Made by a program: the position numbers and the translations under genes. 52,857 nucleotides of DNA from a virus: positions 1 to 52,857 of the IMG/VR virus record IMGVR_UViG_3300045970_000732, one strand, 5' to 3'. Below are positions 1 through 52,857 of the stretch, in pieces (position 1 is the stretch's first letter; the number at the start of each line of letters is the position of its first letter). A model generated the notes under the pieces. It was not told the origin of the DNA. It did no database searches and saw only the letters and a program-made list of their open reading frames with translations.

Positions 1-164
1 GACTCAATCTCAGAAACGGGATAGACGCGCTCATTCGCGTTCTTGATCCCTCCTTGAATAAATATGCCTTTCATGTAAAGAGATTTTTTATTCCCTTCAC
101 CATCACTCTCAACCACCATACCAGCTTTGTCGAAAGTTAGATTTTCTCGTAAATAACTTGACAT
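1..164 (-). CDS. 21: Prohead core protease, N-terminal part (gp21-like), cut by window edge
   Basis: The reading frame starts with ATG at 164 and runs leftward off the window, giving 54 residues. The N-terminus resembles the T4 gp21 family: an acidic stretch is followed by SLYMKGIFIQGGIKNANERV and YPVSEIE, the typical opening of prohead proteases of T4-like phages. In the family this serine protease sits in the prohead core, processes scaffold and capsid proteins, and is needed for head maturation. The catalytic residues lie outside the window. The start codon overlaps the TAA of the upstream homing endonuclease by one base (TAATG), and the ribosome binding site AAGGAAAAG lies inside the last codons of that endonuclease gene, so translation is probably coupled. 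The portal and core genes just upstream support the assignment. Confidence 0.85.
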   Translation of the reverse strand, partial: MSSYLRENLTFDKAGMVVESDGEGNKKSLYMKGIFIQGGIKNANERVYPVSEIE

Positions 165-865
165 TATACTTTTCCTTTTGGACGGAATGACCATCCATTT
201 TTATTGTTCTTTGCCCAATTTTTGATGGTAGCATAGCTAACATCATAATCATGGCCGGCGATTGTTGGGGAATCATATTTCTTTCCAGTAGGATCAATAT
301 AATATCCAGCAAAGCTCGGATTTCTCTCTCCCGAATTCTTCTCGCTGTTTTTTAGCCTGGCTTCAGGGCTTTGAATTCTTCCTGCGCTTGATAAACCTAT
401 CAGTTTTCGTGTTTCGGTGGATGCCTTAGCACCACGACGACGGTCGCCAACTTTCGCCCCAAATCCAACTGGCTTCTTTACACCAGTCATTGCTGCTATT
501 CTGTTAGCTAGCCAGACTGGATCTTGAATAGATCCAACAGTCGTAAACTTTCCATCACCGTTATGTAGGTTATAGCTATTCGTATCTTGTTTGGCGTTAA
601 CCCGAGTTAGGTACCGGGCTTCAAGTTCTAGCATGTCTTTGGGTTCACCGATTGCAAGGATTTCTCGCTTCCATTCTGAAGGATTCTGTATAATAGCTGC
701 TTTTACTGTCCTACTGGAACAAAAATATCCATCTTCGGGGTGACTTCCGATGGCAGTACGAGACCCAACATACCATTTTCCGGATGGTATGTGTGTCCAA
801 CGATACACGAATGCTCTAGTTTTCACTAGAGACACTCTATCCTCATTCGCAAGATACAAAGCCAT
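164..865 (-). CDS. GIY-YIG homing endonuclease, free-standing (Seg-like)
   Basis: A 233-residue protein from the ATG at 865. The frame stays open to a TTG at 898, but that would overlap the upstream gene, so ATG is preferred. Near the N-terminus VYRWTHIPSGKWYVGSRT fits the GIY-YIG nuclease motif (Y...WYVGS). A short NUMOD3-like stretch rich in S, R and N (LSSAGRIQSPEARLKNSEK) follows, and the C-terminal part (YATIKNWAKNN..GWSF) looks like a small helix-turn-helix DNA-binding module. Such enzymes cut DNA lacking their own gene and spread into it. It sits between the prohead core gene (7-base gap) and the protease gene (TAATG overlap), an unusual place for a non-structural gene. Its 3' end supplies the ribosome binding site of gene 21. 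No intron is apparent. Confidence 0.82.
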   Translation of the reverse strand: MALYLANEDRVSLVKTRAFVYRWTHIPSGKWYVGSRTAIGSHPEDGYFCSSRTVKAAIIQNPSEWKREILAIGEPKDMLELEARYLTRVNAKQDTNSYNLHNGDGKFTTVGSIQDPVWLANRIAAMTGVKKPVGFGAKVGDRRRGAKASTETRKLIGLSSAGRIQSPEARLKNSEKNSGERNPSFAGYYIDPTGKKYDSPTIAGHDYDVSYATIKNWAKNNKNGWSFRPKGKV

Positions 866-872
866 TTCTATC

Positions 873-1718
873 TTACTTGCGTTTGCGTGATTCAACAACA
901 GACTTGTTGTTTACACCGGAGGCTTGACTCGTTGTTGGCTTTGGAGCCGCTTCCAAGTCTTGCTTCTTTTGTCCTGCAGCGTTTTTGTACGTGCCTGGGA
1001 TTTCTTTTGGAGCTGGAACTGTGCGTGTACCTGCTGCTGCGCCACCGGCAAAGTTAACTGCCTTAGCACCAGTAGCAACTACTTTTGGTTTCGTCAGTGC
1101 AGGGCTCTTGTTTTGAACGCCGTCATCACCGCCGATTTTCGAACCGTAGAGGCCCTTGACTGGCTGTAGTGCTGCTGATTCCATCATTGGCTCTTCTTCG
1201 TCGCCCATGTCGTCTCCACCGAAGTCGTCTCCACCTTCTTCACCACCGAATTCACCGCCCATGTCATCAGCGTCACCGTCTGGTGCTCCACCGAAGTCAT
1301 CAGCATCACCGTCGCCGCCTTCGGCTCCCATGATTTCTTCAAATTCAGCCATGAGTTCGTCGAGCTTGTCTTCCAGGCTTACAACGCGGTCTTCAAGACC
1401 TTCTTCACCAGCTTCTTCACCACCGAATTCGTCGCCGGCCATTTCGTCATCGCCGCCGAGTTCAATTTCTTGGCCTTCTTCGTCGCCCATGTCGTCACCG
1501 ATATCGAGGTCGTCATCTTCTTCGTTCATGCCGCTTTCTTCAGAACTGATTTCGTCCTGTAGATCACCGACTTGACCGGTCATGTCTTCCTCGTCCATCA
1601 TGGATTCATAGATTTCGCGGGATTTTTCCACAACTATGTCGTGGAAGAGGGCCTTAGCCTGATCAACATCTTCGTTGGTGATCAAGTTAATAAGTTGTTC
1701 AAATTTCTTGTTGTCCAT
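873..1718 (-). CDS. 67: Prohead core protein, gp67-like, expanded acidic form
   Basis: A 281-residue, extremely acidic protein. The N-terminal 45 residues (MDNKKFEQLINLITNEDVDQ, then AKALFHDIVVEKSREIYESM) match the pattern of T4 gp67-type prohead core proteins. They are followed by about 130 residues of D/E/G-rich low complexity (repeats such as FGGEEGGDDFGGDDMGDEEE) with one coiled-coil-like segment (LEDRVVSLEDKLDELMAEFE). The tail of about 90 residues is basic and rich in A, P and K. T4 gp67 is only about 80 residues, so this one is much longer. In T4 the protein is part of the internal scaffold and is degraded by gp21. The position between portal and protease agrees. The start at 1718 has a strong AGGAGA, and a perfect TATAAATA lies about 40 bases upstream. 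Confidence 0.72.
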   Translation of the reverse strand: MDNKKFEQLINLITNEDVDQAKALFHDIVVEKSREIYESMMDEEDMTGQVGDLQDEISSEESGMNEEDDDLDIGDDMGDEEGQEIELGGDDEMAGDEFGGEEAGEEGLEDRVVSLEDKLDELMAEFEEIMGAEGGDGDADDFGGAPDGDADDMGGEFGGEEGGDDFGGDDMGDEEEPMMESAALQPVKGLYGSKIGGDDGVQNKSPALTKPKVVATGAKAVNFAGGAAAGTRTVPAPKEIPGTYKNAAGQKKQDLEAAPKPTTSQASGVNNKSVVESRKRK

Positions 1719-1755
1719 TGTTATCTCCTATAAGTAGAATGGCTTTCTCTGTAGT

Positions 1756-1763
1756 TATTTATA
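1756..1763 (-). promoter_or_regulatory. Late promoter octamer TATAAATA for the prohead core gene
   Basis: The minus strand reads TATAAATA, identical to the T4 late promoter consensus, about 38 bases upstream of the ATG at 1718, leaving room for a leader with its own AGGAGA ribosome binding site. No -35 element is expected for gp55-type promoters. The surrounding 118-base gap (1719-1836) also holds two direct copies of CAGTAGTT on the minus strand and a short hairpin with arms GCTTA and TAAGC. Confidence 0.6.
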
Positions 1764-1836
1764 GCATATGCCATAAAACTACTGAATAACTACTGATTTA
1801 TTGCGGTTTTGCTTAAACTATAAGCTTCGCGGAGAT

Positions 1837-2067
1837 TTAGAGTGACGGCATTGCGCCTTCTGGGGCTGGTTGTGCGTACTGTGTTTGAATTTTCTTGCGG
1901 TTTTGTGCTGTCTCATATTGGCGAACGTCCAGCATCTTACGGAGTTTTCTGATTTGTTTCAGTGTCAGCTTTGTCTTACGAGACTCTTTCCATTTTGGCT
2001 TGGAGTGATCACTACCAAGGTCTTGGTAGCCCTGAACTGGCTGATCATACATTTCAAAAAGTCGCAT
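1837..2067 (-). CDS. Small basic protein between portal and prohead core genes
   Basis: A 76-residue protein starting with ATG at 2067 (MRLFEMYDQPVQGYQDLGSD). The frame is open farther upstream, but that part overlaps the end of the portal gene. The middle is strongly basic and helical (KLTLKQIRKLRKMLDVRQYE), and the end is PAPEGAMPSL. Its place directly after the portal and before the core protein corresponds to the small prohead core genes of T4 (67/68 region). A role in core assembly or in linking core and portal is therefore likely, but this is inference from position. The start is preceded by GATAAATA ending five bases before the ATG; a GGAG lies 12 bases before the ATG, farther than usual. 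Confidence 0.6.
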   Translation of the reverse strand: MRLFEMYDQPVQGYQDLGSDHSKPKWKESRKTKLTLKQIRKLRKMLDVRQYETAQNRKKIQTQYAQPAPEGAMPSL

Positions 2068-2072
2068 ATATC

Positions 2073-2080
2073 TATTTATC
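2073..2080 (-). promoter_or_regulatory. Late-type octamer GATAAATA 5 bases before the small-gene start
   Basis: The minus strand reads GATAAATA, then five bases, then the ATG at 2067. If used as a T4-type late promoter (start site about six bases after the octamer) the mRNA would begin at or next to the start codon. It overlaps the intergenic stretch after the portal stop codon. Confidence 0.4.
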
Positions 2081-2086
2081 TCCGAG

Positions 2087-3859
2087 TTACATTCCTGGAC
2101 CTGCCGGGGCGCCGCCGGGCATCGGAGCACCTTGTGCCGGGGTTCCTACTGGTGCGATAGACTCGGGACCTTGTGCGTTGGCATCTGGTGGGTTGTCCAT
2201 CTCCATACCCATCTCAGCATCAGCATCCATGTCACCAACAGACACGCCCACTGAGCGTAGGTCTGAGCCTTGTGGTACGTTTTCATCTTCTTTTTGATTT
2301 TCTTCGCGCCATGATTTTTCGTTCTCGGCGATTTCCTCTTTGGTCAGACCAAGGAAGCGTTCAAGCGCAAAGCGTTTGGAGATGTATGGATACGCCTCGA
2401 TTGTTGAAAATGTACCCACCCTGCTGGTGTCGAGTTCGGACTGGCGGTATGAAGCGAAGTTCTGTGGTGGGTTGAACTGTAGGGTGAACAGACCAGAGTC
2501 AATGTTCAGACCACGCCATCTTAGGAAGAGTTTGAACTCCTCGTCAAATTTCTGACTGATGTATTTCTGTAGGCGTTCACAGTATTGATTGAATCGGAAC
2601 TCTTGAATCATAGCAGTACCGACTTTGCCGTCACCCATGATGCGTTCGTTGTCATCGGGGCCAGTTGGTAGATAGCTGCTTGGAACTCGAAGACCACGGG
2701 CTAGCTTGTTGTTGAAGTAGCGCAAATCGTCAATCTCACCAAGGTTTTGACCACCTGGTAATGTTTCAACGCTGCTACCACGACCATCAGCAGTTGTTGG
2801 GAAGTAGTAATCTTCGTTCATGCTCATCGGATTGTATGTGGCGTCTGTGACCGACTGACCACCGAGTGACGATGGAATACGGCGTTGATGGACTTCGTTC
2901 TTAACTCGCTCCACGAATGCCATGGCCATGTGCGCCGGCATGTTGCCAACGTCAATCTTGAAAATTCTGCGTTCTGGGGCGCGTTGAACACGGTAGATCA
3001 GCACAGCGTCCTCAAGCAGTTCTTTTTGCTTGTAGACTTTGAAAATGTTTTCCAGGATTGACTGACCGAATGGCCAGAACCGGTCAAGACCTTCAGTAAG
3101 ACTTAGGTGAACTACGTGCTTGGCGTCAATGGCAGCTTCAGCGATACCAAGGGTGAAGCGAGAGCCTGATGTTGGGGAGTTAGGGACTGAGTAACCGCCA
3201 CCGGCCATGCCTGCTCCGGTTCCACCAGAGCCAGTTGCCGGGTTAGCTGCGAAGTCGTTGTTCGTTTTCTGTGCCACTGACAGATTTTCAAGGTTGATGT
3301 TCAGATCCTTGATGACGTATTGTTCTGGCTTCTTGCCTTCGCTCTCGTTTACTACGACCTTGATAACCTTGGTCATGTCGATCCAGTAGAGCTTGAAGTT
3401 TTCCGGGTCGCGGACGAAGCACTGGTCACCGTATTTCAAGGTGTTACGGAAGATTTTGAATGAGCGGGTGTCGAATTCGTTGAGCTTACACCACTGTTGG
3501 AGCTGCGTTTTCAGCAGTTCTACTTCGTGTGGAGTTGGATCTTCGGTGAATTCCAGTTCAAATGGGGTCTTGTTTTGTTCGTTTTTCTGAGTACAGAACT
3601 CAGCGATGATGTCAAGACATGCGTTGATTTCAGCATCAACATCCATCATTTCATAGGAGTTATAGCGCTCAATACGGTTTGGATGACCGACATATACCTC
3701 TGGTAGCTTGCTGGCATAGTTGTTATAACCGAACGAGTCAAGCGAAGTTGTCTTTTGCTTTTCGTTGTTGTTCCATGACCCTCGATTGCTATTGGCACCG
3801 GAGATTGGACTCATCTGGCCCGAAGTGTTTGGTGAGGAGAATCGTTTAGTGTAGGTCAT
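2087..3859 (-). CDS. 20: Portal vertex protein (gp20)
   Basis: A 590-residue protein using the ATG at 3859 (MTYTKRFSSPNTSGQM). The frame continues upstream to a TTG at 3946, but that would overlap the tape measure gene. Hallmarks of T4-like portals are clear: YRVQRAPERRIFKIDVGNMP in the middle, then NPMSMNEDYYFP, the glycine-rich SSVETLPGGQNLGEIDDLRYF and ARGLRVPSSYLP. T4 gp20 is 524 residues; the extra length includes a G/S/P-rich loop around residues 205-235 and an acidic, proline-rich C-terminus. The protein forms the dodecameric ring through which DNA enters and leaves the head and on which the core assembles. It lies 13 bases after the tape measure stop codon, with no Shine-Dalgarno sequence but with GATAAATA four bases before the ATG. 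Confidence 0.95.
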   Translation of the reverse strand: MTYTKRFSSPNTSGQMSPISGANSNRGSWNNNEKQKTTSLDSFGYNNYASKLPEVYVGHPNRIERYNSYEMMDVDAEINACLDIIAEFCTQKNEQNKTPFELEFTEDPTPHEVELLKTQLQQWCKLNEFDTRSFKIFRNTLKYGDQCFVRDPENFKLYWIDMTKVIKVVVNESEGKKPEQYVIKDLNINLENLSVAQKTNNDFAANPATGSGGTGAGMAGGGYSVPNSPTSGSRFTLGIAEAAIDAKHVVHLSLTEGLDRFWPFGQSILENIFKVYKQKELLEDAVLIYRVQRAPERRIFKIDVGNMPAHMAMAFVERVKNEVHQRRIPSSLGGQSVTDATYNPMSMNEDYYFPTTADGRGSSVETLPGGQNLGEIDDLRYFNNKLARGLRVPSSYLPTGPDDNERIMGDGKVGTAMIQEFRFNQYCERLQKYISQKFDEEFKLFLRWRGLNIDSGLFTLQFNPPQNFASYRQSELDTSRVGTFSTIEAYPYISKRFALERFLGLTKEEIAENEKSWREENQKEDENVPQGSDLRSVGVSVGDMDADAEMGMEMDNPPDANAQGPESIAPVGTPAQGAPMPGGAPAGPGM

Positions 3860-3863
3860 TGTG

Positions 3864-3871
3864 TATTTATC
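3864..3871 (-). promoter_or_regulatory. Late-type octamer GATAAATA 4 bases before the portal start
   Basis: The minus strand reads GATAAATA, CACA, then the portal ATG. It lies between the tape measure stop and the portal start, where no ribosome binding site is seen. With late-promoter geometry the transcript would start at the AUG. Confidence 0.45.
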
Positions 3872-3872
3872 G

Positions 3873-6773
3873 TTAGGCCATAGATTGTTGGTAAATTTCA
3901 CGCTGTAAATCGTTTGTTGCCTGAACGGTATCGTGTATTTTCTCAAGCGTTGATAACATGGCCATTACAGCCTTGTCAGATATTGGTGCTGCGGCATTCT
4001 GCACCTTCTTTTCATCTGGTGTTGCAGCTCCAGTACCACTGGGTTTTTGTGCTTGGGAAGGCGGTGGTGTCGGTGGCCATGGCACAGTCGTCACCGGTGA
4101 AGTAGCAGTTGGTGCTACTACAGGTGCTACTGGGGTTTGCGGCGTTTGTGACATGATCACTCCAGGGGACGGCGCTGGCATTGTTTTCGTTGCCTCCTCC
4201 TGAGTCATAGGTCGTCTAATTGGCTCGGTGTGAAGGTGGCCTCCGGTGCCACCTTCCGATAGTTTATACCACTCATTCAGTACAATCCTGTAACCGTTTG
4301 CTTCAGCCACTTTCTTCATGTCCGCTTCGAATTGGTCAATAACTCTCTTTTGAGCATCAGATAGAGCATTCTTACCCTTTTTGATATCTTCTAGTGTAGG
4401 TTTAGCTACTCCATTAGCAGCCCACATTTCATCAGTGATAGCCAGATCAACAGCCCCTCGTTTATGTGGATCGTTTTCGCCCTGATGTCCCTTGAAAGTA
4501 GCGGAATCATCCATTGCGGTAACTTTACCCGAGAATCCAGAAGATCCTAATGCTTGGAGAAACGTATTCTCCAACGGTGTGATTGCACCACTGCCAGCGT
4601 TCTCACCAACAACGAATTTACCAGTACCCGGTAATGGACCTGGGATGGGTGGATTCAACGATAGTATGTTTTGCTCAGTCTTTTTCCGTTCATCGGCTTG
4701 AGAGAGTAATGCCCTATCCGCTGTTAATTTAGCCTCTTCAGCCACCTTTTTGTCCTGGTCGAGTTGCGCCTTCAGTATATCATACTGTCCTTGTAGTAAT
4801 TTCGTGTTCTTTTCCTGCAGTTCCGCCATTTTTTTATTGATTTCAAGGGCCTCTTGATCAGTTCGTTCAGCAAAGCCTTTTTTATTCATGCCATTCTTTT
4901 CTCTGAACTCGGTAATTGCTGCACGGCCTCTAGCCTCTATGTCATTGTATCTTGCTTGCTCAACTGCGGTCTCATGCGATTGCGCATTGGGGTTCTTTCG
5001 CTTTTTAGATGATTCGAGTCGGGCCTTTTCTTCTTCAAGCTTTTCAATTCTAATTTTGTCTGCTGCCATACCATTGAATCCTTGCGTGGCATGCATGCCC
5101 ATCAAGCTTGATGTGGTAGGTTTCTTTATTTCAGCAATTTCGGCGTTGACTTTCTGTATCTTTGCGTTTAGTGATTCCTCAGTCGAGAACATGTCCATGA
5201 TGTCCTGACCTGCTTTATCAGCCCCCGGGAACCACAATGATTTTACCAATTTACCCATGGTGTATCCAAAGCTTTGCATACCTTCCATCAACATCGTAAA
5301 TGCATTGGTGACAGGACCAGATAACATATTGGCAAATGCATCCATAGCCTGATGTGCTGCCAGTTCAACAGCATTCATCTTAGTGAGGGCTTTCACACGG
5401 GCATCGTCTTCTGATTTACCAGACATTTGCAGAGCGATCAGATTTCTGTTGCGTGTTGCTGCCTCCTCGAAGCTCAGTCGCTGGTTTTGTACTACAGCAT
5501 TCTGCATAAGTTGTAGGTTACCAGCAAATATCTCTCCTGCTCCCTCAGGCATCATCAATCTGACGGTTTCAAATAGCTTGGATATAACTGCCTCTTGTCT
5601 TTTACCAGCGTCTGCTATGTTTCCGATGTTGTCGTACCCCTTCAACACCCGCATCGTAGCACGCATTATTATGTTACCGGTTGTTGCTGTGTAGTCGGTC
5701 AGTAATTTACCATCATTTGCAAGAGACAGCAACATAGACCCGAATTCCTTACTATTAGCCCCTAACAATCGTCCCAGTTCACTAGTTGCCATCAATCGGG
5801 TATTCTGTTCAGCTTCCATACTGGCAACGTTTTTTGCAGCAAGCTTCTTACGATCTTCATCATACTTACCTGTTTCGTCGGCTGCTACTGCTCTTTCGGC
5901 GTCTATTTTTCTTGCTATCTTTGCGTTTGCAGTTTGCCATGCCAAATGCCCTGCTGCTGCCTCTTGTCCCTGCCGAAGCTGATCACTGTTCATACCAGTT
6001 AGTGTTTGTAGCTCTATCATAGCATCAATATACTTCAACGATTGAATACGCAGCGCCTCGGGAGTCTTGGCAAGTGACATGCTGCTTGTCACCATTGTCT
6101 TTACGAAATCTGTTTGCGCTCCGGTAACCTTCTCCTGAGACCATCCAAGACGCATGTACTGGTCACGCTGGTCCTGAGTCAGAGAAATCATTCCGGTGAA
6201 AGTGGCAAGTCCCTCCTGCAGAGTATCACCAAGACCACGTAGGTTGGTGTTTAGTCTGCCGGCATTTTTAGTTATGATGTCTATGTTGCCAGAAAAATAA
6301 CCCGCTTTGAGGGTCATTTCGAGTAATTTGCCTGTGGTCAGTCCAACACTACCACCAAAATCACCCATGTCAGTGAAGGCTTTTATCAGGGCATCATTTT
6401 GTTTCAGAACAAGATCAGTGGAGATACTGATTGCTTTCGCCAGCAACGCAAGTGGGACACCAATGGCCATAAGAGGGCCCTTGAGCATCATAGCAAGCCC
6501 ACCTAGGGCATCAGCAGCACCTGACACCGACGATGAATATTTGTTCATCGTGCTGTTGGTGTTCATCACCGTTGTGCCTAATGTTGACACTGCCTTAGAA
6601 GCGTCACCAGAGGCCTTACCAAGGGCAGCCGTTCTAGCGGCATCTCTGGCTGCATCGGCAGCTTTCGCAGCGCCTGCTGCCTCTCGGGCGCCGGCCTCTA
6701 TTTGACCAGCTTCGGCGAGGTGCGCGAATGCCTCAATTAGCTGTTCTGTTCCGAGTATGGCTGCTGCTGACAT
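3873..6773 (-). CDS. Tail tape measure protein with C-terminal peptidase-like segment
   Basis: A 966-residue protein. The N-terminus is Ala-rich and helical (about 1-65). A hydrophobic segment follows (about 90-115, LGGLAMMLKGPLMAIGVPLA), then long helical stretches and coiled coil rich in K and E (about 540-690). Length and layout fit a tape measure protein, which sets tail length and is ejected during infection. A compact region at about 745-850 carries HKRGAVDLAIT and later GGTGGHLHTEP, reminiscent of the zinc-binding H...D...HxH pattern of M15-type peptidoglycan peptidases; this is a tentative comparison. A proline-rich linker and a short helical tail end the protein. The start has GGGGA eight bases upstream. 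Unlike T4, the gene sits directly upstream of the portal gene and is divergent from gene 26. Confidence 0.75.
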   Translation of the reverse strand: MSAAAILGTEQLIEAFAHLAEAGQIEAGAREAAGAAKAADAARDAARTAALGKASGDASKAVSTLGTTVMNTNSTMNKYSSSVSGAADALGGLAMMLKGPLMAIGVPLALLAKAISISTDLVLKQNDALIKAFTDMGDFGGSVGLTTGKLLEMTLKAGYFSGNIDIITKNAGRLNTNLRGLGDTLQEGLATFTGMISLTQDQRDQYMRLGWSQEKVTGAQTDFVKTMVTSSMSLAKTPEALRIQSLKYIDAMIELQTLTGMNSDQLRQGQEAAAGHLAWQTANAKIARKIDAERAVAADETGKYDEDRKKLAAKNVASMEAEQNTRLMATSELGRLLGANSKEFGSMLLSLANDGKLLTDYTATTGNIIMRATMRVLKGYDNIGNIADAGKRQEAVISKLFETVRLMMPEGAGEIFAGNLQLMQNAVVQNQRLSFEEAATRNRNLIALQMSGKSEDDARVKALTKMNAVELAAHQAMDAFANMLSGPVTNAFTMLMEGMQSFGYTMGKLVKSLWFPGADKAGQDIMDMFSTEESLNAKIQKVNAEIAEIKKPTTSSLMGMHATQGFNGMAADKIRIEKLEEEKARLESSKKRKNPNAQSHETAVEQARYNDIEARGRAAITEFREKNGMNKKGFAERTDQEALEINKKMAELQEKNTKLLQGQYDILKAQLDQDKKVAEEAKLTADRALLSQADERKKTEQNILSLNPPIPGPLPGTGKFVVGENAGSGAITPLENTFLQALGSSGFSGKVTAMDDSATFKGHQGENDPHKRGAVDLAITDEMWAANGVAKPTLEDIKKGKNALSDAQKRVIDQFEADMKKVAEANGYRIVLNEWYKLSEGGTGGHLHTEPIRRPMTQEEATKTMPAPSPGVIMSQTPQTPVAPVVAPTATSPVTTVPWPPTPPPSQAQKPSGTGAATPDEKKVQNAAAPISDKAVMAMLSTLEKIHDTVQATNDLQREIYQQSMA

Positions 6774-6797
6774 TATTATTTCCCCATTTTTACACTA

Positions 6798-6804
6798 CTA
6801 AATA
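6798..6804 (+). promoter_or_regulatory. Late-type promoter motif CTAAATA toward gene 26
   Basis: CTAAATA on the plus strand, about 48 bases before the gene 26 ATG. It is the left arm of a perfect 7-base inverted repeat whose right arm (6812-6818) gives the same CTAAATA on the minus strand toward the tape measure gene. Confidence 0.4.
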
Positions 6805-6811
6805 GTTTATG

Positions 6812-6818
6812 TATTTAG
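6812..6818 (-). promoter_or_regulatory. Late-type promoter motif CTAAATA toward the tape measure gene
   Basis: Minus-strand CTAAATA, 38 bases before the tape measure ATG at 6773. It mirrors the plus-strand copy at 6798-6804, so the two divergent transcripts would start inside or close to each other's promoter. Confidence 0.4.
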
Positions 6819-6851
6819 CATCGGCCCACGATGCCCCATAAAGGAAAACCA

Positions 6852-7679
6852 ATGATTGAGAATAACCCCCTGAAACAATATTTTCGCCACCCGGCGATTT
6901 ACCTGCGTCTACCAAGTCTAGGCGAGGGGTACGCAAGTGATGTTGTGGAACTACCGACTAACGGTGAGCTTCCTGTTTATCCAATGACCGCGCTTGACGA
7001 CATCGCCACGAAAACACCCGACGGACTGTTCAATGGATCGTCAGTTGTTCATATCATCAAGAGTTGCATCCCCGGTATCAAGGACCCTTGGAAGATTACA
7101 AGCGTTGATATCGATGCTGTTCTTGTTGCGATCCGGATCGCATCTAACGGAGACTCCATGGAGATATCATCTACTTGCCCGGCATGTGGTGAGGGTGAAA
7201 CATACATGGTGAAGCTCCCAGCGATTCTGGCACAAATCAAACCCGGAAATTTCACAACTGAATTTCCAGTCAATGATCTTATGATACAGTTCAAACCGCT
7301 TACCTACAAGGAAATGACCGAGGTTAGTATAGAACAAATGGACCTTCAGAGACTACTAGTTTCCATATCAAATATGGAAGATGTGACTGAAAGGGCCAAA
7401 AAGAGCAAAGAAGCGCTGGACGGTATAACCAAAATGACGATGCGTATCATAACAAAAACCATCGCTCATATCAGGACGCCGGCAGCCTTTGTTGACCAAG
7501 TTGATTTCATCAGTGAATTTTTACAAAACTGTGACAAGAAAACCTTTGAACAGATAAAGGACCATGCTACCGGTCTGAAGTCGATGTCAGAAATCAAACC
7601 AATTCATATCGTGTGTGATTCATGTAAACACGAATACGACCAACCATTCTCTGTTGACGCCGGCTCTTTTTTCGGCTAA
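6852..7679 (+). CDS. 26: Baseplate hub / tail assembly protein gp26-like
   Basis: A 275-residue protein from the ATG at 6852 (MIENNPLKQYFRHPAIYLRL), preceded by AAAGGAAAA; an earlier in-frame ATG at 6831 lacks this signal. Two CxxC pairs, CPACG in the middle and CDSCKHEYDQPF near the end, suggest a zinc site, as in gp26-type proteins of T4-like phages. Conserved stretches are PVYPMTALDDIATKTPDGLF, IKSCIPGIKDPW and AVLVAIRIASNG. T4 gp26 (208 residues) takes part in hub assembly. The last codons contain the slippery run T TTT TTC followed by a hairpin, and the -1 frame then stays open for 76 codons, so part of the product is probably extended into the next frame. Confidence 0.82.
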   Translation: MIENNPLKQYFRHPAIYLRLPSLGEGYASDVVELPTNGELPVYPMTALDDIATKTPDGLFNGSSVVHIIKSCIPGIKDPWKITSVDIDAVLVAIRIASNGDSMEISSTCPACGEGETYMVKLPAILAQIKPGNFTTEFPVNDLMIQFKPLTYKEMTEVSIEQMDLQRLLVSISNMEDVTERAKKSKEALDGITKMTMRIITKTIAHIRTPAAFVDQVDFISEFLQNCDKKTFEQIKDHATGLKSMSEIKPIHIVCDSCKHEYDQPFSVDAGSFFG

Positions 7680-7716
7680 AGCTTTTACACCTTGACCATG
7701 AGGGTGTTCAAAAGCT
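7667..7716 (+). promoter_or_regulatory. Programmed -1 ribosomal frameshift signal at the end of gene 26
   Basis: The heptamer TTTTTTC (7667-7673) is in the correct phase (T TTT TTC, codons TCT TTT TTC). Six bases later begins a hairpin: left arm AGCTTTT + ACACC (7680-7691), an 11-base loop, right arm GGTGT (7703-7707), a two-base bulge, AAAAGCT (7710-7716). That is 12 base pairs, at the spacing expected for an efficient -1 frameshift. The 0 frame stops at TAA 7677-7679. The -1 frame opens only after a TGA at 7655-7657, so the heptamer lies in the only window where a shift would work. Confidence 0.75.
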
Positions 7717-7903
7717 GTTAGATGGAATGGAAGCTGAGTGTAAAGCGATAAAGAAAAGCGCACTCAGTTTATCATGGTATATGCGCGGTGGTGCTCCGTA
7801 CGCAGACGTAATGAACATGTCTAGTGAGGAACGGGTTCTCATCACTGAAATCATCACCTCTAATCTCGAAACCACAAAGACCTCAAAACTACCGTTTTTC
7901 TAA
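7673..7903 (+). CDS. gp51-position small protein, probably made as a gp26 fusion by -1 frameshift
   Basis: This is the -1 frame following the slippery site, 76 codons to TAA at 7901-7903. It begins RLKLLHLDHEGVQKLLDGME and ends LETTKTSKLPFF; the centre reads ALSLSWYMRGGAPYADVMNM. The helical, charged sequence before the first ATG (7727) looks like real protein, and that ATG has no ribosome binding site at a useful distance, so a fusion to gp26 is more likely than a separate start. If the ATG were used the product would be 58 residues. T4 places gene 51 after 26, but T4 gp51 is much longer, so the name reflects position only. By analogy with lambda G/GT and P2 E/E', a tail assembly chaperone role is possible. 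Confidence 0.7.
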   Translation, partial: RLKLLHLDHEGVQKLLDGMEAECKAIKKSALSLSWYMRGGAPYADVMNMSSEERVLITEIITSNLETTKTSKLPFF

Positions 7904-7989
7904 GTAGTTTTTATCAACCAAATGATGGTTACCCAGGTCGTGGTATGTCATTTATTCTGTTTTCTCTCTTAGTGCTGGCTTTCGCCAGC

Positions 7990-8020
7990 AAGACCATCGC
8001 TACGCTCGGTCTTTATTCTT
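7990..8020 (+). terminator. Rho-independent terminator after gene 26 operon
   Basis: Arms AAGACC (7990-7995) and GGTCTT (8008-8013) enclose a 12-base loop and are followed by TATTCTTTTTT on the plus strand. A second hairpin with arms GCTGGC (7974-7979) and GCCAGC (7984-7989) sits directly before it. The pair would end rightward transcripts from gene 26. On the minus strand the first hairpin carries a GAAA tetraloop, so the same DNA may also be part of the leftward RNA described separately. Confidence 0.55.
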
Positions 8021-8581
8021 TTTTATTCTGATGATAAGAGCAGATAATTGGGTTGTTATTAGTTGTTTACAGCCCCATCATGTTTCGGGAGTCCATGGTA
8101 GTGCTTATGCAAGCACTACCAAGGGGAAAGAATTCATGTTCCAATCGCCGTTGTTGTCTCTATCCCAAGTGATTGAGCGTCTATCATCACTTGCCACCGG
8201 TTGCTCTGTAAAGTTTTTATGGATCTGTAGTGACTACTAGCCGATGCCCCGCATCCACACCATATAGATGTGGTAGCTACACCAACCTTCGCCGCAACGC
8301 ACGTCCCACAGATTCAAGACAAAGTAGAGTTCTCTGTGGACTCGTTCAAGGTTCACCTGCCAGTGAGAGCCTTGTCGGTATTCCTAGCGCCTTATTTGTA
8401 TGGTGTCTCTCGACGGGCCATACGGACAATGAGTTAGTCTCGGACGCAAACCACCCCGGTGGTTACTACGCCTACAGTCTGCTCATCGGCACTAGCTATA
8501 CTCCAGAATCTGACGGCACAGCACAACCTGTACAACCTCAAGGAGAATCCCCATATGGGATCAACGGCGATAATACTGAAC

Positions 8582-8693
8582 GAGATGGTCTCTGGTGTTT
8601 GGCGACAGGTTAGTGTCTAAAATTTGGCGACGGGCTAGCGTCTTGATATTTGGCGACAGGTTAGTGTCTTGATGTAATATGAGATGGTCTCTG
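8582..8693. repeat. Direct repeat GAGATGGTCTCTG flanking the triple hairpin array
   Basis: GAGATGGTCTCTG occurs at 8582-8594 and again at 8681-8693, on either side of the three 26-base hairpin repeats. Each copy is itself a small dyad (GAGA...TCTC), so on the RNA it could form a short stem. The right copy lies just inside the expected start of the leftward transcript. Confidence 0.8.
8598..8674. repeat. Three tandem 25-26 base hairpin repeats with compensatory changes
   Basis: Units at 8598-8622, 8623-8648 and 8649-8674 share TTTGGCGACRGGYTAGYGTC. Units 1 and 3 carry stem arms GACA/TGTC, while unit 2 carries GACG/CGTC: an A-T pair is replaced by G-C, so the base pair is preserved while the sequence changes. 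This points to selection on RNA or DNA secondary structure. Confidence 0.8.
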
Positions 8694-8696
8694 TGA

Positions 8697-8704
8697 TATT
8701 TATA
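8697..8704 (-). promoter_or_regulatory. Perfect late promoter TATAAATA firing into the hairpin-rich locus
   Basis: The minus strand reads TATAAATA, identical to the T4 late consensus, 25 bases past the stop codon of the GIY-YIG gene at 8729. No protein gene follows in this direction before the oppositely oriented gene 26 operon, so the expected product is the non-coding transcript. Confidence 0.6.
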
Positions 8705-8716
8705 GCGATAAAACGA

Positions 8717-8737
8717 GTGAAAATATTTCTATTTCAC
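8717..8737 (-). terminator. Possible terminator of the 55-47-46 operon
   Basis: On the minus strand arms GTGAAA (8737-8732) and TTTCAC (8722-8717) enclose the TAG stop of the GIY-YIG gene in the loop and are followed by TCGTTTTATC. The stem is short and the T run interrupted, so this is a weak candidate. Confidence 0.35.
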
Positions 8738-9178
8738 CTTTTTCATCAGGATTTCATCGGGGTGTTCAACCGGGGGCAAAAACTTGACTCCGGAGATTAT
8801 ACCGTTGAAGTATTTTCTGGTTCCATCAGGCATCCTTGCCCGTAGAACTTCTTCTGTTATTTGGTAGCGAACCTCAGCATAAACCAGTGAGGCACGGGTC
8901 TTGTGTAGGGACTCGATTTCAAACCTGAACTTATCCTTCCCAACAAGCTCAATGGCTTTGTTGATGTGGGTGGACGAACTGGTATAGGTCTTCCAGTCAG
9001 ATTCTTTGATTACTTTTTTCTTATTCACTTTACCCTTGACTGCCTTTCGCAGGTGCTGGTGGAACTGTTTTTTGCCGATATATTCTTTGCCGGTGGCAAT
9101 CTCGGTGATCCGATAGATGAAACCGAACCATTCCGTGATGTCGAACTCATGCTTGAATTCCCAGTGACCTTTGTCCAT
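8729..9178 (-). CDS. GIY-YIG superfamily nuclease-like protein
   Basis: A 149-residue protein. Residues 17-38 read EWFGFIYRITEIATGKEYIG, with the FIY and YIG elements of the GIY-YIG fold. Then comes a basic stretch (KAVKGKVNKKKVIKESDW) and KTYTSSSTHINKAIELVGKD, KFRFEIESLHK, a pattern shared by small GIY-YIG proteins of phages. It lacks the NUMOD-type DNA-binding tail of the other two endonucleases in the window, so it may be a resident phage nuclease (repair or recombination, given its link with 46/47) rather than a homing enzyme. The start at 9178 has GAGGGT, and CATAAATA lies 16 bases upstream. Confidence 0.68.
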   Translation of the reverse strand: MDKGHWEFKHEFDITEWFGFIYRITEIATGKEYIGKKQFHQHLRKAVKGKVNKKKVIKESDWKTYTSSSTHINKAIELVGKDKFRFEIESLHKTRASLVYAEVRYQITEEVLRARMPDGTRKYFNGIISGVKFLPPVEHPDEILMKKVK

Positions 9179-9193
9179 AAAATACCCTCGCGG

Positions 9194-9201
9194 TATTTAT
9201 G
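9194..9201 (-). promoter_or_regulatory. Late-type promoter CATAAATA before the GIY-YIG gene
   Basis: Minus-strand CATAAATA, 15 bases before the ATG at 9178, with the ribosome binding site GAGGGT between them. It would let this gene be expressed late, separately from 46. Confidence 0.45.
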
Positions 9202-9215
9202 CGTGTGTATGGTTC

Positions 9216-11300
9216 TCATTCGTTTTCCGTATCCGCATCAGTTGAGTAGCTTGTGAACCCGTTGCTTTTCACAACTCGGAGAACCGAACTCACTCGTGAA
9301 GCCAGATCGTCCTTGTGACTGATCAACCATATGGATTTGTGCCGATTTCGTGAGAGGTCCTTTAGCACGCCAATGGAGTTTTCAACGCCCACTGAGTCGG
9401 TACCGTTATCAAGCAGTTCGTCAATGAACATGACATTGATTGGCTTGTATAGGTTCTCCCACACATCGCGGAATGCCCACGACAGCGCCAAGATAACGCG
9501 ATTCATCTCACCCCGTGACAGGTTATGGAAGTCAAGGTCACGCCCAAGCTCTGTGATCTGAACATTCAGGTCATTTTGGAACAGCACTTGATGTGGTAAA
9601 CCGATCTTGTCGAGGTAGTGGGTCATGCGCTGATTCAGGTATGACAGATTCTGGTCAATGATTTTCTTTCTGACGAACGAATCCTTGCTTGTCAGCAGGT
9701 CCAGTAGGAACTTTTGATGCTCCATGGTCTTGTTCATGGCGTTCATGGCGTCAAAAGACACAACCTGAATGGCCTTGGTCTCCATATCCACGATCTGTTC
9801 GGCATACGGGTCAGACTCCTGGTGTTTTGACTCAATCTGGCTGATAAGACTGTCAACCCGGGTGTTGTGTTCAACCGCCTCAACCTCAGTATCATACACC
9901 GTCTTTGGTGGTAGACCTACTGGGACAACCTCAGGCAGCAACTCGGCGATGTGTTCAGCATACGGGTCAACCTCGTTGACCTTCAGTTCAATCTTGGCTA
10001 ATAACGAATCGCTCTCGCTACTGTGGCGGATAGCCTCAGCTTCGGTGCGATAGTGAGTAGAGGGCATCTTGCCAAGCACGACCAGTTCAGCCTCAATCCC
10101 AGATACAAGCGCTTGCGCCTGTGTCAGGTGATTCACGGCGAACGCCAGTGAGGCCTCTTTAGCCTTGACCACATCAGTGTGTTTCTCATCATGGAGGTCC
10201 TGTCCGCAGGCATAGCACTTGTGTTCTTGCAGAGAGGCAAGCTCACCCTCAATCTTGACACGATCATTGGTGTAGCGAACGATATCGGCTCGTCCCCGTT
10301 TCAGTTCAATGTCCTGTGCGGCCTTGTCTCGCACCCGTTGGTTATACTCGGCAACCTCGCGATGTTTGATCAGTTCGGCATCAATGTCAACCCGGTGCAT
10401 TTTCACAGCATCAGCCCGCAGCACCGCAACATCCCGATCACGCTTCTCAGACCAGGCGGTCTGTCTGGCAACCAAGGCGGTGTAGGTGTCAAAGACACTC
10501 TTGTGTTGATTGTAGATCACCAAGTCTCTATGAGCCTGTAGCTCGGCAACAATGTCAATCTTTGAGAGGTCGTCGTATTTTGTGACAAGCGCCTGTAGAT
10601 CAGTCTCCTGCTTCGCCGCCCATAACCGTTGCCGCCTCTTCAGGTTTTCAATCTGTTCAGCAATACGGACATTGGCATCTTCAATCGCCTTCACCCGAAA
10701 CTCTTCGGTCTTGATGGCATCCTTACTTGTGGTCAGTAGACCCTTCACAATCTCGGCCTTCTCAGACAGGATGGTGATACCAAGCAGTTGTTCAATGATG
10801 TCTCGTTGATCACCAGCAGCCATTGCCAGAAACGGCTTGGTGTAGGTGTTCAGAGCAACGATGTGTTGGAACATATCCGCTGACATGTTGATGATCTTCT
10901 CAATCGCCGCCTGAGTTTCTTTGTTCTCTCCTTGAGCATCGTCTGGGGTTTTCAACAGGTTGCTGTTCACATAAAACTTCAGAATATTGGGACGGCGACC
11001 ACGCTCAATCTTGTATTCAACGCTGTCAATGCTGAACTCAAGCGTGACCAACATGCCCTTGGCATTGGTTCGGTTGATCAGGTTGTCCTTGCGGATACCG
11101 TTGATGGGCACACCGAAGAGGGCATATGACAGGCCTTGGATGAGCGAGGTTTTTCCGGTGCCGTTACGAGCACCATCACCACCCAAGTCCAGATTGTCCC
11201 CAAGGATCAGTGTCAGGTCTTGTCGGTCAAAATTGACCGCTTGCGTGATCGCCCCGATACTAAGGAAGTTCCGGAGGGTGATATTTTTTATTTTGATCAT
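9216..11300 (-). CDS. 46: Recombination endonuclease subunit gp46 (Rad50/SbcC-like ATPase)
   Basis: A 694-residue SMC-type ATPase. Walker A GARNGTGKTS is at residues 43-52, the zinc hook CYACG lies near 361-365 in the middle of long coiled coils, the ABC signature LSRGEMNRVILAL near 594, and Walker B INVMFIDELLDNG near 622. T4 gp46 has 560 residues; the extra length is in the coiled coils, where two segments look duplicated (SDSLLAKIELKVNEVDPYAE and VDSLISQIESKHQESDPYAE). With gp47 it processes DNA ends for recombination and recombination-dependent replication. Its ATG overlaps the gp47 stop by four bases (ATGA), so the pair is translationally coupled. Confidence 0.95.
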   Translation of the reverse strand: MIKIKNITLRNFLSIGAITQAVNFDRQDLTLILGDNLDLGGDGARNGTGKTSLIQGLSYALFGVPINGIRKDNLINRTNAKGMLVTLEFSIDSVEYKIERGRRPNILKFYVNSNLLKTPDDAQGENKETQAAIEKIINMSADMFQHIVALNTYTKPFLAMAAGDQRDIIEQLLGITILSEKAEIVKGLLTTSKDAIKTEEFRVKAIEDANVRIAEQIENLKRRQRLWAAKQETDLQALVTKYDDLSKIDIVAELQAHRDLVIYNQHKSVFDTYTALVARQTAWSEKRDRDVAVLRADAVKMHRVDIDAELIKHREVAEYNQRVRDKAAQDIELKRGRADIVRYTNDRVKIEGELASLQEHKCYACGQDLHDEKHTDVVKAKEASLAFAVNHLTQAQALVSGIEAELVVLGKMPSTHYRTEAEAIRHSSESDSLLAKIELKVNEVDPYAEHIAELLPEVVPVGLPPKTVYDTEVEAVEHNTRVDSLISQIESKHQESDPYAEQIVDMETKAIQVVSFDAMNAMNKTMEHQKFLLDLLTSKDSFVRKKIIDQNLSYLNQRMTHYLDKIGLPHQVLFQNDLNVQITELGRDLDFHNLSRGEMNRVILALSWAFRDVWENLYKPINVMFIDELLDNGTDSVGVENSIGVLKDLSRNRHKSIWLISHKDDLASRVSSVLRVVKSNGFTSYSTDADTENE

Positions 11301-12313
11301 AGCTTGGAGTAGATTTCCCGTAGAATTTTGGTGTCGATTGTCTTGCTTTCAATCTTGTCGATGCTCTCAATGATAATCTGGTCCACAGACTCAAACTTGA
11401 TATCACCTGTTGCCCCCTCGCCAGTGACCTGATCAGCCCTCATGGGTATCAGCGTCATTTCACGGATGTTGTATTCGGGTATGAGGGTGTCTCGTATGAA
11501 GTTCGCTTCTTCGTAACTGATGTCGATGTCCAGATGAACACGAGCATGGGTGTTGGGTAGGAGTAACTCTTTGGTTTTCTCCAAAACATCACTGAGCTTG
11601 AACACACGGTATATGGGTTGATCCGGCCATGAGTGAAACTCGGGTGTTTGTCCCCATTCCAGGATCATCATACCACGAGCATCGTCATTGGCATCAGCGT
11701 AGTTATGTGGGAAGGCGTTTCCGATATACCAGATGTTTTTCTTTGCTTGTCGCTTATGAAAGTGACCGCTGAATACTGTTCCAGTTGATCCAAAATCATC
11801 AAGACTGATAATACCATGATCGGGCATCACGATTTGGGCATTCATCAGGAAGTGGGGTAGCTCAAAATGACCAAAAGTGTATGTTGACTTGATCTTTTTG
11901 ACAGTGGCAAGATCATCACCTACCATCCATGGGCAGAACGAGACATTGCCATCGGTGATGATGTCATTCACCACCGTGACATTGGGTAGGTAACCAGCCC
12001 ATGCAACAGAATGGATGTCCCGCTTCTCACGATAGAACAGGTCATGATTTCCTGTGATGAAAAATACCTGAGAAAAGTTCGCATTCAGGATGTCAAGAGC
12101 CTGCATGGAGTAGTGAAGCGTTTGGATGTTGATAGCAGCCCGATGATTATGCCAATCACCACATACGATTGCGGTGTCGCATCCATTAGACTTGGCTGTT
12201 GTGACGAACCATCTGATGAACGCGACACAATCCTCGTTGTGAACCACACTGTTGCCCTTGAGTCCAAGATGAAGGTCCGTGAGAACCGCTGCTTTTTTGA
12301 ATAAATTTGCCAT
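11297..12313 (-). CDS. 47: Recombination endonuclease subunit gp47 (Mre11/SbcD-like nuclease)
   Basis: A 338-residue calcineurin-type phosphoesterase. The metal-binding motifs appear in order: DLHLG (13-17), GDWHNH (52-57), GNHD (88-91), GHFELPH (148-154) and GHFH (183-186). These are the marks of the Mre11/SbcD family, in which the nuclease trims DNA ends together with the Rad50-like partner. The length is close to T4 gp47. The C-terminal part (about 230-338) is acidic and helical and probably binds gp46. There is no good ribosome binding site, but a sigma70-like promoter (TTGAGG, 17 bases, TATACT) ends five bases before the ATG, so the mRNA may start at the start codon itself. Confidence 0.95.
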   Translation of the reverse strand: MANLFKKAAVLTDLHLGLKGNSVVHNEDCVAFIRWFVTTAKSNGCDTAIVCGDWHNHRAAINIQTLHYSMQALDILNANFSQVFFITGNHDLFYREKRDIHSVAWAGYLPNVTVVNDIITDGNVSFCPWMVGDDLATVKKIKSTYTFGHFELPHFLMNAQIVMPDHGIISLDDFGSTGTVFSGHFHKRQAKKNIWYIGNAFPHNYADANDDARGMMILEWGQTPEFHSWPDQPIYRVFKLSDVLEKTKELLLPNTHARVHLDIDISYEEANFIRDTLIPEYNIREMTLIPMRADQVTGEGATGDIKFESVDQIIIESIDKIESKTIDTKILREIYSKL

Positions 12314-12318
12314 GTGTT

Positions 12319-12347
12319 AGTATACACTTTCCGAGGAGAAACCTCAA
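12319..12347 (-). promoter_or_regulatory. Sigma70-like promoter directly before gene 47
   Basis: Minus strand: TTGAGG (12347-12342), a 17-base spacer, TATACT (12324-12319). The ATG of gene 47 begins five bases after the -10 element, where the start site would fall, so a leaderless transcript is expected. Lying between 55 and 47, it would allow 47/46 to be transcribed early by host polymerase. Confidence 0.5.
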
Positions 12348-12361
12348 TAGTATTGGAAGAA

Positions 12362-13273
12362 TCACTCCTCGAAGTGGGTAGCACCGTTTCCACTGTTTGC
12401 CTGTCTTGACCACGATGGGTTCAGGTTGTTCATCTGTAGAATGTCGTCCCTGATGTTTTGTGATCGTTTTTCAGTGTTCAACACCCGACAGAACGAATTG
12501 GTAATGGCTGCTGTATAGTACGCAAACGGGTTCGCTGACTTTGCTTCATTGAAGCGTAAACCGACATAGGTAAGCTGTAAAATCGCACTGTTCTGCATCT
12601 CATCCCTGTAGGTGTATCCTCTCCAGTTGTATTTCATGGCGTATTTTTCGCATAGCATGATATACATTCGGGCAAGCTTGTTCGTGATCTGTCCATGATC
12701 CTTGCTGAACGATCCTGTGACCAGGTCACCTTTCCAGTGTGAGTGTCCGATACACACGGCGGTGTTGGTGTCGTCAAAATGGTAATGTTTGAATGGTGGG
12801 AAGTTGACCTTGACATGAACCATGTCGTCCACTTCGGCTTTGGTTGAGACATCCTCTAGATCAGCAAAAATCTCATCTGGGTCATCTTCAAACTCAATGA
12901 TGTCCTTTGCTGTTCGTTTTTTCACCGTTTTGCGTGGTTGCTTCGGTGCCACTGGTATGTGTTCCCATGTCATGACCCTGAAGACAAGGTCCGTTATTGG
13001 TATGGTCAACGGGTCAACCGAATCTTTCACCCCTGCTTCAAGACTTAGCCGTGTGGCACGAGCCTCTCGGGCAAGCTGTATATTTTCGGGTCGCATAGCA
13101 TACGCCAAACAGTCATCAACTGATGCCTGAGGCATGTTGACGATCAGATCGTATCGGTGATGTTCTGGTCCGGTGTAGTGACAGTATGTGTTCTTGCTGG
13201 CATGAATTTCCTTGAGGATGTCACGATTGTTCAAGTAGTTGACGGGTTTTCTCGGGGCTGGTAGTAGTGACAT
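12362..13273 (-). CDS. 55: Late transcription sigma factor gp55-like
   Basis: A 303-residue protein from the ATG at 13273, with an ideal AAGGAG ten bases upstream. The start PVNYLNNRDILKEIHASKN resembles the T4 gp55 opening (YNYVNNKELLQAI), and the C-terminal third (CEKYAMKYNWRGYTYRDEMQ, NPFAYYTAAITNSFCRVLN) matches the gp55 core that acts like sigma region 2. T4 gp55 is 185 residues. Here an extra middle segment of about 150 residues (acidic stretch near 130-150, then CIGHSHWKGDLVTGSFSKDH) separates the two conserved parts. In T4, gp55 directs host RNA polymerase to TATAAATA promoters, and such octamers are common in this window. Upstream lie both a sigma70-like promoter and a late-type octamer. 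Confidence 0.82.
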   Translation of the reverse strand: MSLLPAPRKPVNYLNNRDILKEIHASKNTYCHYTGPEHHRYDLIVNMPQASVDDCLAYAMRPENIQLAREARATRLSLEAGVKDSVDPLTIPITDLVFRVMTWEHIPVAPKQPRKTVKKRTAKDIIEFEDDPDEIFADLEDVSTKAEVDDMVHVKVNFPPFKHYHFDDTNTAVCIGHSHWKGDLVTGSFSKDHGQITNKLARMYIMLCEKYAMKYNWRGYTYRDEMQNSAILQLTYVGLRFNEAKSANPFAYYTAAITNSFCRVLNTEKRSQNIRDDILQMNNLNPSWSRQANSGNGATHFEE

Positions 13274-13301
13274 GGTTCTCCTTGATGTTATACTGTATAT
13301 T

Positions 13302-13330
13302 AGTATAGCACAACGGCCGCCCGAATACAA
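13302..13330 (-). promoter_or_regulatory. Sigma70-like promoter for gene 55
   Basis: Minus strand: TTGTAT (13330-13325), a 17-base spacer, TATACT (13307-13302), about 28 bases before the gene 55 ATG. The -10 hexamer matches five of six consensus bases. It would let the host polymerase make the late sigma factor first. Confidence 0.5.
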
Positions 13331-13350
13331 GTAAAAAGGTTAGGGTAGTA

Positions 13351-13358
13351 TATTTATC
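13351..13358 (-). promoter_or_regulatory. Late-type octamer GATAAATA toward gene 55
   Basis: Minus-strand GATAAATA, 78 bases before the gene 55 ATG. It mirrors the plus-strand copy at 13372-13379, making a perfect 8-base inverted repeat. If active, gp55 would stimulate its own gene. Confidence 0.4.
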
Positions 13359-13371
13359 ACCTTTCCGTTAC

Positions 13372-13379
13372 GATAAATA
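13372..13379 (+). promoter_or_regulatory. Late-type octamer GATAAATA toward gene 48
   Basis: GATAAATA, 19 bases before the ATG of the tail tube cap gene, followed by CAGATACAGGAATACAACC, which contains AGGAA as ribosome binding site. It is the first promoter of the long rightward late region. Confidence 0.5.
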
Positions 13380-13398
13380 CAGATACAGGAATACAACC

Positions 13399-14391
13399 AT
13401 GGCATTCACCCCAACCCCATCTTCTACCATAGTCGCCTCCCCTCCGACGACAAGCGTGTTCGATGCGTCAGCGGATGCTAAAGGAACGCGGTCATCAGCC
13501 CCGACTATCACTGATGAGGAAGCGATGGCACAACAACGAGCAACCGCCGAAATCGCAAATGAGAACACGCGCTTGACGAATCGTGGAATCTCTGTTCAGT
13601 TACGAAACACCCAAGAAGCTGCGGCAGCATCCTTTTCACAAAAGTCCGATTGGAGAGTCCGCCTCAGCCTTGCTCCAGGTGCGGACTACTTATATAGAGC
13701 CAAGACACCAGGGATTCTGGCTCCGCTTGTAGAGACTGATGGCATTATTTTTCCATACACTCCTACAGTGCAGGTTCAATACGCCGCCCAATACGACCCG
13801 GCAACACTCACTCATTCTAACTACAAGCTTTTTCAGTATGGATCCAGTAGTGTTGACAATATTCAAGTTACCTGTGAATTTACTGCTCAGGATACATACG
13901 AGGCAAACTACTTATTGGCGGTAGTACACTTTCTAAGGTCAGCGACAAAAATGTTCTATGGTAAAGATAGCGCACCACGTGCCGGAACACCCCCGCCGCT
14001 GTGTTATCTGACAGGGTTCGGGCAGTTTCAATTTGATTCTCATCCACTTGTAATCAACTCATTCAACTACTCATTACCGAATGAAGTTGACTACATCCGA
14101 GCCGACTCAAAGGCAACGGACACCGGAAGAATATCTGGCTTTGCTGTTGGTCCGGCCGCTGACAGAATAGCAGCTTCTGGTTTGAAATTAGGTGCCGCTG
14201 CAAAACCACCGCAATTCAACTACTCATCGGGAACAAATACACAAGCCACGTATGTTCCTACCAAAATGCAAATATCGTTCTCTGCCCACCCAATCGTCAC
14301 ACGAAATGACATTAGTAAGAACTTCAGTCTCGGCGAGTATGCTACTGGTAAGCTCACACAACATTCTGGTAACTCTGGAGGTATTTGGTAA
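13399..14391 (+). CDS. 48: Baseplate tail tube cap / junction protein, gp48-like
   Basis: A 330-residue protein. After a low-complexity N-terminal 60 residues the family pattern appears: WRVRLSLAPGADYLY, IIFPYTPTVQVQYAAQYDPA, LTHSNYKLFQYGSSSVDNIQ, EANYLLAVVHFLRSATKMFY, LCYLTGFGQFQFDSHPLVIN and SFNYSLPNEVDYIRA. This is the signature of the T4 gp48/gp54 proteins, which sit on the baseplate hub and start polymerisation of the tail tube. T4 has two related proteins and only one is seen here, so it could equally correspond to gp54. Its TAA overlaps the next ATG (TAATG). Confidence 0.82.
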   Translation: MAFTPTPSSTIVASPPTTSVFDASADAKGTRSSAPTITDEEAMAQQRATAEIANENTRLTNRGISVQLRNTQEAAAASFSQKSDWRVRLSLAPGADYLYRAKTPGILAPLVETDGIIFPYTPTVQVQYAAQYDPATLTHSNYKLFQYGSSSVDNIQVTCEFTAQDTYEANYLLAVVHFLRSATKMFYGKDSAPRAGTPPPLCYLTGFGQFQFDSHPLVINSFNYSLPNEVDYIRADSKATDTGRISGFAVGPAADRIAASGLKLGAAAKPPQFNYSSGTNTQATYVPTKMQISFSAHPIVTRNDISKNFSLGEYATGKLTQHSGNSGGIW

Positions 14392-14693
14392 TGTCAATGT
14401 ATTCCTCAGCAAGTCCGTACTTTTCGACTGATGCTGTTAACAACAAATTCCTGGATATTATGACCAATAGGCCGGTACCGGCGCTAGTAGACGATGTATA
14501 CTGGGAAATAACCCCAGTATACAATCAACGACCTGATCTTCTCGCTCACGATCTATATAACAATTCAAAGTTGTGGTGGGTGTTCGCAAGCAGGAACCCT
14601 AATCGTCTTATGGATCCGTTGTTTGATTTTACAACTGGCACTGGAATTTACTTACCAAAAATAGAAACGCTGCAATCGGCACTGGGGATATAA
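14391..14693 (+). CDS. Baseplate wedge protein, gp53/LysM-like
   Basis: A 100-residue protein starting at the overlapping ATG at 14391. The central part VYWEITPVYNQRPDLLAHDL, YNNSKLWWVFASRNPNRLMD, PLFDFTTGTGIYLP follows the pattern of gp53-type wedge subunits and LysM-like tail proteins: a helix holding RPDLLA, then LWWVFA and an xxPG/TGxxIxLP end. T4 gp53 is longer (about 196 residues), so this is a short version. In T4 gp53 joins the inner wedge to the hub. Overlaps with both neighbours (TAATG before, TAATG after) show tight translational coupling. Confidence 0.65.
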   Translation: MSMYSSASPYFSTDAVNNKFLDIMTNRPVPALVDDVYWEITPVYNQRPDLLAHDLYNNSKLWWVFASRNPNRLMDPLFDFTTGTGIYLPKIETLQSALGI

Positions 14694-17095
14694 TGGCAAC
14701 ACGCATATTCACTGAGGCAGAACTCAAGTGGCTAGGTGGTGCCGATAGCACTGATCCGATAATACTGGCCAGAATGGATGCAGCACTTGGGAAGGTGTCA
14801 AGTGCTGAACCAACCGCAGGCGCCGGAAGAATGGGAGGTGACCGCGGCCAATCTGATGCGCCACGTACATTACCGCCCGAAGCCGATGACGACAGAAGCA
14901 AAACATCGTCACCTACGGTAACTCCTCAGACTACTACTAAGAAACAAGACAAGGATAAACCAGGTGTTAGAACATACAACCCGCTTAGTAAATTTTCGAG
15001 CTATACATACCAGATAACACTGTATATGATTACGCCGGATGCATATAACATATTCAATGATTCCGGGCGGCGCAATATTAGCATGTTGAATGCTCAAACC
15101 GATAACAAAGCTGGTGGCTCATTTATAATAGCACAAAGCGGTGGTGTATCATCTGATAACCCTAACGATCAACGCGCCCCGGGATTTGATTTAGATTTTT
15201 ACATAGATGATCTAACAATACGGTCATGGATTACTGCCCCATCATCTGGATCAGAGGCTAACACCACAAAGATAGAGTTCACGATAAAGGAACCATATGG
15301 TTTCTCGTTTATGACAAGCTTGAAAAAAGCCGCCGATGCCGTAAGCTCTTATTCCAAGATAATCGGAATCGACACCATAGAGAATGCTACTCGCCAGATA
15401 TTCATTCTTGGCGTTCGTTTCCAGGGGTATGATAAGGACGGAAAGGCGTTGTCCAGTAAGACCACGTTTAGTGATGACACGTTTACACACGGGGATTCGC
15501 AGGGCATTTTTGAACGCTTTATTGATATAGCCATAACCAAGATTGCTTTTAAGATAGATGGGATGGTAACTACTTATAGGTGTTCCGGAGTTACACTGCA
15601 GCCAGGCACTGCTTTTGGCACCAAGAGGGGCGCTATTACCGCTCCCGGTCAAATAGTTGCATCTACTCTTGCTGGTGCGTTAGGTGTCAAAGGCAACGCC
15701 GAAGAATCACACGCTGGAGTCCTGAGTCTTATGGATGTTCTTAAGGCAAACGAAAAGGCTAATGAAGCAAAACAAGGGACAACAAAAGGATTCGAGTCAA
15801 ATACTTATGAGGTCACCTTTGTCGGAAATCCAACTCATGTAAGTGATCTTAGGAATGCCAAGATGTCGCATTCGTCTGCCATTGACATAATCAAAAACGC
15901 CCCGGCCAGCAACGTGTCTAAATCGTCAGACTCTACTGCTGCGACATCCACGGATATAAGCAAGAATTTGGTATCCATAAAATTTGACGCCGGCGAACCA
16001 ATACTGAAAATAATTAGAAAACTTGTGATCAATAGTGATTATGCGAATAGGGCCCTCAATGTCATAAGTGCCACAGAGAAAGAAGCTGTTACCGGGCCAT
16101 CATCTAAAAATCCTTCTCCTAAGGACATCAAATGGTATCATGTTAGTGCAGATGTTAGATACAAGAAATGGGATCCAGCAAGAAATGACTGGGTTCTTCA
16201 CACCAATTATGTAATCGAACCGTATCTTACTCCCTCGATCACAAGTCCATACGTCAAGGTTTCTTCCGAGTCATATTATGGACCACACAAGAGATATGAC
16301 TATTGGTTCTCCGGTGAAAATACCGAAATCATAAAGTTTGAGCAAGTGTTGGATAACTCATACTATATGACTGTTCTTGACACTGACATTGAAGTCTCAC
16401 CTTCGGGGCCATCAGTTCAGCGCGGTCGTGCCAACGCCACTCAGGGCGCAGGAACTGGTGTTACTCAGGAAGCTAAAAATGACTTCTGGACTATAATCAA
16501 AGACCCTGCTTCATACACCAGAGCAAAAATCACAATACTTGGTGACCCTGATTTTCTGATGTCAGACTCAACTTCTGGTGTCGCTGAACTATATAACCTC
16601 TATTATGGGTCACAATCTACTGACTTCATAGTCAACCCCAACGGGAGTATGGTGTTTGTAGAAATAAATTTTAGTGAAGCGAAAGACTACAACAATGCCA
16701 GTGGCCTACTTGATATAAATCGTTCCATATCATTCTGGCAATATTCTCCTGAGATAATCGAGAAGTTACAACTGAAGGGTGTCGTTTACAAACTACTTCA
16801 AGTCGATTCGCGGTTTGTTGGTGGTAAATTTCAGCAAGACTTGCTTTGTACTATTCACACCTTTGATGACGCCACCACCCCTGCAACAAGAGAAGCTACT
16901 AAACCTACTGAGAATGCTGATGGTCGTGGTGTCAGCGCCCCGGCTGCGCCAGCAACTACCCGTACGGTTCCCAAACAAGAGATAAGTATTCCTGGCCTCA
17001 ATCTCACTGGAGTTCCTGATGCTCCTTTGTATGCGAACCCTGAATCAAAAAATCGGAACTTTGATAATTCGGGCAACCCAATACTCAGGAAATAA
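14693..17095 (+). CDS. Large baseplate hub-like structural protein
   Basis: An 800-residue protein. A low-complexity N-terminal region (about 1-95, rich in S, T, P and K) precedes a folded part: YTYQITLYMITPDAYNIF, FDLDFYIDDLTIRSWI, IEFTIKEPYGFSFMTSL, and later ARAKITILGDPDFLM-like sequence (RAKITILGDPDFL), FVEINFSEAKDYNN and YKLLQVDSRFVGGKFQQDLL. The ILGDPDFL and final V.S.F..G.F.Q.L features recur in hub proteins of contractile tails (T4 gp27, P2 gpD types). A ring-shaped hub that carries the gp5 spike encoded next is likely. The exact T4 counterpart is inferred mainly from position between the cap/wedge genes and gene 5. Base composition is more AT-rich than in gene 5. Confidence 0.6.
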   Translation: MATRIFTEAELKWLGGADSTDPIILARMDAALGKVSSAEPTAGAGRMGGDRGQSDAPRTLPPEADDDRSKTSSPTVTPQTTTKKQDKDKPGVRTYNPLSKFSSYTYQITLYMITPDAYNIFNDSGRRNISMLNAQTDNKAGGSFIIAQSGGVSSDNPNDQRAPGFDLDFYIDDLTIRSWITAPSSGSEANTTKIEFTIKEPYGFSFMTSLKKAADAVSSYSKIIGIDTIENATRQIFILGVRFQGYDKDGKALSSKTTFSDDTFTHGDSQGIFERFIDIAITKIAFKIDGMVTTYRCSGVTLQPGTAFGTKRGAITAPGQIVASTLAGALGVKGNAEESHAGVLSLMDVLKANEKANEAKQGTTKGFESNTYEVTFVGNPTHVSDLRNAKMSHSSAIDIIKNAPASNVSKSSDSTAATSTDISKNLVSIKFDAGEPILKIIRKLVINSDYANRALNVISATEKEAVTGPSSKNPSPKDIKWYHVSADVRYKKWDPARNDWVLHTNYVIEPYLTPSITSPYVKVSSESYYGPHKRYDYWFSGENTEIIKFEQVLDNSYYMTVLDTDIEVSPSGPSVQRGRANATQGAGTGVTQEAKNDFWTIIKDPASYTRAKITILGDPDFLMSDSTSGVAELYNLYYGSQSTDFIVNPNGSMVFVEINFSEAKDYNNASGLLDINRSISFWQYSPEIIEKLQLKGVVYKLLQVDSRFVGGKFQQDLLCTIHTFDDATTPATREATKPTENADGRGVSAPAAPATTRTVPKQEISIPGLNLTGVPDAPLYANPESKNRNFDNSGNPILRK

Positions 17096-17098
17096 TAT

Positions 17099-18589
17099 AT
17101 GGCAACAGACGTTTTCTCACCCAATAAGACTAGCAAGGCGTATACTTCGTCGGCTGGCTCGGCCAACCCACGTAGCGTTCCTGTTCTTGGAATTGTCAAG
17201 AACAATGTAGACACCTATAGGACCGGACGATTAGAGGTGTGGCTACTAGATTCGATGAACAAAAATCCAAACGACAGTAATAGCTGGGTGACTGTTCGAC
17301 AAATGAGTCCTTTTTATGGTCTGACACCTACTTCATCGGCAACCACTGGTGAAGGTGAATATACGAAAAACCCTAACTCATATGGTGTATGGACTAGTCC
17401 ACCAGATATCGGCACTACTGTAGTGTGTATATTCATCGACGGGTCCATTGATCACGGGTTCTGCATAGGGTGCGTCATGCAACCAGACGCTCTACACATG
17501 GTTCCTGCCATTGGAGCCGCAGACAAGGTGACGCTAAACGAAGGCGAAGCAGCATCATTCGGTGGAGCTACTCGCCTACCGGTAACAAACCTCAACACCA
17601 ACAACGTTGGTATCAGAGACTCGGAAAAGTTTTTAGACGCAACGAAACCAGTCCATACCTATGCAGCTGGCATCCTGTTCAAGCAAGGTCTGCTCCGTGA
17701 TCCAATGCGCGGAACAATAGGAACATCATCCCAACGAGAATCCCCAAGTAGAGTGGGTTACGGCATCAGCACCCCAGGTAGGCCAATTTACGAAGGCGGC
17801 TTCACAGATCAGACGATTGAGAGTAGCCTCAAAGAATCACCTGAGAAGCTGAAAGTTGTCGGCCGGCGCGCCGGCCATAGCTTCGTCATGGACGATGGTG
17901 ACATCCGCGGCTATGACCAACTGATTCGCCTCCGCACAGCCACTGGCCACCAGATCCTGATGAGCGATGACGGTGAGACCCTTCACATAATCCATGCCAA
18001 CGGACAGAGTTGGGTTGAGCTAGGTAAAGAAGGAACGATAGACCTATATTCTACGAACAGCGTCAACATCCGAACACACGGTGATTTGAACCTACACGCA
18101 GACAACAACATCAACATCAACGCAGCAAAGACGCTGAATGTCGCCGCCGAGAAAATCAACATTAGTTCCGAGAAGGAAACGACACAACTTGTCGGCACCA
18201 ACTTCAGTTTTTATGCCAAGGCAAACTACACCGTCAAGGTAGGATCTGGGATGAGCATGGCATCATCGGGTCAGGCAAGCTACGCCAGCTCAAGCACAAC
18301 ATACATCAACGGCGCCATTATCAACCTGAACACTGGCGCCGCAGGACTGACCCCGACAGAAGTGAAACCAATCCCAATCGTCGCCCACACTGACACCCTA
18401 TATGATGCCACAGTAGGCTACGCAGCGGCCCCGGGCAAGCTTATGTCAATCACCAGTCGCGCCCCGGCACACGCACCATGGGCCTCAGCAGGTCTGGGTG
18501 TTGATGTCAAGGTCAGTCTGAGCGCATCTACGGAACTACCAGGCGCACCAAGCCCAGCAGTTCAGAACCTTAACGGAGCCGCAGAATGA
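17099..18589 (+). CDS. 5: Central spike / hub protein gp5-like without lysozyme domain
   Basis: A 496-residue protein. The N-terminal 130 residues look like the gp5/VgrG OB-fold (RSVPVLGIVKNNVDTYRTGR, LEVWLLDS, then FYGLTPTS and YGVWTSPPDIGTTVVCIFID). Near 260 comes GRRAGHSFVMDDGDIRGYDQ and LIRLRTATGHQILMSDDGET. From about 310 short repeated strands (GTIDLYSTNSVNIRTHGDLN, LHADNNININAAKTLNVAAE) form the beta-helix typical of the spike. The end (RAPAHAPWASAGLGVDVKV) is conserved in related phages. T4 gp5 has a lysozyme domain between OB-fold and helix; no such domain is visible here. The protein pierces the outer membrane. Its stop overlaps the next ATG. Confidence 0.82.
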   Translation: MATDVFSPNKTSKAYTSSAGSANPRSVPVLGIVKNNVDTYRTGRLEVWLLDSMNKNPNDSNSWVTVRQMSPFYGLTPTSSATTGEGEYTKNPNSYGVWTSPPDIGTTVVCIFIDGSIDHGFCIGCVMQPDALHMVPAIGAADKVTLNEGEAASFGGATRLPVTNLNTNNVGIRDSEKFLDATKPVHTYAAGILFKQGLLRDPMRGTIGTSSQRESPSRVGYGISTPGRPIYEGGFTDQTIESSLKESPEKLKVVGRRAGHSFVMDDGDIRGYDQLIRLRTATGHQILMSDDGETLHIIHANGQSWVELGKEGTIDLYSTNSVNIRTHGDLNLHADNNININAAKTLNVAAEKINISSEKETTQLVGTNFSFYAKANYTVKVGSGMSMASSGQASYASSSTTYINGAIINLNTGAAGLTPTEVKPIPIVAHTDTLYDATVGYAAAPGKLMSITSRAPAHAPWASAGLGVDVKVSLSASTELPGAPSPAVQNLNGAAE

Positions 18590-19491
18590 CCATACAAGTC
18601 ACCTCGGCTATAGCAGCAACGGTGCCGACACCAACAGCAATCAGCAAGGCGCTTGACAGACCTATCACCTCGGCCCTGATCGGTCAGGTGTCAGCAATGG
18701 CAGCATCAACGACTCAGGGAGCCACAACCGTAGGCTATGGGGTCACGACAACGGCCCGTGGTCTGGTCCCAACTGTGGGCACTCTGGCGATGACACCCAA
18801 GGAAATGGAGACAGCAGGAATCATCAAGCCAGGTGCGTCAACTCTTGTCACGGCACTCGTTGCCAAAGGACTGCCACTACAAAAAGCACTCACACCAAAC
18901 CTGTTCACCGGAGTAGCTGGCGCCGAGAGCCTGAAGTCACTTGCCGCAAACCCCATCGCCCAGGTGACAGCAGCCACAGGCAATCTTAGTGTAGCCCAGA
19001 AGGCCCTGACATCAGCAGGCGCCATCACAAGCAATCTCGCCGGAGTTGCCATCGCCGGCCTTGTTCTATCAGCGGCAAAGAACGGCGTCCCGGCAACCCT
19101 TGCGGCCCTGAAGAACGGTCTCTCTGGAATAGGTGACAAGCTCAACTCCATCAAGGATTCGATAGCCGGAGGCAACTTCGCCGCTAAGCTAGGTGCCGGA
19201 CTGTCAAGCATCGCTGACAAAGTGAAGGGCGCAGCCGCAGGGGCATTCGCCGCAGTCACCAGCACATTCAAGGCCCTCAAGGCCCGTGTCCCACAGAACC
19301 TTACAGCCATTGCCAATGGTCAGGCATCAAGTACCACACCAACCACACCAGCCCCGTCGGCCTGGAAGACCGACCCTGATACCGGCCAGACTGTGAGAAA
19401 CTATAGCGCCGAAGACGAGGCAAAAATGCGCGAAAGCTCAGCGAACATAAACGCAACGCTGTCAGCACCGTTCAAAACCGCAGGAAAATAA
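18586..19491 (+). CDS. Ala-rich probable baseplate/spike-associated protein
   Basis: A 301-residue protein not recognised as a T4 gene. It is rich in A, T, S and G. GTLAMTPKEMETAGIIKPGA followed by STLVTALVAKGLPLQKALTP and NLFTGVAGAESLKSLAANP suggests a small helical domain. A hydrophobic Ala/Gly stretch (about 140-165, ITSNLAGVAIAGLVLSAAKN) and amphipathic repeats (about 170-235) could be membrane-active. The C-terminus is a proline/threonine-rich linker plus a short charged tail. The ATG overlaps the gp5 stop, so it is made with the spike. A role at the spike tip or in membrane penetration is conceivable but unproven. Confidence 0.5.
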   Translation: MTIQVTSAIAATVPTPTAISKALDRPITSALIGQVSAMAASTTQGATTVGYGVTTTARGLVPTVGTLAMTPKEMETAGIIKPGASTLVTALVAKGLPLQKALTPNLFTGVAGAESLKSLAANPIAQVTAATGNLSVAQKALTSAGAITSNLAGVAIAGLVLSAAKNGVPATLAALKNGLSGIGDKLNSIKDSIAGGNFAAKLGAGLSSIADKVKGAAAGAFAAVTSTFKALKARVPQNLTAIANGQASSTTPTTPAPSAWKTDPDTGQTVRNYSAEDEAKMRESSANINATLSAPFKTAGK

Positions 19492-20142
19492 ATGGAAAAC
19501 GACACCTTCATCAACGTGGTCAATAACGCAGCCCCAACAAAAGTCCCGGGTCTCAGTGATATCACTACCGCTATCAAAGAGAAGCTAGGTGGAATGTCGG
19601 CCAGCCTGAATTCCCTGACTGGATCAGTAGGTGCGCTTGTAACCAAGGGCCTTGACGCATCAAAATTACAATCAGGCTTGACAGCACTGACAAATGCCGG
19701 CCTTGACCCGGCGGCACAGGCGAAATTGAAGGCGGCAATTGGTTCAATGGGCACCGGCATAAAACTACCTACAGCGGCTACAAACACGACAAATACATCC
19801 GAACAGAAGGCTGGCTTGTTCGCTCTTGCTGGTGCCAATGCGAAATTCGCGTTCCCCTCATCCGATAGCTTTCCGAAGCTTGGTGACGCCAAGATAAAAA
19901 TGCCGACTGCTGAAGAAGCAAAGAAATATGACGACAACAAGGCTGCGATTGCAGCGGCGGAGGAAGCCTACTTCAAACAGCGCATCACCACTGGCAACGC
20001 CCAACAAAAATATGAAGAGGCGAAAAATACACTGCCACAAGGCGATCCGACTGTGGAATCACTCAAATCAGTCTGGCTGGCCGAAAACGAAAAGCTCATA
20101 GCCGCTGAAAAGACGCTAAAAGCTCGTCAGGCCAACGCATAA
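19492..20142 (+). CDS. Hypothetical structural protein before gene 25
   Basis: A 216-residue protein starting immediately after the previous TAA. It is mostly helical: VPGLSDITTAIKEKLGGMSA, SLNSLTGSVGALVTKGLDAS, and a charged coiled-coil-like C-terminus (about 145-216: AEEAKKYDDNKAAIAAAEEA ... KLIAAEKTLKARQANA). No family was recognised. Placement between the spike genes and the gene 25/6 wedge genes makes it a likely virion or baseplate assembly protein. Its stop codon TAA lies inside CATAAATA, the putative promoter of gene 25. Confidence 0.5.
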   Translation: MENDTFINVVNNAAPTKVPGLSDITTAIKEKLGGMSASLNSLTGSVGALVTKGLDASKLQSGLTALTNAGLDPAAQAKLKAAIGSMGTGIKLPTAATNTTNTSEQKAGLFALAGANAKFAFPSSDSFPKLGDAKIKMPTAEEAKKYDDNKAAIAAAEEAYFKQRITTGNAQQKYEEAKNTLPQGDPTVESLKSVWLAENEKLIAAEKTLKARQANA

Positions 20143-20145
20143 ATA
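20138..20145 (+). promoter_or_regulatory. Late-type octamer CATAAATA 4 bases before gene 25
   Basis: CATAAATA, CATT, ATG. The octamer includes the stop codon of the preceding gene. No Shine-Dalgarno sequence is present in front of gene 25, so a leaderless late transcript is a possibility. Confidence 0.45.
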
Positions 20146-20149
20146 CATT

Positions 20150-20599
20150 ATGACTTCATATATCGGGTTCAGCACCATCAATACCAACAAACCACGATTC
20201 TCGGATCAGAACGAGGCGCGCAATGGCGGCCCAGGCGGAATCAAGACCCCGATTCTCGTTGGTAAAAAGTATCGCCTTACTGATGAACAGCTTGTCATTC
20301 AAGACTTCCTGAATGCGCTGAATATCCCACAGGGTCAAAAAGTGGGGAACCCAGGATATGGGACAACGCTATGGTCGTTTGTATTTGAACCGAATACCGC
20401 TGATGTTCAGTATCAACTTGAAACTGAAATCCGTAGAGTGGCATCACAAGACCCGCGGCTCATCGTCAATCTGGTAAAGGCATTCCCACAAGAATCCGGC
20501 ATCTTGATTGAAGTTGAGTTAGCCATTGCCCCGTTCAACAACGCGCAAGTGATGAGTGTGTTCTTCAATAACGCAACTTCAACCGCTGTCATTCAATAA
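20150..20599 (+). CDS. 25: Baseplate wedge subunit gp25-like
   Basis: A 149-residue protein of the gp25/lysozyme-like wedge family (T4 gp25 is 132 residues). Conserved points are QLVIQDFLNALNIPQGQKVG, the glycine turn NPGYGTTLWSFVFEP, and LETEIRRVASQDPRL with the following VELAI. In T4 gp25 forms part of the wedge core with gp6 and gp53 and contacts the sheath; despite the family name it is not required to act as an enzyme. Gene 6 follows after 11 bases, the normal order of wedge genes. Confidence 0.9.
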   Translation: MTSYIGFSTINTNKPRFSDQNEARNGGPGGIKTPILVGKKYRLTDEQLVIQDFLNALNIPQGQKVGNPGYGTTLWSFVFEPNTADVQYQLETEIRRVASQDPRLIVNLVKAFPQESGILIEVELAIAPFNNAQVMSVFFNNATSTAVIQ

Positions 20600-20610
20600 A
20601 GAGAAATACC

Positions 20611-23600
20611 ATGGCTTCATCCACAAGACAATCAGCCTTATTTGGCACAAACGACTGGCAAGCAATTTATCAGACATTCAAGGAAGCTGATTTCAAAAGT
20701 TATGACTATGAAACTCTGCGTAAGAGCTTCATTGATTACCTGCGACTTCACTATCCGGAGACATTCAATGACTACATTGAAAGCTCGGAGTTCATTGCTC
20801 TACTTGATGTCATTGCGTTTATGGGACAGGGCCTGGCATTCAGAAACGATCTGAACACCCGCGAAAACTTCATTGACACCGCAGAACGCCGCGACTCTGT
20901 GGTGAAATTGGCAAATCTCGTCGGATACACTCCTAAGCGAAATCTCACCGGACAGGGCTATCTAAAGGTAGTCAGCATCAAGACGACACAGAACATCAAC
21001 GACATCAATGGGTTCAACATGTCCAACTTGCCGGTCCTATGGAATGACCCGGCGAACATCAACTGGCTTGAACAATACAACACCGTGGTCAACGCAGCAT
21101 TGGTCAACTCACAGCGCATCGGCAGACCAGGCAACAGCCAGTCAATCCTCGGTGTCAAGACAGATGAATATTCTCTGGTGATACCAACTACTAACCTGCC
21201 GGTGATTCCGTTCTCGGCTACAGTGAACGGCACCAACATGAACTTTGAACTAGTGTCATCAACTAGTATCAACCAAGCGTATGTTTACGAACTACCACCT
21301 GGACCAACGAGCAAGTTCAACCTGCTGTATCGCAACGACAAGCTTGGTTACGGCAGCCCAAACACCGGGTTCTTCTTCTACTTCAAACAGGGTTCCCTAC
21401 AGACATACGACTTCAGCCTGGGCCAGCGCATCTCCAACCAAGTTATTGACATCAACATTCAGGGCGTAAATGATTCTGACACCTGGCTCTACCAGATTGA
21501 TTCAAACACCGGTATCCCTGCACAATGGAAACAGGTAGAAAATATCTACGCCGATGCATATCTACAGAGTGAATCAAACTCCAGACAAATCTTCTCGGTG
21601 CTGTCCAGGTTCAACGATCAGGTCAGTTACTCATTCGGTGACGGTGTGTTCTCTGAGATTCCAGTCGGTAGCTTCCGCTCGTATGTTCGCACCGGAAACT
21701 CACAAACATACTCAATTGATCCGATGGAGATGCAAGGAATATCAGTGAGCATTCCGTATATAAGCCGCACTGGCAATACCGAAACACTGACCCTGGGTCT
21801 TGAACTGAAACTACCGGTGTCCAACGCTCAAGCCCGCGAGACATTGGCAAGCATCAAGCAACGCGCCCCAACTCGTTACTATACTCAAAATCGTATGGTG
21901 AATGGTGAGGACTATAACAACTTCCCATACACCCTTTATAGCTCAATCATCAAGAGCAAGGCTATCAACCGTTCCTCCGTTGGTGTGGCAAGAAATCTGG
22001 ACCTGCTTGACCCTACAGGAAAATATTCCAGCACCAACTCATTCGCAGCAGACGGTGCCCTCTACCAAGACACAACACTGACGAACTCTCTGCTGACGAT
22101 TACTAATACTGGTAGTATCATCAAGTTCCTCAATGACGACCTGGCATTCACACTGTCACGCTCACGCGCAGTTCAGCACTACCTACACAACTATGCCAGA
22201 TACGACATAAATTCCACAACCGGTGACGGAGTTATTTACTGGCAGGGAAAAACTGTTGATGCCAACAGCCTCACCGGCTATATGTTCAAGACAGTCAGCA
22301 CCATTGATATACCTATTCCAATCGGAACCTATTCATCGCACAACGCCAAATACATAACAACAGGGTCAATGATAAAGTTCAGCGCCCCACCAGGTCAATA
22401 CTTCAACACTGACAACCGTTTGGTGTCTGGTATTCGCGGACCATCCGACCTACCATTCATCTGGACCTCTGTGTTGAATGTCAATGGTGACGGATACAAC
22501 AACGGTCTTGGGGCATTCACAAATGGCCTTGGTCCGGTCACCCTCAGTGAGTTTGTTCCGACTGGAGCAATACTAACCCAAGTCATTCCGGCATTTGACA
22601 ACTCCCTATCGACGGCAGTCATTCAAGAGTGCGTCATCAGAATGGAGCTTCAGCAGAGCTTCTCGTTGGTGTTTGATAACTCACTGACTATAGCAGAGGA
22701 CCGCTGGGCAGTCAGTTCCTACACAGATTCAAAATATTTTGTCAGGCTACAGGCCCTCGGCAACAACCGTTACTCCATCACATATCGTGCCCTGGCATAC
22801 TATTTTGCGTCAGTAGCAGACACAAGATTCTCCTACGAGTCAGCAAAGTTGGTGTATGATCCATCGTCTGGAAAGCAGTTGCAGGATTATGTTAGTGTGT
22901 TGGCATCCAACACTCGCCCAGGCTCAAATGTTCCGTTGGTCACCGATATCACGATGAATGTCATCGGTCAAAATGTTGAATCCGATGGATACATCAACAC
23001 ATTTGAGGCTGAGGTTACCAGTATCAATGTCAATAACCGTAGCATGATTACCAACCCTGATTTCTTCAATGTCATCACCGGGTATGTTGACGGAGCAGCT
23101 AACAAAAACATTTATGCCTTCTTTGAACTCGTGGAGGACGCCATTCATCTGTCTCGTAAGCAATTGATCCCTACATCAACCGTTGATTATCTATACGAGA
23201 CAAAAACACAGATTGAACTGGTGAAATACGAATACAAAGAAGGTCAGATTTTCTACGCGACAGCAGAGAACAAATTCTACAAGACCGTCCAGGATACAAC
23301 AGTAACGACACCATATTTCATACTGACCGAACAAGCAAACTACTATATGAAGCCGGGCCGTCAAGGACTACGCTTCCAATATCGTCATAACTCAAACAAC
23401 ACAGCCCGCATCGACCCGGCGACCACGAACATCATTGACCTGTATATCGTTACCCAGCCATACTACACCGCCTACCGTAACTGGATTCAAGACACAACCA
23501 ACACCGTTGCCCAACCAGATATGCCCACGATCAATGAGCTGAATCAGGCATACAGCAACATCAATAACTATAAGATGATGAGCGACAGTGTGATTCTGAA

Positions 23601-23982
23601 TAGCGTGGTATTCAAGCCGTTGTTTGGTTCTAAAGCCGCGCCGGCTCTGCAAGCAACGATCAAGGTTATCAAGACACAGGGTACAAACGCCAGCGACAGT
23701 GAAATACGCTCAGCTACCCTCGCGGCGATGAACTCGTATTTTGACATCAACAACTGGGGCTTCGGTGATGTGTTTTACTTCTCCGAGCTAAGCGCCTATC
23801 TACATACGACACTGGCCAGCCTGGTCAACTCCGTAGTACTGGTGCCAAATGACCCAACGATGAGCTTCGGTGACATGTATGAGATACGCTCCACACCGTA
23901 TGAAATATTCGTCAACGCTGCGACAGCCGCCGACATAACGGTTATCACCTCGTTGACATCTGCCCAACTTCAGATACGATAG
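20611..23982 (+). CDS. 6: Baseplate wedge subunit gp6-like
   Basis: A 1,123-residue protein. The N-terminal 130 residues are the strongest sign: TFKEADFKSYDYETLRKSFI, DYLRLHYPETFNDYIESSEF, IALLDVIAFMGQGLAFRNDL, NTRENFIDTAERRDSVVKLA and NLVGYTPKR, all typical of gp6/baseplate J-like wedge proteins. The C-terminal part (FKPLFGSKAAPALQATIKVI ... FGDVFYFSELSAYLHTTLAS) is also typical. T4 gp6 has 660 residues; the extra length is in the middle. gp6 dimers form the continuous inner ring of the baseplate. The upstream sequence AAAGAGAAATACC offers only a weak ribosome binding site. Confidence 0.88.
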   Translation: MASSTRQSALFGTNDWQAIYQTFKEADFKSYDYETLRKSFIDYLRLHYPETFNDYIESSEFIALLDVIAFMGQGLAFRNDLNTRENFIDTAERRDSVVKLANLVGYTPKRNLTGQGYLKVVSIKTTQNINDINGFNMSNLPVLWNDPANINWLEQYNTVVNAALVNSQRIGRPGNSQSILGVKTDEYSLVIPTTNLPVIPFSATVNGTNMNFELVSSTSINQAYVYELPPGPTSKFNLLYRNDKLGYGSPNTGFFFYFKQGSLQTYDFSLGQRISNQVIDINIQGVNDSDTWLYQIDSNTGIPAQWKQVENIYADAYLQSESNSRQIFSVLSRFNDQVSYSFGDGVFSEIPVGSFRSYVRTGNSQTYSIDPMEMQGISVSIPYISRTGNTETLTLGLELKLPVSNAQARETLASIKQRAPTRYYTQNRMVNGEDYNNFPYTLYSSIIKSKAINRSSVGVARNLDLLDPTGKYSSTNSFAADGALYQDTTLTNSLLTITNTGSIIKFLNDDLAFTLSRSRAVQHYLHNYARYDINSTTGDGVIYWQGKTVDANSLTGYMFKTVSTIDIPIPIGTYSSHNAKYITTGSMIKFSAPPGQYFNTDNRLVSGIRGPSDLPFIWTSVLNVNGDGYNNGLGAFTNGLGPVTLSEFVPTGAILTQVIPAFDNSLSTAVIQECVIRMELQQSFSLVFDNSLTIAEDRWAVSSYTDSKYFVRLQALGNNRYSITYRALAYYFASVADTRFSYESAKLVYDPSSGKQLQDYVSVLASNTRPGSNVPLVTDITMNVIGQNVESDGYINTFEAEVTSINVNNRSMITNPDFFNVITGYVDGAANKNIYAFFELVEDAIHLSRKQLIPTSTVDYLYETKTQIELVKYEYKEGQIFYATAENKFYKTVQDTTVTTPYFILTEQANYYMKPGRQGLRFQYRHNSNNTARIDPATTNIIDLYIVTQPYYTAYRNWIQDTTNTVAQPDMPTINELNQAYSNINNYKMMSDSVILNSVVFKPLFGSKAAPALQATIKVIKTQGTNASDSEIRSATLAAMNSYFDINNWGFGDVFYFSELSAYLHTTLASLVNSVVLVPNDPTMSFGDMYEIRSTPYEIFVNAATAADITVITSLTSAQLQIR

Positions 23983-24006
23983 ATGATTTTGGGGGTTATT
24001 TTGTAT

Positions 24007-24014
24007 GATAAATA
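24007..24014 (+). promoter_or_regulatory. Late-type promoter GATAAATA before the giant gene
   Basis: GATAAATA lies 21 bases before the ATG of the 19-kb gene, in the only intergenic gap of this stretch (23983-24035). The expected leader contains ACGAG as a weak ribosome binding site. Confidence 0.5.
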
Positions 24015-24035
24015 CAATATAACGAGACTACTTAC

Positions 24036-27000
24036 ATGGCCCCAAGAATCAGAACCCTTACATTTTTGCCGGAAATCTTCAAGACCGAGACAAACACTCA
24101 GTTTTTACAAGCAACACTGGACCAGCTAACTGCCCAGCCTAATCTTGAGCGAATTGAGGGATATGTCGGTAGTAAGTTCGGGTATGGCGTTGACGCCACT
24201 AAGAACTATGTCCTTGAGAGCACCAAGCCGCGGACCGATTATCAGCTGGCCCCGGCAGTGGTATTCACCAAGACGAACAACAGCACTGCCCAAGACTTCA
24301 TCAGCTACCCTGGTATTATTGATGCTCTGAAGGCCGAAGGCGGAGTCACAAACGATCATTCTCGCCTGTTCGGCAGTCAAATATATTCCTGGGACTCGTT
24401 TGCTGACCTTGACAAGATCACAAACTTCAACCAATACTACTGGTTACCTGAAGGACCCGAAGCCGTTACTATTGCCTCGTCAATCGTGTATAGCCAGGCT
24501 GCGTATGAAGTTACCGACGAAGTTACGAGCTACGCCATCACTGTAGATGGTCAGGCAACTCCGGTAAATAATCCTAACATTACGCTGATGCGCGGTGGAT
24601 CGTACACATTCAAGGTGTCGCAGGGCTCGCCGTTCTGGATTCAAGGCTCACCTGGTCTTACTGGGTACAGCGCCACACAGACAAACCTACAGACCCGTGA
24701 TGTCGTCGGGGTCACAAACAACGGCGCGTCCACCGGTGAAATCACCTTTGATGTGCCAAGCAATACAGCGCAAAGCGAGTACACTTCACTGCCAAATCTC
24801 ACTTCGAACCCATCGTTTACTGACTTCATTCTTGACTTTGTAAGCACAACACCATTTGCTGATATAGACGGAAAATTAGTAAGTGAGTTTGTTAATGGTA
24901 TCGACGGGGTTACCTCGATCAATGAAATGAACATCATGTTCTATGGTACCGCTGATCACAAACTCAATTTTTATACGGTTCAGTATGACATAACGAGTCC
25001 TGGGTCGTATACCGACCCTGTTATTAGACTGATAGCAGGGGCACTTATTCCAGAAAATTATAGAATTACCGCTGCTTCAGGTCTTGAGTATTCCAATCGC
25101 TCCTTCGTCAAGAAACCATCTGCTGATGTGACACTGATTCCATATCTCAGCACAATCCTTGATACGCTATACTACCAAGACGGCACTTCACCGAGTAAAG
25201 TTGGTATCATCAAAATCATTGATAGTAACAGTACCCATCAATTGGACATCACTGATATCATCGGTCAGAAAGCATACACCTCTGTCAATGGTGTGACATT
25301 TACAAACGGGTTGAAAGTCACCTTCGTGGGTGATGTGTATCCATTGGAATACAAAAACACACCGTTTTATGTCGAGGGTGTTGGTACTGCAATTGAACTA
25401 CTACCAGTAACAGACTTCGTTGCCCCTGAATTATTCACCAGCGCATCATACATACCATTTGACACGCAGGCATTTGACATTGGCAACTTTGACAGTAGCC
25501 TATATATCCCGTTGACACCTGACTACTTCACCATTGCCAGAAATGCCTCAAGCAAGAATGCATGGTCCAGAAGTAATCGTTGGTTCCACGTGGATGTCAT
25601 AAATGCGACTGCCACTCACAACAACAAACCAGAGCTTGCCACACTATACACAACAACTGCGAACAAAGCAAAGCGCCCAATTATTGAATTTTATCCGAAT
25701 ATTCGGTTGTTCAATTCCGGTGTCGTCGGTAAGAACCCAGTGGACTTCATTGACTTCCGTAGCACAGATGCCTTTGCTGATTGTGCTGGAAAGACACGCT
25801 ATCATCCTGATGTGGCATCGTTCACCGACTCGACGGCAGTGATTGCCGCCGCAACCACAACCACAACAACCACAATAAACCTATCCACTTCTGTGATCAC
25901 GGGTTCACTAGTAGTGGGGCAGTCTGTTGCTGACGCTGCTAATGTACTTCCATCATCCGCAGTGATATCTGCGCTTACTACTGTGACCTCCGCCGGATTT
26001 ACAAGAATCACCGGTGCTACCGTAACCTGGTCCGGCGACCACACCATTAGCACAACGACAACCTCTATAGTGACAACGCCCGACAGTGCCAACAACTACG
26101 AGTTATTTGATGGCGCCCGCATCATCTTCGCAGCAGATACAAACGCCGGTGTCAGAAACAAGATTTACCAGGCTAGACTGTCTGTGACGACACCAGGTCA
26201 ACAATTCATCACCCTGACTGAAACAAACGACAGTGTTGTCAACGAAGATGATCAGACATTTGTGTATCGCGGATACCAATACGCCGGAAAAGATGTTCAT
26301 TATCTTGGTGGCTACTGGTCAGACGCTCAGCAAAAGTCAATGATAAATCAAGCACCACTGTTTGATGTTTTTGATGACAACGGGATAAGCTTTGGTGATA
26401 CGTCGGTATATGCTGGCTCATCGTTCAAGGGCACGAAACTATTCGCCTATGGCATCGGCAGCGGCACTGATGACTCGGTGCTTGGGTTCCCACTGCGCTA
26501 TGGCTCGGTCAACAACATCGGTGATATCAGCTTTGACATCTCACTAAACATAGACACCTTCTCTCATGTTGTGAACTCACTTCCAGTCACGCAGAAGGTG
26601 AACACCGGATTCGTCCATCATTCTCACTTGGGAATGGGTACGATAGAGCGTCATATTGGATGGCAGTCGGCAATCGCCAGAAGCGAACAGTATCAAATAT
26701 TTGACTTCCCATATTATGCCGCACTTCCTAAAGTCATGGTATGTGATGTTGCAGCTAAATCTGCTTCAGTAAGCAAGTGGCCCACAGTCAAGGTGTATAT
26801 GAACAATGTGTTGATGAACAGCACCGAATACACACTGACCATCGGCACTTCAACGACCACAGTGACTTTGCTCGGAACCATCACCACCGATACAGCTATT
26901 CTAGTGGCGGTGTTGAGCGATCAGGTCAGTGCCGTAGCATACTATGACATCCCTACCAACTTCAACAGCAATCCATTGAACGCTGAAATGCAGGTGGCAA

Positions 27001-30000
27001 ATGTCGGAGACATCCGCCGTCATTATCAGTCAATATTCCATAACTCCCCTGACATGACAGGCGACTTGTTCGGGTCCAATAACTACCGTGATCTACCGAA
27101 CCAAATACCATATGGAACGAGCATCATCCAAAACAGTGCGTCATTGGTGTTGCCTGGAATATTCCTTAGAAAGAAAAATCATAATCTGTTCAACGCTCTG
27201 TTGTTCAACAGCAGAGAATACCTGACATTCAAATCTCTGTTGACTAACACCGTTGCCAATAGCGATTACACTGTGTCATTGACACCGTCAGATATGCTTG
27301 ATGATGCGATGATTCAAATCACCGCTGCTAAATCCGATACTGGGTCATTCTTCTGGAGCGATATGCTACCGTCCAAGGCGGCATTCATCTCTCATAGCTA
27401 CTTCTTCGCAAACTCAATGGACACCAGCGTGTTCCCACTGAGTAGAATATACGATTACACCACGGCGAATTACCATGGGGTGTTGGTATATCTGACCAGA
27501 AAAATAGCAGGACGAGTCCGAACCATACAGCTTGTCCGAGACATAGATTACACCATTGAAACGAGCCTGCCTAATGTAACTGTCACACGCGATCTGGCAC
27601 CAGGTGATAAGATCACAGTCAAGGAATTCAACCAGACATACGGCAGTTATGTGCCGAACACGCCTACTAAGATGGGAATGTATCCAGCCTCAGTACCAGG
27701 TGTTGTGCTTGACGATACCTTCATGACTCCGACATATTTTATCCGCGGTCATGATGGTTCCCTCACGAAACTATACGGTGATTACGATTCAGTAAACAAC
27801 CTGCTTGTTGACTTCAGAGACCAGGTTCTACTAGAGTTTGAAAATCGCATTTACAACAACCTCAAAATTTCAGCCGTTCTTCCTATTAGTGAAATGGATG
27901 TGATGCCTGGTTTCTTCCGTGATACTCCATTCAGTTACGATGAAATGATCGAGGTTTACTCCCCGGCATTTCTGAACTGGGTTGGTCAAAACAGAATTGA
28001 TTACAAATCGCAAGTTTACTCTGTGACCGATGAGTTCACCTACAACTATTACCAGACAAAAACTAAAGCTGGTAATGTCACAATGACTCCAGGGTACTGG
28101 AGAGGTGTATATACATATCTCTATGACACCTGCAACCCACACACAGCACCATGGGAAATGCTTGGTCACCGAGACATGCCATCATGGTGGACCGCACACT
28201 ATGGAGCAGCCCCATATACCAGTGACAACTTGGTAATGTGGACTGATCTGGCAAACGGACTCGACTGGAACAACGGCGATCCTGTGACGATCACTTCGGC
28301 TATTCGCCCAACGCTCCTCAGTATGCTCCCTGTTGATTCCAGTGGCAACCTGTTATCCCCCGCTGCCTCAATGGTCGGCAACAGCATCAATGCCAGTTAC
28401 AACCGTGCCTGGAAAGTCGGCGACATGGGCCCTGCAGAGGCAGCATATCGTCGCAGCAGTTCATGGCCATTCGATCTGATGCGTATATTCGCCCTGACAC
28501 AACCTGCGCAGTTCTTCAATCTTGGTATTGATCTGGACACCTACAAATACTCAGCAGAATTCGATCAGAACCTGGTGAACAATCGTAGTCACCTTGTGTT
28601 TGGTAAGATTCAGGTATATGGTTCTGGCTTACCAAAGACAAGCTACCTCAACTGGATAGTAGATTACGAAAAACAAATGGGTATTGATGCGACAACAAGC
28701 GTTTCCGAATCACTGAGAAATATTGATGTTCGCTTGGTCTACCGCCTCGCAGGCTTCAGTGACAAAAACATGCTGAAGTTCTATGTTGAAAAGGGAACAC
28801 CAAATAACAAGAACAGTTCGTTGCTAATTCCAGATGACAGCTTCAATGTGTTGCTGTATGATAACCAATCGTTCAACCAAATAACATACAGTGGTGTCGT
28901 CATTCAAATCACCACCACCGGATTCAAGGTGTATGGTAATTCTCAGGCGTATGCTTACTTCAAGACGCTGACACCAAAAATCAATGGAAACTACGATAAA
29001 GTTACGATTGAAAACATCAGCGTACAGCTAGCCAACGACTATTTCTCTTCGGAGATGCTTGTGCCGTATGGCACCGAATTCGCCAGTGTTCAGGAAGTAT
29101 GCCAGTTCCTTGAGAACTATGGCCGTTATCTCGTTCAACAGGGCTGTAAGTTTGACCTCATTGAAAACGGTCTTGAGATTACATGGCGCCAAATGGTCGC
29201 TGAGTTCGTGTATTGGGTTCAACAAGGGTGGGAAGTTGGGTCTCTCGTAAATATCAACCCGGCCGCAACGAAATTGACCATTGACAAAGACAGCAATATC
29301 GTCCAGCCGCTCACCCTACAACAACAAAACTTTGTGCTGAATCAGGACCTGTATCCGATCCAAGCGTCTGATCTTGTTGTCACTCGTAATAGCACCCTAT
29401 TCTCAGTTAGCCCGCTGCGCCAAGGTGACACCATTAGTTATGGCGTGTTCAACGTCAGTGCTATAGAACACGGAGTCGTGTTTGATAATGTCACTGTGTT
29501 TGATGATGTGATTTACAACCTGTCAACAGGTCTGAGACAGTCACGCATCATCCTCAAAGGAACAAAAACCGCCGCTTGGGATGGGTCTGTTGATGCCCAA
29601 GGCTTCATACTGAATCAGGATAACATACTGGACTGGGATTCTAATACCAAGTACACCACTGGTTCTATTGTCAAGTACAAGAACAAATACTGGATCGCCA
29701 CCAAGATCATCCAAGCAGCATTGACATTCGAGGATACATCCTGGAAACAGACTGACTACAACACCATTCAGAAGGGCTTGCTGCCTAATCCAAGCACACG
29801 CTCATACGAGAGTATCCTGTATTATGATGCGAACAAAGCAAATCTGGAGAACGATGCCGACCTGTTGAGCTTCTCTCTAATCGGTTATCGCCCGCGCGAA
29901 TATCTGAACATCGCTGACTTGTCGGATGTTACTCAGTTGAATGTATATCGGAATCTGATCAAGAACAAGGGAACTGCCATTGCAGCAAACACCTTCAAGG

Positions 30001-33000
30001 GTTCTACACTCTCACAAGACACCATTGACTATGACATATATGAGAACTGGGCCATAAAGACATCATCGTTTGGTGGCGTAATGAACAGCAACTTCATTGA
30101 TGTTCGGTTGAATGAGTCGCTGATGACTGGAAAACCGTCGATCATCGGGCTTACAAACGGTAGCGTAATAGCAGGAACTGAACAAGCAGTGCCAATCCAA
30201 TCACTGTATAACTACGGTAGAGTGGTCACTGATGTGAATGTGCTGCCAACACTACAGGGCTTGTCACATACCGCTATTCTGCCAGACGCTGGATATGTCA
30301 ACTTTGATGATGTGAAAATGTCATCATATTACTATTCGGGAATGTCCGTAGCCAAAGACGCCGCAGGAACCGTTATCCCGTTGTCGCAACTTTATGTTCG
30401 TGATTATGTCTGGTTGGCAAATCATCTTGGCACATGGCAGGTCTACACTCCGGTATCGCTTGGTCAAATTACTACTGCGAAAAATAATCTGAACGGCACA
30501 GCGACAATCACTTTTGCTAAGGCACATTCGCTGGCAAAATATCAACCATTCGCCATTGTCGGCCTCTCCAATGTCGTTGACGGTTATCACACCGTGGCAA
30601 CGATCATCGACGGTTATCGTCTGACTATCAATCTGAATCTGCCATCAACGATCACTTCAGTCACTGGTGTGGCGGTTGGTTTTGCGTTCCAAAAACAGCG
30701 CGTTGATACGCCGGCAAACATCGGTGATCTTCCGTTGGCAGAAGCCGAGTTCATCAAGAATAAGGTGTGGGTTGATGAAGGAATTGACGGTAACTGGGCA
30801 GTCTATCGTAAGAGCATCAATTATCTGCACGAATCATCAATGACGATTGATGCCACCGGTCAATCATATGGCAGTGCTGTCGCATATACTACCAGAGGCG
30901 GCTACCTAATTGGCAATTCCGTCGCAAAAACGATCCAGCGCTACACATTCAATCCACTTGATAACACTTATGGACTGACTGAAACTATCACTGGTACCGA
31001 CGGCTTTGGTAAAATCATTGCTCACGCTGATAACAGGTTTGTTGTCGCATCTGATGCCACTGTGACGGTATACGAGCTTGAAGTCTCGCAACTGGTCAAC
31101 AGTCTAACACCAATACAAACGATTGCGTCCGCTGGTGTCACCAGCATTGCCCTGTCGGGTGATACGAATTGGTTATACTTGGCTAACGCCACCGGCATCA
31201 CGCTGTATCACTTCAATGGGACCACATACATATCGTCAACAGTGTTGTCAACACTCGCTGGTCAGGCATACGGAAAGTCAATCACCACTAACTACTATGG
31301 TGACATGCTCGTTGTTGGCGCGCCATATAAGGCAAACGGATCATTCGCACAGTGCGGTGCTGTATATGTCTACAGCAGATTTGAACAACGCCACGAGGTA
31401 CTCTACGGATACACTTCGTATGATGTCCTTCTGGCTGCTACACAAGGCACCGATGCCACTCTCGTTGATGTCTATGTCAACGGCACAGAAATATCTACCT
31501 ATACTCTGGCAGCAGGTAAGGTTACTATTACATCGTCGGTGACTGCCGGCGATATTGTTCGTGTAAGCGGCAACTCTCTTGTACTGGTTCAGGAATTTGC
31601 TTCCCTTGAGGCTGCTCACACCGGAGTACAATTCGGTAATTGTGTCACCGCAAATCAATCCGGAAACGAAATTCTCGTTGGTGCTCCGTTTGAACTTGTG
31701 ACACAAACAAGTGAAGGTGCCGTATACAGATTTACGGATGGTGGTGCTGACTACGGAACAATCATCGGCACCACAGCAGCAAATGTACTGACTCAGGGTA
31801 CTCTATTGATCAATGGTTATGCCGTTACGATCCCAGTTGGTAACGCCACGGCGGCAGCGACAGCAATCAACTTTGCCAAGATCACTAATGTTCAGGCAGT
31901 AGCCGACTCCGGTATACTCACAATAGGACTGATCAATCTGGCTCTGGCGCAAGCAACAGACAAGCTCACGCTAACAGCCACAACCACTGCGCTCATTCAA
32001 GAACTGGGAATACAGGTTTATACACCGACACAGACCATTACCAATATCCATTCATCTGGTGCCACTCAGTTCGGCTCGCTGGTCAAGTTCAACGATGCTG
32101 ATTCTATAGTCATATCGGCTCCATCGTCTACCAGATTCTCAGGCACAATGTTTGACTTCACAGACGATGAACACGACAACGACACCGTGTTTGATAACAA
32201 CACCACTCGTTTTGTGGATGAATTCAAGAACGCCGGCAGTATGTATATGTATGATTACCTAGGTGTTTACAACGAGACCCTTTCTAAGCCAGGGAAATTC
32301 GTGTACGCTCAGAGTGTCAATGATATTGGCGCTTCCTACGGTCTACAACCAATGTATGGCTACTCCGTTGACTTTCATGATAACCGTGTTGTCGTGGGTA
32401 CTCCGGGACAGCTAAATGGCACAGTGACAACCTATGTGAACGCCACTGGGGTTCGTGACTGGTCTATATTCCGCGCACCAAGTGCCATTGTAGATATCAA
32501 CCGCATTCAGGACATTCAGTTATACAGCGCAGAAACAAATACCACACTGGATCATCTGGACTTCATTGATCCATTACAAGGCAAGATCCTTGGCGCTGCC
32601 CGTGAAAATATTGATGTTGTGTCTAACATAGACCCAGCAGGATACACAACCGGAGTCAAGGGAAACATGGTGTGGGGGAATATGAATGTCGGTCAAACAT
32701 GGTTTGACACCTCAACGACACTCTTTGTCAACTACCACCAAGACGACCTCGTTTACAACAGCAAACACTGGGGAACCGTGTTCCCAGGTAGCGATGTCGC
32801 CGTATACACATGGGTCTCAAGTTCAACACCCCCGGCATCTTACCAAGGCCCAGGCACTCCGTATGATGTCACCAAGTATTCTATTGACTATGTAGTATCA
32901 GCAACAGGAACGCTTGTGCCATTCTATTGCTTCTGGGCACGAAATACCAATGTTGTATATACAAAAGCAGGCAAAACATTGTCTGATTCAAACGTCCAAT

Positions 33001-36000
33001 CGTACATCGCATCCCCGCTAAACTCGGGCGTGTCTTACTTTGCCCCATTGCTACCGAGCGCATTCGCCCTTTATAACTCGGCTGAAAATATCAACCATAC
33101 TGATTCTATCCTTCACGTTGGTTATGCCAACGGTGTGTCTGATGATGTGTCACATTCCCTACACGATCTGATTCGCACCGGGAACAAAGAAGACTTCCTT
33201 CCAGGTCTGCCATCTGAGTCAACAAATCATGTCCCTGAATCATTGTATGATCGGTTACTTGATAGTCTCTGTGGTGTAGATACATTCGGGGCAGTCGTTC
33301 CTAACCCGTATCTGCCTAAGCCTGTACAATATGGCATATTGGCACGACCTAACCAGAGTATGTTCATTGACCGCTTCGGCGCCCTCAAGAACTATCTGAT
33401 GTATGCCAACGCAGTGATGCTACAATATCCAATAGCAGAAACGAAACAACCGTCGATGCTTATGGCATCCGGACCATTCTACGACACAACCAAATACTGG
33501 AGTTATGTGGATTGGTGGGCAACTGGTTATAGCAGCGCAACAAAAGCAATCGTTCAAGTGGCGCAATACGCCGACCTCAGTCCGCTTGCTGCGTACCCGG
33601 GGCTAGTAGCTCAGGTGGCATCAAATGGTGATGGTAAATGGGAAACATACATTTACGATACGGCATGGACTCGAATCGGCCTCCAATCAGGCACGATTGA
33701 GTTTAGCAGCCTGTTGTGGGATTATGCCGCAGGCGGGTTTGGCTTCTCAAATAACTTCTTTGATACCACCCCATTCTCGGAATTCCCATCTGAAGAAACA
33801 CGGCAGATTGTTCGCTCACTCACTGAAGAAATCTACATTGAGGAACTTGCGATACATCGTAACAAGAGCTTGATTCTGTTGTTTGAATACATACAGAACG
33901 AAACTACCGGAGCCAACAACTATCTTCCATGGCTGAACAAGACATCGTTTGTTGATGTCAGTCACACCATCCGTGAATTGAAACCAAGCAAGGTGTTCCA
34001 GTCAGACAACAATGAGTTCCTTGAAGGTTATCTCAATGAAGTGAAACCATACCATGTGGTTATCAAAGAGTTCCTGTTCAAGTACACGAACCTGGATACC
34101 TTCACTGGTGTCATGACCGACTTTGATTTGCCGGCGACATTTGATGCCACTATAGAAAAATTCGTGTCTCCTGCTCTGGTGAACACACTCACCGGAGAGA
34201 CAAACGAATACCTTGCGACCGATCCAATCTGGACCACCACTCCATACTCTTCCTGGTATGCTGAACACGGGCTGAGCCTCACTGGTCTCCCAGACCAATC
34301 ACTGACTACCCTGTCATCCTATATCGCCCTGAACAGCGCAGCATTCTCCGTGGATAACGCCTATGGCTTCCCGACATCAGGCATCATCAAGGTAGATGAC
34401 GAGCATATCGGTTATTCAGTGGTTGATCGCAACGCCAGCACCCTCTCCGGTCTGTCCCGCGGAGCCAATGGCACCACAGTCACCACTCACGTCCCAGGCA
34501 CCGCAGTGATCATGGACCTTCCACCAGTCATCCTGCTTGACGGCGGCCGCGAATACGTTGAGCCACCGAAGATCATCGCCTATCTGGATCCGTCAACCCA
34601 CGCAGCACCATTGCGCCCTGCAGTGCTACAGGCTGTGATGAACCTAGACCAGATCCTACGCATCGACGTAATAGACCCGGGCCTTGGCTATGATGCCCTA
34701 CCTGAGATTTTGATCGACCCGGCAAAGACGGCAGTCATCCCAAGCTCCAGTACAAACACCAACATCGTGTCAAGCAACATCACCATGACAGTGCCATGGT
34801 TCGTGACCGGCGACATGGTCCGCTACGAAACAGGTGCCGGCACAACAGCCATTGGCGGCCTCGTCTCCGGTCAATACTACTACGTAGGCGTTCTTGAAAC
34901 GACACCTAAGCTTGTCTTGGCGCTATACAGCCGATACGCTGATGCCGTGAATAACCTCCGTCGTGTGTCACTGACGACTCTTGGCACCGGTCCAGAACAC
35001 CTATTCCATCTAACGGCCCGTGCCATTGCTGTCGCCACAGCAGAACCGATTCGTGAAAATCGCATGACGTTGCGTTTTGACAGAAGCACCTACAAATCTC
35101 ACATCCAGGATTGGACCTCTGGCGGGCTGTACGGTTCATTCTTCGCAGGAACAATGAACAACTCGGTGACCATCTCAAGTTCGTCGATATCCATGGAGAG
35201 CAGCCAGCCCTCGATTGACAACGTCCTGTCAAGCGGAGCAGGTGTCACGTTTGAAATCGTCAGTTCAACCTCGACAAACGACCTCACATGGTCGTCACGC
35301 ACAAGAATATTGACTGCCACGACATCAGCAGGCATCGTCACCATTGCGAACGCCCCCGGCGGCCCAGCAGGCTCCCCTGATGTGCTTCGTCCATGGGGAC
35401 CAGGTGATGTCGGCCCAATGGTTGGCTTCTACGTTGGAATGCCGATCAAGTTCAATGGTGGCATATTCGGCGGCATCGTCCCAGAAACGATCTACTATGT
35501 CGGCACCATGCTGACAGCTACAACATTCACCCTATGGACAACGCCAACGGGTGGAATACCGACCCTGACAGACACTGCCACTGGTGTTGCACCATGTTCG
35601 TTGTTCGTCGGCGAACTGACCAACACAGCGGTTGTCACCATTGACTACCCGGGTATCCTGCAAGTCACTGCGACCACATCAACCACTAACGCGATCACCG
35701 TGCCGATGACACTCAGCGGACAAGGCGGCACAAAATATTTCTATGTCGGCCTGCCGGTCTATTTCACCGGACCAACATTCGGTGGTATCGTGGAGAACGA
35801 GCAATACCATGTTACTACCATCATTGACCGAGAGCACTTCACCCTATCAAAAACGGATGGCCCATTGACACTGCCTATCATCAGCACCACAGATGCCGGC
35901 GACTTGATCAACCTCGCGGACCTTCACACGACCTACGGCCTGTTCGTAGACGACCGCGTGATATTCACAGACATGCGAGTGAACGCCCCTGACATGATCA

Positions 36001-39000
36001 CCGGCGTTCAGTATACAATCAGAACCCTTGGCAACACTGACTATACCCTCTACGGGGCAGAAATCAACGAAGTCGGACTGACATTCACCGCTACTTCCGC
36101 ACCAGCAACCGTAACCGCAGGAAGCTTTGTTATAGGAACGCAGTACCGAATCAAAGCTATAGGGAACACCGACTTTACTCTCATTGGCGCATCCGCCAAT
36201 GAAATCGGGCTTGTATTTGCTGCCACCGGAGTGGGTACTGGCACCGGTACTGCGTATGGTACTGGAACGGTCAATACGAAGAACCTAGGCGGTCTCATTG
36301 CAGGTACAACATACTACATCAGTAAGCTTGAGACCGGCGGAACATCGTTGACTGTATCAACAGCCCCGGGCATCACTCCGCTAGCTCTGACTACAGCAGT
36401 TGGTACTGCCAACATGACAAGTCAGCAAAAGACTGAGCCATTGACAACTTCAGTTGGATCAATGACACTAAACGTTGGTCTCCCTGTACACCCAGGACAG
36501 ATCGACGGTCAACAGTTTACGTTCTACTCAACTTCTGGGCAGTTCGCACAACCAGTATGGACGCTCACAAAGCAAATCTCCCTGAACATCACAGGGGCCG
36601 TAGCAAACAGTGTTCCAGGTGGCAACTATCTCTCCATAAGCAACCCTCCATATGAGTTTGCTGAGATGTATGTGAAGATGCCAGCCAAGACACCGATATC
36701 AATGCCAGCAACTTACTCCGGAGTTCTAGCTGCTAATACCACATACTACGTGAATGAAATCGGTAGCACCCACGCATTTATACTGAGTACTAACTCGTCT
36801 GACGTTCATACGAATTCGGCTATATCTAGCATTGTCTCTGGCTCGGACAGGTTAGTAACAGTTACATGCGCAACTCATACTTTTGTAAGTGGAGACTTTG
36901 TAACCATATCCGGTGTCACAGGAGAAACCCGATATAATGGGTCATTTACGATTATAGTATTAGACGCAAACACATTTACCTACACTGTAGTTGGTATGGG
37001 GGCACCAGCGGCTGTAATCAATAAGGGAAGTGCCGCTAGACACTGGATAGTTCTCGATGACGCAACCGGGTTCTATCCAAATATGAGTGTGACCCTCACG
37101 GGCGCCATCATTAGCCCTAGCTACTTCAATGGCACGACATGGGTTCAGAGTATCGCGGTCAATACGGTATATTACATAAAGACTGTTGATCACACCAATA
37201 ACCGAATCACTCTAGGTGTGCTCCCGGACGCTGGAATAGCAATCCCAGTGGCCGACGCTGTTTCCCCGAATGCCACATCGCTTCAAATCTCCGGTACGCC
37301 ATGGATCAGAATATCCGACACCGTTGGTGGGGCCGTGAAGGTGTTGTCTGCTTCTACCGCAGCGTACAACGACATCACCCTGCTCCAGACACCAGACACC
37401 CCGGCGCCAATCTTTGATGTGAGTTACAAGCTAGGCGGATACCGCGCTGTCATCCGTGAAGCTGGCAATGGCTGGGCCATTGGCAATCAAGTGACGATCC
37501 TCGGCTCTGCCCTCGGCGGAACATCCCCGGCGAACGACATGGTCATCACGATCAACGAAGTAAGCGCCCTTGGTGAGATCCTGTCATTGATCATCACAGG
37601 CGACCCCGCAGACATCACTGCGAAATACTACCTCAAGGTCATCTCTATGACCGAGTGTGAGGTGTATTCTGATCCACTGCTATCAATCCCAGTCAACAAG
37701 ACTGCGTTTGAGGTGTTTCATGGCATCAAATCAACGACGATCACTGCCACAACAGTAACCACAAATGTGCTGACGGCAGTAAGTGTGGCAGACTTCAGCA
37801 TCAATGATTCGGTTGTGTTCACGGGCACAACATTCGGTGGTATTGAATCTGGACGCACCTACTACATCAAGGCAACATCACCGTTGACCCTATCAAATAT
37901 CGTCGGTGGAACTACAGTGACGCTCTCGTCCGCCACAGGAACCATGACGATGGCTAAGGCAGGTGACTTCGTGTTGTTGCCAGAACCGTTCTACTTCCAA
38001 CAGTCTCTGGTGAAATACAATCACAAGGTGTATCAATGTATCATAAGCAACAACGATGCCGAGTTCATCTTCGGTAAGTGGGAGCTACTTGATTCTGGCA
38101 ACCGCCGCCTGAATGCGCTGGACCGTATCAATGGCTATTACGAGCCAACTGTCAATATGCCTGGCAATGACATCACTCAACTACTGGATGGTGTCGAGTA
38201 TCCGAACAGCATCTACAAAGGCAATGCGTTCAAGCCAGAAGATCAGTTTGATCTTGATGTGTTGCTCAGCGACAAGCCATTCTACCCGACAGAAGTGACT
38301 ACCACATCTGTTCTGTGGAACGGAACGACCTACATCGCCACAGCCAACACACCTACATATTCTGCCATTATCAACAGCACTGATGCTGTTCTGTGGAATC
38401 AAGATATCAAATCCGGTCAGCCACTTGGAATGACAGACATTGTATTCTCTGGTGATCTGTATGTCGCAACAACTACAAACTTGGCTATGCCAATACTTAC
38501 GAGTGTTGATGGTCTGAATTGGAGTGCAACCGGTGTCTACACACCGTGGGGCGCCACACAACCATTCACCCCTGTCAGCCTAAGCGCATCAGGAGCAAGA
38601 ATGTATAGTGTCACCTGGCACGACGGACTGTTCGTTGCAGTCGGTGATGTGATCATGACCAGTACCGACGGAATACATTGGAACGAGACATACAAGTTCT
38701 GGGACAACGGACTTGAAAACGTGTTGCTATCAGTACAACACACGACGATTACCACTACTGTAACCATTGATCAGTTCATTGCTGTGGGTTACGGTGCTGG
38801 AACTGGCGCCATCATTGGACAACGCATTGGTATCATGCTCACAAGCTTAGATGGTCAAACATGGCTTCCATCTCCAATGGCATCAACAACCGGATTAGCT
38901 GGTATAGCAGCAAGCGGCACGACTAACGTGGTAGTTGGAAACGACAATGCCATATATTGGTACGAACCGGGTAGCAACTGGACATTAGTAGCTGGACTGA

Positions 39001-42000
39001 CAGGAGACTTCACCGACGTTATATACACTGGTAGTCTGTTTGTGGCTATCGGAGACTCCGGGGTCATTTATACATCATCCAACGGTAAAGCATGGACTGT
39101 AAGAACGTCAGTTGTAACTACTAAACTGAATGGTATCGCGTACAACTCTGTATCATCGGAATACGTGATCGTTGGTGAGGGGAATACAATACTCAAGTCT
39201 GCTGATGCTATCACATGGACCAACTCATCGTTGTTCGCGCTTGATGAGTCAACGTATACTGTCCAAGGTGACCCATTCACAACTGGCTTCGGTCCAGAAG
39301 AGTTGGTACCGGGCGTTATTCAAGATCAACTGGCACTATGGGTTACTACACGACCAGGAACAAACTGGCCGGTCACCCTACACGGACACACCGGATACAA
39401 CGTGGTGTCCATCGAGAGCGTGTCACCGATGGCCAACACACTCGTTCATAGTTTTGACGGTGTCACCTCAACACCGGCGAGCGTGGCGGTGTCTGTGTTT
39501 GACTCCACTGGTCTCACAACAACACTACACACAACAGCCGACTACACCGTTGATTGGTTGATGAAGACCATTACAGTCGTTCCAGCTTATGCCGGAGCCA
39601 CACTGCGGATTGACGTGTATGAGGTTGGCAACGGTGATCAGCTGGTGAAATCAAACTCACATTGCGACCCAATCCATTTCAACCCGACAACAGGGTTTCA
39701 TCAGATCACATTGAACTGTCAATTCTCCGAGACGATATTCAACGGATCCGGTATCATACAACCGGGTACTGCAACCGTCAATATTGATGTACTGTCAACC
39801 TCGTCAGTAGACAACACAATACAAATGGCCACTACTGGCTTCGACTCGCTCCAACTGAATATGCCAATCACGTTCGTTCGTGGAACAAGCGCATCCACAG
39901 CAATCGGTGGTCTGACTCTGAATACACGCTACTTCATCAAGCACATAAGCGCAAGCACCTACAAAATCACTGTGTCGGCCTCACAAACAGCCCGCGGCGC
40001 CGCAGGCCCTGTAGTTACCCTGACAAATGGTACTGTGACATTACCGAACCAAGTGCTATTGAACCTTGCAGGCGGTGTCAACTGGACCTGGTCCCCGCCA
40101 ATGGTACTTCACAATGGCACCCCAATGACTCCGGGTTATAAATGTACTGTTATGAGCACCTCGGCGTCTTACACTCGTCCAACCACCGAAGTAGAAACTA
40201 ACATTGTCATGTGTGACACCACAACCGGATTCAATCCAGGTGACAGAATACACTTCGGTGAAGCAATCAGTAACATAACTGCTGGCCCGACATACTATGT
40301 CAGGGAAGTCATTGATCTGAATAGATTCACTATCTCCGCAAGCTACGGCGGTGCGGCAGTGGCACTAGCTGACGTAACTAAAAAGGTCGTTGCTGTCACA
40401 AACGACTTCGCCTTCGGTAGAGACACAAATCAAATATCTGCTGTGATGCTGCTCGCCGAACCACATGATGCTAACGTAGACTACATCTCGTATTCTATCT
40501 TCGGTGAGACACAGACGTATGCGTCAAACAGGATCACACGAACGTCAACATTTACGGCAACTGGTGGAAGTCAAACATTCCAACTATTGAATACAGTTCC
40601 TAACCCACTCGTTACTGTGAATGGGACAACGTTACTATCCTCACAGTACGTTGTAAACCACGCTGCAAGAACAGTGACGTTGACTGCATCGGCAGGGCAG
40701 ACTGTAGTAGTTCTATCCCAACCAGAAGATCGTATTCAGTATAACTATTCAATGCCAGTAACACAAACCTTCACAGGCACCGGCGCTGTGAAAACGTTTG
40801 TTGTTGATGGATGGCTTGGTTCTGATCTGATGACCAACACCATCGGTGTTGACAATCCGGCGAATGCCATTGTTGAAATCAATGGGCTGCGCCAGATGCC
40901 AAGTGTATATCGCTTTGACTTGACGACCAATAGCATTGTGTTCACTTCGGCACCAGCGCTGAATGCCACGATCACAGTCACGACCTTCAATGAAACTGAC
41001 CGTCAATACCTGCATACAGCTTACCTCACTGGCGCTACAGGACGCACAGTAGCACCTATCTCTAACCTGGGCGGAACATTGCCAATCGTTGCTACCTCCG
41101 GTATAACATCAATCACCAGCAGCGTTATAACGGTTGCCTCCACAACAGGATTTGTCTCCGGTCAATACGCCATATTCAGCGCCGGCTACGGCGGGATTGT
41201 CTCTGGTGTCGTGTATCAAATCAATACCGTTGGTACAGGTACTTTCACCATCAACAACATCATGAGTGGTACGCCAATCACCTTGTCTAACTCTACAAAT
41301 ACTGGTTGGACAGTATCAGTGTACACCAAAGTCACTACTCGCGTGGTCACTTCGGCAGCTCATACGCTGGTATCTTGGGACAAGGTAAGAATAGATGGTG
41401 TTGCTGGAGCCACTGAACTGAACAACTCTGTGTACTTCGCCCGACTAATATCAAGTACCCAACTTGACTTGTTCGCAGGAGTGTACGATCAATATGGCAT
41501 TCTTGCTGGTTTCGCACCAGTACAAGCATCGGCATACGGTGGTGGTGGATTTATCTGGAAAGACAAGCTGCACACCCTGACTACCACGACGGCTACGGTC
41601 ACCGAACTGAATGGTAACAAGATCACCGCAGGAGATACGCTTGAGTTAGCTACGAACACTCCAGTGATATTCACCAACATGACTAAAAAGTCAGGATATC
41701 TAACGGTTGGAAAGCAATACACAATCAAGACGCTAGGTGATACCAACTTCATGTTGCTTGGTGCGAAAACTAACGCCGCCGGTGTTGTATTTACGGCAAC
41801 TGGTACTGGTATCATCACTGCAGGTTCGTTTGTTGCTACGCAGTCATACACCATCGTATCGCTTGGTACCACAAACTTCACGTCAATTGGCGCAACCGGC
41901 AATGACGTTGGTCGTGTGTTCACAGCATCAGGAGCAGGTACTGGAACTGGAACAGCATACGAAACAAATGCTGGCACAGTTGAAGCTCAAGACTTCGGCG

Positions 42001-43067
42001 GACTAGTTGATGGCACGACTTACTACGTCAGAGACTTCGTGCCAGAAAGCACATCGGGTACCAAGTTGGCATACTTCACAGTGTCGGCAACATACGCCGG
42101 CCCAATCTTCAGCTTAACTGATTCGGTGACGACTGACGCCGGCGCCATGACAGTGACCCAATGGGAGCAGACCAACGTAGATCGGCTATGGGTGACAATC
42201 GACGGCAAGCGCGTTCCATCGTCCAAGCTACGGCTGAACCCAGACAATAACCTGAGCATCCTGGCTCCGATGACAACCGCAAGCAACCTGATCATCACCA
42301 GTATGGTTCCGACTGCATCGCCAAATGAGAGCATCTACCTGAACAACGTCACCAAAGACGGAGTAGGTAGCATCCATCGCGTCAACACGCACAACAGAAC
42401 CTGGCTGACACAGCCGCTGCTGCTGGCTGATGAGACAATGGTCGTAGCTGATGTTGAGCGCCTACTGAACAAGACCGTGCGAAGCGTTCAGGCCCCGGCC
42501 GCTGGCCCACTGTTCACCTTCACCATCGGCCTTGACGTTGACAAGTACATCCTGTCTCAGGTGATCATATTTAACGCGACACGAAATGCGTTTATTGACC
42601 CATCGTTATACTCTGTATCAACGCATGACCTGTCTCCAATCGTCGTGATCACCTCGGTACCGGTACCATTAGTGATTGCAGGCACCCCGATACCAGGGCA
42701 ATACACCTATGTAGTGGCAGAAAATGACAACCTCATCGTGACAACGCTGGAAGGCAACACCGTGTATGTTGCCGGGGAGCAAATAAGGTTCCGCACAGTA
42801 GATATCAACACGAACACAATATCCAACCTACAACGCGGAGCCAATGGAACTGCCGCACACGTGGCGTTAGATACTGACACTGAGGTGTTCAGTATGTTGT
42901 CACAAAATATGCTGCTGCCATCGCTTTACAACGATGATACATGGTCAGGTCGGTCATACAAGGACATTATGGGTGTATCTGGGGTGTATTCTACAGCAAT
43001 ACCACAGCAGACCAGCACAACAGTGGGCGCCCAGTTCCTACTCACTGATATAATGAATGATAAATAA
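24036..43067 (+). CDS. Giant 6,343-residue baseplate/fibre protein with two beta-propellers and many beta modules
   Basis: One uninterrupted frame of 19 kb after gene 6, where T4 has gene 7 (1,032 residues). The N-terminus has FLPEIFKTETNTQFLQATLD, and a long first half (to about residue 3370, ending EGYLNEVKPYHVVIKEFLFK) looks like a large structural protein conserved in related phages. A cupredoxin-like segment lies near 175-245. At about 2268-2795 are FG-GAP-type repeats (GDMLVVGAPY, NEILVGAPF, NRVVVGTPG). At about 4752-5085 six SxDGxxW-like Asp-boxes indicate a sialidase-type propeller. Between 3570 and 6000 at least nine modules carry GG(I/L)..GxxYYV, and two copies of a tandem Y.I..LG.TdfT.iGA cassette occur at 3990-4073 and 5892-5980. 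Two RGANGT motifs are near 3478 and 6267. A baseplate-anchored adhesion role is inferred. Confidence 0.85.
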   Translation: MAPRIRTLTFLPEIFKTETNTQFLQATLDQLTAQPNLERIEGYVGSKFGYGVDATKNYVLESTKPRTDYQLAPAVVFTKTNNSTAQDFISYPGIIDALKAEGGVTNDHSRLFGSQIYSWDSFADLDKITNFNQYYWLPEGPEAVTIASSIVYSQAAYEVTDEVTSYAITVDGQATPVNNPNITLMRGGSYTFKVSQGSPFWIQGSPGLTGYSATQTNLQTRDVVGVTNNGASTGEITFDVPSNTAQSEYTSLPNLTSNPSFTDFILDFVSTTPFADIDGKLVSEFVNGIDGVTSINEMNIMFYGTADHKLNFYTVQYDITSPGSYTDPVIRLIAGALIPENYRITAASGLEYSNRSFVKKPSADVTLIPYLSTILDTLYYQDGTSPSKVGIIKIIDSNSTHQLDITDIIGQKAYTSVNGVTFTNGLKVTFVGDVYPLEYKNTPFYVEGVGTAIELLPVTDFVAPELFTSASYIPFDTQAFDIGNFDSSLYIPLTPDYFTIARNASSKNAWSRSNRWFHVDVINATATHNNKPELATLYTTTANKAKRPIIEFYPNIRLFNSGVVGKNPVDFIDFRSTDAFADCAGKTRYHPDVASFTDSTAVIAAATTTTTTTINLSTSVITGSLVVGQSVADAANVLPSSAVISALTTVTSAGFTRITGATVTWSGDHTISTTTTSIVTTPDSANNYELFDGARIIFAADTNAGVRNKIYQARLSVTTPGQQFITLTETNDSVVNEDDQTFVYRGYQYAGKDVHYLGGYWSDAQQKSMINQAPLFDVFDDNGISFGDTSVYAGSSFKGTKLFAYGIGSGTDDSVLGFPLRYGSVNNIGDISFDISLNIDTFSHVVNSLPVTQKVNTGFVHHSHLGMGTIERHIGWQSAIARSEQYQIFDFPYYAALPKVMVCDVAAKSASVSKWPTVKVYMNNVLMNSTEYTLTIGTSTTTVTLLGTITTDTAILVAVLSDQVSAVAYYDIPTNFNSNPLNAEMQVANVGDIRRHYQSIFHNSPDMTGDLFGSNNYRDLPNQIPYGTSIIQNSASLVLPGIFLRKKNHNLFNALLFNSREYLTFKSLLTNTVANSDYTVSLTPSDMLDDAMIQITAAKSDTGSFFWSDMLPSKAAFISHSYFFANSMDTSVFPLSRIYDYTTANYHGVLVYLTRKIAGRVRTIQLVRDIDYTIETSLPNVTVTRDLAPGDKITVKEFNQTYGSYVPNTPTKMGMYPASVPGVVLDDTFMTPTYFIRGHDGSLTKLYGDYDSVNNLLVDFRDQVLLEFENRIYNNLKISAVLPISEMDVMPGFFRDTPFSYDEMIEVYSPAFLNWVGQNRIDYKSQVYSVTDEFTYNYYQTKTKAGNVTMTPGYWRGVYTYLYDTCNPHTAPWEMLGHRDMPSWWTAHYGAAPYTSDNLVMWTDLANGLDWNNGDPVTITSAIRPTLLSMLPVDSSGNLLSPAASMVGNSINASYNRAWKVGDMGPAEAAYRRSSSWPFDLMRIFALTQPAQFFNLGIDLDTYKYSAEFDQNLVNNRSHLVFGKIQVYGSGLPKTSYLNWIVDYEKQMGIDATTSVSESLRNIDVRLVYRLAGFSDKNMLKFYVEKGTPNNKNSSLLIPDDSFNVLLYDNQSFNQITYSGVVIQITTTGFKVYGNSQAYAYFKTLTPKINGNYDKVTIENISVQLANDYFSSEMLVPYGTEFASVQEVCQFLENYGRYLVQQGCKFDLIENGLEITWRQMVAEFVYWVQQGWEVGSLVNINPAATKLTIDKDSNIVQPLTLQQQNFVLNQDLYPIQASDLVVTRNSTLFSVSPLRQGDTISYGVFNVSAIEHGVVFDNVTVFDDVIYNLSTGLRQSRIILKGTKTAAWDGSVDAQGFILNQDNILDWDSNTKYTTGSIVKYKNKYWIATKIIQAALTFEDTSWKQTDYNTIQKGLLPNPSTRSYESILYYDANKANLENDADLLSFSLIGYRPREYLNIADLSDVTQLNVYRNLIKNKGTAIAANTFKGSTLSQDTIDYDIYENWAIKTSSFGGVMNSNFIDVRLNESLMTGKPSIIGLTNGSVIAGTEQAVPIQSLYNYGRVVTDVNVLPTLQGLSHTAILPDAGYVNFDDVKMSSYYYSGMSVAKDAAGTVIPLSQLYVRDYVWLANHLGTWQVYTPVSLGQITTAKNNLNGTATITFAKAHSLAKYQPFAIVGLSNVVDGYHTVATIIDGYRLTINLNLPSTITSVTGVAVGFAFQKQRVDTPANIGDLPLAEAEFIKNKVWVDEGIDGNWAVYRKSINYLHESSMTIDATGQSYGSAVAYTTRGGYLIGNSVAKTIQRYTFNPLDNTYGLTETITGTDGFGKIIAHADNRFVVASDATVTVYELEVSQLVNSLTPIQTIASAGVTSIALSGDTNWLYLANATGITLYHFNGTTYISSTVLSTLAGQAYGKSITTNYYGDMLVVGAPYKANGSFAQCGAVYVYSRFEQRHEVLYGYTSYDVLLAATQGTDATLVDVYVNGTEISTYTLAAGKVTITSSVTAGDIVRVSGNSLVLVQEFASLEAAHTGVQFGNCVTANQSGNEILVGAPFELVTQTSEGAVYRFTDGGADYGTIIGTTAANVLTQGTLLINGYAVTIPVGNATAAATAINFAKITNVQAVADSGILTIGLINLALAQATDKLTLTATTTALIQELGIQVYTPTQTITNIHSSGATQFGSLVKFNDADSIVISAPSSTRFSGTMFDFTDDEHDNDTVFDNNTTRFVDEFKNAGSMYMYDYLGVYNETLSKPGKFVYAQSVNDIGASYGLQPMYGYSVDFHDNRVVVGTPGQLNGTVTTYVNATGVRDWSIFRAPSAIVDINRIQDIQLYSAETNTTLDHLDFIDPLQGKILGAARENIDVVSNIDPAGYTTGVKGNMVWGNMNVGQTWFDTSTTLFVNYHQDDLVYNSKHWGTVFPGSDVAVYTWVSSSTPPASYQGPGTPYDVTKYSIDYVVSATGTLVPFYCFWARNTNVVYTKAGKTLSDSNVQSYIASPLNSGVSYFAPLLPSAFALYNSAENINHTDSILHVGYANGVSDDVSHSLHDLIRTGNKEDFLPGLPSESTNHVPESLYDRLLDSLCGVDTFGAVVPNPYLPKPVQYGILARPNQSMFIDRFGALKNYLMYANAVMLQYPIAETKQPSMLMASGPFYDTTKYWSYVDWWATGYSSATKAIVQVAQYADLSPLAAYPGLVAQVASNGDGKWETYIYDTAWTRIGLQSGTIEFSSLLWDYAAGGFGFSNNFFDTTPFSEFPSEETRQIVRSLTEEIYIEELAIHRNKSLILLFEYIQNETTGANNYLPWLNKTSFVDVSHTIRELKPSKVFQSDNNEFLEGYLNEVKPYHVVIKEFLFKYTNLDTFTGVMTDFDLPATFDATIEKFVSPALVNTLTGETNEYLATDPIWTTTPYSSWYAEHGLSLTGLPDQSLTTLSSYIALNSAAFSVDNAYGFPTSGIIKVDDEHIGYSVVDRNASTLSGLSRGANGTTVTTHVPGTAVIMDLPPVILLDGGREYVEPPKIIAYLDPSTHAAPLRPAVLQAVMNLDQILRIDVIDPGLGYDALPEILIDPAKTAVIPSSSTNTNIVSSNITMTVPWFVTGDMVRYETGAGTTAIGGLVSGQYYYVGVLETTPKLVLALYSRYADAVNNLRRVSLTTLGTGPEHLFHLTARAIAVATAEPIRENRMTLRFDRSTYKSHIQDWTSGGLYGSFFAGTMNNSVTISSSSISMESSQPSIDNVLSSGAGVTFEIVSSTSTNDLTWSSRTRILTATTSAGIVTIANAPGGPAGSPDVLRPWGPGDVGPMVGFYVGMPIKFNGGIFGGIVPETIYYVGTMLTATTFTLWTTPTGGIPTLTDTATGVAPCSLFVGELTNTAVVTIDYPGILQVTATTSTTNAITVPMTLSGQGGTKYFYVGLPVYFTGPTFGGIVENEQYHVTTIIDREHFTLSKTDGPLTLPIISTTDAGDLINLADLHTTYGLFVDDRVIFTDMRVNAPDMITGVQYTIRTLGNTDYTLYGAEINEVGLTFTATSAPATVTAGSFVIGTQYRIKAIGNTDFTLIGASANEIGLVFAATGVGTGTGTAYGTGTVNTKNLGGLIAGTTYYISKLETGGTSLTVSTAPGITPLALTTAVGTANMTSQQKTEPLTTSVGSMTLNVGLPVHPGQIDGQQFTFYSTSGQFAQPVWTLTKQISLNITGAVANSVPGGNYLSISNPPYEFAEMYVKMPAKTPISMPATYSGVLAANTTYYVNEIGSTHAFILSTNSSDVHTNSAISSIVSGSDRLVTVTCATHTFVSGDFVTISGVTGETRYNGSFTIIVLDANTFTYTVVGMGAPAAVINKGSAARHWIVLDDATGFYPNMSVTLTGAIISPSYFNGTTWVQSIAVNTVYYIKTVDHTNNRITLGVLPDAGIAIPVADAVSPNATSLQISGTPWIRISDTVGGAVKVLSASTAAYNDITLLQTPDTPAPIFDVSYKLGGYRAVIREAGNGWAIGNQVTILGSALGGTSPANDMVITINEVSALGEILSLIITGDPADITAKYYLKVISMTECEVYSDPLLSIPVNKTAFEVFHGIKSTTITATTVTTNVLTAVSVADFSINDSVVFTGTTFGGIESGRTYYIKATSPLTLSNIVGGTTVTLSSATGTMTMAKAGDFVLLPEPFYFQQSLVKYNHKVYQCIISNNDAEFIFGKWELLDSGNRRLNALDRINGYYEPTVNMPGNDITQLLDGVEYPNSIYKGNAFKPEDQFDLDVLLSDKPFYPTEVTTTSVLWNGTTYIATANTPTYSAIINSTDAVLWNQDIKSGQPLGMTDIVFSGDLYVATTTNLAMPILTSVDGLNWSATGVYTPWGATQPFTPVSLSASGARMYSVTWHDGLFVAVGDVIMTSTDGIHWNETYKFWDNGLENVLLSVQHTTITTTVTIDQFIAVGYGAGTGAIIGQRIGIMLTSLDGQTWLPSPMASTTGLAGIAASGTTNVVVGNDNAIYWYEPGSNWTLVAGLTGDFTDVIYTGSLFVAIGDSGVIYTSSNGKAWTVRTSVVTTKLNGIAYNSVSSEYVIVGEGNTILKSADAITWTNSSLFALDESTYTVQGDPFTTGFGPEELVPGVIQDQLALWVTTRPGTNWPVTLHGHTGYNVVSIESVSPMANTLVHSFDGVTSTPASVAVSVFDSTGLTTTLHTTADYTVDWLMKTITVVPAYAGATLRIDVYEVGNGDQLVKSNSHCDPIHFNPTTGFHQITLNCQFSETIFNGSGIIQPGTATVNIDVLSTSSVDNTIQMATTGFDSLQLNMPITFVRGTSASTAIGGLTLNTRYFIKHISASTYKITVSASQTARGAAGPVVTLTNGTVTLPNQVLLNLAGGVNWTWSPPMVLHNGTPMTPGYKCTVMSTSASYTRPTTEVETNIVMCDTTTGFNPGDRIHFGEAISNITAGPTYYVREVIDLNRFTISASYGGAAVALADVTKKVVAVTNDFAFGRDTNQISAVMLLAEPHDANVDYISYSIFGETQTYASNRITRTSTFTATGGSQTFQLLNTVPNPLVTVNGTTLLSSQYVVNHAARTVTLTASAGQTVVVLSQPEDRIQYNYSMPVTQTFTGTGAVKTFVVDGWLGSDLMTNTIGVDNPANAIVEINGLRQMPSVYRFDLTTNSIVFTSAPALNATITVTTFNETDRQYLHTAYLTGATGRTVAPISNLGGTLPIVATSGITSITSSVITVASTTGFVSGQYAIFSAGYGGIVSGVVYQINTVGTGTFTINNIMSGTPITLSNSTNTGWTVSVYTKVTTRVVTSAAHTLVSWDKVRIDGVAGATELNNSVYFARLISSTQLDLFAGVYDQYGILAGFAPVQASAYGGGGFIWKDKLHTLTTTTATVTELNGNKITAGDTLELATNTPVIFTNMTKKSGYLTVGKQYTIKTLGDTNFMLLGAKTNAAGVVFTATGTGIITAGSFVATQSYTIVSLGTTNFTSIGATGNDVGRVFTASGAGTGTGTAYETNAGTVEAQDFGGLVDGTTYYVRDFVPESTSGTKLAYFTVSATYAGPIFSLTDSVTTDAGAMTVTQWEQTNVDRLWVTIDGKRVPSSKLRLNPDNNLSILAPMTTASNLIITSMVPTASPNESIYLNNVTKDGVGSIHRVNTHNRTWLTQPLLLADETMVVADVERLLNKTVRSVQAPAAGPLFTFTIGLDVDKYILSQVIIFNATRNAFIDPSLYSVSTHDLSPIVVITSVPVPLVIAGTPIPGQYTYVVAENDNLIVTTLEGNTVYVAGEQIRFRTVDINTNTISNLQRGANGTAAHVALDTDTEVFSMLSQNMLLPSLYNDDTWSGRSYKDIMGVSGVYSTAIPQQTSTTVGAQFLLTDIMNDK
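30838..32420 (+). repeat. FG-GAP-like beta-propeller repeats in the giant protein
   Basis: Translated blades: YGSAVAYTTRGGYLIGN, FGKIIAHADNRFVVAS, YGKSITTNYYGDMLVVGAPY with GAVYVYSRF, FGNCVTANQSGNEILVGAPF with GAVYRF, FGSLVKFNDADSIVISAP with SMYMYDYL, and YGYSVDFHDNRVVVGTPG. Each follows the integrin-alpha FG-GAP pattern (FG.sv, D..vvGaP, G.vyvY), which folds as a propeller blade. Calcium-binding DxDxDG loops are mostly absent. Confidence 0.6.
36003..36282 (+). repeat. Copy 1 of the tandem beta cassette (Y.I..LG.T.yT..GA..N..G)
   Basis: Two adjacent modules: GVQYTIRTLGNTDYTLYGAE ... VTAGSF, then GTQYRIKAIGNTDFTLIGAS ... GTGTGTAY, followed by LGGLIAGTTYYI. The same order recurs at 41709-41980, so the cassette was duplicated as a unit. 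Confidence 0.75.
38290..39290 (+). repeat. Asp-box beta-propeller in the giant protein
   Basis: Spaced Asp-box motifs: NSTDAVLWN, TSVDGLNWS, TSTDGIHWN, TSLDGQTWL, TSSNGKAWT and KSADAITWT, plus a degenerate YEPGSNWT between the fourth and fifth. Each precedes or follows strands such as LFVAVGD, QFIAVGYG, LFVAIGDSG and EYVIVGEGN. This is the layout of BNR/sialidase-type propellers, probably seven blades. The catalytic residues of sialidases cannot be assigned from this reading. Confidence 0.7.
41709..41980 (+). repeat. Copy 2 of the tandem beta cassette
   Basis: GKQYTIKTLGDTNFMLLGAK ... ITAGSF, then QSYTIVSLGTTNFTSIGATG ... GTGTGTAY, followed by FGGLVDGTTYYV. It matches copy 1 (36003-36282) in module order, including the TAGSF link and the GTGTGTAY end, at a distance of about 5.7 kb. 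Confidence 0.75.
43059..43066 (+). promoter_or_regulatory. Late-type octamer GATAAATA at the end of the giant gene
   Basis: GATAAATA spans the last codons and the stop of the giant gene. The second of two consecutive ATGs of the next small gene (43071) lies exactly four bases after it, the same geometry as in front of the portal gene and gene 25. Confidence 0.4.
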
Positions 43068-43199
43068 ATGATGAGCGAACCAACAAAACCAGTTGAACCG
43101 AAACCAAATGAAAATGTTGGTTTCTACTTCTCCACGCATGTGAAGATTACCGACCCAAATACCAAAGAAGTGCTATTACAGACCCGAGGTGACGAATGA
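43068..43199 (+). CDS. Small conserved-type protein, 43 residues
   Basis: The frame reads MMSEPTKPVEPKPNENVGFY, then FSTHVKITDPNTKEVLLQTR and GDE, starting directly after the giant gene's TAA; the second ATG (43071) may be the true start. A proline/lysine-rich N-terminus is followed by a short strand-turn-strand part (VKITDPNTKEVLLQ). Tiny proteins of this kind occur among tail fibre genes of T4-like phages, but no function is recognised. Its TGA overlaps the start of the inserted endonuclease (ATGA). Before that insertion it was probably the direct neighbour of the structural gene at 43857. Confidence 0.6.
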   Translation: MMSEPTKPVEPKPNENVGFYFSTHVKITDPNTKEVLLQTRGDE

Positions 43200-43867
43200 C
43201 AGTAATCTACGAAACAATCAATCTGGTTAACCAGGCCACCGGGGTTTGTCCATGGAGATATATTGGCAGCGACCAAAATAATAATCCTGAGTATCTTGGT
43301 TCCAGTGAAACCTTACAGAGAGATATTGCGGCTTTAGGCCGTGCTAGTTTTGTCAAGCGAATATTGGAAGAGTGCGGTGATATAAGTAACCGCGACCTAC
43401 GTATGATAGAGACCGAGAAATATCTAAAACCACTCCGGGTGCGCACCGACGAAACGTTTTATAATAAGGTGGAAACATATAGTCCGGGGTGCGGGCAGAA
43501 AGGTATGAAGCATTCTAAAAAGTTCCCCAGAACTCAAGTCTGGAAAGACAGTAGGAAAGGTCACATAGTTACTACGGAGTCGCGGAAATTGATGGCCACC
43601 AAGAAGATTGGAACCCACGCGAGTAAGGCTACTACAGAAAAAATGTCAACTCAACGTGCAGGTTCTAAAAACGCAAACGCATTGGCTTGGACAGTAGTGA
43701 CCCCGTTTGGAGCAACAATACACGTAACGGCATTGCGTACTTGGGCAAAAAACAATGGACATAATTTCTATGATATCTATCATTGTAGAAATGGATGGGC
43801 AATAACGAGACACGGCGCCGGCAAGGGTGGCGGTAGAAAGAACAAGGAACAAGTAAATGGAAAATAA
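43196..43867 (+). CDS. GIY-YIG-type homing endonuclease, free-standing
   Basis: A 223-residue protein. The N-terminus (YETINLVNQATGVCPWRYIG, then SDQNNNPEYLGSSETLQRDI) is a divergent GIY-YIG pattern (Y.I...RYIGS). A basic middle with repeated short S/T/K-rich blocks follows (KGHIVTTESRKLMATKKIGT, SKATTEKMSTQRAGSKNANA), then a C-terminal module FGATIHVTALRTWAKNNGHN..GWAI. That module resembles the ending of the endonuclease at 164-865 (IKNWAKNN..GWSF). Its start overlaps the 43-residue gene, and its end, with AAGGAA, overlaps the ATG of the following structural gene. It is more AT-rich than its neighbours, which fits recent acquisition. Confidence 0.65.
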   Translation: MTVIYETINLVNQATGVCPWRYIGSDQNNNPEYLGSSETLQRDIAALGRASFVKRILEECGDISNRDLRMIETEKYLKPLRVRTDETFYNKVETYSPGCGQKGMKHSKKFPRTQVWKDSRKGHIVTTESRKLMATKKIGTHASKATTEKMSTQRAGSKNANALAWTVVTPFGATIHVTALRTWAKNNGHNFYDIYHCRNGWAITRHGAGKGGGRKNKEQVNGK

Positions 43868-44477
43868 CACAATGTCAATAAAGGGCCATATCACTATAAC
43901 GGATGTCACTGACGGTGTACATGTCGTGTTGGTGGATAAGGATAATAGTATAAATTACGAAAACTTCTCTGAGGCTCTTGCTGACACAATCAGTGGACGA
44001 GGCTTCGGTGAAATCTACCAAATGGCATTCGGCAACGGCGGAGCAACAGTGGATGAAATCGGGTCAATCGCTTACTTACCACCAAACACCACCGGACAGA
44101 ACGCGGCCCTCTATAACCGCACCTACACCAAGATCGTCAATGATACGAGCGTGTTCAACCTTGACCCTACACGCAACAAGATGACAGTATCGCACACCAC
44201 TGGAAAATACTATACTGACATCCTCGTTCAATGCTTGCTAGACTACGGCGAACCTGCAGGACAGGCGGCGTTTGATAACAGCACCCAAACTGATGCCAAT
44301 TACGTGTTTGACGAGCTTGGTCTTTTGGCTAACTACGGCACTGATAACGACGGCAACGTCATCACCCGGTTACTAACGCATGTGATCTTCCACCCGGTTC
44401 AGAAAAGTCTGAACAGACAGATTCAAGTCGATTACACCGTTCGGATTCAATCCCTCACCAACACTGTAACGATATAA
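43857..44477 (+). CDS. Virion structural protein of the fibre region
   Basis: A 206-residue protein; the start may be the ATG at 43857 (ribosome binding site AAGGAA) or 43872 (MSIKGHITITD). Clear blocks are GRGFGEIYQMAFGNGGATVD, IAYLPPNTTGQNAALYNRTY, YTDILVQCLLDYGEPAGQAA, YVFDELGLLANYG and THVIFHPVQKSLNRQIQVDY. These look like a conserved structural protein of T4-like phages of aquatic bacteria, from general familiarity rather than a search. It stands between the giant protein and the tail fibre, so it may be a fibre adaptor or a baseplate outer protein. Confidence 0.55.
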   Translation: MENNTMSIKGHITITDVTDGVHVVLVDKDNSINYENFSEALADTISGRGFGEIYQMAFGNGGATVDEIGSIAYLPPNTTGQNAALYNRTYTKIVNDTSVFNLDPTRNKMTVSHTTGKYYTDILVQCLLDYGEPAGQAAFDNSTQTDANYVFDELGLLANYGTDNDGNVITRLLTHVIFHPVQKSLNRQIQVDYTVRIQSLTNTVTI

Positions 44478-44488
44478 CGGAGAAATAA

Positions 44489-45694
44489 ATGGCATATACA
44501 ATCATCAAAAGTGACTCGTCAATACTGGCAACAATCGCCGACGGCACAATAAACACATCGCGCACTCCGTTAGGACTTCCCGGCCGAAATTTCGCCGGCT
44601 GGGGTGAGAGTTACGTTACGAACGTGGTTCGTCAATTGGAGAACTTCGCTTCGGTTACACCACCGACTAATCCACTGCGCGGTCAGCTATGGTACAACAC
44701 CAATGCCAGCACCCTGTACATATGTCCAACAGACGGGGAAACAAATGCTGCGAACTGGCTTGCCCTGACTACTTCATCAAGCGGTTCCACATCAACATTC
44801 GGAAACGTGACTGTCACTGGTACGATATTGGCAACAACTGCTAATGTCACCGGAACATTTACAGGAAACACTATTTCTGTGGTAAACGCAACGGTATCTG
44901 GTACGGCAAACATTGCCACAGCCAATATCGCCAACGCCACGGTTACAGGCCCACTGACAGCGAACAGCATCACAAGCGGCAGCACATCAACCGCAGGTGC
45001 TCTTACTGGTCTATGGACAGTAACAGGAACCGGCGGAAACGTAGTCACCGTGTCTGGTGGTAATCTCGTAGCGACTACTGGTATCAAGTCAGACCATTAC
45101 TACTATTCCAACGGCGTATCAATCATCAACACCTCGTCATACACTGACGGGAACGTAGCAACGTATCTCAATGGAGCATACACCGGAAACCTCGGAAGCG
45201 TGACACCGTTGTCAAACGTAGCCACTGCCAAACTCACTGCGGTCAGTGGTGGTTCGACAATCAACGGAGTATGGACTTTGGCATCGGGCGCCAGACTGAA
45301 CGCATCTTACGCCGACTTAGCAGAACGCTTTGAGGCAGACGCACCCTATGACGCAGGAACGGTCGTTGAAATCGGCGGCACCAAGGAAGTCACGGCGGTT
45401 GTTGATGACCTCAGCGATAAAATATTCGGCGTAGTCAGTGACACCGCAGCTTACTTGATGAACTCGTCGGCAGGCACTGATGCCACTCACCCACAAATTG
45501 CTCAGATAGGCCGTGTCAACGTCAAGGTTGTGGGTCCAATCACTAAGGGTGATCGTCTTGTGTCCGCTGGTAATGGAGTGGCCCGTGCAGCAGCGCCAGG
45601 CGAAGCAACCGCGCTGAACGTCATCGGCAGAGCATTGGCTGATAAGACCGATCCAGCACTGGCGATGGTTATGTCAACAGTCACTACACGATAG
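44489..45694 (+). CDS. Tail fibre protein with conserved C-terminal tip domain
   Basis: A 401-residue protein with GGAGA before the ATG. The N-terminal 80 residues (TPLGLPGRNFAGWGESYVTN, PLRGQLWYNT..STLYIC) form an attachment-type domain. The middle (about 105-165) is a repetitive N/T/V/G shaft (NVTVTGTILATTANVTGTFT). The C-terminal 120 residues (ASYADLAERFEADAPYDAGT, VVEIGG..EVT, DKIFGVVSDTAAYLMN, IAQIGRVNVKVVGPITKGDR) match the fibre-end domain seen in many phage fibres that begins with YADLAE. The protein most likely contacts the host or carries the receptor-binding tip. Confidence 0.72.
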   Translation: MAYTIIKSDSSILATIADGTINTSRTPLGLPGRNFAGWGESYVTNVVRQLENFASVTPPTNPLRGQLWYNTNASTLYICPTDGETNAANWLALTTSSSGSTSTFGNVTVTGTILATTANVTGTFTGNTISVVNATVSGTANIATANIANATVTGPLTANSITSGSTSTAGALTGLWTVTGTGGNVVTVSGGNLVATTGIKSDHYYYSNGVSIINTSSYTDGNVATYLNGAYTGNLGSVTPLSNVATAKLTAVSGGSTINGVWTLASGARLNASYADLAERFEADAPYDAGTVVEIGGTKEVTAVVDDLSDKIFGVVSDTAAYLMNSSAGTDATHPQIAQIGRVNVKVVGPITKGDRLVSAGNGVARAAAPGEATALNVIGRALADKTDPALAMVMSTVTTR

Positions 45695-45700
45695 GATTAT

Positions 45701-46732
45701 ATGGCTTACTCACAATACGGACTTGTAGCGGCAACTGATTACAACTACCTGATCAGTGCTTATCTTATTCCGATAGGACCAGACTGGGTTGTCAGTCCTA
45801 ACCCATTCAATAGTATCTGGGCCGCAGGAAATCAAAACAAGGGATACGGTCAAGGAGTATCCCTGACCAATGTTGCCGCTGGTTCTACCGTGTCAGCGGC
45901 ATCCTGGGCTGACCTGGTCAATAAAGTAGCCATCATGGCCGAGCACCAAGGCACCGCAATCACAGCCATCACCTCCCCGGCCACTACGAACCCAGTAACA
46001 TATCTACCGGCGCTCACAGACAACCTGGCCCTTGTGTATGCGAACCGAATGAACGTGGCAGCACAGGGCTCATCTGTGCCGAACACTGCGAGTAGCAACT
46101 TGACCTGGTCAGACTACCTCACATTCACGCACACGGTGACCTTCAATCCGGTAATCACCGGTTGGGGCACGATATCCGGAGCTGACGCAGCCCGTTACTT
46201 TTTCAACTCAGGTGGCCAACTAGCCCTGACATTCTCCCATGCAACCGCAACAGCAGGTATCAATCTACTTCTGAACAACCTGGCAATCGCTGCCGGAACC
46301 ATCGTCCTATCTTCCCCGACTTCGGGGACGATGAGCATCGCCGGCACGCCATTTACCGGTGTCACCAAGGTCGGAGGCTCCGGCACAGCAACAGTGAATA
46401 CCAACGCCGGCTACTACGCCCTCAACAACAGCGAGACTACCCTGTTCAACCAATACGCATCTACTGGTCCTGCAGGTTACCTGGGAACACGGCTGGTCAT
46501 AACAGCCCGGACTAATGGCACCCAGGGCCTTAACGGTGACACGGGAAGCGTGATCACAATCACATCAACCTTTGACGAGATGCCAGGTGGACTAATCCCT
46601 GCCACTGGAACCACAACCACACTCAGTATCCGACCACCAGCAACCATCACCGGCTTCACCAATGTTTGGGGAACCCCAACAGTATCGTCAGTCATCGCCG
46701 GCGCGCAAGGTGGCGAAGTCATCGCCCCATAA
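45701..46732 (+). CDS. Virion structural protein, fibre region
   Basis: A 343-residue protein with AGGA before the ATG. After an N-terminal segment (YNYLISAYLIPIGPDWVVSP, SWADLVNKVAIMAEHQGTAI) come beta-rich Gly/Thr/Ser-rich stretches, with SGADAARYFFNSGGQLALTF as the most characteristic part and a C-terminal LVITARTNGTQGLNGDTGSV, ITITSTFDEM. It looks like a small fibre or decoration protein. No specific function can be given. The stop codon lies within CATAAATA, the first of two promoter-like octamers before the next gene. Confidence 0.5.
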   Translation: MAYSQYGLVAATDYNYLISAYLIPIGPDWVVSPNPFNSIWAAGNQNKGYGQGVSLTNVAAGSTVSAASWADLVNKVAIMAEHQGTAITAITSPATTNPVTYLPALTDNLALVYANRMNVAAQGSSVPNTASSNLTWSDYLTFTHTVTFNPVITGWGTISGADAARYFFNSGGQLALTFSHATATAGINLLLNNLAIAAGTIVLSSPTSGTMSIAGTPFTGVTKVGGSGTATVNTNAGYYALNNSETTLFNQYASTGPAGYLGTRLVITARTNGTQGLNGDTGSVITITSTFDEMPGGLIPATGTTTTLSIRPPATITGFTNVWGTPTVSSVIAGAQGGEVIAP

Positions 46733-46735
46733 ATA
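46728..46735 (+). promoter_or_regulatory. Late-type octamer CATAAATA overlapping a stop codon
   Basis: CATAAATA contains the TAA of the preceding gene and lies 32 bases before the ATG at 46768, the distance of a normal late promoter. Confidence 0.4.
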
Positions 46736-46755
46736 TTCCGGGCAAGACCTGACGC

Positions 46756-46763
46756 TCTAAATA
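46756..46763 (+). promoter_or_regulatory. Late-type octamer TCTAAATA 4 bases before the 46.8-kb gene
   Basis: TCTAAATA, CGAG, ATG. It has the same four-base spacing as the portal and gene 25 octamers and there is no Shine-Dalgarno sequence. Together with CATAAATA at 46728 it forms a tandem pair in a 35-base gap. Confidence 0.4.
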
Positions 46764-46767
46764 CGAG

Positions 46768-47073
46768 ATGGACACAAACCTTCTCGTTACCAAAGCCAAA
46801 TCCCGTTTCAACCACAACGCTGCCAAGGCGTATCTCAAGGACAAATACGATGCCCGTCTCCTTGTAGCCGATCAAGGTGGGCTGTGGCGTGCTGATCAGG
46901 CGACCATCTCCTTTCTGTCAACTTGTCCGATGAAGCCGATGATCATGTTGGACACATTCGGAAATCCGGTTCAGGTGTTCGGTCCGGCCCTGCTCAAGAT
47001 CCTATTCCAAACCTATCAGACCGTCATGACGGAGTGGCACCAAGAATGGACAGACCTCGAAGGTGAAAGATGA
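46768..47073 (+). CDS. Small conserved-type phage protein, unknown function
   Basis: A 101-residue protein: AKSRFNHNAAKAYLKDKYDA, RLLVADQGGLWRADQATISF, LDTFGNPVQVF, YQTVMTEWHQEWTDLEGER. The pattern (DQGGLWRA, DT.GNPV, final W..EW) resembles a small protein common in aquatic T4-like phages, judged from memory only. No enzyme motif is visible. The end overlaps the first glycosyltransferase-like gene by four bases, so it is in the same operon. Confidence 0.55.
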   Translation: MDTNLLVTKAKSRFNHNAAKAYLKDKYDARLLVADQGGLWRADQATISFLSTCPMKPMIMLDTFGNPVQVFGPALLKILFQTYQTVMTEWHQEWTDLEGER

Positions 47074-47858
47074 CGACACGGGGCGCCCTACTATTCGCCT
47101 TCAACAATCCAAGGTGTAACTACTTTGCAATGGCGTCAGCAACAGCCGCGCGGATCCGCCGCCACCTTGACCTACCCACGACCGTGATCACGAACACAGA
47201 GAGCATAGGACCTGGCATCGCCTCGTTTGACAAGCTGATCGCCATCTCACCTGACACCAGCAACAACCGCGATGCCTCAATCTGGATCAACAAGGGCCGC
47301 TTCCAAGCCTATGACCTGACACCCTACGATGAAACTCTGCTACTTGACACGGATTTCATGGTGAACTCCAATCAGCTTCTCAAAACGTTTGAGACCTACG
47401 ACGATTTTTGCTGTCATAACAGCACATCGTTCCTGATGAATCCGGGAGTGGCGCAAGAGGCGCTATCACCACTGAGCTTCGACACCCTCTGGGCAACCGT
47501 AGTCACCTTCAGGAAGACCGACCGAACTCACGATATTTTTCAGGCATGGGAGATGGTTCAGAAAAACTACGACCACTATGCCAACCTACATGGCTTCGTC
47601 AATGGCTTCTACCGCAACGACTACGCCCTGACACTGGCACTGAGAATAGCCAACGGGCACTCCACCAACCCACGTGACACCATACCATGGCCCCTACTCC
47701 ACGCTGGTAAAAACACGCAGCTTGAGCGCCTTGACGACACCTCGTATCGCGTAGGCTACGACAACTGGACCCGCGGCAAAATCCGCAAGGAGCATGGCAT
47801 CATTCGTGACACTGACTTCCATGTGATGTCCAAGGACCTGTTCATGGAGCTTGTATGA
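47070..47858 (+). CDS. Glycosyltransferase-like protein 1 (GT-A fold, DxD)
   Basis: A 262-residue protein. It opens with a Rossmann-like strand and helix (ALLFAFNNPRCNYFAMASAT), and around 90-98 has LLLDTDFMV, where DTD fits the metal-binding DxD of GT-A enzymes. Upstream GRFQAYDLTPYDE and downstream FVNGFYRNDYALTLALRIAN also resemble GT8-type enzymes that move a sugar from a nucleotide-sugar to an acceptor. The C-terminal part has YRVGYDNWTRGKIRKEHGI. It overlaps the next, related gene by four bases. The acceptor is unknown; virion protein or host surface glycan are possibilities. Confidence 0.6.
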   Translation: MTTRGALLFAFNNPRCNYFAMASATAARIRRHLDLPTTVITNTESIGPGIASFDKLIAISPDTSNNRDASIWINKGRFQAYDLTPYDETLLLDTDFMVNSNQLLKTFETYDDFCCHNSTSFLMNPGVAQEALSPLSFDTLWATVVTFRKTDRTHDIFQAWEMVQKNYDHYANLHGFVNGFYRNDYALTLALRIANGHSTNPRDTIPWPLLHAGKNTQLERLDDTSYRVGYDNWTRGKIRKEHGIIRDTDFHVMSKDLFMELV

Positions 47859-48640
47859 GTAGAGGCTATGTGATCGTTGCCGAGAACACCGATGATGTGG
47901 ACTATGTCCGTTGTGCCACGGTCCTCGCCTCATCATTGAAGCGGACGATGCCGGGATGCTCGGTGACCCTGCTGGGCGAAGGCACCTCAAAATATTTTGA
48001 TCATGTCATCCCGCCTGTCCCCATTGACACAATTGACCCGTTCAAAATCGGCAACGACTGTCAGGTCTATGCTTTATCTCCCTATGACCTCACGATCAAG
48101 CTAGAAGCGGACCTCTTCATGTCGGCATCTATCGACCACTGGTGGCCGGTGCTGGAGAGCCGCGATCTGGTGGTCTGCACGACCATCCGTGATTACAAGG
48201 GACAGGTCAGCCACAACCGCACCTATCGTCGCTTCATCGAGGACAACCGCATCCCCAACGTCTACAACGCCATTACCTACTTCAAAAAATCAGCACTTGC
48301 TGAGGAATACTACGCCATAGTGCGAGACATCGCGGAGCACTGGCCGACCTACCGTGCCCTACTCCAATGCCGCCCGGACGAGCCAGTGACCACTGACTGG
48401 GCCTACGCCCTTGCAGCCCACATCCTGACCCCGGAGCGCACAACCCTGCCGACATTCGAGGCAATGTCAATGACCCATATGAAGCAGGCAATCACCGGCT
48501 CCATCACAGAAGACTGGTCCGAGAGCATGGTCACGGAACCCCTGCCACACTGCCTACGCATTCAGACCTACGCGCAGACATACCCATTCCACTATCACTC
48601 CAAGCAGTTCTGTGCTACACTAGAGCGTGTCTATGGTTGA
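47855..48640 (+). CDS. Glycosyltransferase-like protein 2, related to the preceding gene
   Basis: A 261-residue protein with the same plan as its neighbour: a first strand GYVIVAENTDDVDYVRCATV, a helix LASSLKRTMPGCSVTLLGEG, then SPYDLTIKLEADLFM at about 75-89, where EAD takes the place of DxD. TDWAYALAAHILTPE and SITEDWSESMVTEP follow. The conserved order of elements suggests a tandem duplication of an ancestral gene. A full DxD is not present, so the enzyme may have lost metal binding or use a variant. It overlaps the preceding gene by four bases and ends a few bases into the next one. Confidence 0.55.
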   Translation: MSRGYVIVAENTDDVDYVRCATVLASSLKRTMPGCSVTLLGEGTSKYFDHVIPPVPIDTIDPFKIGNDCQVYALSPYDLTIKLEADLFMSASIDHWWPVLESRDLVVCTTIRDYKGQVSHNRTYRRFIEDNRIPNVYNAITYFKKSALAEEYYAIVRDIAEHWPTYRALLQCRPDEPVTTDWAYALAAHILTPERTTLPTFEAMSMTHMKQAITGSITEDWSESMVTEPLPHCLRIQTYAQTYPFHYHSKQFCATLERVYG

Positions 48641-48890
48641 ATATCGTCTATACCACGACAACGGCAAAGTCCTGTTCTACACATGCGAGGCACCTGAGGG
48701 CACCTTCATCACCGTAGATCGACAGACCTATGCCGAAGGCCGATATGATGTGCAGGTCGTCGATGGCCAGGTAGTCCGTAACATGGCACCGAAGCCAACC
48801 TACCTGATTCAAAGCACCACAGGCACCTGTTGCCACCCCGATGACGTAAGCGTGATCACCACTACGGGCATCTACTGGAGAATGAAATGA
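48633..48890 (+). CDS. Small protein within the glycosyltransferase cluster
   Basis: An 85-residue protein from ATG 48633 (a GTG at 48627 is also possible). It reads MVEYRLYHDNGKVLFYTCEA, PEGTFITVDRQTYAEGRYDV, QVVDGQVVRN and ends IYWRMK. It is beta-rich, without transmembrane or catalytic motifs. The pattern YRLY.D.GKVLFYTCE..EG resembles small proteins next to sugar genes in T4-like aquatic phages. Both ends overlap neighbours (8 and 4 bases), so it is co-translated with the glycosyltransferase-like genes. No function can be given. Confidence 0.55.
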   Translation: MVEYRLYHDNGKVLFYTCEAPEGTFITVDRQTYAEGRYDVQVVDGQVVRNMAPKPTYLIQSTTGTCCHPDDVSVITTTGIYWRMK

Positions 48891-49822
48891 TCCTTGACCT
48901 CGCAGACCTTGATGTAATCTTCTTGACGTATGATGAGCCTAACAAAGAAGAGGCATGGCTCAAAATCAAAAACATGGTGCCATGGGCGAAGCGCGTTGAC
49001 GGAGTGAAAGGCTCTGATGCCGCACACAAGGCAGCAGCCCGCGCCAGTGATACCGAGCGTTTCATACTGGTAGACGGCGATAACGTTCCTGACGAAGATT
49101 TCTTCAACAAGCAGCTTGACTTCACCGACAAGGATCCGTCGTTCTACACGGCACAGTTTCGTTGGAAGGCCAGAAACCATATCAACGGTTTGTGCTACGG
49201 CAACGGCGGGATATCATCATGGACAAAGACCTATGTGGAGAAGATGCGAACACACGAGGCCAGTGACGGTAACCCAAGCCACACTGTAGATTTTTGTATG
49301 GACTCGTCCGACAACCAATATTGGGCCATGCACGACTGCTACTCCACTACCTATCCAAACCACAGTCCCTTCCAAGCATGGAGGGCAGGCTTCAGGGAAG
49401 GCGTCAAAATGTGCCTTGTCAATGGTGACCTACCATCAGTCATAGATTTCAAAGCCACCGTTGCCACACGAAACATGAACAACCTCACGATCTGGCACAA
49501 CGTCGGGCTTGATGTTCAGAACGGAGCATGGGCAATCGCCGGCGCCAGATTCGGCACCTATCAGGTGATGCTCGGAGAGTGGGATCACCGGCGCGTCCAA
49601 TCATTCGAGGTCATCAACCGCCTATGGCAGATGTATGGTGACCTTGATCCAACTGAAGAGGCAGACCGCATGGGAATCATACTTCGAACGAAACTGGCTC
49701 TGCCTATCTGCACCCTTGATGCTGAACAATCAAGATTTTTCAAGCGCCATCAGCCGGAAGTCCGCAACCGTGGCCCTCTTGTAAAAGAGATGGATGTCAT
49801 CAGGAAGTTGGAGGGATGGTGA
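48887..49822 (+). CDS. Glycosyltransferase-like protein 3
   Basis: A 311-residue protein starting DLADLDVIFLTYDEPNKEEA, followed by WLKIKNMVPWAKRVDGVKGS. At about 60-73 is FILVDGDNVPDEDFF, a DGD motif in the position of the GT-A DxD. Later there are WSRAGFREGVKM-like sequence (AWRAGFREGVKMCLVNGDLP) and ATRNMNNLTIWHNVGLDVQN, GAWAIAGARFGTYQVML. The opening YDEPN..W is characteristic of a group of phage and bacterial glycosyltransferases. It overlaps both neighbours by a few bases and probably works with the other transferases and the nucleotide-sugar dehydrogenase downstream. Confidence 0.62.
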   Translation: MILDLADLDVIFLTYDEPNKEEAWLKIKNMVPWAKRVDGVKGSDAAHKAAARASDTERFILVDGDNVPDEDFFNKQLDFTDKDPSFYTAQFRWKARNHINGLCYGNGGISSWTKTYVEKMRTHEASDGNPSHTVDFCMDSSDNQYWAMHDCYSTTYPNHSPFQAWRAGFREGVKMCLVNGDLPSVIDFKATVATRNMNNLTIWHNVGLDVQNGAWAIAGARFGTYQVMLGEWDHRRVQSFEVINRLWQMYGDLDPTEEADRMGIILRTKLALPICTLDAEQSRFFKRHQPEVRNRGPLVKEMDVIRKLEGW

Positions 49823-51000
49823 GTATATACACTACAAGGCCGAATAGGATTTACAATATTGCGTGTAAGCATGTAGAGGATATTTTACGCAATGATCCAA
49901 ATCCAGGCCGACAATGTGCTATCCCTCATTTTTTCTATGAGTTCAACAATGACCCTGATGTAGTGGTGATTGATGCCTGCCCATCACCTGGGCCCAATGG
50001 AGTGAGCTTTTTGAACATACCTATTGGGGTATTATCATCATATTTGATCAGTGTCACAAAACCATCAACTAAACTCTGTTTTGATAATCTCTATGAGGGC
50101 AATCTCCTACCAATGATCAATGTAATTGCAGCAGCGATTCAGAATACTCCAATTAGAAATGACCAGATATATTATTTTTCCGGAGCATTGGATTGCAGCA
50201 CCTACACTGATATCCCCTTCCATTTATACGGCGGAACGATGTGGGAGGCTGCGACTCGGTCAAGAGAAATCCCACCGACTACCTTTTCCGTCTCACCTAA
50301 ACAAAAGATTTTTTTGTGTATGAATCGCGTCTTACGACCGCATAGACTGATGTTGGTTAGTTTGTTATTGGCGAAAAACATGGTCAGCAATTCATTCTAT
50401 TCATTTTTCCCACTAGGGAGTCATTCAGGTAACGCAACCTCGCACCAAGTTGATGGAACTCTTTCAGAACTTAGTCGCCTGTTGTCACCTGATACTTTCG
50501 CTATGGTTAACTCGTCGTATAGAAAGCACGAGAGTATGTTCCCGTTGACACTAAACATCGAATCCAGCAACAATAAAAACTTCCTCGATGCCAACGATAT
50601 TTATTTGTTCCAGAACAGCTATTTTTCGTTAGTGACAGAAACCTTTTTCTTCAGACGAGAGATGTATAATACAATTGATGAACAAACTATCTTCTTCACC
50701 GAAAAGATATTCAAACCAATATTGATGCACCACCCATTTATGGTAGTGTCGCGCCCAGGTACGCTTCACTATCTCCGTAAAATAGGCTATAAGACGTTTT
50801 CGCCATATGTTGATGAGTCATATGATCTTGTTGAAGATGATCAGGCTAGGATGATGGCTGTCGTAAAAGAAGTTGAGCGCTTGTCTGCATTTACTACAGA
50901 ACAGTGGTTAGAATGGCAGCAAAATGTCAAGGCAACGGTGGATTATAATTATGACACCATTATGAATAAGGCGCACCATAAGTATGCGTTTAGTAGATAG
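49816..51000 (+). CDS. Glycosyltransferase-like protein 4 (exostosin-like pattern), AT-rich
   Basis: A 394-residue protein. The C-terminal part reads YFSLVTETFFF, then IFFTEKIFKPILMHHPFMVV, SRPGTLHYLRKIGYKTFSPY, VDESYDLVEDDQARM. The F.TEKI.KPI..HPF...G.P..L..L...GFKTF..DESYD pattern belongs to a glycosyltransferase group distantly like exostosin or fucosyltransferase C-terminal domains. The N-terminal half (SIYTTRPNRIYNIACKHVED) is not recognised. The gene is visibly more AT-rich than the transferases before it, and its codons differ, suggesting separate acquisition. It ends seven bases before the dehydrogenase ATG. Confidence 0.55.
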   Translation: MVSIYTTRPNRIYNIACKHVEDILRNDPNPGRQCAIPHFFYEFNNDPDVVVIDACPSPGPNGVSFLNIPIGVLSSYLISVTKPSTKLCFDNLYEGNLLPMINVIAAAIQNTPIRNDQIYYFSGALDCSTYTDIPFHLYGGTMWEAATRSREIPPTTFSVSPKQKIFLCMNRVLRPHRLMLVSLLLAKNMVSNSFYSFFPLGSHSGNATSHQVDGTLSELSRLLSPDTFAMVNSSYRKHESMFPLTLNIESSNNKNFLDANDIYLFQNSYFSLVTETFFFRREMYNTIDEQTIFFTEKIFKPILMHHPFMVVSRPGTLHYLRKIGYKTFSPYVDESYDLVEDDQARMMAVVKEVERLSAFTTEQWLEWQQNVKATVDYNYDTIMNKAHHKYAFSR

Positions 51001-51007
51001 GATAAAG

Positions 51008-52192
51008 ATGACAACAGTAGCAATGATTGGAGTTGGTAAGTTGGGTCAGGAATGTGCCGAAGTTATGGCACTACATTATGATGTTATCGGTTACGATGTT
51101 GTACCGCGAACACCGGCATTTCCAATGGCTGCGACAATAAAAGAGGCGGTCGTCGGACGAGACATGATCTTTATTGCAGCGCCAACAGGACATGATCCAA
51201 TTTATGGTGGTGAAACACCAACAAGCCATCTTCCCAATAAGGATTTTGATTACAGCATCGTCACAGGCATTCTGAATGAGGTCAACAAATACGTGACCAA
51301 GGATCAGTTGGTGGTTTTGATCAGCACTGTATTACCGGGCACTGTCCGCAACATCCTTGAACCCTGTATCACAAATGCCAGATTCATCTATAACCCATAT
51401 CTGATCGCCATGGGCACCACAAAATGGGACATGGTCAACCCGGAGATGGTGATCATCGGCACTGAAGATGGCAGCGTTACAGGTGATGCTGAGGAATTGA
51501 TGGCCTTTTATCGCCTATTCATGGAAAATGACCCGCGTTATGAAGTAGGTACATGGGACGAGGCAGAGTCGATCAAGATTTTCTACAACACATTCATTTC
51601 GACGAAAGTGGCCTTGGTCAATATGATACAGGATGTCGCAGAGACCAATGGCAACATCAACGTAGATGTGGTGACCAATGCGCTAAAAAATTCTACCCAA
51701 CGAATCACCGGACCGACCTACATGACAGCGGCAATGGGTGATGGTGGTGCCTGTCATCCCCGAGACAATATAGCCCTTCGTTACTTGGCCGAGCGTTTGG
51801 GCCTCGGATATGACTTGTTCGATGCCATCATGAAAGCTCGTGAGGTACAGGCCGAGAGAATGGCTAAAAAATGTATTACACACGGCAACCGCATCACTAT
51901 AGTTGGCAAATCATACAAACCAAAAGTACCATATACAAATGGTTCAGGCAGTCTCCTCGTAGGATACTACATTGAAAAACTAGGTGGTGAGGTGAATTAC
52001 TACGATATACACACCGGAGACCTTGACTTGCGATCAGAATGGAGTGAGGTGTATCTCATTGGTTATTGGGAAGAGTATGTGGAGGCATTAGTTTTCCCAC
52101 CGGGTTCTTTAGTTATTGATCCATGGCGCCGGATTACTGCCACGCAGCACCCAAGATTCATCCATTATGGTAATACGAGAATCCATCGATGA
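51008..52192 (+). CDS. Nucleotide-sugar 6-dehydrogenase (UDP-glucose/GDP-mannose type)
   Basis: A 394-residue protein from the ATG at 51008 (AGGATAAAG before it); the frame is open earlier but overlaps the preceding gene. GVGKLG at 8-13 is the NAD-binding turn, followed by IFIAAPTGHD, LISTVLPGT near 105, IYNPYLIAMGT, and ESIKIFYNTFISTKVALVNM. The catalytic cysteine is in GGACHPRD (Cys about 249). VGKSYKPKVPYTNGS starts the C-terminal domain, where family members usually have G..fK.....R.S. Such enzymes oxidise the C6 hydroxyl of a nucleotide-sugar to a carboxylate, making uronic acid donors. The substrate cannot be fixed from the sequence. Its stop overlaps the next ATG. Confidence 0.82.
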   Translation: MTTVAMIGVGKLGQECAEVMALHYDVIGYDVVPRTPAFPMAATIKEAVVGRDMIFIAAPTGHDPIYGGETPTSHLPNKDFDYSIVTGILNEVNKYVTKDQLVVLISTVLPGTVRNILEPCITNARFIYNPYLIAMGTTKWDMVNPEMVIIGTEDGSVTGDAEELMAFYRLFMENDPRYEVGTWDEAESIKIFYNTFISTKVALVNMIQDVAETNGNINVDVVTNALKNSTQRITGPTYMTAAMGDGGACHPRDNIALRYLAERLGLGYDLFDAIMKAREVQAERMAKKCITHGNRITIVGKSYKPKVPYTNGSGSLLVGYYIEKLGGEVNYYDIHTGDLDLRSEWSEVYLIGYWEEYVEALVFPPGSLVIDPWRRITATQHPRFIHYGNTRIHR

Positions 52193-52857
52193 ATGATGTT
52201 TTCTATCTGAACGGCAAACCAAATGCCCATCCAAAAGAACGACATGCCGCCTCATTTGCGGATGCTGCCAAGTCATCATCTACGGACCACTTTTGGATCA
52301 TAGACGAACATTCAAACTACGCCGGATTCAACTGGGACTTTGACTTTGAAGCGTTGCCTGATGAGGATGTATGGGCGAAAGATTTTATCAATATATGGCC
52401 AAGCACACACACCAAGGATAGTGGCACATGGCTTTGTCCGAAAAACTTGGGAGATATGATTCAGATCATCAGGACTGATGTTACACCGCTGGCAAGAAAA
52501 CCTACGAGATGGAACATAACACCAGATACCGATGTGACAAACTTTGACTTCACCTGGCAACCCGAGTTTGAGATGCCACCATATATCTATCAGTTCGGAA
52601 CCCTCGTTGATCCGGACGATGGCCCTCGTTATGTGTCAGAGAACGACAACGGCATTGTGGTTCACATTGAGCGAACAGACAAGAAGATCAACGGCACAAT
52701 CTTCCCACGATACCCAATCAAGACTACCCTGCTTGACCTCATTGAGGAACACCCAAGCGAAATATTCTGGGCACTGAATCCCGACATAGACTACTCCAGT
52801 TTTGATTTCTCGTGGTATCCCAATGCCGAAAATGTCTACCATGTGAACACCTTCCTG
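52189..52857 (+). CDS. Repeat protein with D..Y..FDF.W units, cut by window edge
   Basis: The frame starts with ATG at 52189 (ATGA overlap with the dehydrogenase) and runs off the window, 223 residues so far. It begins MNDVFYLNGKPNAHPKERHA. Units recur: SNYAGFNWDFDFEALPDED, then TDVTNFDFTWQPEFEMPPYI, and DIDYSSFDFSWYPNAENVYH, each combining D..Y..FDF.W with P/Y.Y/F segments, and two HFWIIDEHS/IFWALNPD starts. Such repeats occur in uncharacterised proteins beside glycosyltransferases in aquatic T4-like phages, as far as memory goes. It is probably part of the sugar cassette, but the role is unknown. Confidence 0.6.
   Translation, partial: MNDVFYLNGKPNAHPKERHAASFADAAKSSSTDHFWIIDEHSNYAGFNWDFDFEALPDEDVWAKDFINIWPSTHTKDSGTWLCPKNLGDMIQIIRTDVTPLARKPTRWNITPDTDVTNFDFTWQPEFEMPPYIYQFGTLVDPDDGPRYVSENDNGIVVHIERTDKKINGTIFPRYPIKTTLLDLIEEHPSEIFWALNPDIDYSSFDFSWYPNAENVYHVNTFL

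What the first reader, a model, noticed from the sequence alone, without database searches (positions are those of the whole stretch)
7655..7903. Programmed -1 frameshift joining gp26 to the gp51-position protein
A correctly phased T TTT TTC heptamer, a six-base spacer and a 12-bp hairpin lie precisely in the 22-base window where the two frames overlap. The downstream frame lacks a ribosome binding site before its first ATG and has protein-like sequence before that ATG. This mirrors the lambda G/GT and P2 E/E' tail chaperone frameshifts, but at the T4-type gene 26/51 boundary, where I do not know of a described case.
Basis: partly seen in the sequence, partly recalled or inferred. Interest (0 to 1): 0.78.

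Follow-up and report, generated by a model that had tools for sequence, protein, structure and literature searches.

The report
Tail-chaperone frameshift in T4-like jumbo phage
A large T4-like phage makes two versions of a tail-assembly helper protein by having some ribosomes slip back one base at a TTTTTTC signal; the signal is real and deeply conserved, but this kind of frameshift in T4-like phages was already published.

Summary
T TTT TTC lies at 7667-7673 in phase with the gp26-family gene (6852-7679), followed by a 6-nt spacer and a 12-bp hairpin. The -1 frame is open from 7658 to 7903, overlapping by 22 nt. Among 183 distinct gp26 homologues, from enteric, rhizobial and Pseudomonas jumbo phages to cyanophages, 181 carry in-phase TTTTTTC or TTTTTTT with an open -1 frame running at least 152 nt past the stop. 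None of 644 other ORFs in these loci does. The downstream frame has no start site of its own. So a programmed -1 frameshift, making gp26 plus an alpha-helical C-terminal extension, is close to certain as a sequence inference, though not shown experimentally. The best reading is a tail assembly chaperone pair (TAC-N and TAC-NC, as in lambda G/GT) acting on the neighbouring tape-measure candidate. One label needs correcting: in T4, gene 51 is divergent from gene 26, and T4 gp51 is itself a gp26-like domain plus a C-terminal domain, i.e. the hard-wired counterpart of the frameshift product. This was described for T4-like phages by Vladimirov et al. 2022, so it is a new member of a known kind.

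The parts
6852..7679 (+). gp26-family protein, tail assembly chaperone short form (TAC-N), 275 aa; the longer ORF reading starts at 6831
   Evidence: PF12322 1.1e-13, phrog_150 1.1e-17; AAAGGA Shine-Dalgarno before ATG 6852; AlphaFold pLDDT 89.5, matches viral baseplate-hub/gp26 models, best E 2e-24
6840..6845 (+). Shine-Dalgarno-like AAAGGA of gp26
   Evidence: sequence; 68 of 73 relatives have an SD-like motif before gp26
7667..7673 (+). slippery heptamer T TTT TTC
   Evidence: TTTTTTC or TTTTTTT in 181/183 distinct homologues
7674..7679 (+). 6-nt spacer containing the zero-frame stop UAA (7677-7679)
7680..7716 (+). stimulatory hairpin candidate, 12 bp with a 2-nt bulge
   Evidence: MFE -17.2, z -3.4; 80.8% of cells paired and 49 doubly changed cells against 21.3 shuffled across 65 distinct relatives
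7667..7903 (+). -1 frame C-terminal extension (TAC-C), 78 codons FFRLKLL...LPFF; frame open from 7658
   Evidence: relatives in Atu_ph07 and Phosso; length 78 codons in 73 of 74 family members; helical model pLDDT 83.7
3873..6773 (-). neighbouring divergent 966-aa protein, tape-measure candidate
   Evidence: relative in the same place in 65 of 73 loci; CBB counterpart is an abundant virion protein; no family match of its own

Best explanation
The gp26 gene (6852-7679) and the -1 frame (7667-7903) form one tail assembly chaperone cistron. Most ribosomes stop at UAA 7677 and release the short gp26-family protein (TAC-N, 275 aa). A minority, held up by the hairpin at 7680-7716, slip back one base on U UUU UUC (tRNA-Phe pairing again on UUU UUU) and continue into the -1 frame, giving a longer protein (...SFF-RLKLL...LPFF) with a helical C-terminal extension (TAC-NC). 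By analogy with lambda G/GT, many TAC-N and a few TAC-NC would coat the tape measure protein, probably the adjacent 966-aa protein, and the C-terminal extension would recruit tail tube subunits. Shown by sequence: slippery site, frame, conservation, lack of separate initiation. Supported but weaker: the hairpin. Inferred: slippage efficiency, chaperone function, tape-measure identity.
For: Heptamer, phase and overlap. In-phase TTTTTTC/TTTTTTT with open -1 frame in 181/183 distinct homologues against 0/644 other ORFs. Nucleotide-level constraint: the codon before Phe-Phe varies (10 codons, 9 amino acids) yet always ends in T (181/181, 64% expected from usage), and the first Phe is always TTT (68% expected). 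The -1 ORF is 78 codons in 73 of 74 family members, has no stop in 73/73 while both other frames have stops in 73/73, and changes most at codon position 3; 2/73 have an SD-like motif before its first start, against 68/73 for gp26. Protein-like conservation begins at the slip site (FFR..LL). Hairpin. In SP-15 the order is sheath, tube, gp26, small ORF, tail protein with a tape-measure match, the canonical G/GT place. In the CBB virion proteome the tape-measure candidate CBB_251 has 29 peptides and 50% coverage, while gp26 (CBB_250) is named only in a passage on another protein, not in the table, as expected of a chaperone. T4 gp26 is listed as a hub assembly chaperone.
Against: No peptide, reporter or ribosome profiling data. 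The hairpin is not universal: several jumbo and cyanophage members have no significant structure downstream, RNAalifold gave no consensus pairs, and the arms encode conserved residues. The tape-measure candidate has no family match. The gp26 model matched no solved structure, so the TAC fold was not tested by comparison. The CBB record itself labels gp26 'structural protein'.
Confidence: 0.9

Rival explanations
1. The downstream ORF is a separate small gene made by its own initiation or by termination-reinitiation at the gp26 stop.
For: A minority of relatives have a start codon close to the junction (ATG at codon index 3 or 4 in 14 of 73; Phosso's CDS is annotated from an ATG overlapping the gp26 TGA); 121Q, P-SSM4 and others are annotated as separate genes.
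Against: The window has no start codon before 7727, which would cut off conserved residues FFRLKLLHLDHEGVQKLLDG; SD-like motifs in 2/73; the slip site is invariant although a separate gene would not need it.
Confidence: 0.05
2. The long form arises by RNA polymerase slippage on the T6 run (an added U), not by ribosomal slippage.
For: A run of six T, seven in XacN1 and CM1.
Against: A run ended by C and kept at TTTTTTC in 179 of 181, fixed in codon phase, fits tandem tRNA slippage; a 3' hairpin with compensatory changes in the window's group fits ribosomal pausing.
Confidence: 0.04
3. The frameshift is real but gp26 is a structural baseplate hub subunit and the extension serves the baseplate, not tape-measure chaperoning.
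For: Databases name the family baseplate hub; older genetics placed gp26 in the T4 hub (PMC3004832).
Against: gp26 is not in the CBB virion table while its neighbour is abundant there; gp26 is listed as an assembly chaperone in T4; position next to tube and tape measure in SP-15; Vladimirov et al. 2022.
Confidence: 0.08
4. Sequencing or assembly error splitting one gene.
For: None beyond this being a metagenomic virus record.
Against: Same arrangement in 181 distinct loci including many isolate genomes.
Confidence: 0.005

Closest known systems
Tail assembly chaperones of T4-like phages (Vladimirov, Gautam and Davidson 2022, Virology 566:9-15)
   Same: gp26-family TAC-N gene with a poly-T -1 slippery site near its 3' end (as cited in PMC12846349); T4 itself uses separate short and long genes (as cited in PMC10885494).
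   Different: The full paper was not available, so I could not check whether the window's own group or RaK2-type jumbo phages are included.
Lambda G/GT
   Same: -1 frameshift at the end of a short chaperone, long form with C-terminal extension, next to the tape measure gene.
   Different: Slip site is U UUU UUC rather than G GGA AAG (the latter from my own knowledge); gp26 is about twice the size of gpG and has four conserved cysteines; no sequence relation detected; here the tape-measure candidate is divergent rather than downstream.
Vandenendeviridae/Andersonviridae TAC (PMC12846349)
   Same: -1 frameshift with a poly-T motif (GTTTTT).
   Different: Different phage families; slip-site context differs.
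T4 gp26 and gp51
   Same: gp26 is the TAC-N homologue; gp51 is gp26-like plus a C-terminal domain, equal to the frameshift product.
   Different: T4 has no slip site in gene 26; the long form is a separate, divergent gene.

Membership tests
T4 gp26 family (PF12322 / phrog_150) | Significant profile match over most of the protein | tested here: met
   51.8 bits against a cut-off of 24.5; phrog_150 over residues 12-275
-1 programmed frameshift (X XXY YYZ type) | In-phase slippery heptamer in the overlap of the two frames | tested here: met
-1 programmed frameshift (X XXY YYZ type) | Downstream stimulatory structure a few nucleotides 3' of the heptamer | tested here: inconclusive
   Strong in the window and its close group with compensatory changes, not general across the family, no RNAalifold consensus
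-1 programmed frameshift (X XXY YYZ type) | Fusion protein made in the cell | not testable with these tools
   needs mass spectrometry or a reporter
Tail assembly chaperone (TAC-N/TAC-NC) | Short and extended form from one start site | tested here: met
   sequence inference: downstream ORF lacks initiation signals, length nearly constant
Tail assembly chaperone (TAC-N/TAC-NC) | Gene adjacent to the tape measure gene | tested here: inconclusive
   Adjacent 966-aa protein conserved in 65/73 loci but unnamed by profiles; SP-15 neighbour has a tape-measure match
Tail assembly chaperone (TAC-N/TAC-NC) | Absent from mature virion | tested here: inconclusive
   CBB_250 is not in the main-text virion protein table, yet labelled structural in the record
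Tail assembly chaperone (TAC-N/TAC-NC) | Binds tape measure protein and tail tube protein | not testable with these tools
   needs co-purification

The most novel reading that the evidence does not exclude
The frameshift is the ancestral state of the whole T4-like gp26 family. T4 proper lost it by duplicating gp26 and hard-wiring the long form as gp51, while SP-15 moved the extension to the +1/-2 frame on the same T run. One locus would then show three ways of making the same pair of proteins.
Probability: 0.45. Interest if true: 0.4.

Novelty: new member of a known kind. Interest (0 to 1): 0.3.

Why it matters
It extends the published tail-chaperone frameshift of T4-like phages to a large environmental group and to jumbo phage records in which the extension is annotated as an unrelated hypothetical protein or missed, and gp26 as a 'baseplate hub'. 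Those annotations should be joined. It also explains why T4 gp51 resembles gp26 with an added C-terminus.

Tried and rejected
A search with the broad gp26 alignment failed for lack of a conserved stretch; narrower alignments worked. RNAalifold gave no consensus structure for the group, although counting the window's own hairpin showed compensatory changes. Fold searches gave no solved relative for gp26 or the extension, so a fold-level TAC test was not possible. The extension matches no Pfam family credibly, and its relation to the cyanophage extension is not significant on its own (probability 3%), only over the full fusion profile. A DNA-level search of the locus found nothing in phage records. 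Rfam and tRNA scans were empty.

Full report
Observation. The window is a 52,857-base virus record. A gp26-family gene ends at 7679 and carries T TTT TTC at 7667-7673 in the correct phase; the -1 frame is open from 7658 to 7903; the spacer is 6 nt and the hairpin 12 bp. The start is better placed at ATG 6852, behind AAAGGA, than at 6831.

Is it chance? I collected gp26 homologues from phage records and IMG/VR. Of 183 distinct loci, 179 have TTTTTTC and 2 have TTTTTTT in phase, all with the -1 frame open at least 152 nt past the stop. The two exceptions are T4 and Bacillus phage SP-15; two further Straboviridae, phiAS4 and AM101, fell below the profile cut-off and also lack the site. Of 644 other ORFs in the same loci, none combines such a heptamer with an open -1 frame of that length. 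The constraint is at the nucleotide level: the residue before Phe-Phe varies but its codon always ends in T, and the first Phe is always TTT.

Is the downstream frame translated by frameshifting? In 73 relatives it has no stop, while both other frames always do; substitutions concentrate at third positions; its length is 78 codons in nearly all; SD-like motifs precede its first start in 2 of 73, against 68 of 73 for gp26. Conserved residues start right at the slip site, upstream of any start codon in the window. Separate initiation is possible in a minority of relatives with an ATG at the junction, but cannot explain the window.

Hairpin. The window's hairpin is significant (z -3.4). Across 65 distinct relatives of the window's group 80.8% of cells pair (slid controls 37-48%), and 49 cells are changed on both sides against 21.3 in shuffles. 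The arms also encode conserved amino acids, RNAalifold found no consensus, and several members of other groups lack a clear structure, so I treat it as a likely stimulator in this group, not a family-wide feature.

What it does. gp26 matches PF12322 and phrog_150. In T4, 26 and 51 are divergent genes, not neighbours in tandem. T4 gp51 matches the gp26 family over residues 1-201 (Pfam) and the small cyanophage 'gp51' ORF family over its C-terminal part (phrog_634); a profile of cyanophage frameshift fusions aligns to T4 gp51 over nearly its whole length. So T4 gp51 is a hard-wired equivalent of the frameshift product. The neighbouring 966-aa protein is conserved in place in 65 of 73 loci. Its CBB counterpart by position (CBB_251, 722 aa) is an abundant virion protein, whereas gp26 (CBB_250) is not in the main-text virion table. 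At 0.15 nm per residue 722 aa gives 108 nm, against a reported CBB tail of 123 nm including a 14.7-nm baseplate; this is suggestive only. In SP-15 the order is sheath, tube, gp26, small ORF, tail protein with a weak tape-measure match. Together these point to a tail assembly chaperone pair.

Known or new. Atkins et al. 2016 wrote that the tail frameshift is widely conserved 'except T4' (PMC5009743). Vladimirov, Gautam and Davidson 2022 then identified the tail assembly chaperones of T4-like phages; I could not read it. PMC10885494 cites it for T4-like phages with separate short and long genes, and PMC12846349 for poly-T slippery sequences in TAC-N genes of T4-like phages. My own recollection of its abstract, not verified here, is that frameshifting is conserved in several T4-like groups and that genes 26 and 51 are the two forms in T4. 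The finding is therefore a new, well-supported member of a known kind.

Noticed in passing
L024 (Bacillus phage SP-15) 4142-4416: The extension after gp26 lies in the +1/-2 frame, not -1, over a GAATTTTTTC run: a possible different shift in the same family.
   Followed up: partly
window 8598-8673: Three tandem copies of a 26-bp unit TTTGGCGACAGGTTAGTGTCTTGATA in a region without clear genes.
   Followed up: no
window 8729-9178 (-): SegE-type GIY-YIG homing endonuclease (PF19835) next to the gene 46-like ORF at 9216-11300.
   Followed up: no
window 24036-43067 (+): A single 6343-aa ORF with almost no Pfam match (one weak E1_FCCH hit).
   Followed up: no
L001, L003, L004, L007 and other phage records: The frameshift extension is unannotated, truncated to a late ATG or called a separate hypothetical protein; no record viewed annotates the join.
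   Followed up: yes
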